DNA of 64,000 nt. It comes from Bacteroidaceae bacterium (GTDB lineage Bacteria; Bacteroidota; Bacteroidia; Bacteroidales; Bacteroidaceae). Shown here piece by piece: positions 1 through 64,000 of this stretch; position 1 is the first letter of the stretch, and the number at the start of each line of letters is the position of its first letter. Both the position numbers and the translations under genes were made by a program. The notes beneath the pieces were generated by a model that saw only the letters and a program-made list of their open reading frames with translations, did not search any database and had not been told where the DNA came from. Where the stretch lies: assembly GCA_017416805.1 (NCBI GenBank), contig JAFQBB010000011.1, positions 1 through 64,000 of the forward strand. The letters are read 5' to 3'.

Positions 1-672
1 CATTTTGCATAGCCATCATTGCTCAAACAAGGATTATCATCGGTATCAAAGTAACACGCTTCTATCTGATTGCCACGAACATCGTACTTACACGTCCATT
101 TTGCATAGCCATCATTGCTCAAACAAGGATTACCATCGGTATCAAAGTAACGCACTTCTATTCGATTGCCACGATTATCGTATTTTGCTGTTCTTTGAGC
201 ATAGCCTTCGTTAATCAAGCACAGATGTCCCTCTGCATCAAAAAAACAGTTTTCTATCTGATTGCCACGATCATCGTACTTACACGTCCATTTTGCATAG
301 CCTTGATTGCTCAAGCAAAGATTATCATCGGTATCAAAGTAACACGCTTCTATCTGATTGCCACGAACATCGTACTTACACGTCCATTTTGCATAGCCTT
401 GATTACTCAAACAAGGATTATCGTCGGTATCAAAATAACACACTTCTATCTGATTGCCACGAACATCGTACTTACACGTCCATTTTGCATAGCCTTGATT
501 ACTCAAACAAGGATTATCATCGGTATCAAAATAACACACTGCTATCTGATTGCCACGAACATCGTACTTACACGTCCATTTTGCATAGCCTTGATTACTC
601 AAACAAGGATTATCATCGGTATCAAAATAACAAGCCTCTATCACATTGCCATCACTATTGACCTCGCAAACA
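1..672 (-). repeat. 96-bp in-frame tandem repeats, at least seven copies
   Basis: Repeat boundaries marked by cattttgcatagcc occur at 1, 97, 289, 385, 481 and 577, exactly 96 bp apart, with a diverged copy occupying 193-288. The other copies are nearly identical at DNA level, including silent positions, which points to recent duplication or gene conversion. Each unit encodes 32 residues. The array continues past the window edge. Confidence 0.95.
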
Positions 673-2054
673 CTTATAGCATACATCAGTTCATTCAACA
701 CGAGGCTGTCTTGAAGATTGAAATATATCGTCTTTTGAATATTTCCATGCGGTTCATATACATAAGAACACCCGGCAACACCTTTTTTAGTACAAGCTTT
801 TTCTCCTTCGAATCCCAAATACTCCACTCGGATGCGACGCCCCAAGGAGTCAAGGGTGTATTGCTTGCCAAAAATGCCGTCAGCATCGCTCACGGCACTC
901 CGCGATAGCTGGTAGTCGTTGTTGGAATGATAGGTCTGCCGGACGATGTAGCCATCCGCATTCCGTTCATATACATAACGGACAATGCTCGCCTTATTCT
1001 GCCCAGAAGCCATCTCACCCATCGACAGACTGGAAAGGGAAGCTCCCACAAAGCCCGTCCCCTGCTGTTCGCGCGAAGCGATGAAATCAGCTACCGCAGC
1101 AGGCACTCCGTTACGTTCGGACAACACATGGCGCAAAAGTACCTTGCCCTTCACATCGCAAAAGTTGATGCGTGATGCCACTCCTGTCTCTTCGTTATAC
1201 TCCATCTGCATGATGGGATAGCGGTCTTTCCATTCGGTTATAGTCACCTCTTGTGGACGCAATGCCGAATTGACATACGACACCTTGTTCACCCGCCACT
1301 TATAAGCATTAGGCTCACCAAAGGGAATACGTCGAAATTCAAAAAGGAAACAACGAGTCCTCTTCTCAACCTGCTCATCAGTCAATGGAATCACACCTTC
1401 AGGCACGCCATAACGGTCCACATAGTCGGCAAAGCAGGCATAGGTTGGCCGGTTGTAATCCCAAACAAACAAGCCTATCAAAAAGAGAAGCAGGGCTATC
1501 ACTCCTACATTTATCCGACGATGTACAACGCGACGACGATGACGTTGCCAAAGAGTGTCAAAACGAAGTCCTAACAATGTGGCCACCAAACGCACCACAG
1601 CCATTTCCTTACCCACCTCTTGTACATTGATGCCCAACAACTCCTTTTCCTGAGGCAATTCTAACAAAGCTTTGGGAAAGCACTCCTCTTGCGGATTATC
1701 AGCATGAGGAATACCATCCACAATGAAAGGGACAATCTGCTCAGCGCGCCCTTCGTCAATGAAAGTCTGTACTTCCTTATTGACCCATTCAGATTCTGTA
1801 GCATGAGGCGAACAGACTGCGATCAAGAACTTGGAATTGAGTAATTCACTTCGTAACTGCTCAGAAAGCACACCACCTCCCAAATCTGTCTTGTCCCGAA
1901 ACACCGGGCGGATATATTTGGGTATATCTGTATTCTCCTTACGGATGACAGCCGGCAACTTATAGTTTTCTAATTTCCGTTGTAACCATTTGGCCCATTT
2001 CTCGTCTTCTCGCTTATAGCTTATGAATGCGTAATATCCTTTGTGATTTTTCAT
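1..2054 (-). CDS. TIR domain, transmembrane, tandem-repeat protein (3' end cut by window)
   Basis: The frame is open from an ATG at 2054 to the left edge, so the C-terminus is missing (about 684 residues visible). Residues ~6-150 form a TIR domain: FISYKRED at the first strand and SEWVNKEV, where E94 sits at the position of the NADase catalytic glutamate. A basic stretch is followed by one membrane helix (~182-199, VGVIALLLFLIGLFVW). Residues ~200-460 match no family I recognise. From ~461 on, a 32-residue unit recurs in perfect register (CYFDTDDNPC ... GYAKW ... YDVRGNQ), seven copies before the edge. It is the last visible gene of the island, 48 bp after the double-TIR gene. TIR domains hydrolyse NAD or act as signalling scaffolds; the repeats may be a binding surface. 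The TIR and membrane calls are firm; the function is inference. Confidence 0.85.
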   Translation of the reverse strand, partial: MKNHKGYYAFISYKREDEKWAKWLQRKLENYKLPAVIRKENTDIPKYIRPVFRDKTDLGGGVLSEQLRSELLNSKFLIAVCSPHATESEWVNKEVQTFIDEGRAEQIVPFIVDGIPHADNPQEECFPKALLELPQEKELLGINVQEVGKEMAVVRLVATLLGLRFDTLWQRHRRRVVHRRINVGVIALLLFLIGLFVWDYNRPTYACFADYVDRYGVPEGVIPLTDEQVEKRTRCFLFEFRRIPFGEPNAYKWRVNKVSYVNSALRPQEVTITEWKDRYPIMQMEYNEETGVASRINFCDVKGKVLLRHVLSERNGVPAAVADFIASREQQGTGFVGASLSSLSMGEMASGQNKASIVRYVYERNADGYIVRQTYHSNNDYQLSRSAVSDADGIFGKQYTLDSLGRRIRVEYLGFEGEKACTKKGVAGCSYVYEPHGNIQKTIYFNLQDSLVLNELMYAISVCEVNSDGNVIEACYFDTDDNPCLSNQGYAKWTCKYDVRGNQIAVCYFDTDDNPCLSNQGYAKWTCKYDVRGNQIEVCYFDTDDNPCLSNQGYAKWTCKYDVRGNQIEACYFDTDDNLCLSNQGYAKWTCKYDDRGNQIENCFFDAEGHLCLINEGYAQRTAKYDNRGNRIEVRYFDTDGNPCLSNDGYAKWTCKYDVRGNQIEACYFDTDDNPCLSNDGYAK

Positions 2055-2102
2055 AAAACTTCAAAATAAAATAACCGTCAAATAATCTTGCTACTCTTGC
2101 AA

Positions 2103-3038
2103 CTATTTTAACCATCTTGTCAAATCTTTGCACAATTTCTCCATTCGTATATTCGAAGAAGCATCAATTTGCTGCTTTGTTCCAAACATCAATTCAAACC
2201 AATCCGTCAGTGGCGAACCATCAATATTGACAAATACAATTCTCTTCCTCTTTTTCTGAGCAAAATTAATCTCTCGTACAGTCCAATCTGTATCATAATC
2301 TTCTATCTCGGAATGAGCATGAGAATACATAAACAAAAATATTGGAGCATTATTGATAGCCTTTATTATCACATTAGCAAATTGTGCATCACTTTCAATA
2401 CCATCAAGATCTATCCAACATTTTACACCTGTATTCTTCTCAATAATGTCTTTCAATGGGAATACCTTCTTTTCATCAACCCTCTTATACGAAATAAAAA
2501 TACGAAAACTTGCATCCAAATTTATTTCTTCTGGAATAGGAATTGTTGCAGAAAGATATGTCCTGTTATTTACCTCTCTCTTAGCAATTGAACTTGGCAG
2601 TATTTCTTTTGAGAAATTCTCTTCATTCCTTCCTAAAGCACAACTGATGTCCCTTATAATTGTACCTTCAATATTAAGACTGCCTGAAAACTGCCAATTA
2701 ACTATATGTATAGTTCCCAAAAGATTCTTTAATCTGTCAGGAAGTTGTGAGTTGTCCACCACAACAGGAAGGACAACTCCATCTGTTTTATTAAGAGCAT
2801 ATTCTAATTCTTTTATTACAAATTCTGAACTATATGAATTTTGGGACAATATACACAGGAACAATTTGCTATTATATATAGCATTAATTATTGATTGTAA
2901 AAAATCTAAACCTGTATCAAAACCTTGTCCGTCTTTAATGTAGGTAAATCCACCAGAATTCAACGCACTGACAATTCTATCTACAACAGCATAGTCTCTT
3001 CTACTAGCACTTATAAAGACATCATATCTGTAATCCAT
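2103..3038 (-). CDS. double TIR-domain protein
   Basis: 311 residues with two TIR domains and little else. TIR1 (~4-135) begins YDVFISASRRD and carries SSEFVIKEL, with E77 at the catalytic-glutamate position. TIR2 (~177-311) begins FRIFISYKRVDEKK and has DWTVREINF with E256 at the same position. There is no signal peptide or membrane helix, so it is probably cytoplasmic. Bacterial TIR domains cleave NAD+ or make cyclic ADP-ribose-type signals in immunity; two per chain is less common than one. The gene lies between an unknown 142-residue gene (about 100 bp upstream) and the TIR-repeat gene. The DNA is AT-rich compared with the fimbrial genes beyond 11 kb, in line with horizontal acquisition. 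The domain call is firm; whether both domains are enzymatic is unknown. Confidence 0.88.
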   Translation of the reverse strand: MDYRYDVFISASRRDYAVVDRIVSALNSGGFTYIKDGQGFDTGLDFLQSIINAIYNSKLFLCILSQNSYSSEFVIKELEYALNKTDGVVLPVVVDNSQLPDRLKNLLGTIHIVNWQFSGSLNIEGTIIRDISCALGRNEENFSKEILPSSIAKREVNNRTYLSATIPIPEEINLDASFRIFISYKRVDEKKVFPLKDIIEKNTGVKCWIDLDGIESDAQFANVIIKAINNAPIFLFMYSHAHSEIEDYDTDWTVREINFAQKKRKRIVFVNIDGSPLTDWFELMFGTKQQIDASSNIRMEKLCKDLTRWLK

Positions 3039-3138
3039 TTCAATACTCTTGTTTTAGGGTTCTAATAGACAATTCATACATCACCTCCAATTGAAGAATA
3101 ATCATATGAGAGCAAGAACATGAAGGTCGTATATTTCA

Positions 3139-3567
3139 TCACACCTCTTCCAGAAAATCATGTTTCATGCAAAATAGCAATTCCCGTGTGTATTCTTCAA
3201 GCAAGCCTTTGTAATAGGCGACATCCTTGTGGTTGGTTTTTGTAATACGTTCCCATAGGGTACGCTGTTGGGCATCGCGGTATGCATGAGCAATTCCCTC
3301 GCGGTCATCCTCGGTCATCATATCGCGAAGATGGTTCTTATCGAGAATCTCATTGAACGTACGTTTGTCATCAAGAGCTATTTCTGCCCAAAGTTCTTTG
3401 AGATACTCACGGTATTCCGCTTCTATGCGTAACGGTAATTCCGGAGTGTAGTCACCTATTGTTTCCGGACAATCAACGGATGCCTCTTTTACAAGGTTTC
3501 CGAAATATTTATTCAAAAGAGCATCAGCTTTTTGGGTACAGCGTTTTTCTATTTCTTTACGTTCCAT
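3139..3567 (-). CDS. unknown 142-residue cytoplasmic protein
   Basis: I do not recognise this family. The protein is soluble, highly charged and predicted mostly helical, with no signal peptide, membrane helix or cysteine motif. It reads MERKEIEKRC at the start and ends in an acidic tail (HDFLEEV). The start ATG is 9 bp after the stop of the zinc-ribbon gene upstream, so it is very likely co-transcribed with the island. A gap of about 100 bp to the double-TIR gene could hold an internal promoter, but I see no clear TAnnTTTG box there. Position suggests an accessory or regulatory component; no function can be assigned from sequence. Confidence 0.7.
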   Translation of the reverse strand: MERKEIEKRCTQKADALLNKYFGNLVKEASVDCPETIGDYTPELPLRIEAEYREYLKELWAEIALDDKRTFNEILDKNHLRDMMTEDDREGIAHAYRDAQQRTLWERITKTNHKDVAYYKGLLEEYTRELLFCMKHDFLEEV

Positions 3568-3576
3568 ACAACATAA

Positions 3577-4083
3577 TTATAAAGGTTTGCCACACTCAAA
3601 ACAGAATTTGGCGGATTCTACATTTTTTGTACCACAATTGGTACAGAACTTATAACCGTTAGACTTAGTAGATGTCGCACCGTTATTGTTATTCATATAA
3701 AGAACATCCTTGGCAATATCCAAAGCCTTGTCATCGAGCTTTGACTGTTCAACCATGCCCCAAATCTGAGTAATGAGAACCGGCCAAAAGAAAAGCATAG
3801 AGATTACTGTAGGAATTGCCTGCTGTCCCCAGATACCCACACCTGCCTCAAAGTGAATGTTGCTACCTTGAGGAAGCAATGTAACCTTCAAAGCGGTCTT
3901 CATTCCCAATACAGCCTTGAATATTCCGCCCTTAGTGATTGATATGTCATAGCCGCCACTACTCAACGCATCCATAGCGACTTCATAGCCTTCGTTCTGA
4001 AACTCTTCTTGAATGCGGTTTGCAATAGTAGGAATCAACGAAGATGAACCGTATAATATCTTTTTAGTGCTAAAAGTTGCCAT
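3577..4083 (-). CDS. zinc-ribbon membrane-associated protein
   Basis: 168 residues. The C-terminus is a double-CxxC zinc ribbon (CTNCG ... CFECGKPL, ~147-168). Before it is a hydrophobic stretch (~92-110, IPTVISMLFFWPVLITQIWG) that looks membrane-inserted or buried. The N-terminal ~90 residues form an alpha/beta region without a family I recognise. The gene is 5 bp downstream of the 85-residue gene and 9 bp upstream of the unknown 142-residue gene, so it belongs to the same transcription unit. It is one of three island proteins with a C-terminal zinc ribbon, the others being the M48 and C39-like peptidases, suggesting a shared partner or assembly mode. The function is unknown. Confidence 0.75.
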   Translation of the reverse strand: MATFSTKKILYGSSSLIPTIANRIQEEFQNEGYEVAMDALSSGGYDISITKGGIFKAVLGMKTALKVTLLPQGSNIHFEAGVGIWGQQAIPTVISMLFFWPVLITQIWGMVEQSKLDDKALDIAKDVLYMNNNNGATSTKSNGYKFCTNCGTKNVESAKFCFECGKPL

Positions 4084-4088
4084 AGTTC

Positions 4089-4346
4089 TTATTTGTTAAA
4101 GTTTTGGATGGAATGAAAATTATAGATTGCGTACAATACACTTGACTCTACAAGCAAGCTCTTTATCTCTGCAAGTTGCTCTTCGCTGTACTTTGCCTCC
4201 ATATCGTGAAGCATTGCAACAACTTTATCTGACTGTGCTTTAATCTCCTCTTCGGTGATTACTCCATCTTTCATAATAGCCTTGAAAGATGCATTGTTGA
4301 CGACCATTTCGTCAATGTTCAGGATTCCTTCTTCGTTGAAAAACAT
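4089..4346 (-). CDS. small acidic protein, unknown
   Basis: 85 residues, acidic and helical, no membrane segment or metal motif. The central part (KDGVITEEEIKAQSDKVVAML) resembles short helical modules often placed beside bacterial membrane or protease genes, but I cannot name a family. It starts 27 bp after the M48 peptidase gene and ends 5 bp before the zinc-ribbon gene, so it is almost certainly an operon member. It could be a substrate, inhibitor or chaperone of the neighbouring peptidase; that is a guess from position only. Confidence 0.65.
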   Translation of the reverse strand: MFFNEEGILNIDEMVVNNASFKAIMKDGVITEEEIKAQSDKVVAMLHDMEAKYSEEQLAEIKSLLVESSVLYAIYNFHSIQNFNK

Positions 4347-4373
4347 GATTTTTAATTTAATGGTGAAAATGGA

Positions 4374-5252
4374 TTATAGTTTTGCTCCACAATATTTGCA
4401 ATAAGCCCAATCCGCACACACAGACCTGTTGCATTCAGGACATTTCTTGCCTGATGCTTCTGCTTTCAGATTCTGCATTAGATTCCTGTACTGTGGGCTT
4501 TCTCCCCATTTGAGGATTTCACGTACTCGCACAGCTGTGAATGGATGTGATTGTCCGATTATGATAGAGAGTTGCAATGCTTTGTTCCACAAACCATCAT
4601 TCTTTATCTTCTCGTATTTATCGGCTTGCAGTGCCCACTCCTGTATATTCAAATTGCTTGTTATAGACTTCGGACCACCTGATAAACGAGCCATCGAGCG
4701 AGCTACAATCTCAGGGGAGGTTATTATACCACCACATCTATCACACGATAACTCACTCTTTCTGTACCAATACAAAATGGCGTACTGAATAGGAACTGTA
4801 AGCGAACCTAAAATTCCCATGGCATCCGCACCGCTGAGAATATACTGAGCTATGCTATGATATAGCACATGGCGACAAAGAATATGACCACATTCGTGTG
4901 CGATTACCGCATCCAACTCCTCATCATTGAGCAGTTCTACCAAACCCGATGTCATGGTGATAAAAATTTTGGTGTCACCAAAAGTCCATGCATTTGGTAC
5001 TGGATCCATTTGCAGATAGAACTCAGGCTCAGGGATGCCTAACTTCTCACAAATTGGCGGAAGGTGATTGTAAAGTTTGGGTAATTGAGTAGGAGAAAGA
5101 CGGATTGCTGTCGCCATATTCATACCATACCGCAATTGTTCAAATCCCAATTCCATTATCTTCTTGACAAGGGCAGGAAATCCCGGGATGCTTTCTAACT
5201 GACGCAATGCTGCAGCGTCTTCTGGATGAATAAATTCTGCTGGTTTAATCAT
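4374..5252 (-). CDS. M48-type zinc metallopeptidase with C-terminal zinc ribbon
   Basis: 292 residues. The catalytic HExxH motif is AHECGHILCRH (HECGH at 119-123) and the third zinc ligand is probably E167 in RKSELSCDR, as in the Ste24/HtpX-like M48 family. A C-terminal ribbon (CPECN ... CKYCGAKL, ~271-292) follows. A mildly hydrophobic stretch at ~130-163 (between the motif and E167) may be membrane-associated. M48 enzymes usually cut membrane or stress-damaged proteins. The gene begins 6 bp after the stop of the C39-like/RyR gene, so the two are translated from one message. The active site looks intact. The peptidase call is strong; its substrate and any link to the TIR proteins are inference. 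Confidence 0.88.
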   Translation of the reverse strand: MIKPAEFIHPEDAAALRQLESIPGFPALVKKIMELGFEQLRYGMNMATAIRLSPTQLPKLYNHLPPICEKLGIPEPEFYLQMDPVPNAWTFGDTKIFITMTSGLVELLNDEELDAVIAHECGHILCRHVLYHSIAQYILSGADAMGILGSLTVPIQYAILYWYRKSELSCDRCGGIITSPEIVARSMARLSGGPKSITSNLNIQEWALQADKYEKIKNDGLWNKALQLSIIIGQSHPFTAVRVREILKWGESPQYRNLMQNLKAEASGKKCPECNRSVCADWAYCKYCGAKL

Positions 5253-5258
5253 TAAAAC

Positions 5259-6419
5259 TTAATCATCTTGATATTTTGTCCAATCAATATTCAATTTATG
5301 ACCGCATGCATTGCAATATACATACCCTCTGAATATGGGTGTTTTATCGTGTTCTTTTGAACAATACGGACAATAAAGTTCTTCTTTGGCTGCACGGATA
5401 CGCGCAAGCAATTCACGATAAAGGTCTGTATCTTCCCGTTTTACCAGATCATATCCAACTTTGCGCACTAATCTCAGCGTATTCATGGCCATCTTACGAT
5501 CATATTCTTTCTCTTTTTCAGGCAACTGTGAATATGGAAGCATGCAAGGAGTTTCTTTCTTATTTTCATCACGTTTGGGACCATATGTCCAACCTTCAGC
5601 CTGACGGTCAACCGCCCAAATTTCATGGGCGTTCTCAGCAATGGCTTCACGCAATTCGGTCAAATCTCCATCTAATACGATATCCGACAAATCTATCGGT
5701 TTAGGATTGTAAGTCTTCATTTCTTTTGTGTTTATAGTTACTAAATAATTTTTCGAATCATTCCAGGCATCCATGAATTGTTCCAAAGAATATACATCTT
5801 TTGCATCCGGGGTATTGGGGTCATAAAGAGTGATTGTCTGTCCCTTTCTGTCAACCCCTAATACTACAACTGTATGGTCGGGAATTTCTCCAACAAACAA
5901 ATCTTCCTTAATTTCATTCAAACGATTGTTCAACAATTCGCCGCCATCTACTGCAACTATGACATCATCACCTCTCAGTAACGCCTCTTCTATATCTGAC
6001 AAAGATGTCTTATACCGACGCCCAACTATCAGACCTGCATATTCCAAATGTCGGCCTACATTATGTAAAGCAGTCCCGCCTTTTTTCAACCAACCGTTCC
6101 GAATAGCATTCTGGACAAGTTGTTCTTCATCAAAATTCATTCCCCTTCTACGAAGTATATATTTCTCACATTCCAAACAACAATGACATTCTTCACTGAA
6201 AGTAGCGGCCAATGCTGTCATCGGAAGGTGGTCTATCTCCTGTGGCATTATACCAAGTTCGGAATCTACAGACTGAGAAATATGCATCAGTTCCCTCAAC
6301 GCAGCATCCTCAGAAAGAGCTTCAAATATTTCCAGACTCTCACGAGCAGTCGCATTACCGTCAAGGAATGCTGCCAATACTTCTGCCGATATGTTGCTGT
6401 CAACAAACTTTTTCTTCAT
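5259..6419 (-). CDS. anti-sigma-like / C39-like cysteine peptidase / RyR domain / zinc ribbon fusion
   Basis: 386 residues with four recognisable parts. Residues ~5-55 (EVLAAFLDGNATARES ... LRELM) have the helical pattern of anti-sigma factor N-termini. Residues ~70-230 look like a C39-like papain-fold peptidase: a cysteine cluster (C78, C80, C81, C84), H182 in DHTVVVLGVD and D200 in LYDPN. Residues ~255-325 (HEIWAVDRQAEGWTYGPKRD ... LPYSQLP ... EYDRKMAMNTL) match the RyR domain. A zinc ribbon (CPYC ... CNACGHKL) ends at ~376. The start overlaps the sigma-factor gene by 20 bp, which is typical of translational coupling between a sigma factor and its regulator. The RyR assignment is by motif memory and should be confirmed by profile search. 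Confidence 0.82.
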   Translation of the reverse strand: MKKKFVDSNISAEVLAAFLDGNATARESLEIFEALSEDAALRELMHISQSVDSELGIMPQEIDHLPMTALAATFSEECHCCLECEKYILRRRGMNFDEEQLVQNAIRNGWLKKGGTALHNVGRHLEYAGLIVGRRYKTSLSDIEEALLRGDDVIVAVDGGELLNNRLNEIKEDLFVGEIPDHTVVVLGVDRKGQTITLYDPNTPDAKDVYSLEQFMDAWNDSKNYLVTINTKEMKTYNPKPIDLSDIVLDGDLTELREAIAENAHEIWAVDRQAEGWTYGPKRDENKKETPCMLPYSQLPEKEKEYDRKMAMNTLRLVRKVGYDLVKREDTDLYRELLARIRAAKEELYCPYCSKEHDKTPIFRGYVYCNACGHKLNIDWTKYQDD

Positions 6420-6969
6420 ACCTCTCCATGTCTTTAAGTGCCACTTGAGTCAATGCATCTATGGCACGTTTTTTCACATTGTACAAATTATCTACATTGG
6501 TGTCAAGTTCATCAGCCACGTCCTTGGGATTGGCATCCTCCAATACCAACCTTTGGATGACATAGACATATCGTTTGTTTGGCATCAACCGAAACAATCG
6601 CTCTATATCCATCTTTGCAGAAATCCTTCTCTCATCATCAACTGTATCATCCTGTCCGGCATTATCAAAAAGAGTTTCTTTGGATTCCATATCTATCATA
6701 CTATCACGTTTTGCAACAAAGTAACGGATAGCGACAATCTTCATCCACTGATAGATGGAACTCCGCCCTTGGAACAGTCGAAGTCTATAAGCATCATTCT
6801 CCATGAGGTACAGGTAGAATTCATTTACAAATTCATCGTAATCAACCTCGTATGAAAACACATTGCGGATGATACTACTGAAAAGCGGACGGCAATCCTT
6901 GAAAAAGAATTGCAAAGTAATCTTTTCATCGCGAGCAATCAATGCCTCTATGAGTTGTTGGTCAGTCAT
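6400..6969 (-). CDS. sigma-70 family (ECF-like) RNA polymerase sigma factor
   Basis: About 189 residues. The N-terminal half (region 2) includes DEFVNEFYLYLMEN and RSSIYQWMKIVAIRYFVAKR. The C-terminal half (region 4) has a helix-turn-helix, NPKDVADELDTNVDNLYNVK, followed by a basic helix. This layout is that of Bacteroidetes ECF sigma factors, though region 2 is diverged. The ATG at 6969 overlaps the stop of the upstream RyR gene as TGATG; a GTG one codon earlier is also possible. The downstream gene overlaps it by 20 bp and carries an anti-sigma-like N-terminus, so the pair probably forms a sigma/anti-sigma switch that could control the island. The promoter it recognises is not visible. Confidence 0.85.
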   Translation of the reverse strand: MTDQQLIEALIARDEKITLQFFFKDCRPLFSSIIRNVFSYEVDYDEFVNEFYLYLMENDAYRLRLFQGRSSIYQWMKIVAIRYFVAKRDSMIDMESKETLFDNAGQDDTVDDERRISAKMDIERLFRLMPNKRYVYVIQRLVLEDANPKDVADELDTNVDNLYNVKKRAIDALTQVALKDMERYEEKVC

Positions 6970-9797
6970 CACTTAACATCTTTCCTTTTACTGTCAATCT
7001 CCGCAGTTCTTCGAAGAATAGTAGGAATGGCTCTGACAAGGTCCGTATCATAATTTACAGCCAATACATCTATACTTTTCAACTCTTCATACGGACATAA
7101 ATCCAAATGGGCCAAAAGTTCCTTTTTCTTGTACTTCTTTTTCAAGTTATCCAAAGAGTCAAGTTCTTCATTAGAAAGTTGCTGGCCATTTTTTATCTTT
7201 TCACGATATATATCAAACTCTTTCCACTCGTTTGTTTTCAATGCTCTATAGTTTAGCAATAACTTTTCCATGTTCCATCTGTTGTGTTCTACTTTTGACA
7301 AATGGAGTTCCTTTTCTTCTTTAAGGATTTCTTGTTCCATTACCGATGGATTGATGTCCAGGTTCAATCCGATAGAACGCAACTTGCATGGAATGGAGTT
7401 CGCAAAATAGATATTTGACCATTTCAAATCAATAGACAAACTGTTCCAACTCTTTTCTGTTGCACTAAATTCTGCATTAAATTGTGGATCATCGTAAAAA
7501 GCATTCACAAACTTCGGCGCAGTTTCATCCATCAACCTCTCATCGTAAGCCAAATCTGTCATACCAAACGGACGTATCTTATTGAATTTATTCTGCTCTA
7601 TCAACACTCCATTACTGTTCATTCCGGCTAAATCGTATACAATTTCTGGTAATTTGTGTTGGTATATCAATATCTGAAGTGCACGCTCCAACACAATGGG
7701 AGGAAGATAGATGCCTGTTGCTATGGATTGATAAGGCAACTGACGGCAAACTGCAACTGTCGTATATGCACTATTGTCTGTCACTGCTTTCTCCAAATAT
7801 TCTCTTATTTCCGGACTCTCTATATTACCTTGGATGAATTCCCATTGTATATCCAAGAAACTTTCTTTCACATAAGAATAGTCTTCATTGTCTTTTACTT
7901 GGTCAATCCAACCATCATGGTCCAAATCATACAATTTAGATTTGTCATATTGTTTGGAATCAATTTCGCGAATACGAGAAAGTTCAAATAAAAAAGGATA
8001 ACGGCCTTTCAGAAAATTCATCTCCCGAAATGCTTCAGAATCAATAAAAGTAATGGTTGTTCTCCATTTAGAATCACGCAAGAAATTTGGATAATGAGCA
8101 ATCTGCGCAGTTTCAAAAGCCATAGCAACACCCATAGGTGTCATACCTATAATAATCATGTGCACCCGTTTGTCATCACTGTAACTTATGCCACAATTGT
8201 CTATTGGCTTATATGTTATTCTGCGATCTCTTATATTATTAAAACGAACCTCGCGGGTCATCCGTTGACGTAACCAATGTAGAATCCGGCCTGACAAGTT
8301 ATAAACAAAAAAGTCTTCACGGGGAGATTTCAGTATCTGATAAGTTGGTTCTATAGATTCGTTCTTTACCAAGACCTTTTGAGCCCACATCTCATAAATG
8401 TTAAAGGGCGTAAAGATGATATTGTCCCTTATTTCTTGATTGACATCAGAGAACTTGAACATGGCATAAGTACTCTGATGTTCAAACATAACGTTGCATT
8501 TCAACTTCTTACCATGAGACACAACACTTATATAAGAGGCTATCAGATTCAAGCATTTCATATTCAAAGAATCATGATAATATTCTTCCGCACTCACATC
8601 TTCACTTTCTCCCAAGATATAGACTTCCGATGCCTTCTCAAGATGCAAATCTGCAATATCATCTTTTGAGGTTCGGTCCCCCTGATATATAATGGTCCTT
8701 TCTTCGTATTCTTTAGGCAAGAAGGACGTTAGTTCCGTACGTAATTTTTCAACATTCTGTTTGGTTTGAACCAATATATAAGGTGGATTTTTATAATAGA
8801 ATATTTGTTTGACAAGAGTGGTTATAAAATCTTCACCTCCTATGATGACCACATGATTCTTAACAGTTACAGAGTACCTCAATTCTCCTTTTGCCCAACG
8901 CTCGCGTCGTCTTTCAAACATACTTATCAACATTGTAATCAATAAACCTGTCATTATAATACACCCTAAAACGGAAATAACGAATGTAATAAAACGACCA
9001 CGTGAAGACATTGCCATGTGTTGATTGCCTGGGTCTATGAAATGATACAGTACAGTCCAAAACAAAGAGGGACTATCATGATTTATCCGTTCAGGGAAAC
9101 CGTCCTTTTTCACAATGAATTCCCAAGACGAACCTGTATCTTTGTAAGAAACAATATCATTTGTCAATATTTTACAAAAGCTAAAAGAATCCTGTTCCAT
9201 TACAGCTTGCCCCATTAGATCCAATTCTGTAAAATTGGTAGTACAAATATTCCTGTCAAGTATAATTTTTGAGAACAAAACAGAATCATTAACAGCATCC
9301 TTTGAAACCAAACTTACCGTATCGCCTTTTAATAAGGAATTCTTCGCATCCTCACTTAAAATGTTGTCTAAAGATATACGGAAAGTTCTTTTATCAGACT
9401 CAGTCTGCGAATCTGAATTTTGTTGTAATAAAGACACGGTGTAGAATCCCTGTTTGTCACGATATATAGCATCCTTATTTATACGTATTGTATCGTACAA
9501 AGAAGGATAAAGGTCTGAAGACCAAACCAGTTCTTTTGAATCTATCGTCTTTTCACAAAATGCATTCCCTACAATCCAAATAATCGCAGTAATAGCAAAA
9601 GGTGTTGCCAAGACGAAAGTCAAAATGCTTGATGCAAAATTCCGGACAATAATTCTATCACGCTTAACAGGCTTAAAAAAAGTATATAATACGACTACCC
9701 AATAATATACTAAGGCCAATGCACATGCTATCGATATTAAAATATCCAATGAAGTTAAATCCTTGGCGGAATTTCCTAAGAAAATAAATTCTGACAT
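6969..9797 (-). CDS. membrane protein with TrkA-N/RCK-like nucleotide-binding and RyR-like domains
   Basis: I place the start at 9797, giving 942 residues. The longer reading frame from 9944 would run through the terminator of the upstream RNA. Two membrane helices lie near 18-41 and 48-79, an extracytoplasmic segment of about 180 residues follows, and a third helix (~262-285, FITFVISVLGCIIMTGLLI) leads to a basic stop-transfer. A Rossmann-like region (~295-430, HVVIIGGEDFITTLVKQ) and a second one (~545-570, IIIGMTPMGVAMAFE) resemble tandem TrkA-N/RCK domains of ligand-gated ion channels. The C-terminus has an RyR-like signature (VEHNRWNMEKLLLNYR ... HLDLCPYEELKSID). No selectivity-filter motif is evident. 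It is first in the island operon. A sensor or channel-like effector is the likely role, by inference. Confidence 0.78.
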   Translation of the reverse strand: MSEFIFLGNSAKDLTSLDILISIACALALVYYWVVVLYTFFKPVKRDRIIVRNFASSILTFVLATPFAITAIIWIVGNAFCEKTIDSKELVWSSDLYPSLYDTIRINKDAIYRDKQGFYTVSLLQQNSDSQTESDKRTFRISLDNILSEDAKNSLLKGDTVSLVSKDAVNDSVLFSKIILDRNICTTNFTELDLMGQAVMEQDSFSFCKILTNDIVSYKDTGSSWEFIVKKDGFPERINHDSPSLFWTVLYHFIDPGNQHMAMSSRGRFITFVISVLGCIIMTGLLITMLISMFERRRERWAKGELRYSVTVKNHVVIIGGEDFITTLVKQIFYYKNPPYILVQTKQNVEKLRTELTSFLPKEYEERTIIYQGDRTSKDDIADLHLEKASEVYILGESEDVSAEEYYHDSLNMKCLNLIASYISVVSHGKKLKCNVMFEHQSTYAMFKFSDVNQEIRDNIIFTPFNIYEMWAQKVLVKNESIEPTYQILKSPREDFFVYNLSGRILHWLRQRMTREVRFNNIRDRRITYKPIDNCGISYSDDKRVHMIIIGMTPMGVAMAFETAQIAHYPNFLRDSKWRTTITFIDSEAFREMNFLKGRYPFLFELSRIREIDSKQYDKSKLYDLDHDGWIDQVKDNEDYSYVKESFLDIQWEFIQGNIESPEIREYLEKAVTDNSAYTTVAVCRQLPYQSIATGIYLPPIVLERALQILIYQHKLPEIVYDLAGMNSNGVLIEQNKFNKIRPFGMTDLAYDERLMDETAPKFVNAFYDDPQFNAEFSATEKSWNSLSIDLKWSNIYFANSIPCKLRSIGLNLDINPSVMEQEILKEEKELHLSKVEHNRWNMEKLLLNYRALKTNEWKEFDIYREKIKNGQQLSNEELDSLDNLKKKYKKKELLAHLDLCPYEELKSIDVLAVNYDTDLVRAIPTILRRTAEIDSKRKDVK

Positions 9798-9864
9798 AAT
9801 CTGTTTCACACATTCAGCAGACTCCCCAAACTGTGAAATGGTATTCTCTTTAAGGCATATATAC

Positions 9865-9901
9865 AAAAAAAGCGGGGAGCCTGTACCCTTGCCCGTCCCG
9901 C
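9865..9901 (-). terminator. intrinsic terminator of the structured RNA
   Basis: On the minus strand AGCGGG pairs with CCCGCT around a ~20-nt loop and is followed by a run of seven T. It lies 68 bp upstream of the chosen start of the RyR/TrkA-N gene and argues against the longer N-terminus. Confidence 0.8.
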
Positions 9902-10178
9902 TCATCAGAGGCTCTCGCATTGCCCACAACACCTGAACGAGCAATGCCGAAGCCCCACGCAGTATATATTCCTCACGTACCTATACGACACAATGCGCGT
10001 ATAGATACAATGAGGGCTATAAACATACCCGAGGTCATTCACCATTGCAATGTCCGTGGCGCTGTTTTGAATTTGCGAGATTCTGATGAGCCAAGAACAA
10101 AGCGCTAAGTAAACGCCTTTTCTACATATGTCTGTCCCTTACCCGACCACCCTTCCTCGAAGAGCTTCGGCATGAAGA
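9866..10178 (-). ncRNA. structured non-coding RNA, possibly the Bacteroidales 6S-like (Bacteroidales-1) RNA
   Basis: A TATCTTTG box lies at 10184-10191 and a strong hairpin with seven U at 9865-9901, defining a transcript of about 310 nt. Read on the minus strand it has several local hairpins, for example CGGC/GCCG near its 5' end, CTATACG/CGTATAG and CATTGC/GCAATG. There is no convincing open frame. Length, promoter type and terminator fit the housekeeping RNA described in Bacteroidales as Bacteroidales-1, which I recall being linked to 6S RNA, but I cannot verify the family here. It lacks the conserved RNase P and tmRNA signatures. As an alternative it could be an attenuated leader of the island operon, because no separate promoter is evident between its terminator and 9797. 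Confidence 0.55.
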
Positions 10179-10183
10179 CGCCG

Positions 10184-10191
10184 CAAAGATA
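10184..10191 (-). promoter_or_regulatory. -7 box TATCTTTG for the structured RNA
   Basis: Exact match to the Bacteroidetes -7 consensus TAnnTTTG on the minus strand, a few bases before the first hairpin of the RNA. I see no good -33 TTG at the usual distance. Confidence 0.6.
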
Positions 10192-10371
10192 AAGATTAAT
10201 TATGAATTGTAGATTATGAATTGCGAAGAATTTTGTAAGATGTGTTGAAGAACACAATTCATGTACAATTGCCAATTGCAAGAAGATAATCCATTCTTTC
10301 CAAACAAGAGTCTGGAATCCTGCTTGTTCATCAAACTAATGAAAGTGGAAAGACTTTCCAATAGGGATAAA

Positions 10372-10412
10372 TAAAAAGCCCGCCTCCCTAACCGAAGTTA
10401 AAAGAAGCGGGC
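10372..10412 (-). terminator. intrinsic terminator downstream of tRNA-Gln
   Basis: GCCCGC and GCGGGC pair around a loop containing AACTTCGGTT, followed on the minus strand by TTTTTAT. It sits 26 bp after the tRNA 3' end and ends its transcript. Confidence 0.85.
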
Positions 10413-10438
10413 ACTCACCCCTATTTGTCTTATTTGTG

Positions 10439-10509
10439 TTGGGGTATATGGACTCGAACCATAAATGACAGGACCAGAATCTGTAGTGTTACCATTACAC
10501 CATACCCCA
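10439..10509 (-). tRNA. tRNA-Gln (anticodon CTG)
   Basis: The minus strand folds as a cloverleaf: acceptor TGGGGTA with TACCCCA, D-arm GTGT/ACAC, T-arm with GGTTCGAGTCC. The anticodon loop is TTCTGGT, giving CTG, which reads CAG (glutamine). The lowest pair of the anticodon stem looks mismatched (A with C). The 3' CCA is not encoded. Confidence 0.88.
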
Positions 10510-10527
10510 ATTTTGGCTTTTGCGCTG

Positions 10528-10559
10528 CAAAGGTAAGTCTTTTTATTTTTTCGACAAAA
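10528..10559 (-). promoter_or_regulatory. promoter of tRNA-Gln
   Basis: On the minus strand TTTTG (10555-10559), a 19-nt spacer and TACCTTTG (10528-10535) give a full match to the Bacteroidetes promoter. It lies about 20 bp upstream of the tRNA 5' end. Confidence 0.85.
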
Positions 10560-10705
10560 CTTTTTGGACAGAATTTGTTCTTTAAGGGCAAAAATATAAG
10601 GGTAGGACTTGGGGTGGTCGTCTGATGTTGGCTGTTTTGTGCTGACATTCATGAAGAAATGGGCCCTTCTGCAATTTAGTTGAGACAGTGTGCCATAATT
10701 AACTT

Positions 10706-10782
10706 TTTAGACGCGGATGACGCGGTCCTTTCTTGATTATTATGCCCGATAGGTTATAAATTATCTGCGTCATCCGCGTCTA
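10706..10782. repeat. 18-bp perfect inverted repeat
   Basis: TTTAGACGCGGATGACGC at 10706-10723 is repeated in inverted orientation at 10765-10782, around a 41-bp AT-rich spacer. No gene overlaps it and there is no T-run directly after either arm, so it is not a standard terminator. It lies in the 757-bp gene-free stretch between tRNA-Gln and the fimbrial operon. Confidence 0.9.
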
Positions 10783-10900
10783 AAGAATGAAAAGAAGGCA
10801 TTTTGACACACCTCCACAAACTCATAGCAAACATTTATCGGGCAACCGCAAGGGATTGCCCCTACAGGAAATGCCTTCATGGCTGAAATGTTCCATAAAA

Positions 10901-11168
10901 TATGGTGGGAGTTTTACCGGAAACCAATATAAACTTATGTATAATGACCTGTGAATTAGTGTTGTAAATTATCTGAAATTATGTTTCTTCTATATTTCCA
11001 ACCATGAAATGTATATTTCGTGGCTGGAAATATATATTTCGTGGTTGGAAATATTTATTTTGTGCTTTGAAATATAGAAGGTATTGAGCTGGAAATGATT
11101 TGTAACTGAATAGTCCGACTCAATAAATTTAATATTAGTGTGTCTGATAAACATTATAGCAGTTTACG
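10901..11168. repeat. dispersed structured repeat, copy 1
   Basis: About 268 bp nearly the same in sequence and orientation as 57613-57880. It contains CTTCTATATTTC (10988-10999) and its exact inverse GAAATATAGAAG (11069-11080) around short reiterations of a GTGG.TGGAAAT-type motif. A second stem is formed by TATTGAG and CTCAATA. Its ends (CCGGAAACCAATAT on the left) are a degenerate form of the terminal inverted repeat seen in copy 2. It has no coding capacity, so it behaves like a MITE- or REP-type element. Confidence 0.85.
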
Positions 11169-11266
11169 TAACTGTTCAGCGTCTCTGCGTTTTTTACCAT
11201 AAAGTTCTTTCGCTGAATAGTTATCAGTTTACCGGCACCCAATAATAAAAGAAGGATGGTGGTTTC

Positions 11267-14200
11267 TCACTCTTCGTTGGGATTCCAGTCGCGGACGGAC
11301 CGGATACCGTTGACACCTGTCTGTCCGATGGTGGCATTGTTGTGGATAAACTGCCAGCTGGGGCTTTGTCCATCCTTTCCGTTACCCAACAGACCGTTGG
11401 AATAATAGGTGCTGACCATGGTGTATCCGTTCCACCAGTTGGTATTCTTACAATAGAGATACATCAAGGCTGCTTCGCGTACATTGGGCACACGGTATCC
11501 TTCGGCACAGGGGGAGTTTCCGGCTTCGAGTGCGGCCTTCAGGTCGAGGTAGCCCTGATAGTTGTTGGTTGAGCCATAAGAGGTGAGAGGGCCTGTCTCA
11601 AAGCCATAGAAGGTGCGGCTTATCTCGGAGTGTTCGTCGCTGGGTTCCAACTCACGGGTGGTGTAGAAACGGATGGACTTGTCATTGATATTGGTCAGGT
11701 CAAAGCGATAGACGGTATTCTGGTTTACCGTCCCCTCTGTCAGTTGGCTGAACTTGATAAGCGATTCGGGGGTGTTTGTCAGGATGCCGCTTTGGGCTTC
11801 TGCTTCCGAGTTGTAGTCCATACCCAGATTGCGTACGCAACGGATGGAGTAGGGGCCTTGCTTGCTGTAACCGATGTCATCGCGATAGGCACTGGTCGAG
11901 ATTCCCTCCTCGGCCCAAAGTATCAGCGGATAATTGTTGCCGCTTTTTGTACTGGCAATGACGTGGTTGCGCCAAGGATCGGCCCCGGCATAGCCGCTTG
12001 TGGCTTGCGAACCTCGTGATGAGGTGTACAGACGGGCATCTCCGTTCAGTCCCTGCTCGCCCATGTATAGGCCGTAAAGTTGGTCAATGGAGGCAATGTA
12101 CCATCTTAGTTCATTGGCATCAATAACTCCATTCCCATTGTTGTCGCGATTGCGCATCAATGGTGCATAGCGCAATACGGCATAATTGTCTTTCAGAAAA
12201 TAAGTTTTCTTGTTTGCCGCAGCGGGATAATCATTCTCACGCTTGTAGTCAAGATAGGTGTCCCATCTTACGCCTCCGGTATAGCTCCCGCCGTTGACCA
12301 TTCCCCACAAGCATGCGGTATTGTATAGTCCGTTGGTCTGCGAGTCGTTTCCCATGTTGGTTTGTGTGCCCGGACCTGTTGCGTTGCTCTCGCCGGTGGT
12401 GTAGAACCACATACTGCTGCTCTCCACTTCGTCCACCGTTTCGCATCCCCATGCCGTGGTCAGTGCCTCTTTGTTGATGTTGTAGGGTGTCTGTATGGAG
12501 CGTTGTACAATCGAGATGACGCTGCCGGTGGTGGTGCTTGCCCCGTCAAGGCTTACTTTGCTGTCGCTGAGGATATGCATCAGCCGGTTAGGCTGATTGA
12601 CAAACTCCTTCCAGAGTCCTTCACGTTTTTCTCCTGTGATGGGGTCCTGTTCGTAGTAGAACTCATTGACAAATGCTGTCACGTAAATGCGGTAGCGGTT
12701 TCGTTCTTCTACGGGATAAGTGTTGTCCACTTCAGGTTTGAAGGCACTGGTTGCAGGATTTATGATCAGTTTCCTTTTCTCTTCTTTGACGAATCGGGTA
12801 AACTCCAAAACGTCCATAAGGCGGCTGTCGTCATCGCCCGGATACCATTGGTTCGCTTTGCTGTAGCTGCCGTTGGCTTCCACTTCGTTAACCATGAACT
12901 GTACCCACCTGTAGTCCATGCCGGTAGGTATCTCCACTCCGCCAACCTTTTCGGGAGTACCTTCGCGTCCGAAGGGGGTCTTTACGTACCAGGTAAGGGC
13001 TTCCGAACTGACCATTTCCGAGTCGAAGGGGAAGACCCGTTGGCCATAGTGGGCATCGAAGGTATAGACAGCCTCGCGGGCCATATATACCGAACCGGTA
13101 GCTCCCGGCTCGTGTTCCTGCACGTCGGCAGCCGTGCCGTTTGAGGTGTTTACCTCCAACTCAATCTTGTTTACCCCTTTGATGGTGATGGTATAGGTGT
13201 AGTGGGTATTCCGTTCAATGTCATAGTTGTCTTTTGACTGATTGATGTCGCCCAAATGGATGTAGTAAGTGACATTGGCCTCGAGGTGTTGTTGCTGCTG
13301 GCCGGTGACATCCACATCCATTTTTACAGTGCCTTTAATTTCGACATAGGTCCCTTCCTCAGGGGCATAGGCCCATTGGTCGCCGGTAGTGAGATATTTG
13401 CCGTCAGCTCCCTTTGTACGCATGTCGCGCATGTGATAGTTCCCACTGACGGTCTGTTTCATTGGTTCGCGGTTTTCCAGCATGTAGAAGGAGAATCCGT
13501 TCATCTCGGACGTGGCAGTTTGTGTGTTGCCCTGCTGGTCGGTATAGGTGAAGGTTTTCTCTTCTGCAGTCTCAAAACCGACAGCTTCGGAGTGGAAGTA
13601 TCCTGCCTGGTCGTAGTCATAGTTTGTGGGATAGTCTGTGCGGTTGCGTTCCAGTACGTATGCGGCCTTGGGCAGGTTTACTACACGCCATGATTCGGGG
13701 ATGAATCCTTGTAACTTCTGTAAGGTGGTCACTTCGCCTGTTGTCGTTGACAATTCGTTGCCTGTTGCCACCCGTACATAGACCTGTACCTTGGCATCCA
13801 TGCGGATAAGGGTGGCTGTAACGGATGTCCCATCTTTTACCATCTCACCACTTTCCAGAATGTTCACCCCATCGACAGAGGCCGTCATAGGGAAGAAACC
13901 GTTCCGGCTGGTTATCTCTTGTCTTAAGGTGGCATCCAGAGCCCGGAGTTCATCCAAGGAACGTACGGTGTTGAGCTTCTCGGGTGAAATGTTTACCATG
14001 TCGGCATCAATGTTGGCTATCAGATAGAGGCTGCCATTGGTCAGTGTGGGAGCTTTAATGCGCACGGTTCCCGAGGTCTGCTTCCCTCCAACTTCTGTCA
14101 TGTTGGCCACCGTCCAGCAGTTGGCATCTTCCAGCTGTGCCACACTCTCGTGCTTGTTGCTGTTGTCAAAGTAGTGGGAATAGATGCGTTCGCCGTTGGC

Positions 14201-14437
14201 AGAAAAGATATAGACAAAAAGATTCTGCACACGTGATTCGGGTACTTCGTTCAGTGTGGCACGGGTGGTCACTTCCACTTGATTGAAATCGGAATGTCCG
14301 AAGTTCAGGTCAACGGTCACTTCCGTAGAACCTACACTGCCTGTGGGTATCATGACATCATCGGTGCAGCCCGTGGTAATGCCAATCAGGAGTGTAACCC
14401 AAACTGCATATATATATAATAAGGTATATTTTTTCAT
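11267..14437 (-). CDS. large fimbrial lipoprotein, DUF4906-like
   Basis: 1056 residues with a lipoprotein signal peptide (LLIGITTGC). The N-terminal part (~35-430) resembles the fimbrillin/Mfa2-type transthyretin-like fold: a run of TRATLNEVPESRVQNLFVYIF, then YIHLGD and HYTYTITIKGV near 395-425, the usual end of such a domain. The C-terminal two-thirds carries features I associate with DUF4906 proteins of Bacteroides fimbrial loci, including an EF-hand-like DNNGNGVIDANELRWY (~780) and the GYRVPNVREAALMY region (~1000). It is last in the six-gene fimbrial operon, 50 bp after the preceding gene. Surface-exposed tip or accessory subunit is the likely role. The family name is from memory and needs a profile search. 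Confidence 0.8.
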   Translation of the reverse strand: MKKYTLLYIYAVWVTLLIGITTGCTDDVMIPTGSVGSTEVTVDLNFGHSDFNQVEVTTRATLNEVPESRVQNLFVYIFSANGERIYSHYFDNSNKHESVAQLEDANCWTVANMTEVGGKQTSGTVRIKAPTLTNGSLYLIANIDADMVNISPEKLNTVRSLDELRALDATLRQEITSRNGFFPMTASVDGVNILESGEMVKDGTSVTATLIRMDAKVQVYVRVATGNELSTTTGEVTTLQKLQGFIPESWRVVNLPKAAYVLERNRTDYPTNYDYDQAGYFHSEAVGFETAEEKTFTYTDQQGNTQTATSEMNGFSFYMLENREPMKQTVSGNYHMRDMRTKGADGKYLTTGDQWAYAPEEGTYVEIKGTVKMDVDVTGQQQQHLEANVTYYIHLGDINQSKDNYDIERNTHYTYTITIKGVNKIELEVNTSNGTAADVQEHEPGATGSVYMAREAVYTFDAHYGQRVFPFDSEMVSSEALTWYVKTPFGREGTPEKVGGVEIPTGMDYRWVQFMVNEVEANGSYSKANQWYPGDDDSRLMDVLEFTRFVKEEKRKLIINPATSAFKPEVDNTYPVEERNRYRIYVTAFVNEFYYEQDPITGEKREGLWKEFVNQPNRLMHILSDSKVSLDGASTTTGSVISIVQRSIQTPYNINKEALTTAWGCETVDEVESSSMWFYTTGESNATGPGTQTNMGNDSQTNGLYNTACLWGMVNGGSYTGGVRWDTYLDYKRENDYPAAANKKTYFLKDNYAVLRYAPLMRNRDNNGNGVIDANELRWYIASIDQLYGLYMGEQGLNGDARLYTSSRGSQATSGYAGADPWRNHVIASTKSGNNYPLILWAEEGISTSAYRDDIGYSKQGPYSIRCVRNLGMDYNSEAEAQSGILTNTPESLIKFSQLTEGTVNQNTVYRFDLTNINDKSIRFYTTRELEPSDEHSEISRTFYGFETGPLTSYGSTNNYQGYLDLKAALEAGNSPCAEGYRVPNVREAALMYLYCKNTNWWNGYTMVSTYYSNGLLGNGKDGQSPSWQFIHNNATIGQTGVNGIRSVRDWNPNEE

Positions 14438-14487
14438 AAGGTGTAAGGTTTATAGCTTAGGGTTTAGAGGGGTGATGGCATCTATTC

Positions 14488-16227
14488 TTAATTGAACTCT
14501 ATATCTCCTTTTTTCTCTTCCCATGGATTGACGGTAAATTCAAATTCATCGTTTTCATGATTGTACGATACGGTTATCAGCACATCGATGAAATCGTTGC
14601 GGCGTATGCCGGTCACTTCAGATGCGCTTCCCGTTATGGGATCGATGGTGGTGAGGGTGATGGGTGAATCGTAACCAATGGCTCCTCCACTGATTGCCAC
14701 AGGGTAAAAGCGGAAGCGGGTGCCTTGGCCCGTATAGCTTGCTCCTTCCACGTTGTAGCTGTTGTCCATAGATATGTAACGGGTGCCACTTCCGCTGGAT
14801 CGCATGTTGATGCCGTTGTTGCTGGAGAAGGTGAAATAGACACTTTGCAGCGGGTCGAGCGGCAATGAACTGGTTGTAGGGTTGTCGATGTAGTACTCTG
14901 TTTCGCTGACAGTCTGCAGGTAGTATTGGTTGTTGCCATGCCTTACGAGCTTCCATACGTAGGCTGCATCTACTTCCATACCTTCAACACGGGTTCCTAA
15001 TTGTCCGGCCGAAACGTTGTTTCCATTAGCCATCAGGTATCGGCTCCGGTTGTTGTTGAATATCAGGTACAGGCCACCGTCTGCGACCCCACTTGGTTGG
15101 CTGATATAGGAGGTACTGCTCAGGGTGTAGGCCTGTTGGCCTGTTTCGTATTCCATGTCCAGGGTGTAGGTGTATTTGTTTGTTTCATCCTTATTCTCCA
15201 GAATATAGGCGTCAAAAACTACTGCCTGATTATTGCTGTTGCCTACCTTGTCAATACTGAGAGTCTCGCTGAAAGGTACAATGGCGTCGGTTGTGTTTAC
15301 TGATGGGCGGCCTTTGGCCAACGTATAGTCTTCACGAAAAAGGTAGGTATAACGTGCGGCAAAATTATTGCTCAAGTCGAGGTTCTTTACTAATAATGAG
15401 TGTGTGCCGCTATGGCTTTCCACTTCTATGCGGATACGGGCATAGGTCCGCACCAGTTGGGCCGAGACAGTGTTATCGCCCGGATGCAGTTCTATTTGCT
15501 GTACGAGTGTAAGGGGTTGGGGCGTACGTGGGGCTACGTAGTCAGTACCGGCATCAAGCCGGTAATTGTTCAGGGTGCTGCCATTGGCAGTCGTCAGGAA
15601 ATTGGCTATTCCTGTGGTCGGGTTGGCTGTAAAGGAGGCCTTGATGTTATTGATGGCTGTCTCCAAATCGGTCAGCCCGCTGTAGGTGCGTGTGCCATTT
15701 GTCCCGTCGGTGGCGGTGTAGGCACTATAGTTGGCAACGGCCATCAGGGTGTAGGTCCCTCGGCCCAGGCGTTCAATGCCCCCGTTTTGTGGATGGTCGT
15801 AACGGAAGTTTGCAACTGCTGCTGTGCAAGTGGTGGCTGTGGTGGATACGGAATTGCCATCGGAGGCAAGAAAACCGTTGGCTCCGTAGTTGCTGTCGTC
15901 TGCCTGTAGATGGCTGCTGCCCGGATAAAGGTCGCGCATGGCGACTAATGTACCTTTGCTGTCGATGATGAAGAGGGTAATCCGATACATCAGTTGTCCG
16001 TCCACAGCTTGTTCCCACAGACTCCATCCTTCAGGTGTATAGGGAGAGTCGGCCACTCCGCGCGTGTGCTGCTCTATCTGCGGCTGCATCAGGTTGAGAC
16101 TGAGGCTGGCAGGTTGCAGGCAGTCGGAGGGAGGCACAATGCCGTTGTCCTCCTCTTTGTTGCACGAGGTGGCGAAGTACAGGAGGGCAAGAAGTGCCAG
16201 TGCGGCAATGTATCTTAAAATCTTCAT
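14488..16227 (-). CDS. fimbrial lipoprotein with lectin-like insertion
   Basis: 579 residues, lipoprotein signal peptide ending LYFATSC. The N-terminal ~350 residues show the fimbrillin/FimB-type pattern (YRITLFIIDSKG, RGTYTLMAVANY, VRTYARIRIEV). Residues ~370-525 are a beta-rich segment with GLYLIFNNNRSRYLMANG, YVWKLVRHGNNQYYLQT and YISMDNSYN, which resembles a ricin-type beta-trefoil. The C-terminus (DVLITVSYNHENDEFEFTV, then NPWEEKK) is typical for the last strand of Bacteroides fimbrial subunits. It starts 14 bp after the upstream fimbrillin-like gene. A carbohydrate-binding tip adhesin fits the architecture; that is inference. Confidence 0.75.
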   Translation of the reverse strand: MKILRYIAALALLALLYFATSCNKEEDNGIVPPSDCLQPASLSLNLMQPQIEQHTRGVADSPYTPEGWSLWEQAVDGQLMYRITLFIIDSKGTLVAMRDLYPGSSHLQADDSNYGANGFLASDGNSVSTTATTCTAAVANFRYDHPQNGGIERLGRGTYTLMAVANYSAYTATDGTNGTRTYSGLTDLETAINNIKASFTANPTTGIANFLTTANGSTLNNYRLDAGTDYVAPRTPQPLTLVQQIELHPGDNTVSAQLVRTYARIRIEVESHSGTHSLLVKNLDLSNNFAARYTYLFREDYTLAKGRPSVNTTDAIVPFSETLSIDKVGNSNNQAVVFDAYILENKDETNKYTYTLDMEYETGQQAYTLSSTSYISQPSGVADGGLYLIFNNNRSRYLMANGNNVSAGQLGTRVEGMEVDAAYVWKLVRHGNNQYYLQTVSETEYYIDNPTTSSLPLDPLQSVYFTFSSNNGINMRSSGSGTRYISMDNSYNVEGASYTGQGTRFRFYPVAISGGAIGYDSPITLTTIDPITGSASEVTGIRRNDFIDVLITVSYNHENDEFEFTVNPWEEKKGDIEFN

Positions 16228-16241
16228 AATGCTTTGTGCGC

Positions 16242-17375
16242 TTATACGTTCAGGTCGATGTCGAACGATGACTTCAACAAGTTCCAGGGGGCAATGCTCA
16301 AATCTACTCTCAGGTTTGTCTCGGTGATGGTAATGGTATAGACGTAGCGGTGTCCGGGGAGGAACTGGCTACGGTTGATACCGGTTCCGGTTTCTTTGGG
16401 GATGGGTACGCGATAGACTGTATTGCCTCCGTTTCGGGTGGTAAAGCAGAGGTTTACCGTTCCATCCGAGGTTTGTGGGATGATGAGGATGTTGCCATTG
16501 TTTCTGGTATATTCCTGGCCTGCGGTGGTCCCGGCAGGCGTATAGGCTACGGCTACTGTGTCGGTCGAACCGGTGTGGCTGTCGAACAGCAACCCGCTGT
16601 TCTCCCAATAGTACATCCGTTGGGAAGCAAGTGGCTGGTATGCCTCTTGCCAGTTTATCTGGTTTGGGTTGTCGGCTGTACCATATATCAGCAGACCCAC
16701 ATTGGCAAAGTCCCGTGTTGCGCCATTCTGCAACCAGAAAGAAGTGAGGTGGTCGGTGTCTTCGTATCCTTTATCAAAGCGGAAACGGAACTGCAGGGCC
16801 GAAAGGGCATGCTGCATGTTCAGCTCAACGGGAATATAGAGATTGTCGAAGGTGGTGTTGACCCGTTTGTAGGCTACCAGGACATCTTCCTGCATCGAAG
16901 CGGTGTTGTACTCCTCAATGACAAAAGTTGTGGCATTGCTGGTTGAGAGCACATAGTCCTTGATGGAACGCGGGTAGTAGGCACGGAATCGATATACTCC
17001 GTAGTTCTCCCATATAAGCGGTTCGCCGGGATAGTTCCAGTAGCTGTCGGGGTTTCCGCCCTCCTTGTCCTGATAAATCAGCTCCACATCGGCAAAAATG
17101 TTGTATAGAGTGGATTCACCTCCGTCCAAGTCGGCCCAGATGCCAATGCTCTGTCCGCCAAGTCCCGGTGTACAAGCCTCTTGGAGCACCTCGTCGGCAC
17201 TCTTGCCGTTGCCACCTTCTATCATGGCACGGCTGTCCATCATCCCTTCGTCCGACTCCACATGCCAACGGATGGGTACACCAACCTCGGGCAGTGCCGT
17301 TTCAGGGACATTGCTTTCGGTGCAGGCACATACAGTGGCCAGCAGGAGACACGGGACAAAAGGACTGAATTTCAT
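16242..17375 (-). CDS. fimbrillin-family lipoprotein
   Basis: 377 residues from the ATG at 17375; an ATG 33 bp further upstream would add 11 residues in front of the signal peptide and is less likely. The signal peptide MKFSPFVPCLLLATVCAC has a lipobox-like end. The body follows the Mfa-like_1 (fimbrillin) pattern: an early VPIRWHV strand, NYGVYRFRAYYP, LNMQHALSALQFRFRF, then HRYVYTITITETN and a last SIAPWN strand. Neighbours are another fimbrillin gene upstream and the lectin-like lipoprotein downstream. Probably a fimbrial shaft or adaptor subunit exported as a lipoprotein and matured by an Rgp-type protease; the maturation step is family knowledge, not seen here. Confidence 0.85.
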   Translation of the reverse strand: MKFSPFVPCLLLATVCACTESNVPETALPEVGVPIRWHVESDEGMMDSRAMIEGGNGKSADEVLQEACTPGLGGQSIGIWADLDGGESTLYNIFADVELIYQDKEGGNPDSYWNYPGEPLIWENYGVYRFRAYYPRSIKDYVLSTSNATTFVIEEYNTASMQEDVLVAYKRVNTTFDNLYIPVELNMQHALSALQFRFRFDKGYEDTDHLTSFWLQNGATRDFANVGLLIYGTADNPNQINWQEAYQPLASQRMYYWENSGLLFDSHTGSTDTVAVAYTPAGTTAGQEYTRNNGNILIIPQTSDGTVNLCFTTRNGGNTVYRVPIPKETGTGINRSQFLPGHRYVYTITITETNLRVDLSIAPWNLLKSSFDIDLNV

Positions 17376-17494
17376 CGGGTGATTGCAAGAGTGTGTGGAC
17401 TTACTCATGGAGTGCTGACGACTCCAACCATATATTCAGGGTATGGCAGGAAGTCGCCAGCCTCTCTTTTCACGAGATTATTGGTTTCTTCTGA

Positions 17495-18586
17495 TTAGTA
17501 ATTGATGGTATATACGGCAGTTCCTCCACTTACCCATTCAGTAACTGTAGGCTTGAAGTAGATGTGTGAAGTCTCGCCGAAGCTGATACGATAGATGTAT
17601 CGCTTACCCATTTCCCATTCAGTGATGGTTTGAGTGGAATTATCTACCAGCATGAATTCCTTCAACGGAATCTCTGCTGTATGCTCAGTTGTAGTTATAG
17701 GGGCAGTTTCTGTGGTTGCCTCGTACTCTACAATGACCTTGGCATCATTAGGGATATTTTGCGGAATCAGCAACATGGCAGATTCTCCAGCCGTGAAAAT
17801 GGTGGGAGTGTTTGTTACGTTGATTCCTGCAGCGGGGATTTCAGGCTCGTAGTTGACGGTGGTACTGCCGCTTGTTGTCCATCCGGGAGTAGCCACATTT
17901 GTAGATTCATTCAGATTCTGTTTGAACGTTCCTGTTGGATGGATAGTTCCCGTAATTCTCAAATCGGTTATTTTATAGCTCATACCTTCGGCAGCTTCAG
18001 ACGTAGAGAAAACTATGGAAGCTAATGCATGATGGAATGTGAGTGATACGTGGCTTTTACCATTATTCTCTTTGGTGAGGCCATATACGCGATCGCTGTA
18101 CATCAGGTCGTATTGTTCGTCTGACGTAGATGCAGGGCTGAAATTAGTAATTGTCAATCCGTCGGCACCGTATGTAACGGTAGCTTCGGCATTCAATCTG
18201 GTCTTATCAGGCGAATAGGCTGCAAAAGCCAAGGCACGACCTGCAGACGGCCAATAGTGAAGTGTGGAAGTCTTCCAATAACTGGCATCGTGTGAAGCTT
18301 TCTCGCCATCAGCGGCAAAATAGTCTGTTGCAGTGTAAGTTCCATCTGACTCCCAGCCTTGGAAACCGCTTTCATCGTTGTAAATCCTGCAGAACACCTG
18401 GAATGATTCATCTGTAGGATATTGGACTCCAATAATCTCTCCATTGTAGGCTCTGGTTTGAGTCTTCAGTGTAGGAGCTTCGAAAACCAACGGTTCGGGA
18501 GCATCCATTGCGGTGTTGCTTTCGTCGTTCACACAGCCGGCGAGTGCTACACTTGCCAATGCTGCAAAGAATAAATGCTTTTTCAT
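17495..18586 (-). CDS. fimbrillin-family protein, probable major subunit
   Basis: 363 residues with a clear lipoprotein signal (MKKHLFFAALASVALAGC). It shows the Mfa-like_1 fold pattern: TLKTQTRAYNGE after the signal (an arginine where Rgp-type proteases often cut), LHYWPSAGRALAFAAYSP, VSLTFHHALASIVFSTS, LRITGTIHPTGTF, and a C-terminal KRYIYRISFGET plus VTEWVSGG strand. This is the most canonical fimbrillin of the cluster and is third from the operon start. It is likely the polymerising subunit. The gap to the DUF5119 gene is 58 bp. Confidence 0.88.
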   Translation of the reverse strand: MKKHLFFAALASVALAGCVNDESNTAMDAPEPLVFEAPTLKTQTRAYNGEIIGVQYPTDESFQVFCRIYNDESGFQGWESDGTYTATDYFAADGEKASHDASYWKTSTLHYWPSAGRALAFAAYSPDKTRLNAEATVTYGADGLTITNFSPASTSDEQYDLMYSDRVYGLTKENNGKSHVSLTFHHALASIVFSTSEAAEGMSYKITDLRITGTIHPTGTFKQNLNESTNVATPGWTTSGSTTVNYEPEIPAAGINVTNTPTIFTAGESAMLLIPQNIPNDAKVIVEYEATTETAPITTTEHTAEIPLKEFMLVDNSTQTITEWEMGKRYIYRISFGETSHIYFKPTVTEWVSGGTAVYTINY

Positions 18587-18644
18587 AATCTCATGTGTTT
18601 AAAATGTTAATAATGTTTCTTTCTGTTTCTATTCTATTTCTATA

Positions 18645-19745
18645 TTATATGGTTATTTCTCCTTCCACTTGTTGCCATTCGCTTACACCGGGTCCCAGTC
18701 CGCCTGTGGCAGTTGAACCTTCGGGTGGGGTGATTTCGATGGTCTTGTCAATGATAATCCACTGTTTCTCCTTTACCTGAGTTGTTTCGAAGAGGTCTGT
18801 CACGCGGATAGTCTCGGTCTGAACCTTGCCTCCTGTGGTGTTGAACTCGAAGGTGATTTCTATGTAACCCTCCACGTCGGGCAGTTTGCCGAAGGTGTTG
18901 AACGAGGCGTAGGCCACATGTGTCTCTCCACCGCTACGGGCTTTGGTGAGTCCGTTCTGCAGGTTGAAGTAGATGCTGCTCTCCATCTCGGGAAGCATGG
19001 AGCGGTCGTGCAGGCGGACAGCTCCTGACATGCCTGTGATGAGTGCCACGGCCGAGCGTACATATTCCACTCCCTTCACATTTACCTGCAGGTAGTAGGT
19101 CTTTGTCACACTCTGAGCCGTGAAAGGCTCTCCGCTGAGGGTGCATAGTGTGTCGCCCATAGGGGTACGTTCGGCACGGATACCTTCGGCTGAGGCTACG
19201 AAAACATGGTCCGGCTCGTAGCGTACTTCGCCTGTCCGTGTGGCGGTTTCGCCTGCCCTTACGCTTTGCAGACGGCTTTTCAACGATTCGGCAATAGGGT
19301 TGGTATATACCGTCATGCGCGGATAGGAGTAGTCGTCGGCAATGTGGGTGGCTTCCGTATCGTAGTTGTAGGCCAGCAGGTTGTAGTGTCCCGGTGCGGC
19401 ATAGATGTATCCGTGCAGGTAGTTGCCCCGTTCATCGTGTCCGCCTTCGGTGAGATGCTTTTGGGTAACAACCTTCCCACTCGCAGGGTCGCACAGCGCT
19501 ACGCGTACTCCTTCGGGAGTCTTGTAGGTCGGCTTTTCTTTTGTCTCGTCATAGAATCCGTAAGTCACGTTGCGTATATTCTCATCCATATAGATGCGCA
19601 CGTAGTGCATATCGGTATCGTCCACTAATTCACGGTGTTCGCAAGCGGTGACGCTTGGCATAAGGAGCAAGGCGCATAGCACCATTTGCCAAATGGCGCG
19701 TGTCCTGCCACTTTTCACCCTTTGTCCGTCACACTTCACTCTCAT
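18645..19745 (-). CDS. DUF5119-like fimbrial anchor/assembly lipoprotein
   Basis: 366 residues from the ATG at 19745, whose ATGA overlaps the stop of the preceding gene and is preceded by a GGAGGGG ribosome-binding sequence. A start 18 bp upstream is also open but lies deeper inside the neighbour. The signal peptide ends with PSVTACEHREL; the CEHR start of the mature lipoprotein is characteristic of DUF5119 and FimB/Mfa2-type proteins. The body (YVRIYMDENIRNVTYGFYDE, PGHYNLLAYNYDTE) is beta-rich. Such proteins anchor or limit fimbria length at the outer membrane. Confidence 0.82.
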   Translation of the reverse strand: MRVKCDGQRVKSGRTRAIWQMVLCALLLMPSVTACEHRELVDDTDMHYVRIYMDENIRNVTYGFYDETKEKPTYKTPEGVRVALCDPASGKVVTQKHLTEGGHDERGNYLHGYIYAAPGHYNLLAYNYDTEATHIADDYSYPRMTVYTNPIAESLKSRLQSVRAGETATRTGEVRYEPDHVFVASAEGIRAERTPMGDTLCTLSGEPFTAQSVTKTYYLQVNVKGVEYVRSAVALITGMSGAVRLHDRSMLPEMESSIYFNLQNGLTKARSGGETHVAYASFNTFGKLPDVEGYIEITFEFNTTGGKVQTETIRVTDLFETTQVKEKQWIIIDKTIEITPPEGSTATGGLGPGVSEWQQVEGEITI

Positions 19746-21025
19746 GGCTCCCCTCCTTTCCACTTGAAGGTTTTGCTGATGTTGATGGGAATGACGAGCG
19801 ATATTTCAGCCTTCGTAGGGCCTATGTAGTGCCAGGTGCCGTGTTTGTCCGGGTCGCTCACAAGGAGGCTGTAATCGTCGGTGGGCCTGTAACCTCTGTA
19901 AGGAATGCTGGCATATCCGGCAGAGAGAGAAAACTCCATGTTGGCCCATCGGCAGACAGGCATGGCATAACCAATGCTGAGTCCGGCACTCCAGAATTCG
20001 CCTTGGTGACAGATGTCCCGTTTCCACTGGAAGTCCCACTTGCCCCCCATGCCATAGACTCCGGCAAACCAACCTGCAAGGCAGTCGCGCTCCGTACGGC
20101 TGACAGTTGCTGCATGGTGCTTGGGGTTGAACCACCAGCGCAGTTCGCCTCCCATGCTGAGGAAACGGATGCAGTATTCATTGTCGTTCTCTCCCCATGA
20201 CCACCAAGGGAAATGCTGCTGATAGAGGATAGAGAATCTTTCACCATGGATAGTAAAGGGTACTTCGGCTGAAAGATTTACAATAGTGGCCAGGTCGTAG
20301 AGCAGGTTGGTCTTCAGTGCGAAGAGAGTGTGTTGTCGTGTCTGTTCGGTCGGAATGTATGGTAGCGGGTCGTTGGGAACGATGGCTGCTACTTTGGTGT
20401 CGGGCTTTTGCTGGGCCGAATGGACTGGTGCCCATACGGTAATCCACGTGGCATAGCGCAGGCGTGGCATGATGTGGCGCAGAATGTGACGCCAAGGCTT
20501 GCGTCCGTTCAGCGTCATAAGGCGGCTTTTCTTGTCGGCATCAGGCATGTCGCTGTCCAACAATGTCAACACTTCGTTGCGGTCGTCGCCATGGTAATGG
20601 AGGAACACCTCTTCGCGCAATCCCTCCCAGTTCTCGGCTTCGGGGCGCAGGTGGATAATTGATTCCGGAAACTTGCGGTCCTGCGGCACTTGGCTCAAGA
20701 TGTAGCGCTTGGCCGTTTCGCCACGGCGTTCGGCCAGTTGTTTGTTGAAACGGTAAGGACCTTCGGGCGAGGCGTACGAATAGATGACAATGCTGTCAAT
20801 GCGTGGCGAGGAGGCCAGGTATTCGCGAATGACGGCCAGACTGTGGCTGTTTGTCATGTAATCCTCGCGTATATCTGTCTTGTTGATAGGGTAATAAATG
20901 CGGAAATGGTGTACTTCGCTGCTGTCTGTGCGGGCCGTTATGCGGTGGCTCGAAGCGGAAACGGGCTGAGCCAAGCTGCCCAACCAAAGAAGAAATACAG
21001 TTCCTATGATTCTTACCAATTTCAT
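19742..21025 (-). CDS. DUF3575 protein with OmpA-like N-terminal region
   Basis: 427 residues with a signal peptide. Residues ~40-130 contain an OmpA-type segment (IDSIVIYSYASPEGPYRFNKQLAERRGETAKRYI pattern, where the peptidoglycan-binding family has the conserved asparagine and arginines). Residues ~230-427 are the DUF3575 beta-barrel-like region (FALKTNLLYDLATIVNLSAEVP ... GGELRWWF). In Bacteroides this family sits at the head of fimbrial loci, as here. It is the first gene of the operon, with a TAnnTTTG-type box 90 bp upstream. It probably forms the outer-membrane base linked to peptidoglycan; inferred from the domains. Confidence 0.85.
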   Translation of the reverse strand: MKLVRIIGTVFLLWLGSLAQPVSASSHRITARTDSSEVHHFRIYYPINKTDIREDYMTNSHSLAVIREYLASSPRIDSIVIYSYASPEGPYRFNKQLAERRGETAKRYILSQVPQDRKFPESIIHLRPEAENWEGLREEVFLHYHGDDRNEVLTLLDSDMPDADKKSRLMTLNGRKPWRHILRHIMPRLRYATWITVWAPVHSAQQKPDTKVAAIVPNDPLPYIPTEQTRQHTLFALKTNLLYDLATIVNLSAEVPFTIHGERFSILYQQHFPWWSWGENDNEYCIRFLSMGGELRWWFNPKHHAATVSRTERDCLAGWFAGVYGMGGKWDFQWKRDICHQGEFWSAGLSIGYAMPVCRWANMEFSLSAGYASIPYRGYRPTDDYSLLVSDPDKHGTWHYIGPTKAEISLVIPINISKTFKWKGGEP

Positions 21026-21114
21026 AACGTTGCTCTTTCGCCTTCCTTACATTTTCAGGCCTGTTCTCCATCGCTCTTTTGAGTCTCCATACTGAGAGCC
21101 GACGAAGATATTTA

Positions 21115-21122
21115 CAAAATTA
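21115..21122 (-). promoter_or_regulatory. -7 box TAATTTTG upstream of the fimbrial operon
   Basis: Matches TAnnTTTG on the minus strand about 90 bp before the first fimbrial gene. No -33 TTG is found at 19-20 nt, so the promoter may be weak or need an activator. Confidence 0.45.
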
Positions 21123-21539
21123 GGTAATTTCTATGAAATAGAGGTGCTTTATTATGCTTTTTAACATAATTAGTCCAACGTTGTTTGGATTGAATTGCTA
21201 TCAGCGGATGGAGAATCTATTTTTTTTACACCCTCCTGTAGCATGATAAGCTAACAAAAGATTGCAAATAGGGGCTTTACACTTTTAGAACACACGAAAG
21301 AGAGATTGCCTTACATTTTGTCAATTCATAAATGTATATTCTTACGCCGAAAATGAATAAACATACAAATTCGGCACCCTCTGTACACTCATTCCTGCAT
21401 ATTTATACAGAAAAAACTCTTTGTAAAGCCCTCTTTTTGTCCCTCCCGGTGGCAGAAAAAGGCAGAAAAACGTCTTTTTTGCCCTCCGACCTTTCACTCC
21501 ATCCATATCATCCATCCCCGAAGGAGGCGATTCGTCTCC

Positions 21540-21627
21540 CCTAAACATCCGCTGAAGATATCCTAAACGTCCGCTGAAGAAATCCTAAACGTCCGCCGAA
21601 GTTCTCCTACGCACCTATATGGTCCGC
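21540..21627. repeat. 22-bp tandem repeats
   Basis: CCTAAACATCCGCTGAAG, CCTAAACGTCCGCTGAAG and CCTAAACGTCCGCCGAAG start at 21540, 21562 and 21584; a diverged fourth unit starts at 21606. The array lies inside the inverted-repeat segment upstream of the fimbrial operon. Confidence 0.85.
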
Positions 21628-21643
21628 AGGAGAGCTACTTCGG

Positions 21644-21681
21644 ATGTTCTCCTACGCATCTGCGCGAGCGTAGGAGAACAT
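21644..21681. repeat. 14-bp perfect stem-loop
   Basis: ATGTTCTCCTACGC (21644-21657) pairs with GCGTAGGAGAACAT (21668-21681) around a 10-nt loop and is followed by GGGTTTTTA on the plus strand, so it could work as a plus-strand terminator. CTCCTACGCA also occurs at 21604, so the arm is reiterated locally. Confidence 0.75.
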
Positions 21682-21889
21682 GGGTTTTTACTCATCATCG
21701 TCACCATCACTATCCTTCTCATCACCCCGATTCCGGCCCATGCCGTCATGACTCGGATTTTCTATTTCAGGGAAAGCAAGAAGAGTATATCTCTTTGTCC
21801 GTCTGGCGATTAAAGATTCCTTAACTGAAATCCTTGATGCACACGCCTCCATTTGTCCCTTTGCCCATAAACAGAGAATCCTTGCGCGG

Positions 21890-21897
21890 CAAATATA
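21890..21897 (-). promoter_or_regulatory. -7 box TATATTTG inside the inverted-repeat segment
   Basis: Matches TAnnTTTG, directed leftwards to the fimbrial operon about 860 bp away. It lies at the inner edge of the right inverted repeat. A TTG lies at a spacing of about 22 nt, slightly long. Confidence 0.4.
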
Positions 21898-21971
21898 CAG
21901 AATTGACAAAATGTAAGGTCAATGATTGTAAATGCTTTGGGGCTCGCTGCATATTTCTTCTTCGAAAAGAA

Positions 21972-22053
21972 GCCCGCCATTGAACTGGTGTTTGTCAATG
22001 ACGGGCATCCGGAAAAAAAAGGTTCCTCCCACAATTGTGTTGTGAGAGGAACC
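21972..22053 (-). terminator. two intrinsic terminators closing the dcw/yqeY transcript
   Basis: On the minus strand GGTTCCTC pairs with GAGGAACC (22021-22053), with an inner CACAA/TTGTG, followed by eight T. Directly after it GCCCG...CGGGC (21972-22006), with inner ATTGA/TCAAT, is followed by TTCTTTTC. They lie about 93 bp after the yqeY-like stop codon and separate the cluster from the fimbrial promoter region. Confidence 0.85.
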
Positions 22054-22145
22054 GTAAAGAGGTGAAATGTAGAGGTGCAATGTAACCTTTTTGCACCAAT
22101 ATGTTGACACTGCACAAATGTCCGTCAACAGGTGTTGGTCTTCTC

Positions 22146-22595
22146 TTACTGTGCCAACAGCTCTTTTACTTTGGCCGATATGGCACGTCCTTCGGCTTTG
22201 CCTGCCAGTTGTTTGGTGGCTGTGCCCATTACCCGTCCCATATCTTGTGGGCCACTGGCGCCCACGGAAGCTATTATTTCGCGCAGTGCCTGTTCCAGTT
22301 CTTCTGGAGCAAGTTGCTTGGGCATGTATCCTTCCAACACGGTCACCTGAGCCAGTTCATCAGCAGCAAGGTCTTCACGCCCCTGAGTCTGGTAGATTTC
22401 AGCTGCATCGCGTCCTTGTTTGGCCAACTTCTGGATGAGTTTCAGAGCAGTCTCATCGGTCAGAGTATCATTGGCTCCAGGGGCAGTCTTTGCTTCAAGG
22501 AATACTTTCTTTACATTGCGAAGGGTCTCCAAACGCACTTTGTCTTTGGCCTTCATGGCCTCTTTAATATCGTTGCTTATTTGATCGAATAACAT
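22146..22595 (-). CDS. yqeY: GatB/YqeY domain protein
   Basis: 149 residues, the full length of stand-alone YqeY proteins. The sequence MLFDQISNDIKEAMKAKDKVRLETLRNVK at the start and the GxxxMGRVMGTATKQLAGKAEGRAIS tail pattern are characteristic of the family, related to the tail of the GatB amidotransferase subunit that contacts tRNA. The stand-alone protein's role is not settled. It follows ftsZ by 76 bp containing AT-rich reiterations and precedes a double terminator, so it is the last gene of the dcw region. Confidence 0.9.
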   Translation of the reverse strand: MLFDQISNDIKEAMKAKDKVRLETLRNVKKVFLEAKTAPGANDTLTDETALKLIQKLAKQGRDAAEIYQTQGREDLAADELAQVTVLEGYMPKQLAPEELEQALREIIASVGASGPQDMGRVMGTATKQLAGKAEGRAISAKVKELLAQ

Positions 22596-22601
22596 ACTAT
22601 A

Positions 22602-22654
22602 GAATTATGATTTATGAATTATGATTTATGATTTATGAATTATGAATTATGATT
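22602..22654. repeat. AT-rich simple reiteration between yqeY and ftsZ
   Basis: Alternating units of GAATTAT and GATTTAT (or close forms) repeat about seven times. They lie just upstream of the yqeY-like start, where such AT-rich DNA can raise expression or be prone to slippage. Confidence 0.7.
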
Positions 22655-22671
22655 CTGTACACCTAAGTTCC

Positions 22672-24000
22672 TCAACTGAATAAGATGACTCCTTCCCCGC
22701 TGTTGGCTGAGTTTGTGGGTGTTATGGGCTTTTCTGTGGTGGCCAAAGGGGTGCGTCCGGCTTCAAGCTCTGCCAGTTCGGTTGAAGTCCTTCGGTAAGC
22801 GGGGCTTGATTCAATGGCGCTGATTAGTGTGTCGTTGTCCAGGTCGGCTTCCTGCATGATGAAGGTTCGCACAATCCGTTTTACGTTCAGTTTGGATTTG
22901 CCGTAGAACTTCTCCACCATTTCGCGGTCTTCAGCTTCTTGACGAATACGTTCGCTTTCGCTCACCTCGCTTTCTTTCTGTTTGCGTTCCCTGATGGCTT
23001 CTGCCATGCCGGGAATGTTGTTCATACCGAATCCTGAGGCAAGAATAGTTATTTTGACCTCTTCGTCCAGTTTGTCATCCTCGGCAACACCCCAAATGAC
23101 TTCAATGTCACTGGACTCGAAACGTTCCATAAACTTGTTCAGTTCCTCAAATTCCTCCACAATAAGCGGTTTTTTTGGACTTTGATAGATATTGAACAGG
23201 ATTTTGCGCGAATTATAGATGTCATTATCGTTCAATAAGGGGGAATTGAGCGCATCGCTGATGGCAGCCTCCAAGCGCTTTTCGCCTGAGCCGATACCAT
23301 CGGCCATGATGGCTACACCTCCGTCTTTCAGAATCTTGTTCACATCGCGGAAGTCCAAATTTATGATTCCTTCGCCTGTTATGATTTCGGCTATGCTTCG
23401 GGTGGCAACGGTAAGTGTCTCATCCACTACGCGGAATCCCTCTTTTACCGGTAAGTTGGGATATGTTTCCAACAGGCGTTCGTTGTTGATGACGAGTAGG
23501 GCATCCACGTGGCGGGCAATGGCTTCTACACCTTTCAGAGCCTGTACTATCTTGCGTTGGCGTTCGAACTTGAAGGGGATAGTGACGATACCTACGGTAA
23601 GGATATCCATCTCTTTGGCTATGCGGGCCACTACAGGGGCTGCACCAGTACCGGTTCCTCCACCCATACCGGCGGTGATGAATACCATCTGTGTGTCGTC
23701 GCGAAACAATCCCTTGATGTCTTCAATGCTTTCCTCGGCTGCCAATCGGGCCACTTCGGGGTCGTTTCCGGCACCAAGTCCTTTGGTGGTTTCTCTGCCC
23801 AATTGTATTTTGATGGGAATATCTGAGCTGGCCAATGCCTGACGGTCTGTATTGCAAAGCACGAAGGTGACGTCATGAATACCTTCACGATACATATTCT
23901 TTACAGCATTGCTTCCGCCTCCTCCAACACCTATCACCTTGATGATACTGGGACTTTCTGTAGGCAGGTTGATAGGGAGTATATTGTTCATTTCTTCCAT
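22672..24000 (-). CDS. ftsZ: cell division GTPase FtsZ
   Basis: 442 residues. The tubulin signature GGGTGTGAAPVVARIAKE and the GVGGGGSNAVKNM nucleotide-binding loop are intact, as is the NLDFRDVNKIL T7-like region near the polymer interface. FtsZ polymerises at midcell to form the Z ring. The C-terminal tail is long and ends NSGEGVILFS; I do not see the usual short conserved peptide that binds FtsA, unless the RRTSTELAELEAG region serves. It follows ftsA by 44 bp, in the usual order. Confidence 0.97.
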   Translation of the reverse strand: MEEMNNILPINLPTESPSIIKVIGVGGGGSNAVKNMYREGIHDVTFVLCNTDRQALASSDIPIKIQLGRETTKGLGAGNDPEVARLAAEESIEDIKGLFRDDTQMVFITAGMGGGTGTGAAPVVARIAKEMDILTVGIVTIPFKFERQRKIVQALKGVEAIARHVDALLVINNERLLETYPNLPVKEGFRVVDETLTVATRSIAEIITGEGIINLDFRDVNKILKDGGVAIMADGIGSGEKRLEAAISDALNSPLLNDNDIYNSRKILFNIYQSPKKPLIVEEFEELNKFMERFESSDIEVIWGVAEDDKLDEEVKITILASGFGMNNIPGMAEAIRERKQKESEVSESERIRQEAEDREMVEKFYGKSKLNVKRIVRTFIMQEADLDNDTLISAIESSPAYRRTSTELAELEAGRTPLATTEKPITPTNSANSGEGVILFS

Positions 24001-24044
24001 AATTACATTAACGATTTATCAATTACAACTTATCGTGTGGCATC

Positions 24045-25547
24045 TTATTCATCTCCGTTCACTATATCATCGGCCAATTTCTTACCCCATTTCTGCAAAC
24101 GGCCGAAGAGGGAACTTTCCCGTTTGCGTCGTTTCTCTTCTTCTCTTTTTGCTTGGCGTTCAGCTTCCAGCCTTTCTTCTTCTGCACGTCGTTCGGCGGC
24201 TTCCTGGTCAGCCTTTTCTTGGGCTATGCGTGCCAACTCGGCTGCACGTGCCGCTTCTTGCTCTTGGGCTATGCGTGCCGCTTCGGCTTTTTGTTGTTCC
24301 AGTAGTTGCTCTTTCTCAAGGCGCTCTTTATCTGCACTGGCCGAAGCACTCTCTCCATCTTCATCAAATAAGTTCCCTTTGATAGGTTCGGGTTCACGAC
24401 AATTCTCCTGAGCTGCATGGAGCAGGCCGAGGAGGGTATTCATCCGTGCATTCTTTTCGAGCGGTTCGGGGCTTACGCTTTCAACTGAAGGGATAACGTA
24501 TGTGGCTATTTTGAACTTTTCAAAGCCTGTCTTCTTGAGAAATGCAGTCTGCAATCCGTTCATGACAGACGCACCACCGGTGACGATGATACCTCCCAAC
24601 AGTTTGTCTGCATAACCTGACAGATTGATCTGATGCTTTACGTTGATAATGATTTCCTCCATTCGTGCTTCACATATCTCATTCAGCAATTGGTCGGTAA
24701 TGGTTGACTCTCCTGAACCGTAGGTATAGTTCATGGTGTGTCCGCCTTCTTCGGAGGGTTCGGTGTAGGCCGAAGCATATTTGATTTTCAGCTCTTCAGC
24801 ATCAGCCTCTTCAATATTCAGACTGCAAATATCTTTTGTAAGGCTTGAACTTCCTAACGGGAGTACCGTAAGATGGCGTAGGATGTGGTCTTTATATACC
24901 TGTACGGTAGTTGTTTCGGCTCCGAAATCGACAAGGGCACAACCTGAACGGTATTCGGCATCGTTTAATACAACTTTTGCCATTTCGATAGGGGCAATGA
25001 AATAACCAGCAATGTTTGTACAAGCCAATTCGAAGCAACTTTCTATTTTTTGTTTTACACCGGGGCGCGCCACGATGTTGAGAAAATGTCCTTCGATGTG
25101 GTTGGCAATGACACCAACGGGGTCAATCTGCATGCCTGATCCTACTTTGTATTCTTGCGGAAGCACTTCCAATATATCGTATTCGTCAGACAAACTGCTA
25201 CGGTCGAGCGCAATCAATTCGTTTACAATATTGGTTGTGATTCGTGTTTCACCATCCAATTGTTTGCCTACAGTATTCCGTACTGTATGTAAAGATTGTC
25301 CGCTTATGCCCACATAGACTTTAGCAATGCTTGCATCCAGTGTGGCTTCCAACTTGTTGATGATGGAGGTGATGGCTTGGGCTGTCTTGTCAATGTTGAA
25401 CACCACTCCTTTACGGATACATGCAGAAGCGTCTTCGCTGGCATAAGCTAAGATGGTGAGGCTACCATCAAGGTCCTTTTGCCCGGCTACACCCATGATG
25501 CGTGTTGAGCCCAATTCGATGGCTACCATGAAGTTTGTTGTTGCCAT
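24045..25547 (-). CDS. ftsA: cell division protein FtsA
   Basis: 500 residues, longer than E. coli FtsA. The actin-like ATPase core covers ~1-385, with VAIELGSTRIMGVAGQ as phosphate 1, ALVDFGAETTTVQVY as phosphate 2 and GGIIVTGGASVMNG as the adenosine motif. Then comes a charged coiled-coil extension (~400-485, many E, A, R and K) and a C-terminal amphipathic helix (LFGRLQKWGKKLADDIV) that should anchor it to the inner membrane. FtsA tethers FtsZ. The insert between core and anchor is common in Bacteroidetes. Confidence 0.96.
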   Translation of the reverse strand: MATTNFMVAIELGSTRIMGVAGQKDLDGSLTILAYASEDASACIRKGVVFNIDKTAQAITSIINKLEATLDASIAKVYVGISGQSLHTVRNTVGKQLDGETRITTNIVNELIALDRSSLSDEYDILEVLPQEYKVGSGMQIDPVGVIANHIEGHFLNIVARPGVKQKIESCFELACTNIAGYFIAPIEMAKVVLNDAEYRSGCALVDFGAETTTVQVYKDHILRHLTVLPLGSSSLTKDICSLNIEEADAEELKIKYASAYTEPSEEGGHTMNYTYGSGESTITDQLLNEICEARMEEIIINVKHQINLSGYADKLLGGIIVTGGASVMNGLQTAFLKKTGFEKFKIATYVIPSVESVSPEPLEKNARMNTLLGLLHAAQENCREPEPIKGNLFDEDGESASASADKERLEKEQLLEQQKAEAARIAQEQEAARAAELARIAQEKADQEAAERRAEEERLEAERQAKREEEKRRKRESSLFGRLQKWGKKLADDIVNGDE

Positions 25548-25579
25548 ATCTTGAGTTTTTTAGTTTATATTTTTTGTTC

Positions 25580-26308
25580 TTATTTTCTTTTACATATAAT
25601 CTGGTTGTCAAACTCCACGTTGATTCGTGAGTATTTGTTCCATCCTATTCGATTCAGTCCTTCAGTATAGAAGGTGCGTATGCGTTCCAACTTCTGTTCA
25701 ATCTGGACAGGCTTCCCAAGAAAGAGGATATGGTCCCCTACGCGTGGCACTAATTCTATTTCTCCTTCGGAGGTGACATTGATTTGCTCTACTTGTTTGT
25801 CCCAGAATTTATCGTTGCGTATGAGTAAGGCCAATTTGTATAATGTCTCTTCGGCCATAGTCCGGTTAATGTGTCCTGTTGCTACAGGCAGGTGGACGGC
25901 ATGTCCGCCTCCTGGCATGGAAAGGCCTTTGTCATCAATGTAATAACTCGTTCCGTTGTGAGGCATGACACGAAGAATTGGCAAACGTTGGTTGATGTAT
26001 ATACAAAGATTTCCAGCCGAGGTCTTGAAGCATTCTGCCGTTTCAATGAATGTGTTCCGCTTCAGTGCTTGCTCTATGTTCTTACACTTGATGCTGTCTG
26101 TCAGTTTTCCAATAGGGTACATCTGATTTCTTTTCAGCAACCTCTTTACTTCAGCAGAAGTGATGAAACAATTGCTGGCGCTGTCTTCCACAACCACCTT
26201 TATGTCTTGGCATATCCTGCCTGTTGGTTGATGGCTCAACAATGTAAATGCCACTGCCAGATAAGCAATGACGGTCAGCAGTATTGTGATTAGTAATATT
26301 CGTTTCAT
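25580..26308 (-). CDS. ftsQ: cell division protein FtsQ
   Basis: 242 residues, a single-pass inner membrane protein: a short cytoplasmic start, a helix at ~4-25 (ILLITILLTVIAYLAVAFTLL) and a periplasmic part with a POTRA-like region (IKVVVEDSASNCFITSAEVKRLL pattern) followed by the FtsQ beta domain (INQRLPILRVMPHNGTSYYIDDKG). Its start overlaps the murC stop by 4 bp (ATGA). It would bind the FtsL complex in the divisome. The sequence is divergent, but position and topology make the call secure. Confidence 0.92.
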   Translation of the reverse strand: MKRILLITILLTVIAYLAVAFTLLSHQPTGRICQDIKVVVEDSASNCFITSAEVKRLLKRNQMYPIGKLTDSIKCKNIEQALKRNTFIETAECFKTSAGNLCIYINQRLPILRVMPHNGTSYYIDDKGLSMPGGGHAVHLPVATGHINRTMAEETLYKLALLIRNDKFWDKQVEQINVTSEGEIELVPRVGDHILFLGKPVQIEQKLERIRTFYTEGLNRIGWNKYSRINVEFDNQIICKRK

Positions 26309-27687
26309 CCTATTTCATTCATTGCGTTTTTAATCTCGATTGCATGGTCTTCAAGATTTCCGGCTCCCAATATGACAAGGATTTCGATGTCATTTCGTTT
26401 ACGGACAATGTCTGCGACTTCTTCTTTGTGGCATAGGGTACATTCGACTCCTTCTTTCAGATTGTCGGCAATGAGTTTGCTTGTTACTCCTGGTATGGGT
26501 AATTCGCGTGCCGGATAAATATCTGTCAGAATCACTTCGTCAAACAATGAAAGACTCTCTGCAAATTCACGATAAAAATCTTGTGTGCGGCTGTATAAGT
26601 GAGGTTGGAAAACAGCCGTAATGTGTTTCCCTTTATACAATTCCCGAATGGATAACGCGCTTTGTCGTATTTCGGCGGGGTGGTGTGCATAATCGCTAAT
26701 AAGAGCCTTATCCTTTGTCCGCAGATGAAAATCAAAACGGCGATCTACACCTCGGAAGGATTCCATACCACGCTTGATTTCTTCGGCTGATGCTCCGGCT
26801 AATTGGGCAATGGCCATAGCCGCAATACCATTGTCGATATTTATGCTGATGGGAACACCTAAATTGATGTTCCTGATGTTTCCCAAGGGTGAGATGTAAT
26901 CAATGATAATTTCTCCGTCTCCAATGCGGATATTTTCTGCGTGGAAGTCTCCGTGGTGGCGTGCATAGGTGTATAGGCTGACTCCTTTTTGTAAAGAAGG
27001 TTTCATTTCAGACTCTTCGTGTATGATGAGTGCCCCTCCTGGGCGGATTAGGGATGTGTAGTAGCTAAAACTTTCGAGGTATGCCTCTTTTGTCCCATAA
27101 ATGTCCAAATGATCAGGGTCTGTTGCCGTGACGGCTGTTATGTAGGGAGACAAATGGTGGAACGAACGGTCAAATTCATCGGCTTCAATAACCACCCATT
27201 CACTCTGTTTTGAGAGTAAGTAGTTGCTGCCGTAATTTTTGGCAATACCTCCCAGGAAGGCATTGCATCCCGTGGCTGTCTGTGCCATCAGATGTGCCAG
27301 CATAGTGGATGTCGTTGTTTTGCCATGTGTGCCAGCTACACACAGGGCGTTTGCTGCGCGGGTGATGGTTCCCAATATCTGGGCACGTTTCTCTATCTCG
27401 AATCCATTCTGACAGAACCAGACCAATTCTTTATGGTCTTGCGGTACGGCAGGTGTATAGACCACTAATGTTGTCTCTTTGATACGACAACAGGCAGGTA
27501 TCAGTTCCGAATCTTCTTCATAGTGGATTTCTGCCCCTTCTTGTTTCAGACGTTCGGTTAGTTCGGTTGATGTACGGTCATATCCGGCTACGGCCTTTCC
27601 TTGTGAAAGGAAGTAGCGGGCTATCGCGCTCATTCCGATACCACCGATACCAATAAAATATACTGACTTTATCTTTTCGACATCCAT
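26305..27687 (-). CDS. murC: UDP-N-acetylmuramate--L-alanine ligase
   Basis: 460 residues, typical length. The N-terminal Rossmann domain has YFIGIGGIGMSAIARYF, the central ATPase loop is AGTHGKTTTSTM, and the C-terminal domain contains DYAHHPAEIRQSA and the AVFQPHLYSRT segment. It adds L-alanine to UDP-MurNAc, the first step of the stem peptide, in the cytoplasm. It overlaps ftsQ by 4 bp and follows murG by 56 bp. Confidence 0.97.
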   Translation of the reverse strand: MDVEKIKSVYFIGIGGIGMSAIARYFLSQGKAVAGYDRTSTELTERLKQEGAEIHYEEDSELIPACCRIKETTLVVYTPAVPQDHKELVWFCQNGFEIEKRAQILGTITRAANALCVAGTHGKTTTSTMLAHLMAQTATGCNAFLGGIAKNYGSNYLLSKQSEWVVIEADEFDRSFHHLSPYITAVTATDPDHLDIYGTKEAYLESFSYYTSLIRPGGALIIHEESEMKPSLQKGVSLYTYARHHGDFHAENIRIGDGEIIIDYISPLGNIRNINLGVPISINIDNGIAAMAIAQLAGASAEEIKRGMESFRGVDRRFDFHLRTKDKALISDYAHHPAEIRQSALSIRELYKGKHITAVFQPHLYSRTQDFYREFAESLSLFDEVILTDIYPARELPIPGVTSKLIADNLKEGVECTLCHKEEVADIVRKRNDIEILVILGAGNLEDHAIEIKNAMNEIG

Positions 27688-27743
27688 GATTCCTATAAAT
27701 TAATAGTCTGCTAATTTGTCTATATGTTGTGCTTGCCTGAATT

Positions 27744-28871
27744 CTATTTGCCGAGTCTCTGCTTTTCAGCCAATCTGTACACCTCGTCAGCAATAACTTC
27801 GGCGGAATTGGTGAAAGCCAATGTCGCTATGTTTTTGCTCAATTCTTTCAACAAATCATCTTCAAATACGGTGCTGACAGCTGTCTGTAAAAGGCTATCT
27901 GAAGCTTCACCGTCCTTGACATAAAGAGCTGCTTGTTTGTTGACCAGAGCCAAGGCATTTTTTGTTTGGTGGTCTTCGGCAACATTGGGTGAGGGGACGA
28001 GTATAACAGGCTTCTGCAATACGCAAAACTCAGAAATGCTTCCAGCGCCTGCTCTTGAAATCACCAAATCTGCTGCGGCATATGCTTGCTCCATTTTCGA
28101 TATGAAATCAGTGACATACAGCATAGGCAATTTCTCATGGCGATTAAGCCGTTCTAATATTTCTTTGTGGTAGAACTTTCCTGTCTGCCAAATGAATTGT
28201 ACTCCTGATTCTTTAATGAGGTCTAAATGTCCAAGTACACTTTCGTTTATGGTACGTGCTCCCAAACTCCCACCAATAATAAGGATGGTACGTTTTTGTG
28301 GATCAAATCCGAACGAACGGACAGCTTCGTCATGTGTTATGTCTTTATTCATTAACCCTTGGCGAATAGGATTTCCTGTCAGTATTATTTTTTCTTTAGG
28401 GAAAAAGCGCTCCATTCCTTCATAAGCCACGCAGATACGCGATGCACTTTTAGCCAATAACTTATTTGTCACTCCGGCATATGAGTTCTGTTCCTGTATC
28501 AAAGTGGGAATCCCCATCATTGCAGCTGTCTTTAATGTGGGGCCACTGGCATATCCTCCTACTCCTACGGCTACGTGGGGGCGGAATTCCTTGAGTAGCT
28601 TATAAGCCATCCATTGGCTTTTGACTATTTTATAAATGACAATAAAATTCTTTAGCAGGTTCTTTCTGTCCAAGCCGCAAATAGGAAGCCCTATTATGCG
28701 GTATCCTGCTGCTGGTACACGTTGCATTTCCATACGTCCTTCTGCACCTACGAAAAGAATCTCCACATTGGAATATTTCTCCTTCAGTGCATTAGCTATA
28801 GATACGGCAGGGAAAATATGTCCTCCTGTTCCGCCACCGCTAATGACTATTCTAATTGTATCTTTTTCCAT
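27744..28871 (-). CDS. murG: UDP-GlcNAc transferase MurG (lipid II synthase)
   Basis: 375 residues. The glycine-rich loop GGGTGGHIFPAVSIANAL near the N-terminus and a C-terminal UDP-sugar site (ISRAGAGSISEFC, then PVILVPSPNVAEDHQTKNA) define this GT28 enzyme. It transfers GlcNAc to lipid I on the inner face of the membrane to make lipid II. It lies between ftsW and murC in standard dcw order, 93 bp after ftsW. Confidence 0.97.
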   Translation of the reverse strand: MEKDTIRIVISGGGTGGHIFPAVSIANALKEKYSNVEILFVGAEGRMEMQRVPAAGYRIIGLPICGLDRKNLLKNFIVIYKIVKSQWMAYKLLKEFRPHVAVGVGGYASGPTLKTAAMMGIPTLIQEQNSYAGVTNKLLAKSASRICVAYEGMERFFPKEKIILTGNPIRQGLMNKDITHDEAVRSFGFDPQKRTILIIGGSLGARTINESVLGHLDLIKESGVQFIWQTGKFYHKEILERLNRHEKLPMLYVTDFISKMEQAYAAADLVISRAGAGSISEFCVLQKPVILVPSPNVAEDHQTKNALALVNKQAALYVKDGEASDSLLQTAVSTVFEDDLLKELSKNIATLAFTNSAEVIADEVYRLAEKQRLGK

Positions 28872-28964
28872 ATACCTTATATATATAATGTATGCACCTT
28901 TTAAAAACGGTGAGAGTCTTTACGTTGAAAGATTGCATTCTTTCCGAACAAAGACAGGTCTTCT

Positions 28965-30293
28965 TTAGTCTTCAAGATTGGTTTTCTTTATTTGAGTCTC
29001 TTCTATGTTGTTATCTTCAGTTTCATCTCTTTGGTTGGAAATGTTCTCCTCCAAATCTTCCAGGACTTCTGCCTCACCTGCTTTCAAGATGACGTTATCT
29101 GCGGTTTGTAAAGTCATCTGTCGGCTCAATTCTTTCTGCTTCTCCACATATCGGCTTACACTAAGTATAATTCCAATGTAGGCACAGTTGATAAGTGTGG
29201 ATGTTCCGCCTTTACTGATAAGTGGTAGTGGTTGTCCTGTTACGGGGAATAGCCCCACGGCTACCATCATGTTTAGCAAAGCCTGGCTTACAAGTAATAG
29301 GGCTGTACCCATGATGAGCAGTGACAAATACTTCTTATTGCATTGGCCGGCTATACGTCCTACCCTCAATAGCAATATGATATAAAGGAAAGCAACGAAT
29401 CCACCTCCTAACAAGCCTAATTCTTCAATGATAATGGCATAGATGAAGTCTGAGAATGCTTGTGACAGGAAGTCTCGCTCCACGGAGTTTCCTGGCATTT
29501 TCCCTATGATGTTGCTCGTAGCTATGGCAATATTGGCATGTGCCACTTGTGCATTTTTATTGATGTCATATTCTTGGGGAGTAATATCCTTGTCCTCTCC
29601 AAATTCTGCTAATCGGTTTTTCCATGTGACGGCTCGATGTAGTCCGGGCACTTTGTCCAGAACCTCGTTTGGAGTAGCAAATAAAGCAGCCCCTGATATA
29701 CCTATGGTCAAGCCTATGATTCCTATTAACTTTCCTAATTGTTTCAATGGTACACGGCCAATATACATCATCAATATTGTCACTCCAAAAAGCATCGCTG
29801 CTGTAGAGAAATTCTCAGGGGCAATAAGCGCACAGATGATACCTGTTATCCACAGAATATACTTAAAAGCTTTGGGATGTGCTCCTTTTTCATCCTGCAT
29901 CATGGATAGGATAAGTGCTGTTGATGTTATAACTGCCATTTTGCCCAACTCTGAAGGTTGGAATTGTATTCCTAATATTGGAATCCAACGTCCGGCCGCA
30001 TTTACCTTTTCTACAAAGAACATGGCTACAATCAGTAAAACAATCGCAGTGGGTAATGTCAATACAGGAATCAGGCGAAACAGTTTGCACGGCATCTTGT
30101 GTACAAGGAAAACGACTCCTGCCCCCATCATCAGGTAGAGGCTGTGCTGAGAGATGGGGACCAAATAATTTCCGCTTTTATAGGTGAGAGTGCTGGCTGC
30201 ACTAAATACCTCGACAACGGATATCAAGCATAGCATTAGGAAAACCATCCAAATGACTTTATCCCCTTTAAAGAGTCTTTTCAACAAATCCAT
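28965..30293 (-). CDS. ftsW: SEDS peptidoglycan polymerase FtsW
   Basis: 442 residues with about ten membrane helices and the SEDS-family patterns: GRWIPILGIQFQPSELGKMA, FSDFIYAIIIEELGLLGG and PVTGQPLPLISKGGTS. The C-terminus (~385-442) is a long, acidic cytoplasmic extension (DNNIEETQIKKTNLED) absent from E. coli FtsW. It polymerises lipid II at the septum together with the transpeptidase FtsI, encoded upstream in the same cluster. It lies 10 bp after murD. Confidence 0.96.
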   Translation of the reverse strand: MDLLKRLFKGDKVIWMVFLMLCLISVVEVFSAASTLTYKSGNYLVPISQHSLYLMMGAGVVFLVHKMPCKLFRLIPVLTLPTAIVLLIVAMFFVEKVNAAGRWIPILGIQFQPSELGKMAVITSTALILSMMQDEKGAHPKAFKYILWITGIICALIAPENFSTAAMLFGVTILMMYIGRVPLKQLGKLIGIIGLTIGISGAALFATPNEVLDKVPGLHRAVTWKNRLAEFGEDKDITPQEYDINKNAQVAHANIAIATSNIIGKMPGNSVERDFLSQAFSDFIYAIIIEELGLLGGGFVAFLYIILLLRVGRIAGQCNKKYLSLLIMGTALLLVSQALLNMMVAVGLFPVTGQPLPLISKGGTSTLINCAYIGIILSVSRYVEKQKELSRQMTLQTADNVILKAGEAEVLEDLEENISNQRDETEDNNIEETQIKKTNLED

Positions 30294-30303
30294 ATTTATA
30301 GTT

Positions 30304-31635
30304 TTATAGTTTCCTTACGCATTCCTTAAATTGCTCTCCACGGTCTTCATAACTTTTGAAAAGGTCGAAGCTGGCACAACAAGGACTGAGTAAAACTGTG
30401 TCGCCAGGCTCAGTCATATTGTAAGCTGCATTTACTGCATCTTTCATACTCTGTACGTCAACAACGGGAAGACCCATAGAATCAAAGAAATTATGTAGCT
30501 TCTCATTGTGTAGCCCCATGTAAATAAGTCCTTTACACTTTTGCTTTACCAAATCAGATATTTCTGTATAATCGTTTCCTTTATCTTTCCCACCTAAAAT
30601 AAGTACTGTTGGTGTCCTCATACTTTGCAAAGCATACCAGCATGAGTTTACGTTTGTAGCTTTTGAATCGTTGATGTATTCTACACCACGTACGCGACAT
30701 ACCTTCTCCAATCGATGTTCAACCCCCTTGAATGTGCTCAAAGCCTTTCGGATCTCTTCCTTTCGGATACCAGCTATATTTGCCGAGATTCCGGCAGCCA
30801 TTGAATTGTACAGATTGTGTACTCCTGTCAGCGCCAGATCTTCTTGCTCCATGTTGAAAGCGATAGGTTCGGTAAAACATACTTTTTCTTCCTCGGAATA
30901 GGCTGCTAACCCCATCTCTTTAGCCTGTGCAAAAGGGTAAAGTCGTGCATGAATACCATATTTTTTTAGTTCACGGCGTATAATTGGGTCATCGTTCCAA
31001 AACACGAAAGCATCATCCTCTGTCTGATTTTGCAAAATTCGGAATTTGGCATCCACGTAATTCTGCATCTCATTCTCATATCGATCCAAATGGTCAGGGG
31101 TGATATTCATCAATATGGCAATGTTTGCTCGGAAGTCGTACATGTTGTCTAATTGAAAACTGCTCAGTTCTATGACGTAGTAGTCATAATTGTTCTCTGC
31201 AACTTGCAGAGCCAAACTTTTTCCGATGTTTCCTGCCAACCCAACATTCAATCCTGCACTTTTGAAAATGTGATAGATGAGCGATGTGGTCGTGGTTTTT
31301 CCATTACTACCAGTGATACATATCATCTTTGCATCTGTGTATCGTCCTGCAAATTCTATCTCAGAAATGATAGGGATGCCCTGTTCCTTGATTTTCTTTA
31401 TCATGGGTGTATCCGTGGGAATTCCAGGACTTTTTATAATTTCGTCAGCATTTAATATGAGTGCTTCGGTGTGTTGTTTTTCTTCCCAAGGGATGTTGTG
31501 ACTATCCATCAGGTCTTTGTATATCCCTTTGATAGGGCCCATGTCTGATACAAAAGTCTCCATCCCTTGTTTTTTTGCCAATACGGCAGCACCGGCTCCG
31601 CTTTCTCCGGCTCCAAGTATAACAATTCTTTTCAT
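30304..31635 (-). CDS. murD: UDP-N-acetylmuramoyl-L-alanine--D-glutamate ligase
   Basis: 443 residues. The N-terminal domain starts with RIVILGAGESGAGAAVLAKK, the ATP loop is ICITGSNGKTTTTSLIYH, and YINDSKATNVNS and LLSPCCASFDLF are the substrate-binding motifs of MurD. It adds D-glutamate in the cytoplasm. It starts 1 bp after the mraY stop and is followed 10 bp later by ftsW, so the three are translated together. Confidence 0.97.
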   Translation of the reverse strand: MKRIVILGAGESGAGAAVLAKKQGMETFVSDMGPIKGIYKDLMDSHNIPWEEKQHTEALILNADEIIKSPGIPTDTPMIKKIKEQGIPIISEIEFAGRYTDAKMICITGSNGKTTTTSLIYHIFKSAGLNVGLAGNIGKSLALQVAENNYDYYVIELSSFQLDNMYDFRANIAILMNITPDHLDRYENEMQNYVDAKFRILQNQTEDDAFVFWNDDPIIRRELKKYGIHARLYPFAQAKEMGLAAYSEEEKVCFTEPIAFNMEQEDLALTGVHNLYNSMAAGISANIAGIRKEEIRKALSTFKGVEHRLEKVCRVRGVEYINDSKATNVNSCWYALQSMRTPTVLILGGKDKGNDYTEISDLVKQKCKGLIYMGLHNEKLHNFFDSMGLPVVDVQSMKDAVNAAYNMTEPGDTVLLSPCCASFDLFKSYEDRGEQFKECVRKL

Positions 31636-31636
31636 T

Positions 31637-32905
31637 TTATCTGATTTTCAGGGTAATGATGGTGAATGCAGCCAATAGAATGGTGACAATCCAAAATCTT
31701 ACTGTTATTTTTGATTCATGAAATACGGCTTCAGGTTTCTTTATCACATATCGACATTCAGGATCAAGCATTGTGGGTAATGTTCGGAAATGATCATGAA
31801 TAGGTGTACGTTTGAATATGCGTTGCTTGCGTCCTTTCTTTTTTCCTTGTTGGAAGTATTTTACCTGCAAAATGACACTGAGATTTTCTACTAAAAATAC
31901 TCCACACAAAATTGGGATTAGTAGTTCTTTATGTATGATAATAGCAAATACGGCAATGATACCTCCTATCGTAAGGCTTCCTGTATCGCCCATAAATACT
32001 TGTGCAGGAAAAGCATTGTACCATAAAAAACCGATTAGTGCTCCGATAAATGCACAGATGAAAATTACAAGTTCTTCGCTTCCTGGGATATACATAATGT
32101 TTAGATAGCTTGCATAATTGATATGGCTTGATACGTAAGCTAATATACCTAATGTCACTCCGATTATAGCAGAATTTCCTGCAGCCATGCCGTCCATCCC
32201 GTCATTTAAGTTCGCTCCATTTGATACTGCTGTCACTACAAAAATGGTTACAATAACAAACAATATCCATCCTGCAGTTTGTGCATGTTCGCCCATGAAA
32301 CCAACTAAATCTGCATAGTCCAGATTGTTGTTTTTAAAGAAAGGGATGGTCGTTTTGGTTGATTTTTGATTTTCAACTTTGTGTATTACTTCTGTTTGTT
32401 CTCCTTTTCGGTTTACTTCTACGTTTTCACGAATAACAACATTTGGGCTGAGATATAGTGTTAATCCTACTATAAGTCCCAATCCAACTTGGCCGATAAT
32501 TTTAAATTTGCCTTGTAACCCTTCTTTGTTGTGATGGAATATTTTGATGTAGTCGTCTGCAAAGCCCAATGCCCCTAACCATATTGTGGTTATCAACATC
32601 AATTGCATATAGATATTATTTAGATTCCCCAATAACAGGCAGGGAATAAGGATTGCAACAATGATAATGATTCCTCCCATAGATGGCACTCCTTTTTTTT
32701 CTACACCAAAGGGGTCTATATCGGCATCTCGTTGGGTCTCTGTGATTTGTTTCCGTTTTAATAAGCGAATGAAATATTCACCAAAAATAGCGGAGATGAG
32801 CAGAGCAAATATAACAGCCATTAGCGAACGGAACGATACATATCCCATCATACGTGCACCAGGAACGTCTATTTGCTCCAAATATTTAAACAAGTGATAT
32901 AGCAT
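31637..32905 (-). CDS. mraY: phospho-MurNAc-pentapeptide transferase MraY
   Basis: 422 residues with about ten membrane helices. Family motifs are present: GFADDYIKIF (the aspartate pair), NLNDGMDGMAAG, VFMGDTGSL and TPIHDHFR in place of the usual HHHFE motif. A loop insertion of about 50 residues (~155-205, ENVEVNRKGEQTEVIHKVE) between helices is typical of Bacteroidetes MraY. It links phospho-MurNAc-pentapeptide to undecaprenyl phosphate to make lipid I. Confidence 0.97.
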   Translation of the reverse strand: MLYHLFKYLEQIDVPGARMMGYVSFRSLMAVIFALLISAIFGEYFIRLLKRKQITETQRDADIDPFGVEKKGVPSMGGIIIIVAILIPCLLLGNLNNIYMQLMLITTIWLGALGFADDYIKIFHHNKEGLQGKFKIIGQVGLGLIVGLTLYLSPNVVIRENVEVNRKGEQTEVIHKVENQKSTKTTIPFFKNNNLDYADLVGFMGEHAQTAGWILFVIVTIFVVTAVSNGANLNDGMDGMAAGNSAIIGVTLGILAYVSSHINYASYLNIMYIPGSEELVIFICAFIGALIGFLWYNAFPAQVFMGDTGSLTIGGIIAVFAIIIHKELLIPILCGVFLVENLSVILQVKYFQQGKKKGRKQRIFKRTPIHDHFRTLPTMLDPECRYVIKKPEAVFHESKITVRFWIVTILLAAFTIITLKIR

Positions 32906-32915
32906 AATCTGTAAG

Positions 32916-34379
32916 TTATAAATTGTTATTTATTACTTTATGTACCTCTTCTTTGTCATCGAAGTGATGTTTTACTCCTTTAATTTCCTGATAATCTTCA
33001 TGGCCTTTTCCTGCTATAAGGATTACATCATTTGCTTGGGCCATCATACAGGCTGCGCGGATAGCTTCACGTCGGTCAGTTATAGTCAGCACCTTTGGTT
33101 GTTCCTCATAGGTGACACCTTCCATCATGTCACGAATAATATCAGAAGGCTCTTCAAATCGTGGGTTGTCAGAAGTGATAATGACAAGATTACTTCCTTT
33201 TACAGCTTCTTTAGCCATCAAAGGGCGTTTCCCTTTGTCTCGGTTTCCTCCTGCTCCTACTACGGTGATTATCCGCCCTCGTCCATTGAGAACTTCATGT
33301 ATAGAACAAAGTACATTAGCTATTGCATCGGGAGTATGTGCATAATCCACGATGGCGGTATATCCCTTAGGTGAGCGTATTGTTTCGAATCGTCCTGATA
33401 CAGGTTTTAGGGTACTCATTATGCGTAAAGTCTCTTCCGGTGCTTTCCCCAACATGACAGCAGTACTGAAGACTGCAAGTAGATTGCTGGCATTGAATCG
33501 GCCCACAAATTGTACAGCAGTTTCCATACCGTTGAAATCAATGAGCATTCCATCAAAGTGGTCTTCAAGAATGCGCCCTTTGAAATCGCATAACGTTCGG
33601 AGTGAATATTCCTTTACTGTGGCTAAGGTGTTTTGTACCATAACCTTTCCGTTCTTATCGTCAGCATTGGTTACAACGAAACTGCCTTTGGGCAAGTTGT
33701 CAAAGAAACTCTTCTTGGCTTGCAGATAATTTTCTACCGTCTTATGGTAGTCCAAATGGTCTCGTGTCAGATTGGTAAAAATGCCACCGGCAAATTCCAA
33801 CCCGGCTATACGGTGTTGTGCAACCGAATGTGAACTAACCTCCATAAAGGCATATTCGCATCCTTTGTTTGCCATTTCTCCTAACAGGCGGTTTAACGTG
33901 ATAGGATCTGGAGTGGTATGTGTTGCAGGTACTGCTTCGTCATTGATATAATTGCAGACAGTAGATAGCAGTCCGACTTTGTGCCCCATCTTTCGGAACA
34001 TTTGGTAAAGCAACGTTGCAATAGTTGTTTTTCCGTTTGTTCCTGTTACTCCCACTAACTTTAGCTTTTTGGTTGGGTCGCCGTAAAAACGTGTAGCAAT
34101 TTTACCTGCAATTTCTTCGGTACTGTCCACCAGTATGAATGCTACGTCAGGATATTCGGGGGCATCTTCGGGCATTGTTTCACAACAGATAGCTCTGGCT
34201 CCTTTAGATAAAGCTTTGTCTATAAATGAGTGACCATCAGTCTGTGTGCCTCGCATGGCTATAAAGAGGTGGCCATCATCCACTATACGAGAATCGATGT
34301 TTATTCCGATGATATCAGTGTCTTTATTTCCTATGATGGCCTTTACTGGTATGTTTTGGATAAGTTCTTGCAGTTTCAT
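32916..34379 (-). CDS. murE: UDP-MurNAc-tripeptide synthetase MurE
   Basis: 487 residues. The ATP loop is [16 protein letters not shown], and the DNPR motif ([14 protein letters not shown]) in the C-terminal domain indicates specificity for meso-diaminopimelate as the third amino acid. It acts in the cytoplasm. It lies between ftsI (96 bp upstream) and mraY (10 bp downstream). There is no murF next to murE in this cluster; murF is expected elsewhere in the genome. Confidence 0.97.
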
Positions 34380-34475
34380 GTCCTAATCACAAGTTTATTT
34401 GTCCTTTTCTATAAAATATATCAAAATACATTTTTCTCGAAGAATACTATATTGGAGGATTCCTTTCTATAATAA

Positions 34476-36629
34476 TCACCTTAACATTAGTCTCACAGTT
34501 TGTCCTTTTATTGCCCGATTTCCGGCAGGAATACTTTGTGTATGCACTTTTCCTACTCCAGATAGTTGTACGCGCAAGCCGCAGTTTTCCATCAGATAAA
34601 CGGCATCTTTAGCGCCCATGCCACGTACGTTTGGTACTCTGTCTCCATTTATTTCTGAGCGTGTCAGTTGGACTCCATTTGTGATGATACCTGCTTTACC
34701 ATAGGCATTATCCTTGTCGTATTCACCTTCCCACTCCATGTCGATGTCTAATTTGTCCAAGATATATCGTGCTTCGTTCAAGTTTCCGTTTTTTACATCG
34801 GGAATCGTAATGGCGGTTGAGTCAATGGCTTCATTCAAACCTCGTTTCAAACTTCCTGCCATTACTCGTTCGGCTATACGACTAAATACAGGACCGGCCA
34901 TAGTTCCTCCTGAAGCTGGGTATCCAGGTTTGCGTATAGCTACAATACAACTATATTTAGGATCTTCCGAAGGGAAGTATCCGCAGAAACTTACCAAGTA
35001 TTGCATGGGACCGCTCTTGTATCCCCCAGAACCTTGTGCGACTTGGGCTGTTCCGGTTTTTCCTGATACGTGGAATTGCTTTGAACCAGCTTTCTTTCCT
35101 AATCCTTTGCTTACTACTCCTTCCAACATATCCTGCATCTTTTTCAAAGCCTTTGTTGAACAGATGGATTTTTTCAGTATTTCAGTCTCAAATTCTTCAA
35201 TTATTTCTCCATCCTTTGTAATGGCTTTCACAAATTTAGGCTTTACCATTACTCCATCATTGGCAATAGCATTATAAAAAGCCAGCGTGTTGATGGGAGC
35301 AATTTGTGTTTCATATCCGATGGACATCCATGCTAATGCTGTTTTCCACCAATTATCCTTATTAGGATAACGTATGATAGGTGGCAAGTATCCAGGAATG
35401 TCCAATTTCAGATTTTCTCCAATACCTACGCGGTAGAGTCCTTCCACAAACTTGGTTGGATTGTCTTTATAATTGTCATCAATAATGCGGGATACACCGA
35501 TGTTTGATGATACACCTAAAATCTTTTGCATGTTTATCGGTCCGTATCCGCCATTGTTCCAGTTGTGATCTTTCATGGCTCTTCCATGCATTTGGTAGAT
35601 GCCTTTTCCTGTGTCCACAATATCACTTGTGTCAGCTACTTCATCATCCAAGGCTACCAGCATGGATGCTGTTTTGAAGGTTGATCCGGGTTCCATACGT
35701 GTTGAAATGGCATGGTTGTTCATTTCGTAATAGTTGCCATCGCCAGCTTTACTCATATTGACGATGGCTTTAACTTCGCCTGTCTTTACCTCCATTAAGA
35801 TTACAACTCCCATGTCAGCATTGAGCTCTTTCATCTTGTCAACAAGAGCTTTTTCTGCAATATCTTGCATATTTACGTTGATGGTCGTCACAATGTCGCA
35901 TCCATCCACTGGTGGAACATCTACAATGTTTAAGTATCTGTTCATCACTTTTTGCCGGTGTGTCAATCCTACTTTACCTTTCAGTATGGAGTCGTAGGCT
36001 AATTCCAGTCCATTTTTTGCTGAATCAGGATAACCAATGTAAGTGTCTCCTAATGTGCGCATTGCTAACGATCCAAAAGGTTTCTTCCTGCGATTGAAAG
36101 GCTGTCCGATAAAACCACCGGAGTATTGGTTGAGACAAAACATGGGTAGTTTCTTCACTTCTTTATACTGGATGTATGAGATTCGTTTGGGATAAATCTG
36201 CCAATTGCGGCTTTTTTCTTTTCGCCCCTTCAGCAGATGAGCTTTAAATTCTGCAATACTTTTGTCTGGAAAAATCCGGTGAAGTCCACGACAGATGGAA
36301 TCAATGTTGTTGAATAACAGGGTGTCACGCCTGTTTTGATCCTTTTCTCGACGTTCGGGGTATCGTTTGGATTCTGAAGTCATGAAATCCTGATATATTT
36401 TATATTCAGGCAAACTACTTGCCATTAATTGTCCGTCAGCCGAAAGTATATTTCCTCGATTGGGTTTTACTTCAACATTTTCTTTTACATAGCGTTGGGC
36501 TACTCCTTCCCAAAAGGAACGTTCTGCAAACATCAAGAACGCAGCTTTAGCAATAATAGATAATGCTGCGATAATCATTAACGCAACAATGGAAAAATAC
36601 CGTATTGATATGTTCTTCTTGAAATCCAT
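34476..36629 (-). CDS. ftsI: septal transpeptidase FtsI / PBP with PASTA domains
   Basis: 717 residues. An N-terminal membrane anchor (IVALMIIAALSIIAKAAFLMF) leads into a PBP dimerisation domain and a transpeptidase domain, with the three active-site motifs STFK (~315), SSN (in GVSSNIGVS) and KTGT (~525). Residues ~600-717 form about two PASTA repeats (VPNVRGMGAKDAVYLMENCG). E. coli FtsI lacks PASTA, but Bacteroidetes and Gram-positive PBPs often have them. It crosslinks septal peptidoglycan with FtsW. Confidence 0.96.
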   Translation of the reverse strand: MDFKKNISIRYFSIVALMIIAALSIIAKAAFLMFAERSFWEGVAQRYVKENVEVKPNRGNILSADGQLMASSLPEYKIYQDFMTSESKRYPERREKDQNRRDTLLFNNIDSICRGLHRIFPDKSIAEFKAHLLKGRKEKSRNWQIYPKRISYIQYKEVKKLPMFCLNQYSGGFIGQPFNRRKKPFGSLAMRTLGDTYIGYPDSAKNGLELAYDSILKGKVGLTHRQKVMNRYLNIVDVPPVDGCDIVTTINVNMQDIAEKALVDKMKELNADMGVVILMEVKTGEVKAIVNMSKAGDGNYYEMNNHAISTRMEPGSTFKTASMLVALDDEVADTSDIVDTGKGIYQMHGRAMKDHNWNNGGYGPINMQKILGVSSNIGVSRIIDDNYKDNPTKFVEGLYRVGIGENLKLDIPGYLPPIIRYPNKDNWWKTALAWMSIGYETQIAPINTLAFYNAIANDGVMVKPKFVKAITKDGEIIEEFETEILKKSICSTKALKKMQDMLEGVVSKGLGKKAGSKQFHVSGKTGTAQVAQGSGGYKSGPMQYLVSFCGYFPSEDPKYSCIVAIRKPGYPASGGTMAGPVFSRIAERVMAGSLKRGLNEAIDSTAITIPDVKNGNLNEARYILDKLDIDMEWEGEYDKDNAYGKAGIITNGVQLTRSEINGDRVPNVRGMGAKDAVYLMENCGLRVQLSGVGKVHTQSIPAGNRAIKGQTVRLMLR

Positions 36630-36679
36630 TCTTTTTAATCTGCTAATACTACGTGTTTGCTTTTTCTTTATGTTTATTC

Positions 36680-37072
36680 TTATTCTTCAATTACAAACGG
36701 AGGGGCCGTTGATATCTGTAATTCACTATGTTCTGCGGAGACATATTCTTCAATACGTGATTGGCGCGTACGCTCGGTCAGTTCACTCGAACGAGTCAAT
36801 GCATCATATTTGATATCTACCAATTCTTTGCGTAAGCGGTCAATCTCAATCATTTCCTGTTGGCACGAATAACGGTTGCCAATATAGATAACCGTAAAAA
36901 TGGTAATCAAGACCAATAGTCCGGATTGTCGGCGCAAGAAGTCGGTGATGAGGAAATCTCCTAAGAAAATACCTTTTAGTGTCAGTTTCTTTTCTGTGGT
37001 GATGCCGGATTCATCTTTCTGTATCTGCTCTTCAGTTTGTTGATTTATGTTGTTTTCGTTCAAATTGTCCAT
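36680..37072 (-). CDS. ftsL: FtsL-like cell division protein
   Basis: 130 residues: a long cytoplasmic start, one membrane helix (~50-68, SGLLVLITIFTVIYIGNRY) and a short periplasmic heptad-rich stretch (IEIDRLRKELVDIKYDALTRSSELTE). That topology, and its place between rsmH (8 bp) and ftsI, identify it as the Bacteroidetes FtsL, which scaffolds the FtsQ/FtsW/FtsI complex. Sequence similarity to E. coli FtsL is expected to be very low. Confidence 0.88.
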   Translation of the reverse strand: MDNLNENNINQQTEEQIQKDESGITTEKKLTLKGIFLGDFLITDFLRRQSGLLVLITIFTVIYIGNRYSCQQEMIEIDRLRKELVDIKYDALTRSSELTERTRQSRIEEYVSAEHSELQISTAPPFVIEE

Positions 37073-37079
37073 CTTTCCC

Positions 37080-38012
37080 TTATATTTTTATTGCAATTCG
37101 TAGTTTGGCGCTTCTTGATCGTGGATTACTTTGTAATTCCTCCTCAGTTGGAGTTATTACTTTATTGGTCAGTGGCTTTAATGGTGATTGTATTCGTCCA
37201 AAAAAGTCTTGTTCCGTATGCCCCTCCACATTTCCTGTGCGCATAATGTTTTTTACCATGCGGTCTTCTAATGAGTGATAGGTGATGACGACTAAACGCC
37301 CTCCCGGTTTCAGAACTCGGATAGAAGCTTCGAGCATTTCGCGTAAGGCTTCCATTTCTTGGTTTACTTCTATACGTAATGCTTGAAATACCTTGGCAAG
37401 TTCTTTTTTTTCTCGTTCACGGCCGAATAGAGGCTTCACGATACCGAGAAAATCGCTGATGGTTTCTATCTGTTTGTTTAGTCGTGCTTTCACTATGGTT
37501 GAGGCTAATTTACGACTGTTTTTTAATTCTCCATAGAGATAAAAGATGTCGGCCAATTTCTCTTCGCTTAGGGTGTTTACCAATTCGGCAGCTGTGCGTC
37601 CGGCTCGTTTGTTCATGCGCATGTCCAATTTGCCTTCAAAGCGGAATGAGAATCCTCGTTCAGAATCGTCAAAGTGGTGCGATGATACCCCCAAGTCGGC
37701 TAATATACTGTCCACGTTGCCATTCACACCGTGGTAACGCATGAAGTTTTCGAGGTAGCGGAAGTTGCTTCTCACGAAGGTAAATCGTGAATCGGTTGGG
37801 ATGTTTTGTTCGGCATCTTCGTCTTGGTCGAATCCGTAGAGGTGAGCCGTAGAATCCATGTTGCGCAGTATTTCGCGAGAATGGCCGGCACCACCCAAGG
37901 TTAGGTCTGCGTAAATCCCACCAGGATGAATATCCATTCCGTTCACCGCTTCGTGTAGCATTACGGGAATGTGATAATTGGGGGCTGTTATTGTTTCTTT
38001 CTCGATCTTCAT
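37080..38012 (-). CDS. rsmH: 16S rRNA (cytosine-N4) methyltransferase RsmH
   Basis: 310 residues from the ATG at 38012; a second ATG 15 bp upstream is possible. The SAM-binding site is near YADLTLGGAGHSREIL, with the motifs ILADLGVSSHHFDDSERGFSF and VVITYHSLEDRMVKN of the RsmH/MraW family. It methylates C1402 of 16S rRNA. It is the first gene of the dcw cluster here. A TAACTTTA sequence at 38036-38043 is a one-mismatch -7 box about 24 bp upstream. No mraZ precedes it. Confidence 0.96.
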   Translation of the reverse strand: MKIEKETITAPNYHIPVMLHEAVNGMDIHPGGIYADLTLGGAGHSREILRNMDSTAHLYGFDQDEDAEQNIPTDSRFTFVRSNFRYLENFMRYHGVNGNVDSILADLGVSSHHFDDSERGFSFRFEGKLDMRMNKRAGRTAAELVNTLSEEKLADIFYLYGELKNSRKLASTIVKARLNKQIETISDFLGIVKPLFGREREKKELAKVFQALRIEVNQEMEALREMLEASIRVLKPGGRLVVITYHSLEDRMVKNIMRTGNVEGHTEQDFFGRIQSPLKPLTNKVITPTEEELQSNPRSRSAKLRIAIKI

Positions 38013-38470
38013 TGGGTAAGTATACATTTCGGCTGTAAAGTTACATAATATTCCGTAATATTACGTTGCTTTTTGTCGAAAAACCTTCTGAATAAAGTTT
38101 TTTTAGATGTTATAGGAAACTTTTCCCCAGAGAAGGAGGCTTTCAATCATCAGAAAAGATGGGAGAGTAAAGCAAAAAAAGACTGTTGGAGGAATGTCGT
38201 AGTATTAATTGTTTTGTTGAAATATCATGACAAGTTGCAATGAAGTAATCGAAAGGGCAGGGAAAGGATACACTTCAGCCTACTTGAAGTATAACTTGAG
38301 TAGGCTAAAGTGTATTCTTCCCTTACTTCTTCTATACGGCTTTGTTTATCAGTATATTATAGATGTGTATATTTTGGTAATATTCTTTTACTCTTCAAAA
38401 AGATTCTGAAGATTATTTAAACAGTGTTTGAATAACTCTTAAATGGTAGTCTGAGAGAGGAAAAGAATAA
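38013..38470. other. intergenic region upstream of rsmH, no gene seen
   Basis: 458 bp without a credible gene on either strand. It holds the probable dcw promoter near 38036-38065, including the 12-bp palindrome CGTAATATTACG (38054-38065), and the inverted repeat listed at 38268-38315. I found no mraZ or remnant of it, although mraZ usually occupies this position. Confidence 0.6.
38268..38315 (-). terminator. long hairpin, probable end of the manC transcript
   Basis: ATACACTTCAGCCTACT (38268-38284) pairs with AGTAGGCTAAAGTGTAT (38299-38315), 17-bp arms with one mismatch around a 14-nt loop. The following minus-strand sequence is only weakly T-rich (CCTTTCCC). It lies about 155 bp downstream of the guanylyltransferase stop. 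Confidence 0.55.
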
Positions 38471-39559
38471 TCAGATATATTCTTCTCCCATCTTTACTTG
38501 TGCATCATTAATGATTTTTCGTAACATATTGGTATCATCTTTCGGGCAGATAAGGAGTACGTTGTCCGTGTCGGCAATGAGATAGTTCTCAAGTCCTTGT
38601 ACGGCAATGAGCTTGCCAGGAATGCGTGAGCCGACAAAACAGTTGTGGCAGTCATATAGCATGACCTGATGGCGTTGGCGTGAGTTGCCATAATTGTCCT
38701 TGGGTAGTGTGTCATAGTAAGTGCTCCAAGTTCCAAGGTCGCTCCAACCGAAGTCGCAAGTCATGACATATACATTTTCAGTTTTCTCCAAAATGCCATC
38801 TTCAATGGAAACGTTAGGGCAAGAAGGAAAATTTGCATCAATGAATGCTTGTTCCTTGTTTGTGCCATAAAGGGCACTCCCTCCGAAAGACTCGAAACTG
38901 TTGGCCAGTTCTGGGGCATGTTGGTGAAATGAATTCACAATATTGCGTGCTTTTCCTAAAAAGATTCCTGCATTCCAATAGAATTCGCCACTTTCAATGA
39001 ATACTTCGGCCAGTTCTTGTTCTGGTTTCTCTGTAAATGTCTTTACGCGGTGGAAGATGCCTTCATCGCTATCATTTGCTTGTATGTATCCGTATCGTGT
39101 CTCGGGTCTTGTGGGTCGGATTCCTATACAAAGCAGTTTGTCATTGTTGTGGACAAAATGGAAAGCATCGGTGATACTATTGATGAACTCTTCTTCCTTA
39201 AGTATCAGGTGGTCAGAGGGGGTGAATACAATGTTGGCCTCGGGATTGATAGAATGGATGTGGTAGGTCGCCCAGGCCAAACAAGGTGCGGTGTTTCGTC
39301 GGGTTGGTTCGGCTAAAATGTGCGAAGGGATGATATCGGGGAGTTGCTCTTTGACAATGCTGGTATAATCTGAATTGGTTACAATGTATATATGATCTGA
39401 TGGTACAATATGATTGTAACGGTCAAAAGTCTGTTGTATGAGAGTGCGCCCTGTACCGAAGAAATCAAGAAACTGTTTAGGGAGAGTTTTACGGCTTAAT
39501 GGCCAGAAACGGCTTCCTATGCCTCCTGCCATAATTACGCAATATATGTTGTCTTTCAT
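38471..39559 (-). CDS. manC: mannose-1-phosphate guanylyltransferase
   Basis: 362 residues, so without the extra C-terminal isomerase domain of bifunctional enzymes. The nucleotidyltransferase signature is IMAGGIGSRFWPLSRKTLPKQ at 9-29 in substance (GGxGxRxWPxSR...PKQ), followed by LAEPTRRNTAPC and FTPSDH for metal and sugar binding, and FTEKPEQE and YWNAGIF later. It makes GDP-mannose from mannose-1-phosphate and GTP, a precursor for capsule, LPS and GDP-fucose. It is apparently monocistronic, flanked by hairpins. Confidence 0.95.
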   Translation of the reverse strand: MKDNIYCVIMAGGIGSRFWPLSRKTLPKQFLDFFGTGRTLIQQTFDRYNHIVPSDHIYIVTNSDYTSIVKEQLPDIIPSHILAEPTRRNTAPCLAWATYHIHSINPEANIVFTPSDHLILKEEEFINSITDAFHFVHNNDKLLCIGIRPTRPETRYGYIQANDSDEGIFHRVKTFTEKPEQELAEVFIESGEFYWNAGIFLGKARNIVNSFHQHAPELANSFESFGGSALYGTNKEQAFIDANFPSCPNVSIEDGILEKTENVYVMTCDFGWSDLGTWSTYYDTLPKDNYGNSRQRHQVMLYDCHNCFVGSRIPGKLIAVQGLENYLIADTDNVLLICPKDDTNMLRKIINDAQVKMGEEYI

Positions 39560-39652
39560 GTTGATGAATCTTTGGTTTATTCACCGCTAAGGTACGCCTT
39601 TCTTTCTGAAGGGACAAAGATTGTGTGTTATTTATTGTGAAAGTTATGAGTT

Positions 39653-39715
39653 ATGAGTGACAAGTTGCGAGTTTTGTACTATAGACTTGTACGCAATTCG
39701 TTACTTGTCACTCAT
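39653..39715 (-). terminator. hairpin downstream of the acetylesterase gene
   Basis: ATGAGTGACAAGT (39653-39665) and ACTTGTCACTCAT (39703-39715) form a perfect 13-bp stem around a 37-nt loop. It lies 17 bp after the esterase stop. The tail is not strongly T-rich, so termination is a guess. Confidence 0.5.
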
Positions 39716-39731
39716 TGTTCATTGTCGGTTA

Positions 39732-41000
39732 TCAGTTGCCGTCAGGCTTTTCTATTTCAGTAAAGGGACTATTGTTCCACTTGAAACTTTCGAAAGAGTC
39801 TGGTTTCGCGGGATTATATCCGGGATAGTCTTCGCGTAAATATCCAATCAGAGGATGTTCTATTTTTTTTAATCCTTCGATGACGCACTTGGCAATCTGA
39901 TAAGCACCGTAAGGATTAAAATGCGTGTTGTCTGCAAAGTCTTTGATTTGTCCTGGCCATGTGCCGGCAGGGTAGTGTACTAAAGCTTTTTTTGAGTCCT
40001 CTTCGCCTAAAGTTTCGTAGAGTACGGTGGTCATTTGTTGCAAGTCGATGACGGGCACTCCTGTTTTTTCCGCCAAGAATTTTACAGCTTCAGGGAACTC
40101 TCCATGGGTGTCAACCAAGTGTCCGTTCTTGAAATTCCGGCGTTGTGTGGGTGTCACCAATACGGGATGTGCACCGCGGGCTCGTGCTTCGTCAATATAG
40201 ATTTTCAGCGAGTAGATAAAGTGTCCCCAAGCTCCACATCCGGGACGTTTCTGTTTTTCATCGTTATGTCCGAATTCCATAAAGATGTAATCACCAGCTT
40301 TCATTTGTGAGAGGGCTTTCTTCAGACGGTTGGCACTGATGAAGGTGTTGCTTGATTCTCCACTTTCGGCATAATTGGCAAAGCATACTTTGTCTGTAAA
40401 GAATCGGGGAATCATTTGTCCCCAGCTTGCCCATGGCTCATTGTCTTGGTCCACTACTGTAGAGTTTCCGCAGAGAAATACGGTAGGAATGTCTTCTACG
40501 CGTTTTATGACAATCTTGCTACAAGCGGGAGCGTCTCCATTGAATTCAAGTGTCAGTTTGTCATCCCAATTGAGTTTGCTTTTTTCGCGTGGTTTGATTT
40601 TTACCCGCTCTTTTTGATCTATAATAGGGTTGCGTTTATTAATGGTAAAGGTATATTCTTTCAGTTCTCCTTTCTTGGTTGCTACATTTTCGACAAAAAG
40701 ACGGCGTGACTCGCCTCGTACACTGGTGTTTGCTGCACGTTTCTTGCTACCTAAAGTGACGGTTACATGATAGTTTCCATCGGGCACTTTTACTGAAAAG
40801 AAGTATGGTGCTGTACTTTTCTTGGTGGGAGCTGGTTGTAAGTCGTAGCCATACCCGATTTCGTCTGTGTACACATCTGTTTCAGTAATAGTGACTGTTC
40901 CTTCAGCCGTGCGGCGATTTCCTGTCAGATCAAAACTGAAATCTTGGGCTTGACACCATGTTACGGCCATTAGCATTAATAAGAAAGCTTTTGTTCTCAT
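39732..41000 (-). CDS. rhamnogalacturonan acetylesterase-type SGNH hydrolase
   Basis: 422 residues with a signal peptide (MRTKAFLLMLMAVTWCQA). Residues ~20-150 are a beta-sandwich that resembles the galactose-binding N-terminal domain of CE12 enzymes (FDLTGNRRTAEGTVTITETD). The SGNH blocks follow: FLCGNSTVVDQ (Ser nucleophile), YAESGESS, MEFGHNDEK and FADNTHFNPYGAY with the catalytic Asp-His. It removes acetyl groups from rhamnogalacturonan in pectin in the periplasm or at the surface. It is followed by an outer-membrane barrel gene (upstream side, 41041). It fits with the pectate-lyase-like gene at 52 kb. Confidence 0.9.
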   Translation of the reverse strand: MRTKAFLLMLMAVTWCQAQDFSFDLTGNRRTAEGTVTITETDVYTDEIGYGYDLQPAPTKKSTAPYFFSVKVPDGNYHVTVTLGSKKRAANTSVRGESRRLFVENVATKKGELKEYTFTINKRNPIIDQKERVKIKPREKSKLNWDDKLTLEFNGDAPACSKIVIKRVEDIPTVFLCGNSTVVDQDNEPWASWGQMIPRFFTDKVCFANYAESGESSNTFISANRLKKALSQMKAGDYIFMEFGHNDEKQKRPGCGAWGHFIYSLKIYIDEARARGAHPVLVTPTQRRNFKNGHLVDTHGEFPEAVKFLAEKTGVPVIDLQQMTTVLYETLGEEDSKKALVHYPAGTWPGQIKDFADNTHFNPYGAYQIAKCVIEGLKKIEHPLIGYLREDYPGYNPAKPDSFESFKWNNSPFTEIEKPDGN

Positions 41001-41040
41001 GTTGTTTCCTTTAGTTATTAGTTAATGATTTTATTAGAGT

Positions 41041-41742
41041 TTATTCGAAGTAGAATGTGAGCATAATCATTTTGCTTGTCGTTGCATCCAGTGATTGGGT
41101 ATATTTCAACAAGGATTTGTCGGTAAGGTCGGGACGGTCTTTCACTAAAAGGTCGCGTAGGCTGAAGCAGAATTTCAGTTCGGGGATGAGTTTGAAATAG
41201 TAGAGATAGAAATCGCATCCTAATCCAATCTCTGCGTAGCAGTCCCATCTGTTCAGTTTCAAAGCCTGTCTCTCTTTATTGGTTAAAGAAAAAGTGGGAT
41301 TGATACCCGTGACGATGAATGGCCGATGATTGTTGAAACGCGGTGCACTGAATTTCAAGTTGAAAGGGCATGCCAATAAAGTTGACTTCATTACTTGCCT
41401 GTATTCTTCGTGGCTGTTTTGTTCGTGAAACGTAATGTTGCGTTGTCCAAAATAGAGCGAAGGAATGGCACGTAATGACAGATTGCTTGTCAGATAGACC
41501 TCCGTCAGAACCCCTACACTGAATCCCGGACTGTAATCAGCGACATCTGCGAACCATTGTTCTCCCTCTTCTGTGATAAATCCGTTGTTTTCGAATTCTA
41601 AATCCTGAGTATGTACACCGACAAAAAAGCCGTAGTGTAACCTCCGTTGGTCAATGTACGGGCGGTTCTGAACCTTGCGTTTCTGTGCAGGAACAGCTAT
41701 GCATATTGTCAGTAACATCAATAAAAATAGGGGGCGTTTCAT
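41041..41742 (-). CDS. PorT-like outer-membrane beta-barrel protein
   Basis: 233 residues with a signal peptide (MKRPLFLLMLLTICIAVPAQ). Alternating hydrophobic strands and the closing aromatic residue (MIMLTFYFE) are those of a small eight-strand barrel. YGFFVGVHTQDLEF, PGFSVGVLTEVYLTSNLSLR and CYAEIGLGCDFYLYYFKLIPELKF resemble the PorT family, where PorT itself works in type IX secretion. Whether this is the T9SS component or only a relative cannot be decided by eye. It sits between the acetylesterase (40 bp downstream) and a secreted protein with a sorting-like tail, which makes the secretion link plausible. Confidence 0.75.
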   Translation of the reverse strand: MKRPLFLLMLLTICIAVPAQKRKVQNRPYIDQRRLHYGFFVGVHTQDLEFENNGFITEEGEQWFADVADYSPGFSVGVLTEVYLTSNLSLRAIPSLYFGQRNITFHEQNSHEEYRQVMKSTLLACPFNLKFSAPRFNNHRPFIVTGINPTFSLTNKERQALKLNRWDCYAEIGLGCDFYLYYFKLIPELKFCFSLRDLLVKDRPDLTDKSLLKYTQSLDATTSKMIMLTFYFE

Positions 41743-41808
41743 GTGTTGTTTGCGTTCAATTTTCCTTTTAAACGTTGGAAGCCTTTTCTTATTGTGTTTT
41801 ATGGGGGC

Positions 41809-43386
41809 TTACTGTACAAAGAGTTTTTTAATTCTCCCGTTAGTGTCGCGTACTAAATAAAATCCTTTTGATTGTGGAGTGTTAACCTGAATTCCACTGA
41901 TGTTATAATAGCTTTTGATTTTAATCAGGTTCCCTGCTTCTGTAGAATGTATATGCTGGCTTTGTCCGTCAGAGTGGAAAGCCGCTTTGATTACAGGGCT
42001 TGTGCCATTAGCCGCTAAGACATTTGTTAGTTCAATCGTTACTTCACCAGAGCCAAATTCTAACTCTTTTATAGGAATATAGACCAATAAATCAGAACTT
42101 ACATATGGGTCATCTTCTATGCGTAGTTCCTCTAAAGAATAGATGTGCTCTGCAATTGAGCCATTCTTTTGATAAGAAATCTTTGCTCCGCTGAAGGTCA
42201 GGAATTTTCCCGCTGAAATCCAAATCTCTATCTCTTCGGCATTATCAATATTGCTGCCAGGGGTTGGCATGAAGTCTGCGTAAATATTTATATCCATTGT
42301 CTCTATCAGATAAGAGAACAGGATGGTTCCGGTATTTCCCTCTACATTACTCTTCACGGGATGTCCATCTTTGTCGTAAATGTCCTTCAGGCTGATGCTG
42401 ACATAACGGTTTCCTTCGTCATCGGCAGGTACATCATTCAGCTGTATGCCTTGTACATTCCAGATAATTGTATCGCCTTTGATGCTATAAGGAACTTTGA
42501 TTTCTTTCCAGTTGCCTGCTTCGCGGTTGCCATAGCTTAAAGTTGCATTTTGTGCTTTACAAATGACAGAATCCGTAAATGTCAGGATTATAAGCCCCGC
42601 GTCATCTCCAGGCATGTAGTAACTTTTTAATTTCTCTTGATTATTTATACTTTCTAATTTTATAGCTCCTCCTGAGGCTTTCAGGGTTAAGATAATCTCT
42701 CCTTCGTATACATTCTGAGAATGGGTAGAAGATGCGATATTGCTGAGAACGAGTTTGAAAGTTTCTCCTTTGTTTAGTTTTCCGTCTTCCAATAATGATT
42801 CGTATGTGTCAGCCAGTTGTACTACGTAATTAGTGCCTAAGGTGTTATAGTCTTCGCTTGTGCGATAGTTGTTTACGGCTATAATTTCACCGTTGTTTAA
42901 TTGGATAGCGGTCTTTATGGAGGCGGCATTCACGGCTACGTTGAAAGAAATAGTGACATCTCCGTCCTGAAATGTGGTTCGGTAGGTACTTCCGTCAGCT
43001 AATGATGTGGATGCCACTTTTATGGGTAAATAGGGCTTGCCTTCTACAAAAGACGGGGTCATTGTGATGCTGTCTCCCCAAGTGGTGGTATTATAAAAGG
43101 TGTATGTTTCTCCTGCTTGTATTCCTTGTATGCACTGTTTGTCAAAGAGGGGGATTGGTCCATTCTGGTCAAAAATCCTTAAAGGTTTGGACATATTGAG
43201 GTAAAGTACTCCATCTGTTTCGGATTGAAACGTAAAAAAGGCATTGGAGAAGTCTCTTGGAAAAAGATAACATTCACCTGCTTTGATTGGAATTGGAGTG
43301 TCCTGTGTTGCTCCTGCAAGTGGAATTTGTGCGCTGAGGCTAATTATGCAGAAAAGGGCGGTCAATACGGTCGATATCTTTTTCAT
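41809..43386 (-). CDS. secreted beta-rich protein with T9SS-like C-terminal sequence
   Basis: 525 residues with signal peptide MKKISTVLTALFCIISLSAQ. I do not recognise the body, which is a series of beta-sandwich-like segments (TFQSETDGVLYLNMS, DVTISFNVAVNAAS, AGLIILTFTDSVICKAQN) suggesting several Ig-like domains. The last ~35 residues read YYNISGIQV ... KGFYLVRDTNGRIKKLFVQ, which matches the pattern of type IX secretion C-terminal domains (YdlsGr ... kGiYiv ... Kv.v). It may be surface-exposed or secreted. The next gene downstream is a PorT-like barrel. Confidence 0.7.
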   Translation of the reverse strand: MKKISTVLTALFCIISLSAQIPLAGATQDTPIPIKAGECYLFPRDFSNAFFTFQSETDGVLYLNMSKPLRIFDQNGPIPLFDKQCIQGIQAGETYTFYNTTTWGDSITMTPSFVEGKPYLPIKVASTSLADGSTYRTTFQDGDVTISFNVAVNAASIKTAIQLNNGEIIAVNNYRTSEDYNTLGTNYVVQLADTYESLLEDGKLNKGETFKLVLSNIASSTHSQNVYEGEIILTLKASGGAIKLESINNQEKLKSYYMPGDDAGLIILTFTDSVICKAQNATLSYGNREAGNWKEIKVPYSIKGDTIIWNVQGIQLNDVPADDEGNRYVSISLKDIYDKDGHPVKSNVEGNTGTILFSYLIETMDINIYADFMPTPGSNIDNAEEIEIWISAGKFLTFSGAKISYQKNGSIAEHIYSLEELRIEDDPYVSSDLLVYIPIKELEFGSGEVTIELTNVLAANGTSPVIKAAFHSDGQSQHIHSTEAGNLIKIKSYYNISGIQVNTPQSKGFYLVRDTNGRIKKLFVQ

Positions 43387-43718
43387 CTTTTTTTTTATTT
43401 TTGATAAATAAGAATGATATTTGCTTTTTCTCTATACACAAAGAGTAATTTTATGTTTAGAGGTGATTGCAAATATAGGGAAAAATTATAATATGTCGAT
43501 GGTTTTATCCCTTTTTTTTGTTATAAGGGAGATCTATAGGAATTGGTTTTTACATTTATTCAAGTTGCTTCTCTGCTTGAATGCTTTGCTTGTCTTTTTG
43601 AACTTCCTTTCTTATCTCCTTGATACGTAGTCCGCTACGCATCTTCGCAGACAAGGAGGAATTTCTCTTAAATCCGAGCAAATCCTCGCAAGCTAATTTA
43701 TAGAACTTCCCATAAGAT
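43387..43718. other. gene-free stretch with a stem-loop
   Basis: I see no credible gene here. At 43616-43658 CTCCTTG and CAAGGAG enclose a second stem (TACGTAG with CTACGCA, one mismatch), forming a compound hairpin. The rest has no recognisable feature. Confidence 0.6.
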
Positions 43719-43776
43719 AAGCACGAATATAAGACTTATACATTGTTGAATGTTGTAAATCCGTATATTCGTGCTT
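43719..43776 (-). terminator. hairpin downstream of fumarase
   Basis: AAGCACGAATATA (43719-43731) and TATATTCGTGCTT (43764-43776) are perfect 13-bp arms around a 32-nt loop, 24 bp after the fumarase stop on the minus strand. Confidence 0.6.
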
Positions 43777-43799
43777 GTAAGGTTTAATTAGGATATTGG

Positions 43800-45440
43800 T
43801 TATTTACAACTGCAAGTGGGCTTGATTTGTTTGAAGAAATCATTGCCCTTGTCATCAACCAGAATGAAAGCGGGGAAGTCCTCTACCTCAATCTTCCAAA
43901 TGGCCTCCATTCCCAACTCGGGATATTCCACACACTCGATACTCTTGATATTGTTTTGTGCCAGGATAGCAGCAGGTCCACCTATAGAACCCAGATAGAA
44001 TCCACCATGCTTCTGACATGCATCGGTCACACACTGGGCGCGGTTACCCTTGGCCAACATCACCATACCGCCACCATGACTTTGGAACAAATCCACATAA
44101 GAATCCATACGACCGGCAGTAGTGGGTCCCATTGAACCACAAGCCATACCGGCAGGAGTCTTGGCTGGACCAGCATAATAGATAGGATGATCTTTCATAT
44201 ATTGGGGCATCTCTTCGCCACGGTCAAGACGCTCTTTCAACTTGGCATGGGCGATATCACGACCTACGATAATGGTTCCATTCAACGACAGACGGGTTGA
44301 TACAGGATATTTGCTCAACTCCTTCAATACCTCACTCATAGGTTGGTTCAGGTCAATACGGACAGCTTCGCCTTCGCCAGCCTTGCGCAATTCTTCAGGA
44401 ATCAGGCTACCCGGATTATCATCCAACTTCTCAATCCAAATACCATCCTTGTTAATCTTACATTTGATGTTACGGTCTGCCGAACAGCTGACACCCATAC
44501 CAACCGGACAAGAAGCACCATGACGGGGCAACCGGACAATGCGTACATCATGAGCAAAGTATTTTCCTCCAAACTGCGCACCAAGGCCTATTTTGTGAGC
44601 TTCGGCCAACACTTGCTTCTCCAATTCTATATCACGGAAAGCACGTCCGCCTTCGTTACCTGTAGTGGGCAAATTGTCATAATAATGTGTAGAAGCCAGT
44701 TTTACGGTCAACAGGTTCTTTTCAGCAGATGTACCACCAATAACAAAAGCAATATGATAAGGAGGACAAGCTGCTGTACCTAATGTCTTCATCTTCTCCA
44801 CCAAGAAAGGAACCAGCGTAGCCGGATTCAGCAGAGCCTTTGTTTCTTGGAACAGGTAAGTCTTGTTGGCTGAACCGCCACCCTTGGTTACACACAAGAA
44901 CTTGTATTCCATGCCTTCCGTAGCTTCCAAGTCAATTTGTGCAGGCAAGTTACATTTAGTATTCACCTCGTCATACATGTTCAGCGGAGCATTCTGTGAA
45001 TAACGCAAATTCTCCTCTGTATATGTCTTGAATACACCCAATGACAGGGCCTCTTCATCGCAATAGCCTGTCCATACCTGCTGACCTTTCTCTCCATGAA
45101 TGATAGCTGTTCCTGTATCCTGACAAAGAGGAAGTTTGCCTTTGCACGCCACTTCTGCATTGCGCAAGAAAGTAAGCGCTACATACTTGTCATTGTCACT
45201 TGCTTCGGGATCGGACAGAATCTTGGCTACCTGCTCGTTGTGCTCACGACGGAGCAAGAACGAAACATCACGGAAAGCTGCATTAGCCATAGCTGTCAAC
45301 CCCTCCTTTTCAATTTTCAAAATGGGAGTTCCCTCAAATTCGCTGACAGATACATAATCTTTTGTCAGCAGGTAATACTGTGTATCATCTTTCTCGATAG
45401 GGAAAGGGTGCTGATACTTGAATGTTACATTTGTTGCCAT
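43800..45440 (-). CDS. class I fumarate hydratase (iron-sulfur)
   Basis: 546 residues, the length of the single-chain FumA/FumB type. Likely [4Fe-4S] cysteines lie in [29 protein letters not shown] and the [16 protein letters not shown] region. The C-terminal domain ([18 protein letters not shown]) is the beta-subunit part. It interconverts fumarate and malate, used in Bacteroides mainly for fumarate formation on the reductive branch to succinate. It is oxygen-sensitive in this family. Located just after tRNA-Phe and its terminator. Confidence 0.95.
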
Positions 45441-45492
45441 AATATACGATTTAGATTTATGTCATTCTCTTCTTTTTTTTCTTGATTGAAAC

Positions 45493-45528
45493 AAAAAAAA
45501 CGCTGCAACCTTCTCCAGTTACAACGTT
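45493..45528 (-). terminator. terminator of tRNA-Phe
   Basis: On the minus strand AACGTTGTAAC pairs (with two G-U pairs) with GTTGCAGCGTT, followed by eight T. It ends 20 bp after the tRNA. Confidence 0.8.
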
Positions 45529-45547
45529 TTGTCACATTTTGCATTTG

Positions 45548-45620
45548 TGGTGCCACCAGGAATCGAACCGGGGACACAAGGATTTTCAGTCCTTTGCTCT
45601 ACCAACTGAGCTATGGCACC
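45548..45620 (-). tRNA. tRNA-Phe (anticodon GAA)
   Basis: 73 nt on the minus strand: acceptor GGTGCCA with TGGCACC, D-arm GCTC/GAGC, anticodon loop CTGAAAA giving GAA, T-arm CCCCGGTTCGATTCCTGG. The full 3' CCA is not encoded. Confidence 0.96.
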
Positions 45621-45636
45621 TTTTTGTTTGCGGGTG

Positions 45637-45668
45637 CAAAGGTAGGTAATGTTTTTGATATAGCCAAA
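45637..45668 (-). promoter_or_regulatory. promoter of tRNA-Phe
   Basis: TTTG (45665-45668), 20 nt, TACCTTTG (45637-45644) on the minus strand, the same -7 octamer as at tRNA-Gln. It is 17 bp upstream of the tRNA. Confidence 0.85.
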
Positions 45669-45728
45669 CTTTTTCAGGAAATATTTCGGATAATAGTATA
45701 AAAAAGATACTTGGCAGATAAAAAACTG

Positions 45729-45775
45729 AGCATTCGAACACTATTCGGACAATATTCTGACAGCATTCGAATGCT
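45729..45775 (-). terminator. hairpin terminator downstream of thiL
   Basis: AGCATTCGAA (45729-45738) and TTCGAATGCT (45766-45775) pair perfectly; the minus strand then reads CAGTTTTTTA. It lies about 15 bp after the thiL stop, and the ATTCGAA-like motif is reiterated in the loop. Confidence 0.75.
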
Positions 45776-45789
45776 TTTAGACAATCCGT

Positions 45790-46833
45790 TTATTCTTCTT
45801 TGAGTGGATTCCAACCTTGAGCTTTCAGTTCAAATTCTTGTCCGTCTCGGGTGATGAGGCCACAACCAAGTTCTTCTTTTGTGATGTGACCGATAAGTTT
45901 CACCCCTTCCATCTTGGAAACTTTTTCGTGGTCTGCAATAGGAACAGTAAATACCAGTTCATAATCCTCACCGCCATTAAGAGCACATGTGGTTACATTC
46001 ATATTCAGTTCCTCGGCCATGACAGCTGTCTGGTAATCTATAGGCAGATGCTCTTCATAGATTCGGCATCCCACTTTGCTTTGTGTGCATATATGCATCA
46101 GTTCACTGGACAATCCATCGCTGATGTCCATCATGGCAGTAGGTTTGATACCAGCTTCAGCTAACTTCTGAATGATGTCGCGTCGGGCTTCGGGCTTCAA
46201 CTGGCGCTCCAATAGGTATTCTTTGCCAGCAAAGTCGGGTTGCGCCTCTTTTTGTCCTTTGAATACACTTTTTTCGCGCTCCAACAGTTGTAATCCCATG
46301 TATGCGGCCCCTAAGTCTCCGGTTACGCAGATAAGGTTTGTTTCTTTAGCTCCGTTCCGATAGACAATATTTTCCTTGTGAGCCTCACCTATACAAGTGA
46401 TGCTGATGGCCAATCCGGTAAGACTGGAGGTTGTGTCACCTCCTACAATATCTACTTTATGTTGTTCGCAAGCCAGCCGGATTCCATCGTAAAGGTCTTC
46501 TACATCTTCAATACAGAAGCGTTTGCTCAGGGCCAATGAGACGGTGAGCTGTCGGGGCGTACCGTTCATGGCGTAGATATCGCTAAGATTTACCATGGCG
46601 GCTTTGTATCCCAAATGTTTCAAGGGGACGTATGTAAGATCAAAGTGTACACCCTCCATCAGCATGTCGGTAGTGACCAATATTTCACTCTCTGTGGGGT
46701 AGGAGAGTACGGCACAATCATCACCCACACCATAAAGGGTTGACTGGTTACGGTTCTTCAGATCGTCTGTCAGTCGGCGGATTAAGCCAAATTCGCCAAT
46801 AGTGGCTATTTCTGTTCTTTGTTGTTCGTTCAT
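45790..46833 (-). CDS. thiL: thiamine-monophosphate kinase
   Basis: 347 residues. ATP/Mg-binding motifs of ThiL are present: YGVGDDCAVLSY, VTTDMLMEGVHFD, NLSDIYAMNGTPRQL, VGGDTTSSLTGLAIS and MMDISDGLSSELMHIC. It phosphorylates thiamine monophosphate to thiamine diphosphate, the last step of cofactor synthesis. It is the last gene of a series thiL, purine nucleoside phosphorylase, lpxK, sppA, cca (read from right to left), 18 bp after the phosphorylase gene. Confidence 0.95.
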   Translation of the reverse strand: MNEQQRTEIATIGEFGLIRRLTDDLKNRNQSTLYGVGDDCAVLSYPTESEILVTTDMLMEGVHFDLTYVPLKHLGYKAAMVNLSDIYAMNGTPRQLTVSLALSKRFCIEDVEDLYDGIRLACEQHKVDIVGGDTTSSLTGLAISITCIGEAHKENIVYRNGAKETNLICVTGDLGAAYMGLQLLEREKSVFKGQKEAQPDFAGKEYLLERQLKPEARRDIIQKLAEAGIKPTAMMDISDGLSSELMHICTQSKVGCRIYEEHLPIDYQTAVMAEELNMNVTTCALNGGEDYELVFTVPIADHEKVSKMEGVKLIGHITKEELGCGLITRDGQEFELKAQGWNPLKEE

Positions 46834-46851
46834 TGTCCTGTTATTTACTTT

Positions 46852-47661
46852 TCATTCTTCATTTATCAAATCCTTCATTATTGCAGTCATGCGTGGTTGG
46901 GCTGCATCGGCGGCTTTTTGCACATCTTCGTGGCTTACTTCCACAATTTTTCCTTCTACTCCCAAGTCGGTGATGACAGAGATGCCGAATACCTTCATGC
47001 CGCAATGATTGGCTACGATGACCTCGGGAACGGTGGACATTCCTACAGCATCAGCTCCCCAACGGGCAAACATGCGATACTCTGCCGGTGTTTCATAAGT
47101 AGGGCCTTGCGTACCTATATATATACCTTCGCGCACGATAATTCCCTTTTTGGCTGCTATTCTTTTAGCGCGTTCTATGAACTTGCGGCTGTAGGCTTCG
47201 CTCATGTCTGGAAATCTGGGTCCATAGTAGATGTTCTTGCCACGCAATGGATGTTCGGGAAAAAAATTGATATGGTCGGTGATAATCATCAGATCTCCAA
47301 TTTCGAAGGTTGGGTTTGTTCCTCCGGCTGCGTTGGAAACAAAAAGATTCTTGATTCCCAGTTCATGCATCACTCTGACAGGAAAGGTAACCTCTTTCAT
47401 GTTGTATCCCTCGTAGTAATGAAAGCGTCCCTGCATGGCCATTATTTCTTTCTTTCCTAACCGCCCGAAAATGAGTTTCCCTGAATGTCCTTCAACGGTA
47501 GATACGGGGAAATTGGGTATTTCCTCGTAACGGATCTCATAAGTGTCGGTAAGTTCATTTACCAATTTGCCCAGTCCGCTGCCCAATATGACAGCTGTTT
47601 CAGGAGCGGTGTGCATCCTTGCTCTGATGAAGGATGCTGTTTCTTGAATTTGCTCTAACAT
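46852..47661 (-). CDS. purine-nucleoside phosphorylase (family 2, trimeric type)
   Basis: 269 residues. Key patterns: VILGSGLGKLVNE, VEGHSGKLIFGR (phosphate binding), GRFHYYEGY, FVSNAAGGTNPTFEIGDLMII, GTQGPTYETPAEYRMF and GADAVGMSTVPEVIVANHCGM. It splits purine nucleosides with phosphate to base and ribose-1-phosphate. Its 5' end overlaps the 3' end of lpxK by 62 bp in another frame. A later start would remove part of the conserved N-terminal helix, so the overlap is probably real. Confidence 0.94.
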   Translation of the reverse strand: MLEQIQETASFIRARMHTAPETAVILGSGLGKLVNELTDTYEIRYEEIPNFPVSTVEGHSGKLIFGRLGKKEIMAMQGRFHYYEGYNMKEVTFPVRVMHELGIKNLFVSNAAGGTNPTFEIGDLMIITDHINFFPEHPLRGKNIYYGPRFPDMSEAYSRKFIERAKRIAAKKGIIVREGIYIGTQGPTYETPAEYRMFARWGADAVGMSTVPEVIVANHCGMKVFGISVITDLGVEGKIVEVSHEDVQKAADAAQPRMTAIMKDLINEE

Positions 47662-48730
47662 ATCCGGTGATGTATTTGTTGAATGATTCTTGTTGTCCTT
47701 GCAGGATATTTATCTCTACAGGCAATACGTAGATTGCGGTTTTCAGTTCTTCATCCAGTTGCGGATGTCCGAGAAGTCGTGTCGCATCCTTTTCTGTAGT
47801 GACTATAATCTTTTTCCCCTCTCCCATTTGGCCAAATCTTCTTCTGACAGTTTCCATGTCTTTATTTGAGAAGTTGTGATGGTCGGGGAAACTTATGGCT
47901 TCGATATGTTGGGTGTACTCCCTCAAATCTATCTTCAACTGGTCGGGCGATGCGATACCTGTCAGTAACAGTACTTTCTCGTCTTTCCCTAATGACTCCA
48001 GCGGGCGTGCGGGAAGTCCGTTGTTGGGGCAAAGTGGAGTCAGCTGCCCGTATGTGAGAGTGGAGAAATAGAGTTTCTGATATGGATACAGATCCATGTG
48101 CTTGCTGATAATCCGGTAATCCATCGGTTTGATGTCGTGCGGACATTTGGTGACGATGACAATGTTGGCCCGATTTTTGCCTCTTTCCGGTTCGCGCAAT
48201 CGGCCTGCAGGAAGTAGTGCATCTTCGCCTATCATGCGGTGATAGTCAACAAGCAGTATGTTGATACCCGGCTTTACATAGCGGTGCTGGTAGGCATCGT
48301 CCAAAAGTACGACTTCCACTTCGGGGGTAATCCCTGGTTCACAAAGGCGGGCAATTCCTCGCCGGCGGTCGGCATCGACGGCCACGTGTACCTGTGGATG
48401 TTTCTGCTTCATTTGGAACGGTTCGTCACCAATTTGCTCCATCGGTGTGTCGGGCGTGGCCAATACGAATCCTTTTGATTTCCGTTTGTATCCACGGCTG
48501 AGTACTGCCACCTGAAATTCTTTTTGCAGTAACTTTATCAAGTATTCGGTATGCGGTGTTTTGCCAGTACCTCCTACAGTAATGTTCCCGATACAGATTA
48601 CGGGCACATCGAAACTTTGTGAACGCAGGATGTTTAAATCAAACAGTTGGTTGCGCAGGTTTACCCCTATCCCATAAAGGAACGAGAAAGGGTATAGCCA
48701 TTTGTTTATTTTGATAAGGTCATTTTCCAT
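47600..48730 (-). CDS. lpxK: tetraacyldisaccharide 4'-kinase
   Basis: 376 residues. The Walker A loop is GNITVGGTGKTPHTEYL, the DxD-like catalytic region is VLLDDAYQHRYV, and a short N-terminal membrane-associated helix is present (LYPFSFLYGIGVNLRN). It phosphorylates the lipid A disaccharide on the inner face of the inner membrane. The last ~20 residues overlap the phosphorylase gene. It follows sppA by 51 bp. Confidence 0.95.
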   Translation of the reverse strand: MENDLIKINKWLYPFSFLYGIGVNLRNQLFDLNILRSQSFDVPVICIGNITVGGTGKTPHTEYLIKLLQKEFQVAVLSRGYKRKSKGFVLATPDTPMEQIGDEPFQMKQKHPQVHVAVDADRRRGIARLCEPGITPEVEVVLLDDAYQHRYVKPGINILLVDYHRMIGEDALLPAGRLREPERGKNRANIVIVTKCPHDIKPMDYRIISKHMDLYPYQKLYFSTLTYGQLTPLCPNNGLPARPLESLGKDEKVLLLTGIASPDQLKIDLREYTQHIEAISFPDHHNFSNKDMETVRRRFGQMGEGKKIIVTTEKDATRLLGHPQLDEELKTAIYVLPVEINILQGQQESFNKYITGYVRANSRNSILHQSKDAHRS

Positions 48731-48781
48731 CAGCTCGGATATTTTGAAGTTCTGTCACTCATTGCCTGTCGTTCTTACTCG

Positions 48782-50602
48782 TTACAGCTTGATGTTCGGA
48801 TCCAAACTGATTCGTGCCTGTATGTGATTGCTTCGGAGCAGATTGTTGGCAAAATTCATGAATTCATAATATTTGCCTCCTGTTGCTCTCAGTCGGGCAT
48901 TGATGTAATTGTCTTTGCCATCTTCCATCAGGTTGGCAAATAGGCCGGGCTGTTCGGGATATGATAACACTGTATATGCATCTGTTCCCGCTTTGAAGGC
49001 TGCGGCTTGTAAGGCTTCATTCATACCCCCCAATTTATCTACAAGGCCCAGTTCTAATGCCATGGTTCCCGTCCATACACGTCCTTCTGCCACTTGGCGC
49101 AAGGCTTCAATGCTCATTCCTCGTCCGTCGGCACAGCGCTTTACGAACAGGTCATACCCTTTGTTTATGGTGTTCTGTAGTATTTTTTTCTCGCTTTCGT
49201 TCATTGGGCGGACAGGAGTTCCGATGTCTGAATAGCGATTGGTCTTCACTACGTCAAAGTCCAGCCCTAATTTGTCACTCAGCAGGTTCTGCATGTCGGG
49301 TACCATGCCGAATATTCCGATAGAACCTGTCAAGGTGGTCGGCTCTGCAAAAATGCTGTCGGCTGCACACGAAATGTAGTATCCGCCCGAGGCAGCCATA
49401 CCTCCCATGGAGACAATGACTGGTTTCTTGGCTTTCAGTTTCACCACCTCATTCCATATCTGTTCGGAAGCAAAAGCGCTTCCTCCCGGTGAGTTCACTC
49501 GTAGCACCACCGCCTTCACATTCTTGTCCTCCCGCAAGCGGCTGAGGTCTGCAATCACTTTTGAACCGGCAATGACCTCTTGGCCTCCATACAGGCCGTC
49601 CAATGCTTCATCCGTAATCTCTCCTGTGGCATAATATACGGCAATGATGTTTCCACTCTTGTCCAATGGGACATTGCGTTGCACGTTTGTCATCTCTGTC
49701 AGATCCAGTGTGTTTAGTGGTTCGTCGTCTCCCATTCCGGTCAGTTGCTTCAGGTAAGCTTTTACCCCGTCCATATAGAGTAGGGTGTCGGCAAGCCCGC
49801 ACTCTACCAGTCCTTCTGCCGGACCGAGTGTGACCATCTGGTCGGCATAATCGTTCAGCAGATTGCTTGTCAGGCCGCGCGATACGGCTACATCCGTTGT
49901 CAGTTGTTCCCACATGGAAACCAGATAAGCCTCTACCTGTTCGCGATTGGCGGTGCTCATCTTTTTTTCAGTGAAAGGCTCTACGGCCGATTTGTAAGTC
50001 CCCACCTTGAATATTTGCATCTTCACGCCAAGTTTTTCCAACAGACCTGTATAGAATACCGGTTGTGCGCTCAGACCGCTCCATTCTATCGTGCCTTGAG
50101 GATTCAGTATCACTTTGTCAGCCACACTGCACAGGTAGTATTCCCCTTGTGTATAGTTGTCACCGTATGCTATGATGAATTTGCCACTTTCTTTAAAATC
50201 CTCCAAGGCTTGGCGCATTTCTTGCCACGTTGCCATCGAGGCTCCCTCTGTCATTCCAGTCTCAATGTATATGCCTCGGATACGGTCATCATTTTTTGCC
50301 TTTTTGATGGATTTTAGAATCTCGTCCAATCCCATGCTTTCGTATTCGCCACCTAGCAGCATGGCCATAGGGTCGTCAATGGCACGCTCTTTCAGTGGTT
50401 TGTCCAGTCTCAACACAAATACAGAGTTTGATTTTACTGGTGTTTCTTGTTCCGAGGCTGCAATCAAACCGAATAGCGATACGATGCCCATGAAAAAGAA
50501 TACGACTCCTGTCAAGACAAGTCCCGTAACGGTAGCCAATGTGAATTTAATAAAATCTTTCATTGTTAAATTATTCTGTTTAGTTTTCTTATCATTCTTC
50601 AC
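48782..50602 (-). CDS. sppA: signal peptide peptidase SppA, 67K type
   Basis: 606 residues, the long form with two tandem S49 domains. A membrane helix near the N-terminus (FTLATVTGLVLTGVVFFFMG) anchors it. The general-base lysine is in GTYKSAVEPFT (N-terminal domain) and the nucleophile serine in GGMAASGGYYISCAAD (C-terminal domain). It degrades cleaved signal peptides in the membrane. Its start overlaps the cca stop by 11 bp. Confidence 0.95.
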   Translation of the reverse strand: MKNDKKTKQNNLTMKDFIKFTLATVTGLVLTGVVFFFMGIVSLFGLIAASEQETPVKSNSVFVLRLDKPLKERAIDDPMAMLLGGEYESMGLDEILKSIKKAKNDDRIRGIYIETGMTEGASMATWQEMRQALEDFKESGKFIIAYGDNYTQGEYYLCSVADKVILNPQGTIEWSGLSAQPVFYTGLLEKLGVKMQIFKVGTYKSAVEPFTEKKMSTANREQVEAYLVSMWEQLTTDVAVSRGLTSNLLNDYADQMVTLGPAEGLVECGLADTLLYMDGVKAYLKQLTGMGDDEPLNTLDLTEMTNVQRNVPLDKSGNIIAVYYATGEITDEALDGLYGGQEVIAGSKVIADLSRLREDKNVKAVVLRVNSPGGSAFASEQIWNEVVKLKAKKPVIVSMGGMAASGGYYISCAADSIFAEPTTLTGSIGIFGMVPDMQNLLSDKLGLDFDVVKTNRYSDIGTPVRPMNESEKKILQNTINKGYDLFVKRCADGRGMSIEALRQVAEGRVWTGTMALELGLVDKLGGMNEALQAAAFKAGTDAYTVLSYPEQPGLFANLMEDGKDNYINARLRATGGKYYEFMNFANNLLRSNHIQARISLDPNIKL

Positions 50603-52031
50603 TCTTCACTCTTAATCCCATCTTCTTGGCTTTTTCGAGCATGAAGGCAAAAGCGGCATCGTGTTCGTTGGGGATGTCTCCGTCGAGGATGGCATCTTTG
50701 ATGGCGGTCTTCAGTGTGCCAATCTCGCGGCAAGGTGAGAGGCCGAACACCTCCATGATTTCTTCACCGGTGACGGGCGGTTGGAATTGGCGGATGCGGT
50801 CGCGCTCCTCCAGGTCGATGAGCTTCTGGCGCACCATCTTGAAGTTGTCGAGGAAGCGTTGCTTGCGCTCGGCATTCTTCGAGGTGATGTCCGCTTCGCA
50901 GAGCAGCATCAGGTCATCAATGTCGTCGCCCGCCTCGAAGAGCAGACGGCGTACGGCACTGTCCGTCACAATGTCGTCGGCTATCACGATGGGGCGCATG
51001 TGCAATCCTACGAGCTTCTGCACGTACTTCATCTTTTCGTTCATCGGCAACTTCATGCGGCGGAAGATGTTCGGTATCATCTTTTCACCCAAGTAGTTGT
51101 GGTTGTGGAATGTCCATCCGATGCGCGGTTCCCATCGCTTCGAGCGCGGTTTGCCTATGTCGTGCAGGATAGCTGCCCAGCGTAACCACAGGTTGTCGGT
51201 CTGTTTGGCCACATTGTCCAGCACCTCCAGCGTGTGGTAGAAATTGTCCTTATGTGCCCGTCCGTTCATTGTCTCCACCCCTTGCAGAGCCGCCATTTCG
51301 GGGAAGATGAGAGCCAACAGACCGCTCCGCTCCAAGTCGATGAATCCTTTCGAGGGGATGGGCGAGGCCACAATCTTGTTGAGCTCATCGGCAATGCGTT
51401 CCTTGGAGATGATTTCGATGCGCTCTTTGTTCCGGCAGAGCGATTCGAACGTCTCGTCGTCGATATAGAAGTTCAGTTGTGTGGCAAAGCGTATGCATCG
51501 CATCATGCGCAGGGGGTCGTCGCTGAAGGTGATGTCCGGGTCGAGCGGTGTGCGTATGGTCTTTTCCCACAGGTCGTCCATACCTCCGAAGGGGTCCACC
51601 AGTTCGCCAAAGCGTGCCTTGTTCAGGCAGATGGCCAAGGCGTTGATGGTGAAGTCGCGCCGGTTCTGGTCGTCCTCCAGTGTGCCGTCCTCCACGATGG
51701 GTTTGCGCGAGTCGCGTTGGTACGACTCCTTGCGTGCCCCCACAAACTCCACTTCCGTGTGGTGAAACTTCACCTGTGCCGTGCCAAAGTTCTTGAATAC
51801 AGACAGGTGTGCCCGCTTGCCCAACCGCTTGGCAAGGGCTTCGGCCAGCGCAATGCCACTGCCCACCACCACCACATCGATGTCCTTCGATGGGCGTTCC
51901 AAAAATATGTCGCGCACATATCCGCCCACTACATAACACTCCACGCCCAGTTCATCGGCCGTTTCGGATATCTGGTGGAATATTTTGTCGGAGAGTCTCT
52001 CTTTCAACTCCTCTTGTGTCAGTTCTATCAT
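50592..52031 (-). CDS. cca: CCA-adding tRNA nucleotidyltransferase with HD domain
   Basis: 479 residues from the ATG at 52031. A longer frame begins at 52148 but its first 39 residues run through a promoter-like sequence. The class II nucleotidyltransferase head has VVGGYVRDIFLERPSKDIDVVVVGSG, and RRDFTINALAI and RMMRCIRFA follow. The HD domain has WAAILHDIGKPRSKRW. It adds or repairs the CCA end of tRNAs, which matters because the tRNAs in this window do not encode a full CCA. It heads the cca-sppA-lpxK-PNP-thiL series. Confidence 0.94.
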   Translation of the reverse strand: MIELTQEELKERLSDKIFHQISETADELGVECYVVGGYVRDIFLERPSKDIDVVVVGSGIALAEALAKRLGKRAHLSVFKNFGTAQVKFHHTEVEFVGARKESYQRDSRKPIVEDGTLEDDQNRRDFTINALAICLNKARFGELVDPFGGMDDLWEKTIRTPLDPDITFSDDPLRMMRCIRFATQLNFYIDDETFESLCRNKERIEIISKERIADELNKIVASPIPSKGFIDLERSGLLALIFPEMAALQGVETMNGRAHKDNFYHTLEVLDNVAKQTDNLWLRWAAILHDIGKPRSKRWEPRIGWTFHNHNYLGEKMIPNIFRRMKLPMNEKMKYVQKLVGLHMRPIVIADDIVTDSAVRRLLFEAGDDIDDLMLLCEADITSKNAERKQRFLDNFKMVRQKLIDLEERDRIRQFQPPVTGEEIMEVFGLSPCREIGTLKTAIKDAILDGDIPNEHDAAFAFMLEKAKKMGLRVKSEE

Positions 52032-52053
52032 TCCGTTGTCTTGAATTGTGGTG

Positions 52054-52085
52054 CGAAGATAGTGCAAATCAAGCGAAGGACAAAA
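52054..52085 (-). promoter_or_regulatory. promoter of cca
   Basis: TTTTG (52081-52085), 19 nt and TATCTTCG (52054-52061) on the minus strand, one mismatch from TAnnTTTG. It lies about 23 bp before the ATG at 52031 and rules out the longer N-terminus. Confidence 0.55.
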
Positions 52086-52210
52086 CAAACACGGGTTTAT
52101 TTTGATTTTTGAGGCAGTGTGTGGCATTATAGGCCGATAAGCTTGCATTTTGTTTTTTTTGTGAATCCTCTTTTATAAGTGAATATGTGCATATATATAT
52201 TCTTAGAGAG

Positions 52211-52243
52211 TTTTGAATATTCAGTATAATTATATTACATTTG
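52211..52243 (+). promoter_or_regulatory. promoter of the pectate-lyase-like gene
   Basis: TTTTG (52211-52215), 20 nt, TACATTTG (52236-52243), a full Bacteroidetes match. Transcription would start near 52250, so the reading frame upstream of 52291 is not translated. Confidence 0.85.
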
Positions 52244-52290
52244 CACCCAATAAATTAAAACGATATCACAAAAGGATAAATTTTGACATT

Positions 52291-55269
52291 ATGAGAACAA
52301 GATTATTGATTGCATTATTGTGTGGCATCATCGGCGTGCAGGCGCAACAGTTGGCATTTCCAGGAGCCGAAGGATTTGGGGCTTATGCCTCTGGCGGACG
52401 TGGCGGACAAGTGGTTCATGTGACCAACTTGAATGCGGCCGGTGCCGGTTCGTTGGCCGAAGCGGTGAGCCAACCCAACCGCTTCGTCGTTTTTGATGTC
52501 GGCGGCATCATCGACATCACGGGCAAGAACATTACCATAGCCAGCAATGTCACCATTGCCGGGCAGACAGCTCCGGGCGAGGGTATCACTATCTATGGCG
52601 GACGTGTGATAGCTTCGAAGAGCACGAATGTCATTATCCGCTACCTCCGTATGCGTGGCGGTTCGAGTGTCGATTCCAAGAAGTGTACGCTTACGCTTGA
52701 CGAATGCGACAATGTCATCATGGACCATTGCAGTGTGTCGTGGGGACCTTGGGACAATGTACACATTGCCAATGCCAACAACATCACGTGGCAGAACTGC
52801 ATAATCTCCGAAGGTATAGAACCTCAGCGCTTCGGGGCCATTACCGATGGAACCCGCAACTGGACTATTCACCACTGTTTGTGGCAAAACAACAAGAGCC
52901 GCAACCCGAAGATGAAGTGCTATGTCCAATATTACAACAATGTGGTATATAACTACGCGAATGGCGTGGTGGGCGGACATTCGGCTGCCGACAACTATCA
53001 GGACCTGATGAACAATTACTTCATTGCCGGTCCGAACGGATCGGCCAAGTATTTTGACCAATGGACCGAAACGGATCACATGTACAGCACCGGGAACTAC
53101 TTCGACGGCAATTGCGACGGTGTGCTCAACGGTACTCTTGTCACCGACCATCACAGTGCCACTCCGATGCAGAACCCTTCACTGAAATGTTCGGCTCCCA
53201 TGAATCTGGAGACTGCGGCACAGGCATACGAGAGTGTGGTGGAACATGTGGGAGCATCCCGGGTAAGAGATGTACACGACAAGCGCATCATCGACCAGCT
53301 CACTTCGTTGGGAAAGAAGGGCGCATTCATCGACAACGAGCAGAATGTGGGCGGTATCGGTACTGTAGCCGGAGGACCGAAAATAACCGATGCCGACAAT
53401 GATGGCATGGCTGACGAGTGGGAAGAGGCCAATGGACTGAATCCGGCCCAGAATGATGCCAACGACTATACGCTGAACAATGGATATACCAATATCGAGA
53501 ACTATGTGAACAGTCTTGCACAGAAGAGCAACTATTTGATGTATCCGCTCAACGTGGTGGCCAAACTGGCTGATGAGTCAACCGTAGAACTAACCTGGAG
53601 CAACGATGCTGAAGGGGTGACGGCCATTGTGCTGGAACAGTCGGAAGACGGCAAGACTTTTTCCGAGATACAGCGTCTGGACGGTGAAGCTACGCGGGCG
53701 ACGGTTACGGGACTTACTCCTAAAAAAGTATATTATTTCCGATTGAAGAACCTGTCGGATGCGATGGAGTCACTCTATTCGGGTACGGTGTCCGTCAACA
53801 ATGAGTTCATGCGTGGCGGTGGGGGTATGGAAGCCGGTACCGACCCTTTTGTCTCTGCTGAAGGGAAGTTGTACCGCATCATCTGTTACGGTACAGTCCC
53901 TTTCAATAGCAGTACGACTATCAACGGGATACCCAAATATCTCACATTCAATGATAACGGCTCATTGGGCTCTACCGAAGAGTTCCTTTGGGACAATCCG
54001 GCTTTGCTTTGGGAAATCACACCCACAGAAGGGGGATTCCATATCCGTAACTATAGCACGAAATCCTACATGACAGCCCAAAACATCGCTATCGGGAGCG
54101 GTGATGCACGCATCGGCAGCGCTGAAGAGCCCGTAGTGCTTACCATCAACTATACCAGCGACCACAGCCCTGCACAGTCTGGCCTGAATACACCTGTGGC
54201 CATGTACCGTATCAATTGTCCGTCAAACAACAATATGCAGATACGTGCACGCGGTTTTGCTGATGACTGGGTATGGGGGTCGGGTACCATCGAACGTGCC
54301 GACATGATATTCACATTTGCCGAAATTGATGCTTCGCTTGTCCGCCTTTTCCTCACCAAGTTCAACAATACGCTTGAGAGTGCGGAACTATTGGCAAAAG
54401 GAGCTTCGACAGATGTTACATTGGGCTATCCTACTGACGCGCTGAATACACTGATGAACACCATTGTCGAAGCACAGGCTTTCTCGGACAATATCAGCGA
54501 AAACAGTACTCAGACAGAGGTTGATTCCGTAGTGGCTGTTATCAATAATGCTGTCAGTGCATTCGAAGCCACACGCATCTATACCCTTACCGACTTCTCA
54601 ACAACAATGGCCTATAATATCTATACCTATGGCACCACCAGCAATGCCAGTGCATCATCGGCCGCGTCCAACATTGAGCGTCGCTACCTCTGTAGCACGA
54701 AGAGTACTGACGGATTGCGCGATTCTCTGGTCTATCGCATCGGACTCTCAGACAACAGCATCAATGCCGGTAGCACAGACCCCATTGCTGCCAATGATGA
54801 AGCCCTGTGGATTCTCAGTAAAGGCGAAGGCGGATATGTCTATGTGCAGAATCGGGCAAGCGGTGCCTATATGCAGATAGAGCAACTGCTCTCTGCAGAA
54901 CCAGTGGCCATATATCCCTACTATGCAAAGACCGATAATGGCAAACTGGCTTTCTTCCTTGACGCCAGCGAAGCGGCCAACCGGTGCATCCAGATAGGTT
55001 CGACCGATGCATCCCTTAAGGAGGGACCTCTTACATTCTTTGCCGGCCATGCTGACCGCACCCGTATGCGTTGGGTCTTTGAAGAGACAGAGGAGGAAGC
55101 TGTGACCTCCCTCCCTTCAACATTGGTGGACAAAGTGCAAGGTATGACGGTCGGATATTACAACCTGCAGGGCGTCCGATTGGCTAAAAAGCCTGCTTCG
55201 GGCATATTCATCGAGGTCCTTGTAGGAGAAGGCGGCTCTGTCATTTCCCGTAAGATGATTGCGGAATAG
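52291..55269 (+). CDS. secreted multidomain pectate-lyase-like protein
   Basis: 992 residues from the ATG at 52291; the frame also opens at 52213, but that ATG lies in the promoter. The signal peptide is MRTRLLIALLCGIIGVQAQ. Residues ~20-345 match a right-handed beta-helix of polysaccharide lyase family 1 type (FPGAEGFGAYASGGRGGQV, CSVSWGPWDNVHIANANNIT). A calcium-binding TSP3-like stretch (DADNDGMADEWEEANGLNP, ~367-385), an Fn3-like domain (~415-500), two lectin-like beta-trefoil segments (~520-680, ~765-930) and a FIVAR-like helical module (~690-760) follow. The end (YYNLQGVRLAKKPASGIFI) looks like a T9SS sorting tail. It likely cleaves homogalacturonan. Catalytic residues were not mapped. 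Confidence 0.85.
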   Translation: MRTRLLIALLCGIIGVQAQQLAFPGAEGFGAYASGGRGGQVVHVTNLNAAGAGSLAEAVSQPNRFVVFDVGGIIDITGKNITIASNVTIAGQTAPGEGITIYGGRVIASKSTNVIIRYLRMRGGSSVDSKKCTLTLDECDNVIMDHCSVSWGPWDNVHIANANNITWQNCIISEGIEPQRFGAITDGTRNWTIHHCLWQNNKSRNPKMKCYVQYYNNVVYNYANGVVGGHSAADNYQDLMNNYFIAGPNGSAKYFDQWTETDHMYSTGNYFDGNCDGVLNGTLVTDHHSATPMQNPSLKCSAPMNLETAAQAYESVVEHVGASRVRDVHDKRIIDQLTSLGKKGAFIDNEQNVGGIGTVAGGPKITDADNDGMADEWEEANGLNPAQNDANDYTLNNGYTNIENYVNSLAQKSNYLMYPLNVVAKLADESTVELTWSNDAEGVTAIVLEQSEDGKTFSEIQRLDGEATRATVTGLTPKKVYYFRLKNLSDAMESLYSGTVSVNNEFMRGGGGMEAGTDPFVSAEGKLYRIICYGTVPFNSSTTINGIPKYLTFNDNGSLGSTEEFLWDNPALLWEITPTEGGFHIRNYSTKSYMTAQNIAIGSGDARIGSAEEPVVLTINYTSDHSPAQSGLNTPVAMYRINCPSNNNMQIRARGFADDWVWGSGTIERADMIFTFAEIDASLVRLFLTKFNNTLESAELLAKGASTDVTLGYPTDALNTLMNTIVEAQAFSDNISENSTQTEVDSVVAVINNAVSAFEATRIYTLTDFSTTMAYNIYTYGTTSNASASSAASNIERRYLCSTKSTDGLRDSLVYRIGLSDNSINAGSTDPIAANDEALWILSKGEGGYVYVQNRASGAYMQIEQLLSAEPVAIYPYYAKTDNGKLAFFLDASEAANRCIQIGSTDASLKEGPLTFFAGHADRTRMRWVFEETEEEAVTSLPSTLVDKVQGMTVGYYNLQGVRLAKKPASGIFIEVLVGEGGSVISRKMIAE

Positions 55270-55467
55270 ACTTTGCCTTTTTTGAAAGATGCTGGCATAC
55301 TACAGAAAAGGCTTTGCATTGTCATTCTTAAAACACATTAATGCAAAATGTTATAGCAGTTTACCGAATATCGATAATTCTCCTTCAAATGCCAAAAATA
55401 AAGGAGAGGATTTATAGAACTCACCTGAACAGTTAATGATGCCTTAAATGGCCTATTCTCGGTTGTT

Positions 55468-55590
55468 CAAGTGAACTGTTTGCGGTATACACAAGTGAAC
55501 TACTTACGACTACCCCAAGAGGATAACTTACGGCTTGACAAATGAACTATAAGCGGCTTGACAAGTGAACTATAGTTCATCTGACAAACT
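55468..55590. repeat. 23-24 bp degenerate tandem repeats
   Basis: Units begin CAAGTGAACT or a close form at 55468, 55492, 55516 (diverged), 55539 and 55562. They lie in the 354-bp gene-free region between the convergent pectate-lyase-like and glycosylase genes. AGCAGTTTACCG at 55354 resembles an end of the 268-bp repeat. I see nothing else there. Confidence 0.7.
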
Positions 55591-55623
55591 TATTATGTAC
55601 CTATGGTAATGCCTTTTTTTTAC

Positions 55624-56208
55624 TTATCTGAAAATCTCGTGAAACATCCGGCCGTAAATGTATGCTTTCTTTTCAAGGGCTAAAGGGTAGGCTCTTGAGG
55701 AGGAGGGCATACGGTAAAGACGGAGATTGTTTCCCCTGTCCGTTTCAAAAGTGATGTAGCCTCCTACTGCCGGTTGGGTGGGGATGGAAAACTGTTCGCA
55801 AAGGATGTCGGTCGCTTTTTGACCTGTGGTGACAATGGCTTGACATAGGGGGAGGTGGTGGAGTAGAAGGGGAACGTCTGTTGGTTCGATTACTTCGAGA
55901 TATTTGTCGGAAGCATTGTCTTGCAGACGGCATACGGTTGTTGCCGTATCGTAGAGAGCTATGCCTTTATGGGTGAGGAAGTTGACGATAAGTTCTTTGC
56001 AGAAACATTTTGAAATCGGGTCAACAAAGTAGTCTTTGTCCTCAAAAAAATGAAGACCGAAGATGCGCCACATGTCGTTTTGTATGTTCGGATAGAAGAA
56101 ATCCATCGACCATCGTTTGCTTGGAGGAGGGAAACTGCCCAACATCAACATCCGTGCGTTTGGCGGCAGGAAAGGGAACAAAGGGTGTTTCTCAATTCTC
56201 TTTTCCAT
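55624..56208 (-). CDS. uracil-DNA glycosylase superfamily protein
   Basis: 194 residues from the ATG at 56208; an ATG at 56241 would add 11 residues and enlarge the overlap with the upstream gene. The pattern MLMLGSFPPPSKRW, then FFYPNIQNDMWRIFG, then the C-terminal RLYRMPSSSRAYPLALEKK segment (where UDG families have HPSP- or SPS-like) fits the MUG/UDG-like fold. The motifs are not those of family 1 UDG, so specificity is unknown. It probably removes damaged or mispaired bases. It overlaps the DUF3256-like gene by 17 bp. Confidence 0.78.
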   Translation of the reverse strand: MEKRIEKHPLFPFLPPNARMLMLGSFPPPSKRWSMDFFYPNIQNDMWRIFGLHFFEDKDYFVDPISKCFCKELIVNFLTHKGIALYDTATTVCRLQDNASDKYLEVIEPTDVPLLLHHLPLCQAIVTTGQKATDILCEQFSIPTQPAVGGYITFETDRGNNLRLYRMPSSSRAYPLALEKKAYIYGRMFHEIFR

Positions 56209-56860
56209 GTTGAGGAACAAATTTCCCGTTTTTCCATTCATAACTGATACTCTTCCGTTTCAGCAAAGGGATGTATTGCGTGGCCGATGGCTTGCTCATG
56301 TATCCAGGAGTGGTGTATTGGACTGTGAGCGTGGATGTGCTGTCGGCCAATGATGCTTGCATCAGTAGGATGTCTGCCTCATTGCGTAGTACTTCCCAAG
56401 GTGTGGACAAGGTGTCGGCCACCTGGAGGGGGATCGTGTCGGGTACAAAATCCGATTGGGAGGGAAGGGTTATAAACTTCTTTTTGTCCAAGGCTACCCA
56501 ATCGTCGGTATAAAAGTCTATACGGCTGTCACACGCATTACTGCATATAGTCTGTATGGTACAGATGATATGAGTTGAATCGGTGACTGGGAGTAGTTTC
56601 ATCTCAAAATGACTTTGCGAGGAAAGCTGCATGGCTATGTAGTCTTTGGTCAAACGGGTCATTTCAGACTGTTGGTCGAAACGGTTCTTGACGATGGCTC
56701 GCATGTGGCTGTCAAGAAAATCAATGCAGTCTGCCCGGTTGACCTTGGTGAGGATAGGTAGGATGGAGTCGGGCATGTTGACAAATGCGTGTCTGGCCTC
56801 TTGGGCATGTAGGGAAATTGCCAAAGGGATATACAGAAAGAGGTAATATAGCCGTTTCAT
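56192..56860 (-). CDS. DUF3256-like secreted protein
   Basis: 222 residues with a signal peptide (YLFLYIPLAISLHAQ). The mature part begins RHAFVNMPDSILPILTKVNRADCIDFLDS, which I associate with the Bacteroidales-specific DUF3256 family. It contains an internal two-cysteine site (TICSNACDS) and ends in a basic tail. The function is unknown, and a periplasmic location is likely. It precedes the glycosylase gene with a short overlap, so the two may share a transcript. Confidence 0.75.
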   Translation of the reverse strand: MKRLYYLFLYIPLAISLHAQEARHAFVNMPDSILPILTKVNRADCIDFLDSHMRAIVKNRFDQQSEMTRLTKDYIAMQLSSQSHFEMKLLPVTDSTHIICTIQTICSNACDSRIDFYTDDWVALDKKKFITLPSQSDFVPDTIPLQVADTLSTPWEVLRNEADILLMQASLADSTSTLTVQYTTPGYMSKPSATQYIPLLKRKSISYEWKNGKFVPQHGKEN

Positions 56861-56883
56861 TTTTAATGTATAATATTAAAGTT

Positions 56884-56946
56884 AAAGTTCAAGGTTCAAA
56901 GTTCAAGCCTTCTGGTAGCAACTTTAAACTTTGAACCTTGAACTTT
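56884..56946 (-). terminator. 20-bp palindromic hairpin downstream of tmRNA
   Basis: AAAGTTCAAGGTTCAAAGTT (56884-56903) and AACTTTGAACCTTGAACTTT (56927-56946) are perfect 20-bp arms. It begins 16 bp after the tmRNA 3' end. It shares its arm sequence with the palindrome at 57969-58018. Confidence 0.65.
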
Positions 56947-56961
56947 AAACCTTGAATAAGT

Positions 56962-57360
56962 GTGGACCTGGAGGGAATCGAACCCTCGTCCAAACGAGGA
57001 AACCATACGCTTTCTACATGCTTATCTTCGCCTTCGGTTTTCGTGCTCAGGCAAGACCGAAGCCACCCACCTGAACCTTATCCTCTAAAGATTTCGCAAG
57101 AGCCGCGAGGAAAGACCCGAACTATTTCCGATTTGGCTGCACCACTGGACCAGAACGCTTCGGAACCACAGCTTCTGAGTGATGTCCCGTTCTCTCACCT
57201 TGTGAAAGAATAAAGGTAATCTACTGTACTTCGATTACGCAGCGAGAGCGTAGTTGTTTTCGCCAGATAATTCTTTGACAACTGGGATTTAAGTGCCAAT
57301 CATCGACGCACTGCATGCTTACGTACCATTTCTGCCCGCTGTCAAATCCAGTCAAGCCCA
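56962..57360 (-). ncRNA. ssrA: transfer-messenger RNA
   Basis: About 399 nt on the minus strand. The 3' end is a tRNA half (GAGGGTTCGATTCCCTC T-arm, acceptor AGGTCCA) that pairs with the 5' end TGGGCTT through two G-U pairs. The 5' region has GACTGGATTTGACAGCGGG. The tag reading frame GGC-GAA-AAC-AAC-TAC-GCT-CT... encodes GENNYALAA and ends in TAA at 57235-57237. tmRNA rescues stalled ribosomes and marks the peptide for proteolysis. Confidence 0.95.
57235..57264 (-). CDS. tmRNA proteolysis tag GENNYALAA
   Basis: Nine codons plus TAA inside the tmRNA. The resume codon is GGC. The LAA end is the degradation signal read by ClpXP-type proteases. Confidence 0.9.
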   Translation of the reverse strand, partial: GENNYALAA

Positions 57361-57375
57361 TGGTTATTTGGAACG

Positions 57376-57383
57376 CAAAGATA
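57376..57383 (-). promoter_or_regulatory. -7 box TATCTTTG of tmRNA
   Basis: Exact TAnnTTTG match 16 bp upstream of the tmRNA 5' end. A -33 TTG at standard spacing is not apparent. Confidence 0.65.
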
Positions 57384-57501
57384 GTGGATTTGCAGTATAA
57401 GTAGGTTGAAAAAGGATAACAATTAACGCAGATTAACGGAATAAGCTCTAAAGGGATAACTTTTTGGCTTTTTCTTCAATTCCGTAGAAAAGATTCTTTT
57501 T

Positions 57502-57520
57502 TTTACCGGTGTCCGGTAAA
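57502..57520. repeat. 8-bp palindrome TTTACCGG/CCGGTAAA
   Basis: TTTACCGG (57502-57509), a 3-nt loop, CCGGTAAA (57513-57520). The same TTTACCGG core begins the 268-bp repeat at 57613, so it may be a solo end or relic of that element. Confidence 0.6.
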
Positions 57521-57612
57521 CAGGTATAATATTCTGCTTTAGTGTGTTTTGAGAGCATACACCTCCCCCCTGCTTTCAATTTTTTGTTGTCTTGTCATGC
57601 TATAGGAGATTG

Positions 57613-57880
57613 TATGGTGGCAGTTTTACCGGATACCAATATAAACTTATGTATAATAACCTGTGAATTAGTGTTGTAAATTATCTGAAATTATATTTCT
57701 TCTATATTTCAAACCACGAAATATATATATTGTGGTTTGAAATAATTATTCTGTGGCTTGAAATATTTATTTTGTGCTTTGAAATATAGAAGGTATTGAG
57801 CTGGAAATGGTTTGTAACCGGATTGCCCGACTCAATAAATATAATATTGGTATCCGATAAACATTATAGCAGTTTTCCGA
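57613..57880. repeat. dispersed structured repeat, copy 2
   Basis: The partner of 10901-11168, same orientation and length within a few bases. Here the terminal inverted repeat is intact: CGGATACCAATAT near the left end and ATATTGGTATCCG near the right. Internal stems CTTCTATATTTC/GAAATATAGAAG and TATTGAG/CTCAATA are conserved. No coding capacity. It lies between tmRNA and rny. Confidence 0.88.
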
Positions 57881-57968
57881 ACACCAAAAAATCTTTTTGA
57901 AGGGTATTTTTTTTTGATTCACTGTCTGCACTCCTACATTTCTGTAACTCCTGTACCCCTTTTAAAAG

Positions 57969-58018
57969 TTCAAGGTTCAAAGTCCAAGGCTTTTTAACCT
58001 TGGACTTTGAACCTTGAA
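57969..58018 (-). terminator. 21-bp palindromic hairpin downstream of rny
   Basis: TTCAAGGTTCAAAGTCCAAGG (21 bases, 57969-57989, stated as arm positions) pairs exactly with 57998-58018 around the 8-nt loop CTTTTTAA. On the minus strand CTTTTAAAAG follows the stem. It lies 22 bp after the rny stop. Confidence 0.7.
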
Positions 58019-58039
58019 TATATTCCGTCCAGCAGATTG

Positions 58040-59578
58040 TTACTTGGCGTAGCTTACTGAGCGTGTTTCGCGGATAACAGTGATTTTCACTTGTCCCGGG
58101 TAGGTCATTTCGTCTTGGATTTTTTTAGCAATTTCAGCACTGAGGCTTTCTGTCTGCTTGTCGTCAATCTTGTCTGCACCTACGATGACGCGGAGCTCGC
58201 GTCCGGCTTGGATGGCATATGTTTTTGTGACGCCAGGATAACTCAATGCTAATTGCTCAAGGTCATTGAGGCGCTTCATGTATGCTTCAACAATTTCGCG
58301 GCGTGCACCAGGACGTGCACCGCTGATGGCATCGCAGATTTGTACGATAGGTGCAAGCAGGCTGTTCATCTCCATCTCATCGTGGTGTGAACCGATAGCA
58401 TTGCAGATGTCAGGCTTTTCTTTGAATTTCTCGGCCAGTTTGGCACCATAGAGTGCGTGTGGCAATTCTGGTTCCTCATCGGGCACCTTGCCTATATCGT
58501 GCAAAAGTCCGGCGCGTTTGGCTTTCTTGGGGTTCAATCCTAATTCGCTGGCCATGACAGCACAGAGATTGGCGGTTTCACGGGCATGTTGGAGCAGGTT
58601 CTGTCCGTAAGAAGAACGGTATTTCATTTTTCCTACAATGCGGATGAGTTCAGGGTGCAAGCCGTGGATACCGAGGTCAATAGTGGTGCGCTTGCCTGTC
58701 TCGATGATTTCTTCTTCAACCTGTTTCTTTACCTTAGCAACAACCTCTTCGATACGAGCCGGGTGAATACGTCCATCATTTACCAGTTGGTGCAGAGCCA
58801 AACGGGCAATTTCACGGCGAACGGGATCGAAAGCAGAAAGGACGATGGCTTCAGGCGTGTCGTCAACAACGATTTCTACTCCTGTTGCGGCCTCAAGAGC
58901 ACGGATATTTCGGCCTTCACGACCGATGATACGTCCTTTCACTTCGTCAGAGTCGATATGGAATACGGTGACAGAATTTTCGATGGCTGTTTCTGTTGCA
59001 ACACGTTGGATGCTTTGGATGATGATGCGTTTGGCTTCCTTGTTTGCTGTCATTTTTGCCTCGTCCATGATGTCATTGATATAGGAAGCTGCTTGTGTTT
59101 TGGCCTCTTCTTTCAATGATTCAATCAAGCGGTCTTTAGCTTCTTCTACGGAGAGGCCGCTGATAGATTCCAATTTCTCGCGTTCTTGTGATTGCAAGTA
59201 TTCCAATTCTTCTTTCTTACGGTCAACTACAGTGAGTTGGGCTTCCAGATTTTCCTTTATTGCATCGTTTTCAGCTTTCTTCCGTTGTAATTCTTGTTGC
59301 TGTTGGTTCAGATTTATTTCTCTCTGCTTCAGCTTGTTTTCGGCTTGCTGGATTTTCTGATTACGTTGTGCAACCTCTTTTTCCAACTCTGATTTTTTGT
59401 TGAGGAATTTTTCTTTTACCTCTAACAGTTTGTTCTTTTTGATGACTTCTGCATCTTCTTCCGCTTTCTTCAGGATGCCTTCGCGTTTTTTCTTTAGTGC
59501 AGTGTTGTCGATAAGCTTTCCGATAATGAACCCTCCGACAGCAGCACAAACAATAGCTATGATTGTTACGATGTTCAT
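58040..59578 (-). CDS. rny: ribonuclease Y
   Basis: 512 residues. An N-terminal membrane helix ([19 protein letters not shown]) is followed by a long coiled coil (~25-190), a KH domain ([19 protein letters not shown]) and an HD domain (AGLLHDIGK, then [10 protein letters not shown]). RNase Y is a membrane-tethered endonuclease that starts mRNA decay. Its transcript is probably separate from zapA because a terminator lies between them; its own promoter is not clear by eye. Confidence 0.96.
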
Positions 59579-59615
59579 TGTTTTAGTTTTTTAGTTAATT
59601 ACTTTGGTTATATAC

Positions 59616-59664
59616 AAAAAGCACCATTCTGCCAAAAGAATCTCTTCTCGGAGCAGGATGGTGC
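59616..59664 (-). terminator. intrinsic terminator between zapA and rny
   Basis: GCACCATTCTG (59621-59631) pairs with CAGGATGGTGC (59654-59664), one mismatch, followed on the minus strand by TTTTTG. It lies 38 bp after the zapA stop and 38 bp upstream of the rny start. Confidence 0.8.
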
Positions 59665-59702
59665 GTTCCTTCTTTTCTTTAACGATGTGGGGCTTCTTTG
59701 TC

Positions 59703-60002
59703 TCAGCCTTCCTTCAAGTATTCTTCCAATGTTCGGGTCAGTTCTTCAATCTTGTCTTTGAAAGGTTGGGTGTCGTTTTTCCTTTCAAGTTTGACGGCAG
59801 TGACAGAAAGGTGGAGTGCTACCATGGTCATGTATTTCTCCGTGTCCTGTGCCTTGAATATGCCCCGGTACAGATTCAGTAAGTCGTCTATTCGTTTTGC
59901 TGCTTCTCTGTAGTACTCTTCTTCCTCACGTTTAATGGTCATAGGGAGGTAGAAGTCTGACACGCGCAGCTGAATGTTCAACATGTCTTTATCATCGTTC
60001 AT
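59703..60002 (-). CDS. zapA: cell division protein ZapA
   Basis: 99 residues, typical ZapA length. The N-terminal globular part (LNIQLRVSDFYLPMTIKREEEEYYREAAKRID) is followed by a coiled coil with MVALHLSVTAVKLERK. ZapA forms tetramers that crosslink FtsZ filaments. It begins 24 bp after the coiled-coil gene at 60027, a common pairing in Bacteroidetes. Confidence 0.92.
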   Translation of the reverse strand: MNDDKDMLNIQLRVSDFYLPMTIKREEEEYYREAAKRIDDLLNLYRGIFKAQDTEKYMTMVALHLSVTAVKLERKNDTQPFKDKIEELTRTLEEYLKEG

Positions 60003-60026
60003 GCCTTGACTTCATTTAGGTTTTAC

Positions 60027-60320
60027 TTATCCGTTCAATAGAGCCAGACATTTGTCTATTTCTCGCACCAGCTTGGACAATCGCAACTTTGTGTTGTTGA
60101 CATCATTGCTTGTGATGCTGATTATCCTTGCCTGCTTTAAGTTGGTGTAGCATGTTTCCAACTCGTCATATTCGTGCTGCAACTTTTGCAATTCCAATTC
60201 TTTCTTGTCCAGAACTTGTACGAGCAGACTGTTTTTCTCTTTCAGTTTGCCATACATGAACATCAGTTGTCTTATTCTTGCTTCAAGTGTTGCCAGCTGA
60301 TTTTTCTCTTCGTCGGTCAT
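60027..60320 (-). CDS. small coiled-coil protein, partner of zapA
   Basis: 97 residues, almost entirely one coiled coil (ARIRQLMFMYGKLKEKNSLLVQVLDKKELELQKLQHEYDELE pattern), with no signal peptide. Its size, helical nature and position directly upstream of zapA suggest a ZapB-like or divisome helper, but I cannot name a family. A TATATTTG box lies 20 bp upstream of its start. Confidence 0.75.
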   Translation of the reverse strand: MTDEEKNQLATLEARIRQLMFMYGKLKEKNSLLVQVLDKKELELQKLQHEYDELETCYTNLKQARIISITSNDVNNTKLRLSKLVREIDKCLALLNG

Positions 60321-60339
60321 TGCTATGCCAAATTCTACA

Positions 60340-60347
60340 CAAATATA
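60340..60347 (-). promoter_or_regulatory. -7 box TATATTTG of the zapA operon
   Basis: TAnnTTTG match, 20 bp upstream of the coiled-coil gene. No clear -33 element. Confidence 0.6.
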
Positions 60348-60413
60348 GAGATGATTGGTGAGATGTGAAAAAGAGTAGTGTCTATTTTATTTTTTTTTCA
60401 CACTTAAACTCCC

Positions 60414-61040
60414 TTACACCTCTTCTTTGGGTTGTTTTTCTTTCTTTGCCATCATGATAATATTGTAGGCATACTCTGTCATCCATTTCGGAGAATAGCC
60501 TAATGCATGCTGGTATTTTCGTACATCCATGCATGCTTTTGCGGTGGCTGCATCTTTCCAATTGTTTTTGGTCATGATGTCGTTAATGCTCTTTTCGGTC
60601 ATGGTGTACATGGCTTTCTTCATGAATCCGGGAAGACGGAATTTCCATTGCATCAGATTCCCCATCAGCATCATAAGGTCGTTGCTGAATCCTTGGAACA
60701 TGAAAAGGTAGTTGCGAACATCATTCACGTTTTTACAATTCTTCTTTATGCTGGCATCTATTTCTTTGAAAAAGTCTTCAGTTATGCCATAAATGCCAAT
60801 CAGCATCTTCTTGCAGCGGCTTTTCTCGGCCACACCCAATTTGTTGTTTTGGGTGGGTATTTTCAACGTACGTTTGAATACGGCCATGTCAGGCAGGAAT
60901 GCGACATTGGTAATGCCTAAATTGCTAGCCATAGTGGCCTGATAATATACGCGGATAAGCGTCATGAAGTCTTGTATGCCGCCTACTTTTTCTGTTGGTT
61001 CGGCATCTTTCTTTCCGAATAGTTTGGAAAATATACTCAT
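60414..61040 (-). CDS. unknown cytoplasmic protein, conserved-looking
   Basis: 208 residues, soluble and mostly helical, starting MSIFSKLFGKKDAEPTEK and ending in a lysine/glutamate-rich tail. No motif I can name; it is methionine-rich in the middle (SNDLMMLMGNLMQWKF, FMKKAMYTMTEK). A -7 box at 61150-61157 suggests a ~100-nt 5' leader. The gene downstream (60027) starts 93 bp after the stop, with its own -7 box, so the two may be separate transcripts. Confidence 0.75.
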   Translation of the reverse strand: MSIFSKLFGKKDAEPTEKVGGIQDFMTLIRVYYQATMASNLGITNVAFLPDMAVFKRTLKIPTQNNKLGVAEKSRCKKMLIGIYGITEDFFKEIDASIKKNCKNVNDVRNYLFMFQGFSNDLMMLMGNLMQWKFRLPGFMKKAMYTMTEKSINDIMTKNNWKDAATAKACMDVRKYQHALGYSPKWMTEYAYNIIMMAKKEKQPKEEV

Positions 61041-61149
61041 ATCTTTTCTTCTTTTTAGGTAGTGTCAAACTAAGGTAAAACACTCGCCGTTAATGATAAA
61101 TTGTGGACTTTTTTTGCCGATTTTCAAAATGAAAAGGCAAAATTATCGG

Positions 61150-61157
61150 CAAAGATA
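61150..61157 (-). promoter_or_regulatory. -7 box TATCTTTG upstream of the 208-residue gene
   Basis: TAnnTTTG match on the minus strand, about 110 bp upstream of the start at 61040. No -33 element is evident. Confidence 0.55.
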
Positions 61158-61261
61158 CGTATTATATTTAAATATTCCCTTTCCTTTCCTGAAAAAATAG
61201 AGAAAATGCTTTTTGAACCTTTTCTGTAATGTCGTGTTGTGAAAATATTTGTTGGCTATAA

Positions 61262-61292
61262 TTGCTTATTCGCAAATAAATGTATATCTTTG
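61262..61292 (+). promoter_or_regulatory. promoter of the exopolysaccharide operon
   Basis: TTG (61262-61264), 20 nt, TATCTTTG (61285-61292) on the plus strand, a full consensus match. Transcription should start near 61298, so the first ATG used is at 61342, not 61249. Confidence 0.85.
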
Positions 61293-61341
61293 CCCTGTTT
61301 TTCTATCTTGTACCCGTTGTACCCGAAAAAACGAAAGTGTT

Positions 61342-62754
61342 ATGAAACAGGTTTTACGGACAAATAACATGATTAAATGGATGGTCGTAGGATTGGATAT
61401 GGTGGTTCTGAATCTGCTGTTTTTCCTGTTCTATGTATTGGGGTGTGATTCTTTGATGCCAACTGGAGGAGAAGGCATTAAAGAACTTTGTTTGATTTAT
61501 AACCTTTGCTATCTGTTTTGTGTTTCAGTTCGTCCGCCTATCCTTCATTTGCGGAAAGTCCGTTCGGAAGAGATTGTGCGTCGCGTTTTTATGACGGTAG
61601 TCTGTTTCGCTCTTCTTGCTGAAATTTCCACTGGTTTTGTGGATAAGAAGTTGTTGGATTTTAAAATGAATCTGCTCTTTTTTGTCCTGTTCTGTATCTG
61701 TCTGCTGTTTTCTCGTTTGAATATTCGTTATATGGTGAAATCGTTCCGTAAGATGGGGCGGAATACCGTGTCTGTATTCTTTGTAGGCTCAGCTCCCAAT
61801 ATGCTTGAACTGTATAACGAAATGATGGGGGACCTTTCGCATGGATATCGCGTAAAAGGATATTTTAATGATACTCCAAGTACGGTTTTTCCGGAAAACA
61901 TTCCTTGCTTAGGTTCGGTTGCAGATGTTATACCTTATCTTGAGAAAAACAATTCGAAAGGTGTAAGACAGTTGTATTGTTGCCTGACTTCGGATAGAGA
62001 GGGCGATATTCGTGATATCATTAACTTTTGCGAGAATCATGTTGTCCGTTTTTTTAGTGTTCCCAATGTACGCAACTATTTGAAACGACGTATGAATATG
62101 GAACTGTTGGGTGAAGTGCCAATCCTCTATATCCGTGAGGAACCCCTTCGCCAGATAGAAAATCGTTTGGGCAAACGCCTTTTCGATATAGCATTTTCGT
62201 CTCTGTTCTTGCTCATATTCTTCCCGTTTATATTTTTGGTGGTGGCAACAATTATCAAAATCACATCACCTGGTCCTATATTCTTTCGTCAGAAACGGAA
62301 TGGGTTGAATGGAAAAGAGTTTTATTGCTATAAGTTCCGTAGCATGAAAGTGAACGCTCAGGCAGACACTATGCAGGCAGTCAAAGATGATCCGCGTAAG
62401 ACGAAGTTCGGAGATTTTATGCGCAAGACCAATATTGATGAACTTCCTCAGTTCATTAATGTCTTGCTGGGAGATATGTCTGTAGTGGGGCCGCGTCCGC
62501 ACATGCTCAAACATACTGAAGAATATTCCGAATTGATAAACCGTTATATGGTACGTCATCTGATAAAACCTGGAATCACAGGATGGGCTCAAGTGAATGG
62601 TTGCCGTGGAGAAACCAAAGAACTTTATCAGATGGAAGAGAGAGTGCGTAAAGATATCTGGTATGTGGAGAACTGGACATTCTGGTTGGACTTACGCATT
62701 ATCTGGTTGACCGTACGCAATATGTTGATGCGGAATGAGAAAATGGCATATTAA
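61342..62754 (+). CDS. priming polyprenyl glycosylphosphotransferase (WcaJ type)
   Basis: 470 residues from the ATG at 61342. Four membrane helices at the N-terminus (WMVVGLDMVVLNLLFFLFYVLG and following), then a Rossmann-like region (VSVFFVGSAPNMLELYNEM), then a fifth membrane helix (RLFDIAFSSLFLLIFFPF) leading into the bacterial sugar transferase domain (SPGPIFFRQKRNGLNGKEFYCYKFRSM, DELPQFINVLLGDMSVVGPRP). The enzyme transfers a sugar phosphate, usually glucose, to undecaprenyl phosphate, starting repeat-unit synthesis. It opens the operon and is followed by export genes. Confidence 0.92.
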   Translation: MKQVLRTNNMIKWMVVGLDMVVLNLLFFLFYVLGCDSLMPTGGEGIKELCLIYNLCYLFCVSVRPPILHLRKVRSEEIVRRVFMTVVCFALLAEISTGFVDKKLLDFKMNLLFFVLFCICLLFSRLNIRYMVKSFRKMGRNTVSVFFVGSAPNMLELYNEMMGDLSHGYRVKGYFNDTPSTVFPENIPCLGSVADVIPYLEKNNSKGVRQLYCCLTSDREGDIRDIINFCENHVVRFFSVPNVRNYLKRRMNMELLGEVPILYIREEPLRQIENRLGKRLFDIAFSSLFLLIFFPFIFLVVATIIKITSPGPIFFRQKRNGLNGKEFYCYKFRSMKVNAQADTMQAVKDDPRKTKFGDFMRKTNIDELPQFINVLLGDMSVVGPRPHMLKHTEEYSELINRYMVRHLIKPGITGWAQVNGCRGETKELYQMEERVRKDIWYVENWTFWLDLRIIWLTVRNMLMRNEKMAY

Positions 62755-62780
62755 GTGAAAATATAAAGAATCTAAACGAA

Positions 62781-63593
62781 ATGGTTAAAAAGATTATGAG
62801 AAGAAATGTCTGTTTGCTGTTTTTGATGGTGACAATATTGGCAGCATGTACCAGCTACAAGCAGGTTCCTTATCTTCAGAATAGCGAAGAGTTAAAAGGG
62901 GTAGAACAGATGCAGGATTTGTATGATGCACGTATCATGCCGAAGGATTTGCTGACTATTACGGTCAATGCAAAAGATGATGCAGTGGCGGCCCCTTTCA
63001 ATCTGACTGTACAGACTGTATCGTCTGCAATGGCAACAAAAAGTATGACAACCCAACCCGCCTTGATGAGCTATTTGGTGGATAATGACGGGAATATCGA
63101 GTTCCCTATTATTGGGACTCTGCATGTCGGTGGATTGACTAAAAGTGAAGCCGAAGCGGTTATTCGTAAACATATCCGCCCTCATTTCCAGGATGATGAT
63201 TTTATTGTGAATGTCCGCATGATTAATTACAAGATTGCAGTGCTTGGCGAGGTGGCACGTCCTAACACTTATACCATTTCCAATGAAAAGGTAAGCATAT
63301 TTGAGGCTCTTGCTTTGGCTGGAGATTTGACCATTTATGGTAAACGTGACGGTGTGAAGTTGATTCGTGAGGATATTAATGGAAAGAAGGAAATTGTGAC
63401 TCTTGACTTGAATGATGCCAATATCATAAACTCACCTTATTATTACCTTCAGCAGAATGACATACTTTATGTCGTTCCGAACAAAGCAAAAGCCAAGAAT
63501 TCGGATATTGGAAGCAGTACCACCTTGTGGTTCTCGGCTACGTCTATCATGATTTCATTGACATCATTGCTGTACAATATATTGAAGAATTGA
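62781..63593 (+). CDS. Wza-type polysaccharide export lipoprotein
   Basis: 270 residues, lipoprotein signal ending MVTILAAC (lipobox), then TSYKQVPYLQ. The polysaccharide-export domain (~50-150, YDARIMPKDLLTITV, DNDGNIEFPIIGTLHVGGLT) and one SLBB-type segment (~165-240, KIAVLGEVARPNTYTISNEKVSIFEALALAG) follow, and a C-terminal hydrophobic helix (~245-268). It would form the outer-membrane exit channel. It starts 26 bp after the transferase. Confidence 0.92.
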   Translation: MVKKIMRRNVCLLFLMVTILAACTSYKQVPYLQNSEELKGVEQMQDLYDARIMPKDLLTITVNAKDDAVAAPFNLTVQTVSSAMATKSMTTQPALMSYLVDNDGNIEFPIIGTLHVGGLTKSEAEAVIRKHIRPHFQDDDFIVNVRMINYKIAVLGEVARPNTYTISNEKVSIFEALALAGDLTIYGKRDGVKLIREDINGKKEIVTLDLNDANIINSPYYYLQQNDILYVVPNKAKAKNSDIGSSTTLWFSATSIMISLTSLLYNILKN

Positions 63594-63621
63594 TTTTATA
63601 GATAAAAATGCCTCAAACTTT

Positions 63622-64000
63622 ATGAATATGAAAGATAATAACAACGAGATTTATAACAAAGAGGAAGAGGAAGGAATAGACATTCAAGCCATACTGATGA
63701 TGTTTTTTTCTCATTGGAAATGGTTTGTCGTTTCTGTAGTGGCTTGTCTGTTGGTAGCCTTTGCTTATTTGCGTTACACTACACCTGTCTATAACATTAC
63801 GACAAAGATAATGGTGAAGGATAACAGGAAGGGTGGCTATACCAGTGATATGGCAGCACTTGAGGACTTGGGATTTTTGAACACTACAGGAGGTATTGAT
63901 AATGAGATAGAGGTACTCCAGTCGAAATCTTTGGTTAAAGATGTCGTGGTGGATATGAAACTTTATACCATTTACCTTGAAAAAGGGAAACTGGGCAAGC
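63622..64000 (+). CDS. Wzc-type chain-length/tyrosine kinase protein (5' part, cut by window)
   Basis: 126 codons are visible from the ATG at 63622 to the right edge. After an acidic N-terminus (NNEIYNKEEEEGIDIQ) the Wzz-like chain-length domain starts with a membrane helix (HWKWFVVSVVACLLVAFAYLRYTTPVYN) and EVLQSKSLVKDVV. The C-terminal kinase domain, if present, lies outside the window. It pairs with the Wza-type lipoprotein 28 bp upstream. Confidence 0.88.
   Translation, partial: MNMKDNNNEIYNKEEEEGIDIQAILMMFFSHWKWFVVSVVACLLVAFAYLRYTTPVYNITTKIMVKDNRKGGYTSDMAALEDLGFLNTTGGIDNEIEVLQSKSLVKDVVVDMKLYTIYLEKGKLGK

Follow-up and report, generated by a model that had tools for sequence, protein, structure and literature searches.

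At the start of a 64,000-nucleotide stretch of DNA from a Bacteroidaceae bacterium (the whole of which we call the window), nine minus-strand genes form a compact predicted operon whose products, as read from sequence, include TIR proteins, a sigma factor, a channel with a diverged RyR domain at its C terminus, and an anti-sigma factor that is soluble and carries a C39-like domain and an RyR domain of its own. The data support the view that these nine genes are a linked system and not a random cluster. We propose, tentatively and with rather less than even confidence in the whole chain, that the operon may encode a nucleotide-signal circuit that is driven by TIR proteins and read out in two ways.

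The operon occupies positions 1 to 9797 and ends at the contig end. All nine of the open reading frames (ORFs) that the first-pass annotation had described as tightly packed were found, with six of the eight junctions overlapping or spanning no more than 27 bp and the remaining two gaps measuring 48 and 100 bp. The window starts at contig base 1; therefore, the TIR-membrane-repeat gene (3-2054) is cut inside its 96-bp tandem repeat, which extends over 6.8 copies. The features are as follows.

3..2054, minus strand: TIR protein with a single transmembrane segment and repeats, truncated at the contig end (TIR_2, 1.5e-15; helix motif WVNKEV)
2103..3038, minus strand: soluble double-TIR protein (TIR_2 twice, 1.3e-30), each domain having a candidate catalytic Glu (FVIKEL and WTVREI)
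3139..3567, minus strand: small protein with relatives in L003 and L045
3577..4083, minus strand: zinc-ribbon protein (zinc ribbon profile match, one hydrophobic segment) of the same cassette as the M48 protein
4089..4346, minus strand: small conserved protein that accompanies the M48 and zinc-ribbon proteins (BLAST relatives in L003, L004, L005, L012, L020, and L053)
4374..5252, minus strand: M48 metallopeptidase (Peptidase_M48, 4.3e-19) with HECGH, a later Glu in KSEL, and a zinc-ribbon tail
5259..6419, minus strand: putative soluble anti-sigma factor with an N-terminal anti-sigma segment, a C39-like domain, an RyR domain, and a zinc-ribbon tail
5445..5711, minus strand: RyR domain of the anti-sigma/C39 protein (PF02026, 9.8e-32, 109.5 bits against a cut-off of 27.4)
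6400..6969, minus strand: ECF-type sigma factor, assigned by alignment and profile (ATG at 6969, alternative GTG at 6972)
6969..9797, minus strand: CASTOR/POLLUX-like channel with three hydrophobic segments, the filter FIDPGNQ, an RCK domain, a second Rossmann-like region, and a C-terminal RyR-like domain
6969..7310, minus strand: C-terminal RyR-like domain of the channel, assigned by a 12-row alignment and profile-profile comparison

Profile searches confirmed the RyR domain of the C39 fusion, the three TIR domains, the M48 peptidase, and the zinc ribbon at 3577-4083. No membrane segment was found in the M48 protein, and in L045 the relative of the 3139..3567 protein directly adjoins a channel.

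The pairing of the sigma factor with an anti-sigma-like partner, suggested by the first-pass annotation, is very probable on sequence grounds: of 10 strong matches to the anti-sigma/C39 unit across 295 genomes, 9 have a sigma gene directly adjoining. Four of the ten were rows of the query alignment, and a sigma gene adjoins five of the other six. In the window, the two genes share a 20-bp overlap, and sigma and C39 identities are correlated (r = 0.81; 15 pairs, which are not independent). The sigma assignment held for five of the eight sigma relatives scanned, which score above the TIGR02937 cut-off (L054, L057, L065, L066, and L067), whereas the window copy scores 31.2 bits against a cut-off of 42.9 and had no match in the Pfam scan. 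Two of the five relatives that adjoin C39 (L008, L053, L054, L055, and L057) exceed this cut-off, with L008 just under it at 41.6. The sigma profile retrieves solved sigma factors, and the window protein is 48 to 68% identical to 8 of 10 aligned relatives and 20 to 22% identical to L012 and L007.

This arrangement is reminiscent of FecI/FecR pairs: directly after the ECF-type sigma factor comes a protein with an N terminus like those of anti-sigma-like proteins, one of which is of the FecR type. Three of the four N-terminus-only matches correspond to the start of proteins whose genes immediately follow a sigma gene scoring above the TIGR02937 cut-off, and one protein among these matches carries a FecR domain; zf-HC2 was matched weakly at the N termini of L055 (E 0.01) and L012 (E 0.025). 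Unlike FecR, the window protein has neither a transmembrane segment nor a FecR domain and carries C39-like and RyR domains instead. A membrane-anchored anti-sigma factor is ruled out by the absence of a hydrophobic segment; sensing at the anti-sigma step would therefore be cytosolic, presumably via the RyR domain. The earlier idea that a signal is sensed at the membrane does not fit this step, and the membrane protein itself looks like a channel and not a plain sensor.

For the C39-like domain, six of ten relatives lie above the C39_2 (PF13529) cut-off, and the window copy reaches 13.2 bits against 24; its Cys-His-Asp triad is complete (C80, H182, and the Asp in YDPN). C80, C84, E85, and H182 are invariant in all ten aligned rows, the window among them, and at the third catalytic position eight have D and two have N. 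Since the triad is retained in the window, proteolysis is a plausible step for sigma factor release, as had been suggested. In L010 and L011, RyR is retained next to a shortened C39 remnant that lacks the catalytic Cys and His. The RyR domain is optional, because 6 of the 10 strong C39 matches have none on or directly beside the switch; both observations count against the proposed circuit. Two weak matches were set aside, namely, L069 (G100), a C39 protein with no neighbouring sigma gene, and L068 (G155), with neither C39 nor an adjoining sigma gene. On plasmids, 15 records match part of the switch protein, and none reaches 80%.

The membrane protein is probably, judging by its pore and profile, a CASTOR-type cation channel with a filter that is not of the K+ type. 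Its start was placed at the ATG at 9797; a longer ORF call reaches the TTG at 9944, and in this ORF (6969-9944) the RCK domain (Slo-like_RCK) scores 25.1 bits against a cut-off of 24. With the channel profile, the match to CASTOR-like proteins (2.7e-16, 210 columns) was stronger than that to K+ channels (7.7e-11, 129 columns). The CASTOR filter is ADSGNHA, and according to the accessible part of the source, its aspartate is essential in CASTOR (PMC6697748). This aspartate is present in the window channel and, by motif or by eye, in 16 of 19 homologues. A K+ channel was ruled out: the profile is nearer to CASTOR-like proteins, and none of the 19 homologues matches T[VIT]G[YFL]G, a pattern that misses two of four K+ controls (SVGYG); by eye, xVGYG occurs in none of the homologues. 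The window channel shares a pore, the first RCK, and a D-x-G-N-type filter with CASTOR, POLLUX, and DMI1 (plant Ca2+ channels and their bacterial relatives), but it differs in its second half, which ends in RyR. Castor_Poll_mid (PF06241) was found in neither the window channel nor six pore-type relatives, whereas all seven CASTOR-like controls scanned have it (L070 and L077 were outside the scan).

The RyR domain that the first-pass annotation placed in the membrane protein is best regarded as diverged, its assignment resting on relatives and on a profile-profile match to RyR (E 6.7e-4; probability only 27%) in which the ligand residues are in register. The PF02026 scan of the window channel copy gave no match, but two of eight channel-type relatives exceed the cut-off of 27.4, namely, L043 (30.5), in which the pore motif is present, and an L021 protein of 726 aa (28.5), in which by eye it is not; L030 falls below it at 23.2 bits, and five had no match. 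In the 12-row alignment, E837, R840, W841, H897, and D917 are invariant, and H838 is almost so. The search for viral copies of the channel gave 23 pattern matches, none of which was confirmed. Two records labelled as phage contain RyR (MT836850 and MT837259); MT836850 has a channel piece like that of L030 and looks bacterial.

On balance, we slightly favour the reading that the RyR domains are sensors of an ADPR-type ligand. According to the accessible part of a 2026 preprint (PMC13232231), cADPR made by TIR proteins is bound or cleaved by RyR domains of phages: RyDEP, the founding member, cleaves it, binding was seen for six of eight phage homologues, and two homologues of RyDEP were shown to be sponges. 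RyDEP belongs to the same family as the window RyR (PF02026), and each of the 32 bacterial RyR domains examined (a list that excludes L013-L016, L027, L036, L063, and L064) retains counterparts of its H75, W78, and D117 with the same spacing, as does phage Nepra. Unlike RyDEP, the window domains are host encoded and fused to an anti-sigma factor and a channel; the counterpart of RyDEP H100 is Thr in the C39-fused copy and His in the channel domain. Of 13 RyR domains that are switch-type or related, 9, including that of the window, have Thr or Asn in place of the phosphate-contact His of RyDEP, which counts against the sensor reading. The common fold and ligand site suggest that the phage RyR proteins may have a host counterpart beyond Thoeris.

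The ligand residues cannot show sensing, because hydrolase and sponge RyR proteins use the same residues. RyR might instead be a brake that hydrolyzes or soaks up the TIR signal, as phage RyDEP does, so that TIR fires only above a threshold. The channel and C39 protein would then carry RyR as a limiter and not as a sensor. The RyDEP catalytic His and Asp are kept in all 32 bacterial domains, stand-alone RyR genes of approximately 100 aa adjoin or neighbour TIR genes, and a Priestia RyR adjoins a cyclase near a Pycsar-type effector. A brake, however, needs no fusion to an anti-sigma factor or a channel, yet such fusions were found repeatedly in several genomes, and according to the accessible part of the preprint, none of the eight other phage homologues assayed showed cleavage (PMC13232231). 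Overall, we regard the brake as unlikely.

The TIR proteins have, in our estimate, an even chance of being the source of the signal that the RyR domains would read. TIR-made nucleotide signals switch on defence effectors; in Thoeris, the TIR protein ThsB makes 2'/3'cADPR, and the effector is activated by this signal. ThsB models match the window double-TIR protein (best 6.3e-9), and a TIR domain with a candidate catalytic Glu is common to both. The ThsA model, in contrast, matches none of the nine proteins, and the read-out would be the channel and the sigma factor via RyR. PADLOC returned only TIR-domain matches among the nine proteins, apart from a weak DruE3 match (E 0.027) on the zinc-ribbon protein, and it recognized no known defence system. 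The Glu helix motif of the window TIR domains is one that we take to be a mark of NADase TIR domains, and the repeats of the membrane-spanning TIR protein probably lie outside the cell membrane. Although the TIR proteins were first annotated as effectors, the preprint on phage RyR proteins (PMC13232231) makes it no less likely that they produce the signal read by RyR than that they are end effectors.

Homologues of these genes do cluster, as would be expected of a linked system: at 13 of 28 loci, against an expected 0.19, RyR and TIR are no more than 5 kb apart, and TIR is present in 20 of 25 RyR genomes compared with 88 of 270 other genomes (Fisher p 4.7e-6). This strong linkage, together with the presence at several switch loci of TIR or nSTAND1 genes, which are typical of conflict systems, argues against a general NAD or ADP-ribose stress response, in which the RyR switch would read a damage-released metabolite, such as ADPR or NAD(H), with TIR as one of several outputs. 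Such a response would fit the Alistipes loci L006 and L008, where sigma-C39-RyR stands alone and has the same pair of ORFs (446 and 298 aa) on its flanks, with no TIR match within 9 to 10 kb on either side; these genomes do have TIR genes elsewhere. It would also fit the RyR-less sigma-C39 unit, which adjoins gene sets of other kinds, such as that of L057 with its dynamin-family and Hsp70 genes. We nevertheless judge it distinctly unlikely.

The gene order channel-sigma-C39/RyR was seen again in L003, L004, and L005, among 14 related loci, with one additional ORF separating the channel from the sigma gene in L003. It is improbable that separate modules (channel with RyR, sigma with anti-sigma, M48 cassette, and TIR) have merely gathered in accessory regions with no shared circuit, since the genes overlap in one direction, this order is preserved, and RyR is common to the channel and anti-sigma modules, even though every module occurs without the others at some loci, the GC content (0.39 in the island, 0.45 downstream) and a tRNA-Gln gene 640 bp upstream are as in acquired regions, and the RyR, channel, and C39 parts are missing from the three sampled genomes of the same family (G059, G165, and G258). 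Upstream of 13 operons, no common promoter motif rose above letter shuffles, with the top word pair in 5 of the 13 sequences and shuffled maxima of 3 to 5, which tells against the proposed circuit.

To return to the proposed circuit, it can be envisioned that the TIR proteins, one with a receptor-like topology and its double-TIR partner soluble, would respond to a trigger by converting NAD into an ADP-ribose-type signal. On the CASTOR-like channel, the RyR domain would bind this signal and gate cation flow; on the anti-sigma factor, the RyR domain would bind it and switch the C39 domain, so that the anti-sigma factor would be cleaved or rearranged and the sigma factor freed. The sigma factor may then boost the TIR, M48, and channel genes, giving a feed-forward alarm that is most likely directed at invaders. 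More tentative still is the specific form of an immune circuit with a single cyclic-ADPR signal, made by TIR, that would act at once on two RyR-domain receptors: a cytosolic protease-anti-sigma factor and a CASTOR-like channel that may be permeable to Ca2+.

Comparative genomics by Burroughs et al. in 2015 reportedly linked TrkA/RCK, RyR, TIR/SLOG, and nucleotide signalling. In the literature searched for such a system, the RyDEP preprint, in its accessible part, was the only directly relevant source (PMC13232231). If true, a route from a TIR signal to a sigma factor would represent a transcriptional arm for bacterial immunity that is directly testable. The channel, if correctly read, would be a single polypeptide with both an RyR domain and a CASTOR-like pore. 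Such a protein might be the prokaryotic equivalent of the cation release that cADPR regulates, and it would be relevant to the question of why the RyR channels of animals have retained the RyR domain. Should the circuit prove true, one operon would join a TIR signal from immunity, RyR sensing known from animal muscle, and cation release known from plant symbiosis with a transcriptional alarm.

Window 3-9797 is filled by nine minus-strand ORFs, and six of the eight gene junctions overlap or are ≤27 bp (the other two are 48 and 100 bp); the tightly packed gene set described in the first-pass annotation is present. The features discussed here are:

6969-9797 (-), channel
6400-6969 (-), sigma factor
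5259-6419 (-), C39/RyR protein (the switch protein)
3-2054 (-), TIR-TM-repeat protein
10438-10509, tRNA-Gln

The operon lies in a 3.16-Mb genome of 64 contigs and has a GC content of 0.39, versus 0.45 downstream. Its last gene (3-2054) is cut off, since the window begins at base 1 of contig C33, and the cut falls inside a 96-bp tandem repeat. Because the product has a single TM with a basic N-side, its repeats should be external. A second locus in this genome (L017, contig C49, 8008-12539) has a stand-alone RyR adjoining TIR genes and a TIR-repeat fragment with >50% identity to the window's repeats.

Pfam searches of the nine proteins confirmed the RyR, TIR, and M48 domains proposed earlier: RyR (PF02026) scored 109.5 bits in the switch protein (cut-off, 27.4), there are three TIR_2 domains across two proteins, and Peptidase_M48, zinc ribbon, and RCK domains also matched. 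The sigma and C39 assignments scored above cut-off in several relatives but below it in the window copies. The window sigma scored 31.2 bits against the TIGR02937 cut-off of 42.9, which five of eight relatives scanned passed (L054, L057, L065, L066, and L067) and L008 (41.6), L053, and L055 missed; an 11-row sigma profile matched solved sigma factors at E values of 0.004 to 0.09, below one unrelated chain. Likewise, C39_2 reached 13.2 of 24 bits in the window switch protein and was passed by 6/10 relatives.

In an alignment of the window switch protein and nine relatives, from which the shortened L010 and L011 proteins and the second L007 protein were left out, C80, C84, E85, and H182 are invariant; at the third catalytic position, eight rows have Asp and two have Asn. 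L010 and L011 lack the C39 Cys and His, and the second L007 protein has Ser at position 84. The closest solved structure was the C39-like peptidase 3erv (E value, 0.0038), over the His/Asp half; the Cys half scored only -0.4 bits. No hydrophobic segment was found in the switch protein, whose best named matches are Bacteroidaceae, Rikenellaceae, and other Bacteroidales MAGs.

The switch protein was matched in 14 of 295 genomes of the order, at ten places with >90 bits, four of which (G000, G208, G237, and G028) were query rows. A sigma gene lies directly upstream of the C39 gene at nine of these ten places (gap, -23 to +22 bp), including five of the six absent from the query; at the tenth (L058 in G218, listed with two internal stops), it is 1.7 kb away. 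Across 15 sigma/C39 pairs (L058 excluded), sigma identities and C39 identities correlated at 0.81, a value drawn from 105 comparisons that are not independent of one another. Four more places match only the N-terminal 43 to 73 residues, and in three (L065, L066, and L067), but not in the fourth (L068), these are the starts of proteins directly downstream of TIGR02937-passing sigma genes. One of the three proteins scores 63.1 bits for a FecR domain. Being shared with these proteins marks the N terminus of the switch protein as an anti-sigma segment. L067 1474-4500 carries a sigma gene, a gene for a 113-aa anti-sigma-like protein without C39, and then two genes that look M48-like by eye, a stripped form of the switch.

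RyR is fused to the switch at the four query places and absent from it at the other six. G119 does have a stand-alone RyR, 12 kb from its C39 place, and in Alistipes L008, C39 and RyR are separate adjoining genes. The L057 switch adjoins dynamin-family and Hsp70 genes (Pfam), and the L055 and L058 neighborhoods resemble it by eye. Given these absences and other neighbor sets, we conclude that the sigma-C39 unit is a wider switch, with RyR as one possible input. Dynamin-family, Hsp70, or GTPase genes neighbor the C39 or sigma-C39 genes of L057, L058, L055, L059, and L060 (judged by eye for L055 and L058); here a similar switch is paired with another set of outputs. Anabaena and Rhodococcus plasmids are among the places with such C39-type genes.

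M48, a small 85-aa protein, and a zinc-ribbon protein recur jointly in L005, L012, L020, and L053, with a looser grouping in L004. Downstream of its sigma-C39/RyR-M48 genes, L020 encodes a TIR protein, whose SIR2-like match falls just under cut-off, and then an nSTAND1 protein (11903-16595). A short integrase-like fragment (8184-8432, by eye) lies directly upstream of the L020 sigma gene.

The 942-aa channel contains three hydrophobic segments, the last two ~195 residues apart. Its family profile matches GsuK/TrkA, DMI1, CASTOR, and BK chains (E values, 0.001 to 0.02); compared with seven aligned bacterial CASTOR-like proteins, all of which contain Castor_Poll_mid, it gave 98.7% probability (2.7e-16, 210 columns), versus 97.1% (7.7e-11, 129 columns) for four K+ channels. 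Ten of 19 channel homologues carry the filter D[PSA]G[NTG]; inspection by eye shows DPGC in L050, IDxNA or IDSSA in five, and no such aspartate in L009, L048, and L049. No homologue of the 19 matches the TVGYG-like K+ filter pattern. Five of eight CASTOR-like proteins from the same search have D[PSA]G[NTG] and one has DSGA (by eye), with neither in L070 and L077. The CASTOR filter is AD265S(A)GNHA, and D265N gave no current, according to PMC6697748. We infer that the bacterial channel may be Ca2+ selective.

The RyR-like domain previously assigned to this membrane protein passed PF02026 in two of eight channel-type relatives (L043, which carries the pore motif, and an L021 protein of 726 aa in which no such motif is seen by eye; L030 was just under cut-off), but the window copy had no Pfam match. 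E837, R840, W841, H897, and D917 are invariant in 12 aligned channels, and H838 nearly so. Profile comparison of the C terminus with RyR domains gave an E value of 6.7e-4 and a probability of only 27%; the four ligand residues line up. We take the C terminus to be a diverged RyR domain.

A 2026 preprint (PMC13232231) reports that the phage RyR-domain protein RyDEP cleaves cADPR made by TIR proteins and that this ligand is bound by six of eight phage homologues; it places H75, W78, D117, and H100 in the RyDEP ligand site. The first three have identically spaced counterparts in phage Nepra and in each of the 32 bacterial RyR domains compared, of which 19 are stand-alone and 13 are switch-type or related (those of L013-L016, L027, L036, L063, and L064 were outside the comparison). 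At the H100 position, 16 of the 19 stand-alone domains have His; of the other 13, four have His and nine have Thr or Asn, the window fusion having Thr. The window domain also matches animal RyR1-3 and the solved bacterial "putative ryanodine receptor" 3nrt. On the Priestia plasmid L061 (1653-9862), a RyR gene directly follows an adenylate/guanylate cyclase, with a Pycsar-type effector and a TIR gene nearby; this setting hints that RyR may also serve further nucleotide signals.

The gene co-occurrence raised by the first-pass annotation was found across genomes. In 25 RyR-positive genomes, 31 RyR places above cut-off merged into 28 loci, 13 of which have TIR_2 ≤5 kb away versus 0.19 expected (binomial P, ~1.6e-21, which overstates independence because some genomes are congeneric and two of the 13 loci, the window and its sister on C49, share a genome). 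TIR occurs in 20/25 RyR genomes versus 88/270 others (Fisher P, 4.7e-6). TIR relatives (BLAST) were found in eight of 14 switch-related loci (L003, L004, L005, L007, L009, L010, L011, and L016), a set biased by selection for similarity to a RyR-bearing query. In eight genomes that carry a switch locus, those of Alistipes among them, a TIR gene is present somewhere in every one, and RyR in seven. PF02026 lies within 2 kb at seven of 15 channel places with >400 bits, counting one channel's own C terminus and the window. The record MT836850 (L063), labeled Bacteriophage sp., looks bacterial; it contains a RyR-channel pair and what appears by eye to be a sigma/anti-sigma-like operon. TPR-repeat proteins, probably exported, adjoin RyR/TIR genes in L024 (4119-8149), L032 (9869-13730), and similar ORFs.

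The strongest rival explanation is that RyR acts as a brake, degrading or soaking up the TIR signal, and it relies on the same RyR residues as sensing does. The most economical reading remains sensing: the TIR proteins would make an ADPR-type signal, to be read by RyR on the channel and also by RyR on the anti-sigma. A defence role for the operon is suggested by the company it keeps.

Among the open-access papers searched, not all as full texts, we recognized none on a sigma, C39/RyR anti-sigma, and TIR operon or on a RyR-bearing CASTOR-like channel. A 2015 comparative-genomics paper reportedly linked RyR with nucleotide systems and may already have noted parts of the operon. We file the operon as a variant of the TIR nucleotide-signal systems; if the circuit were proven, it would be more than a variant.
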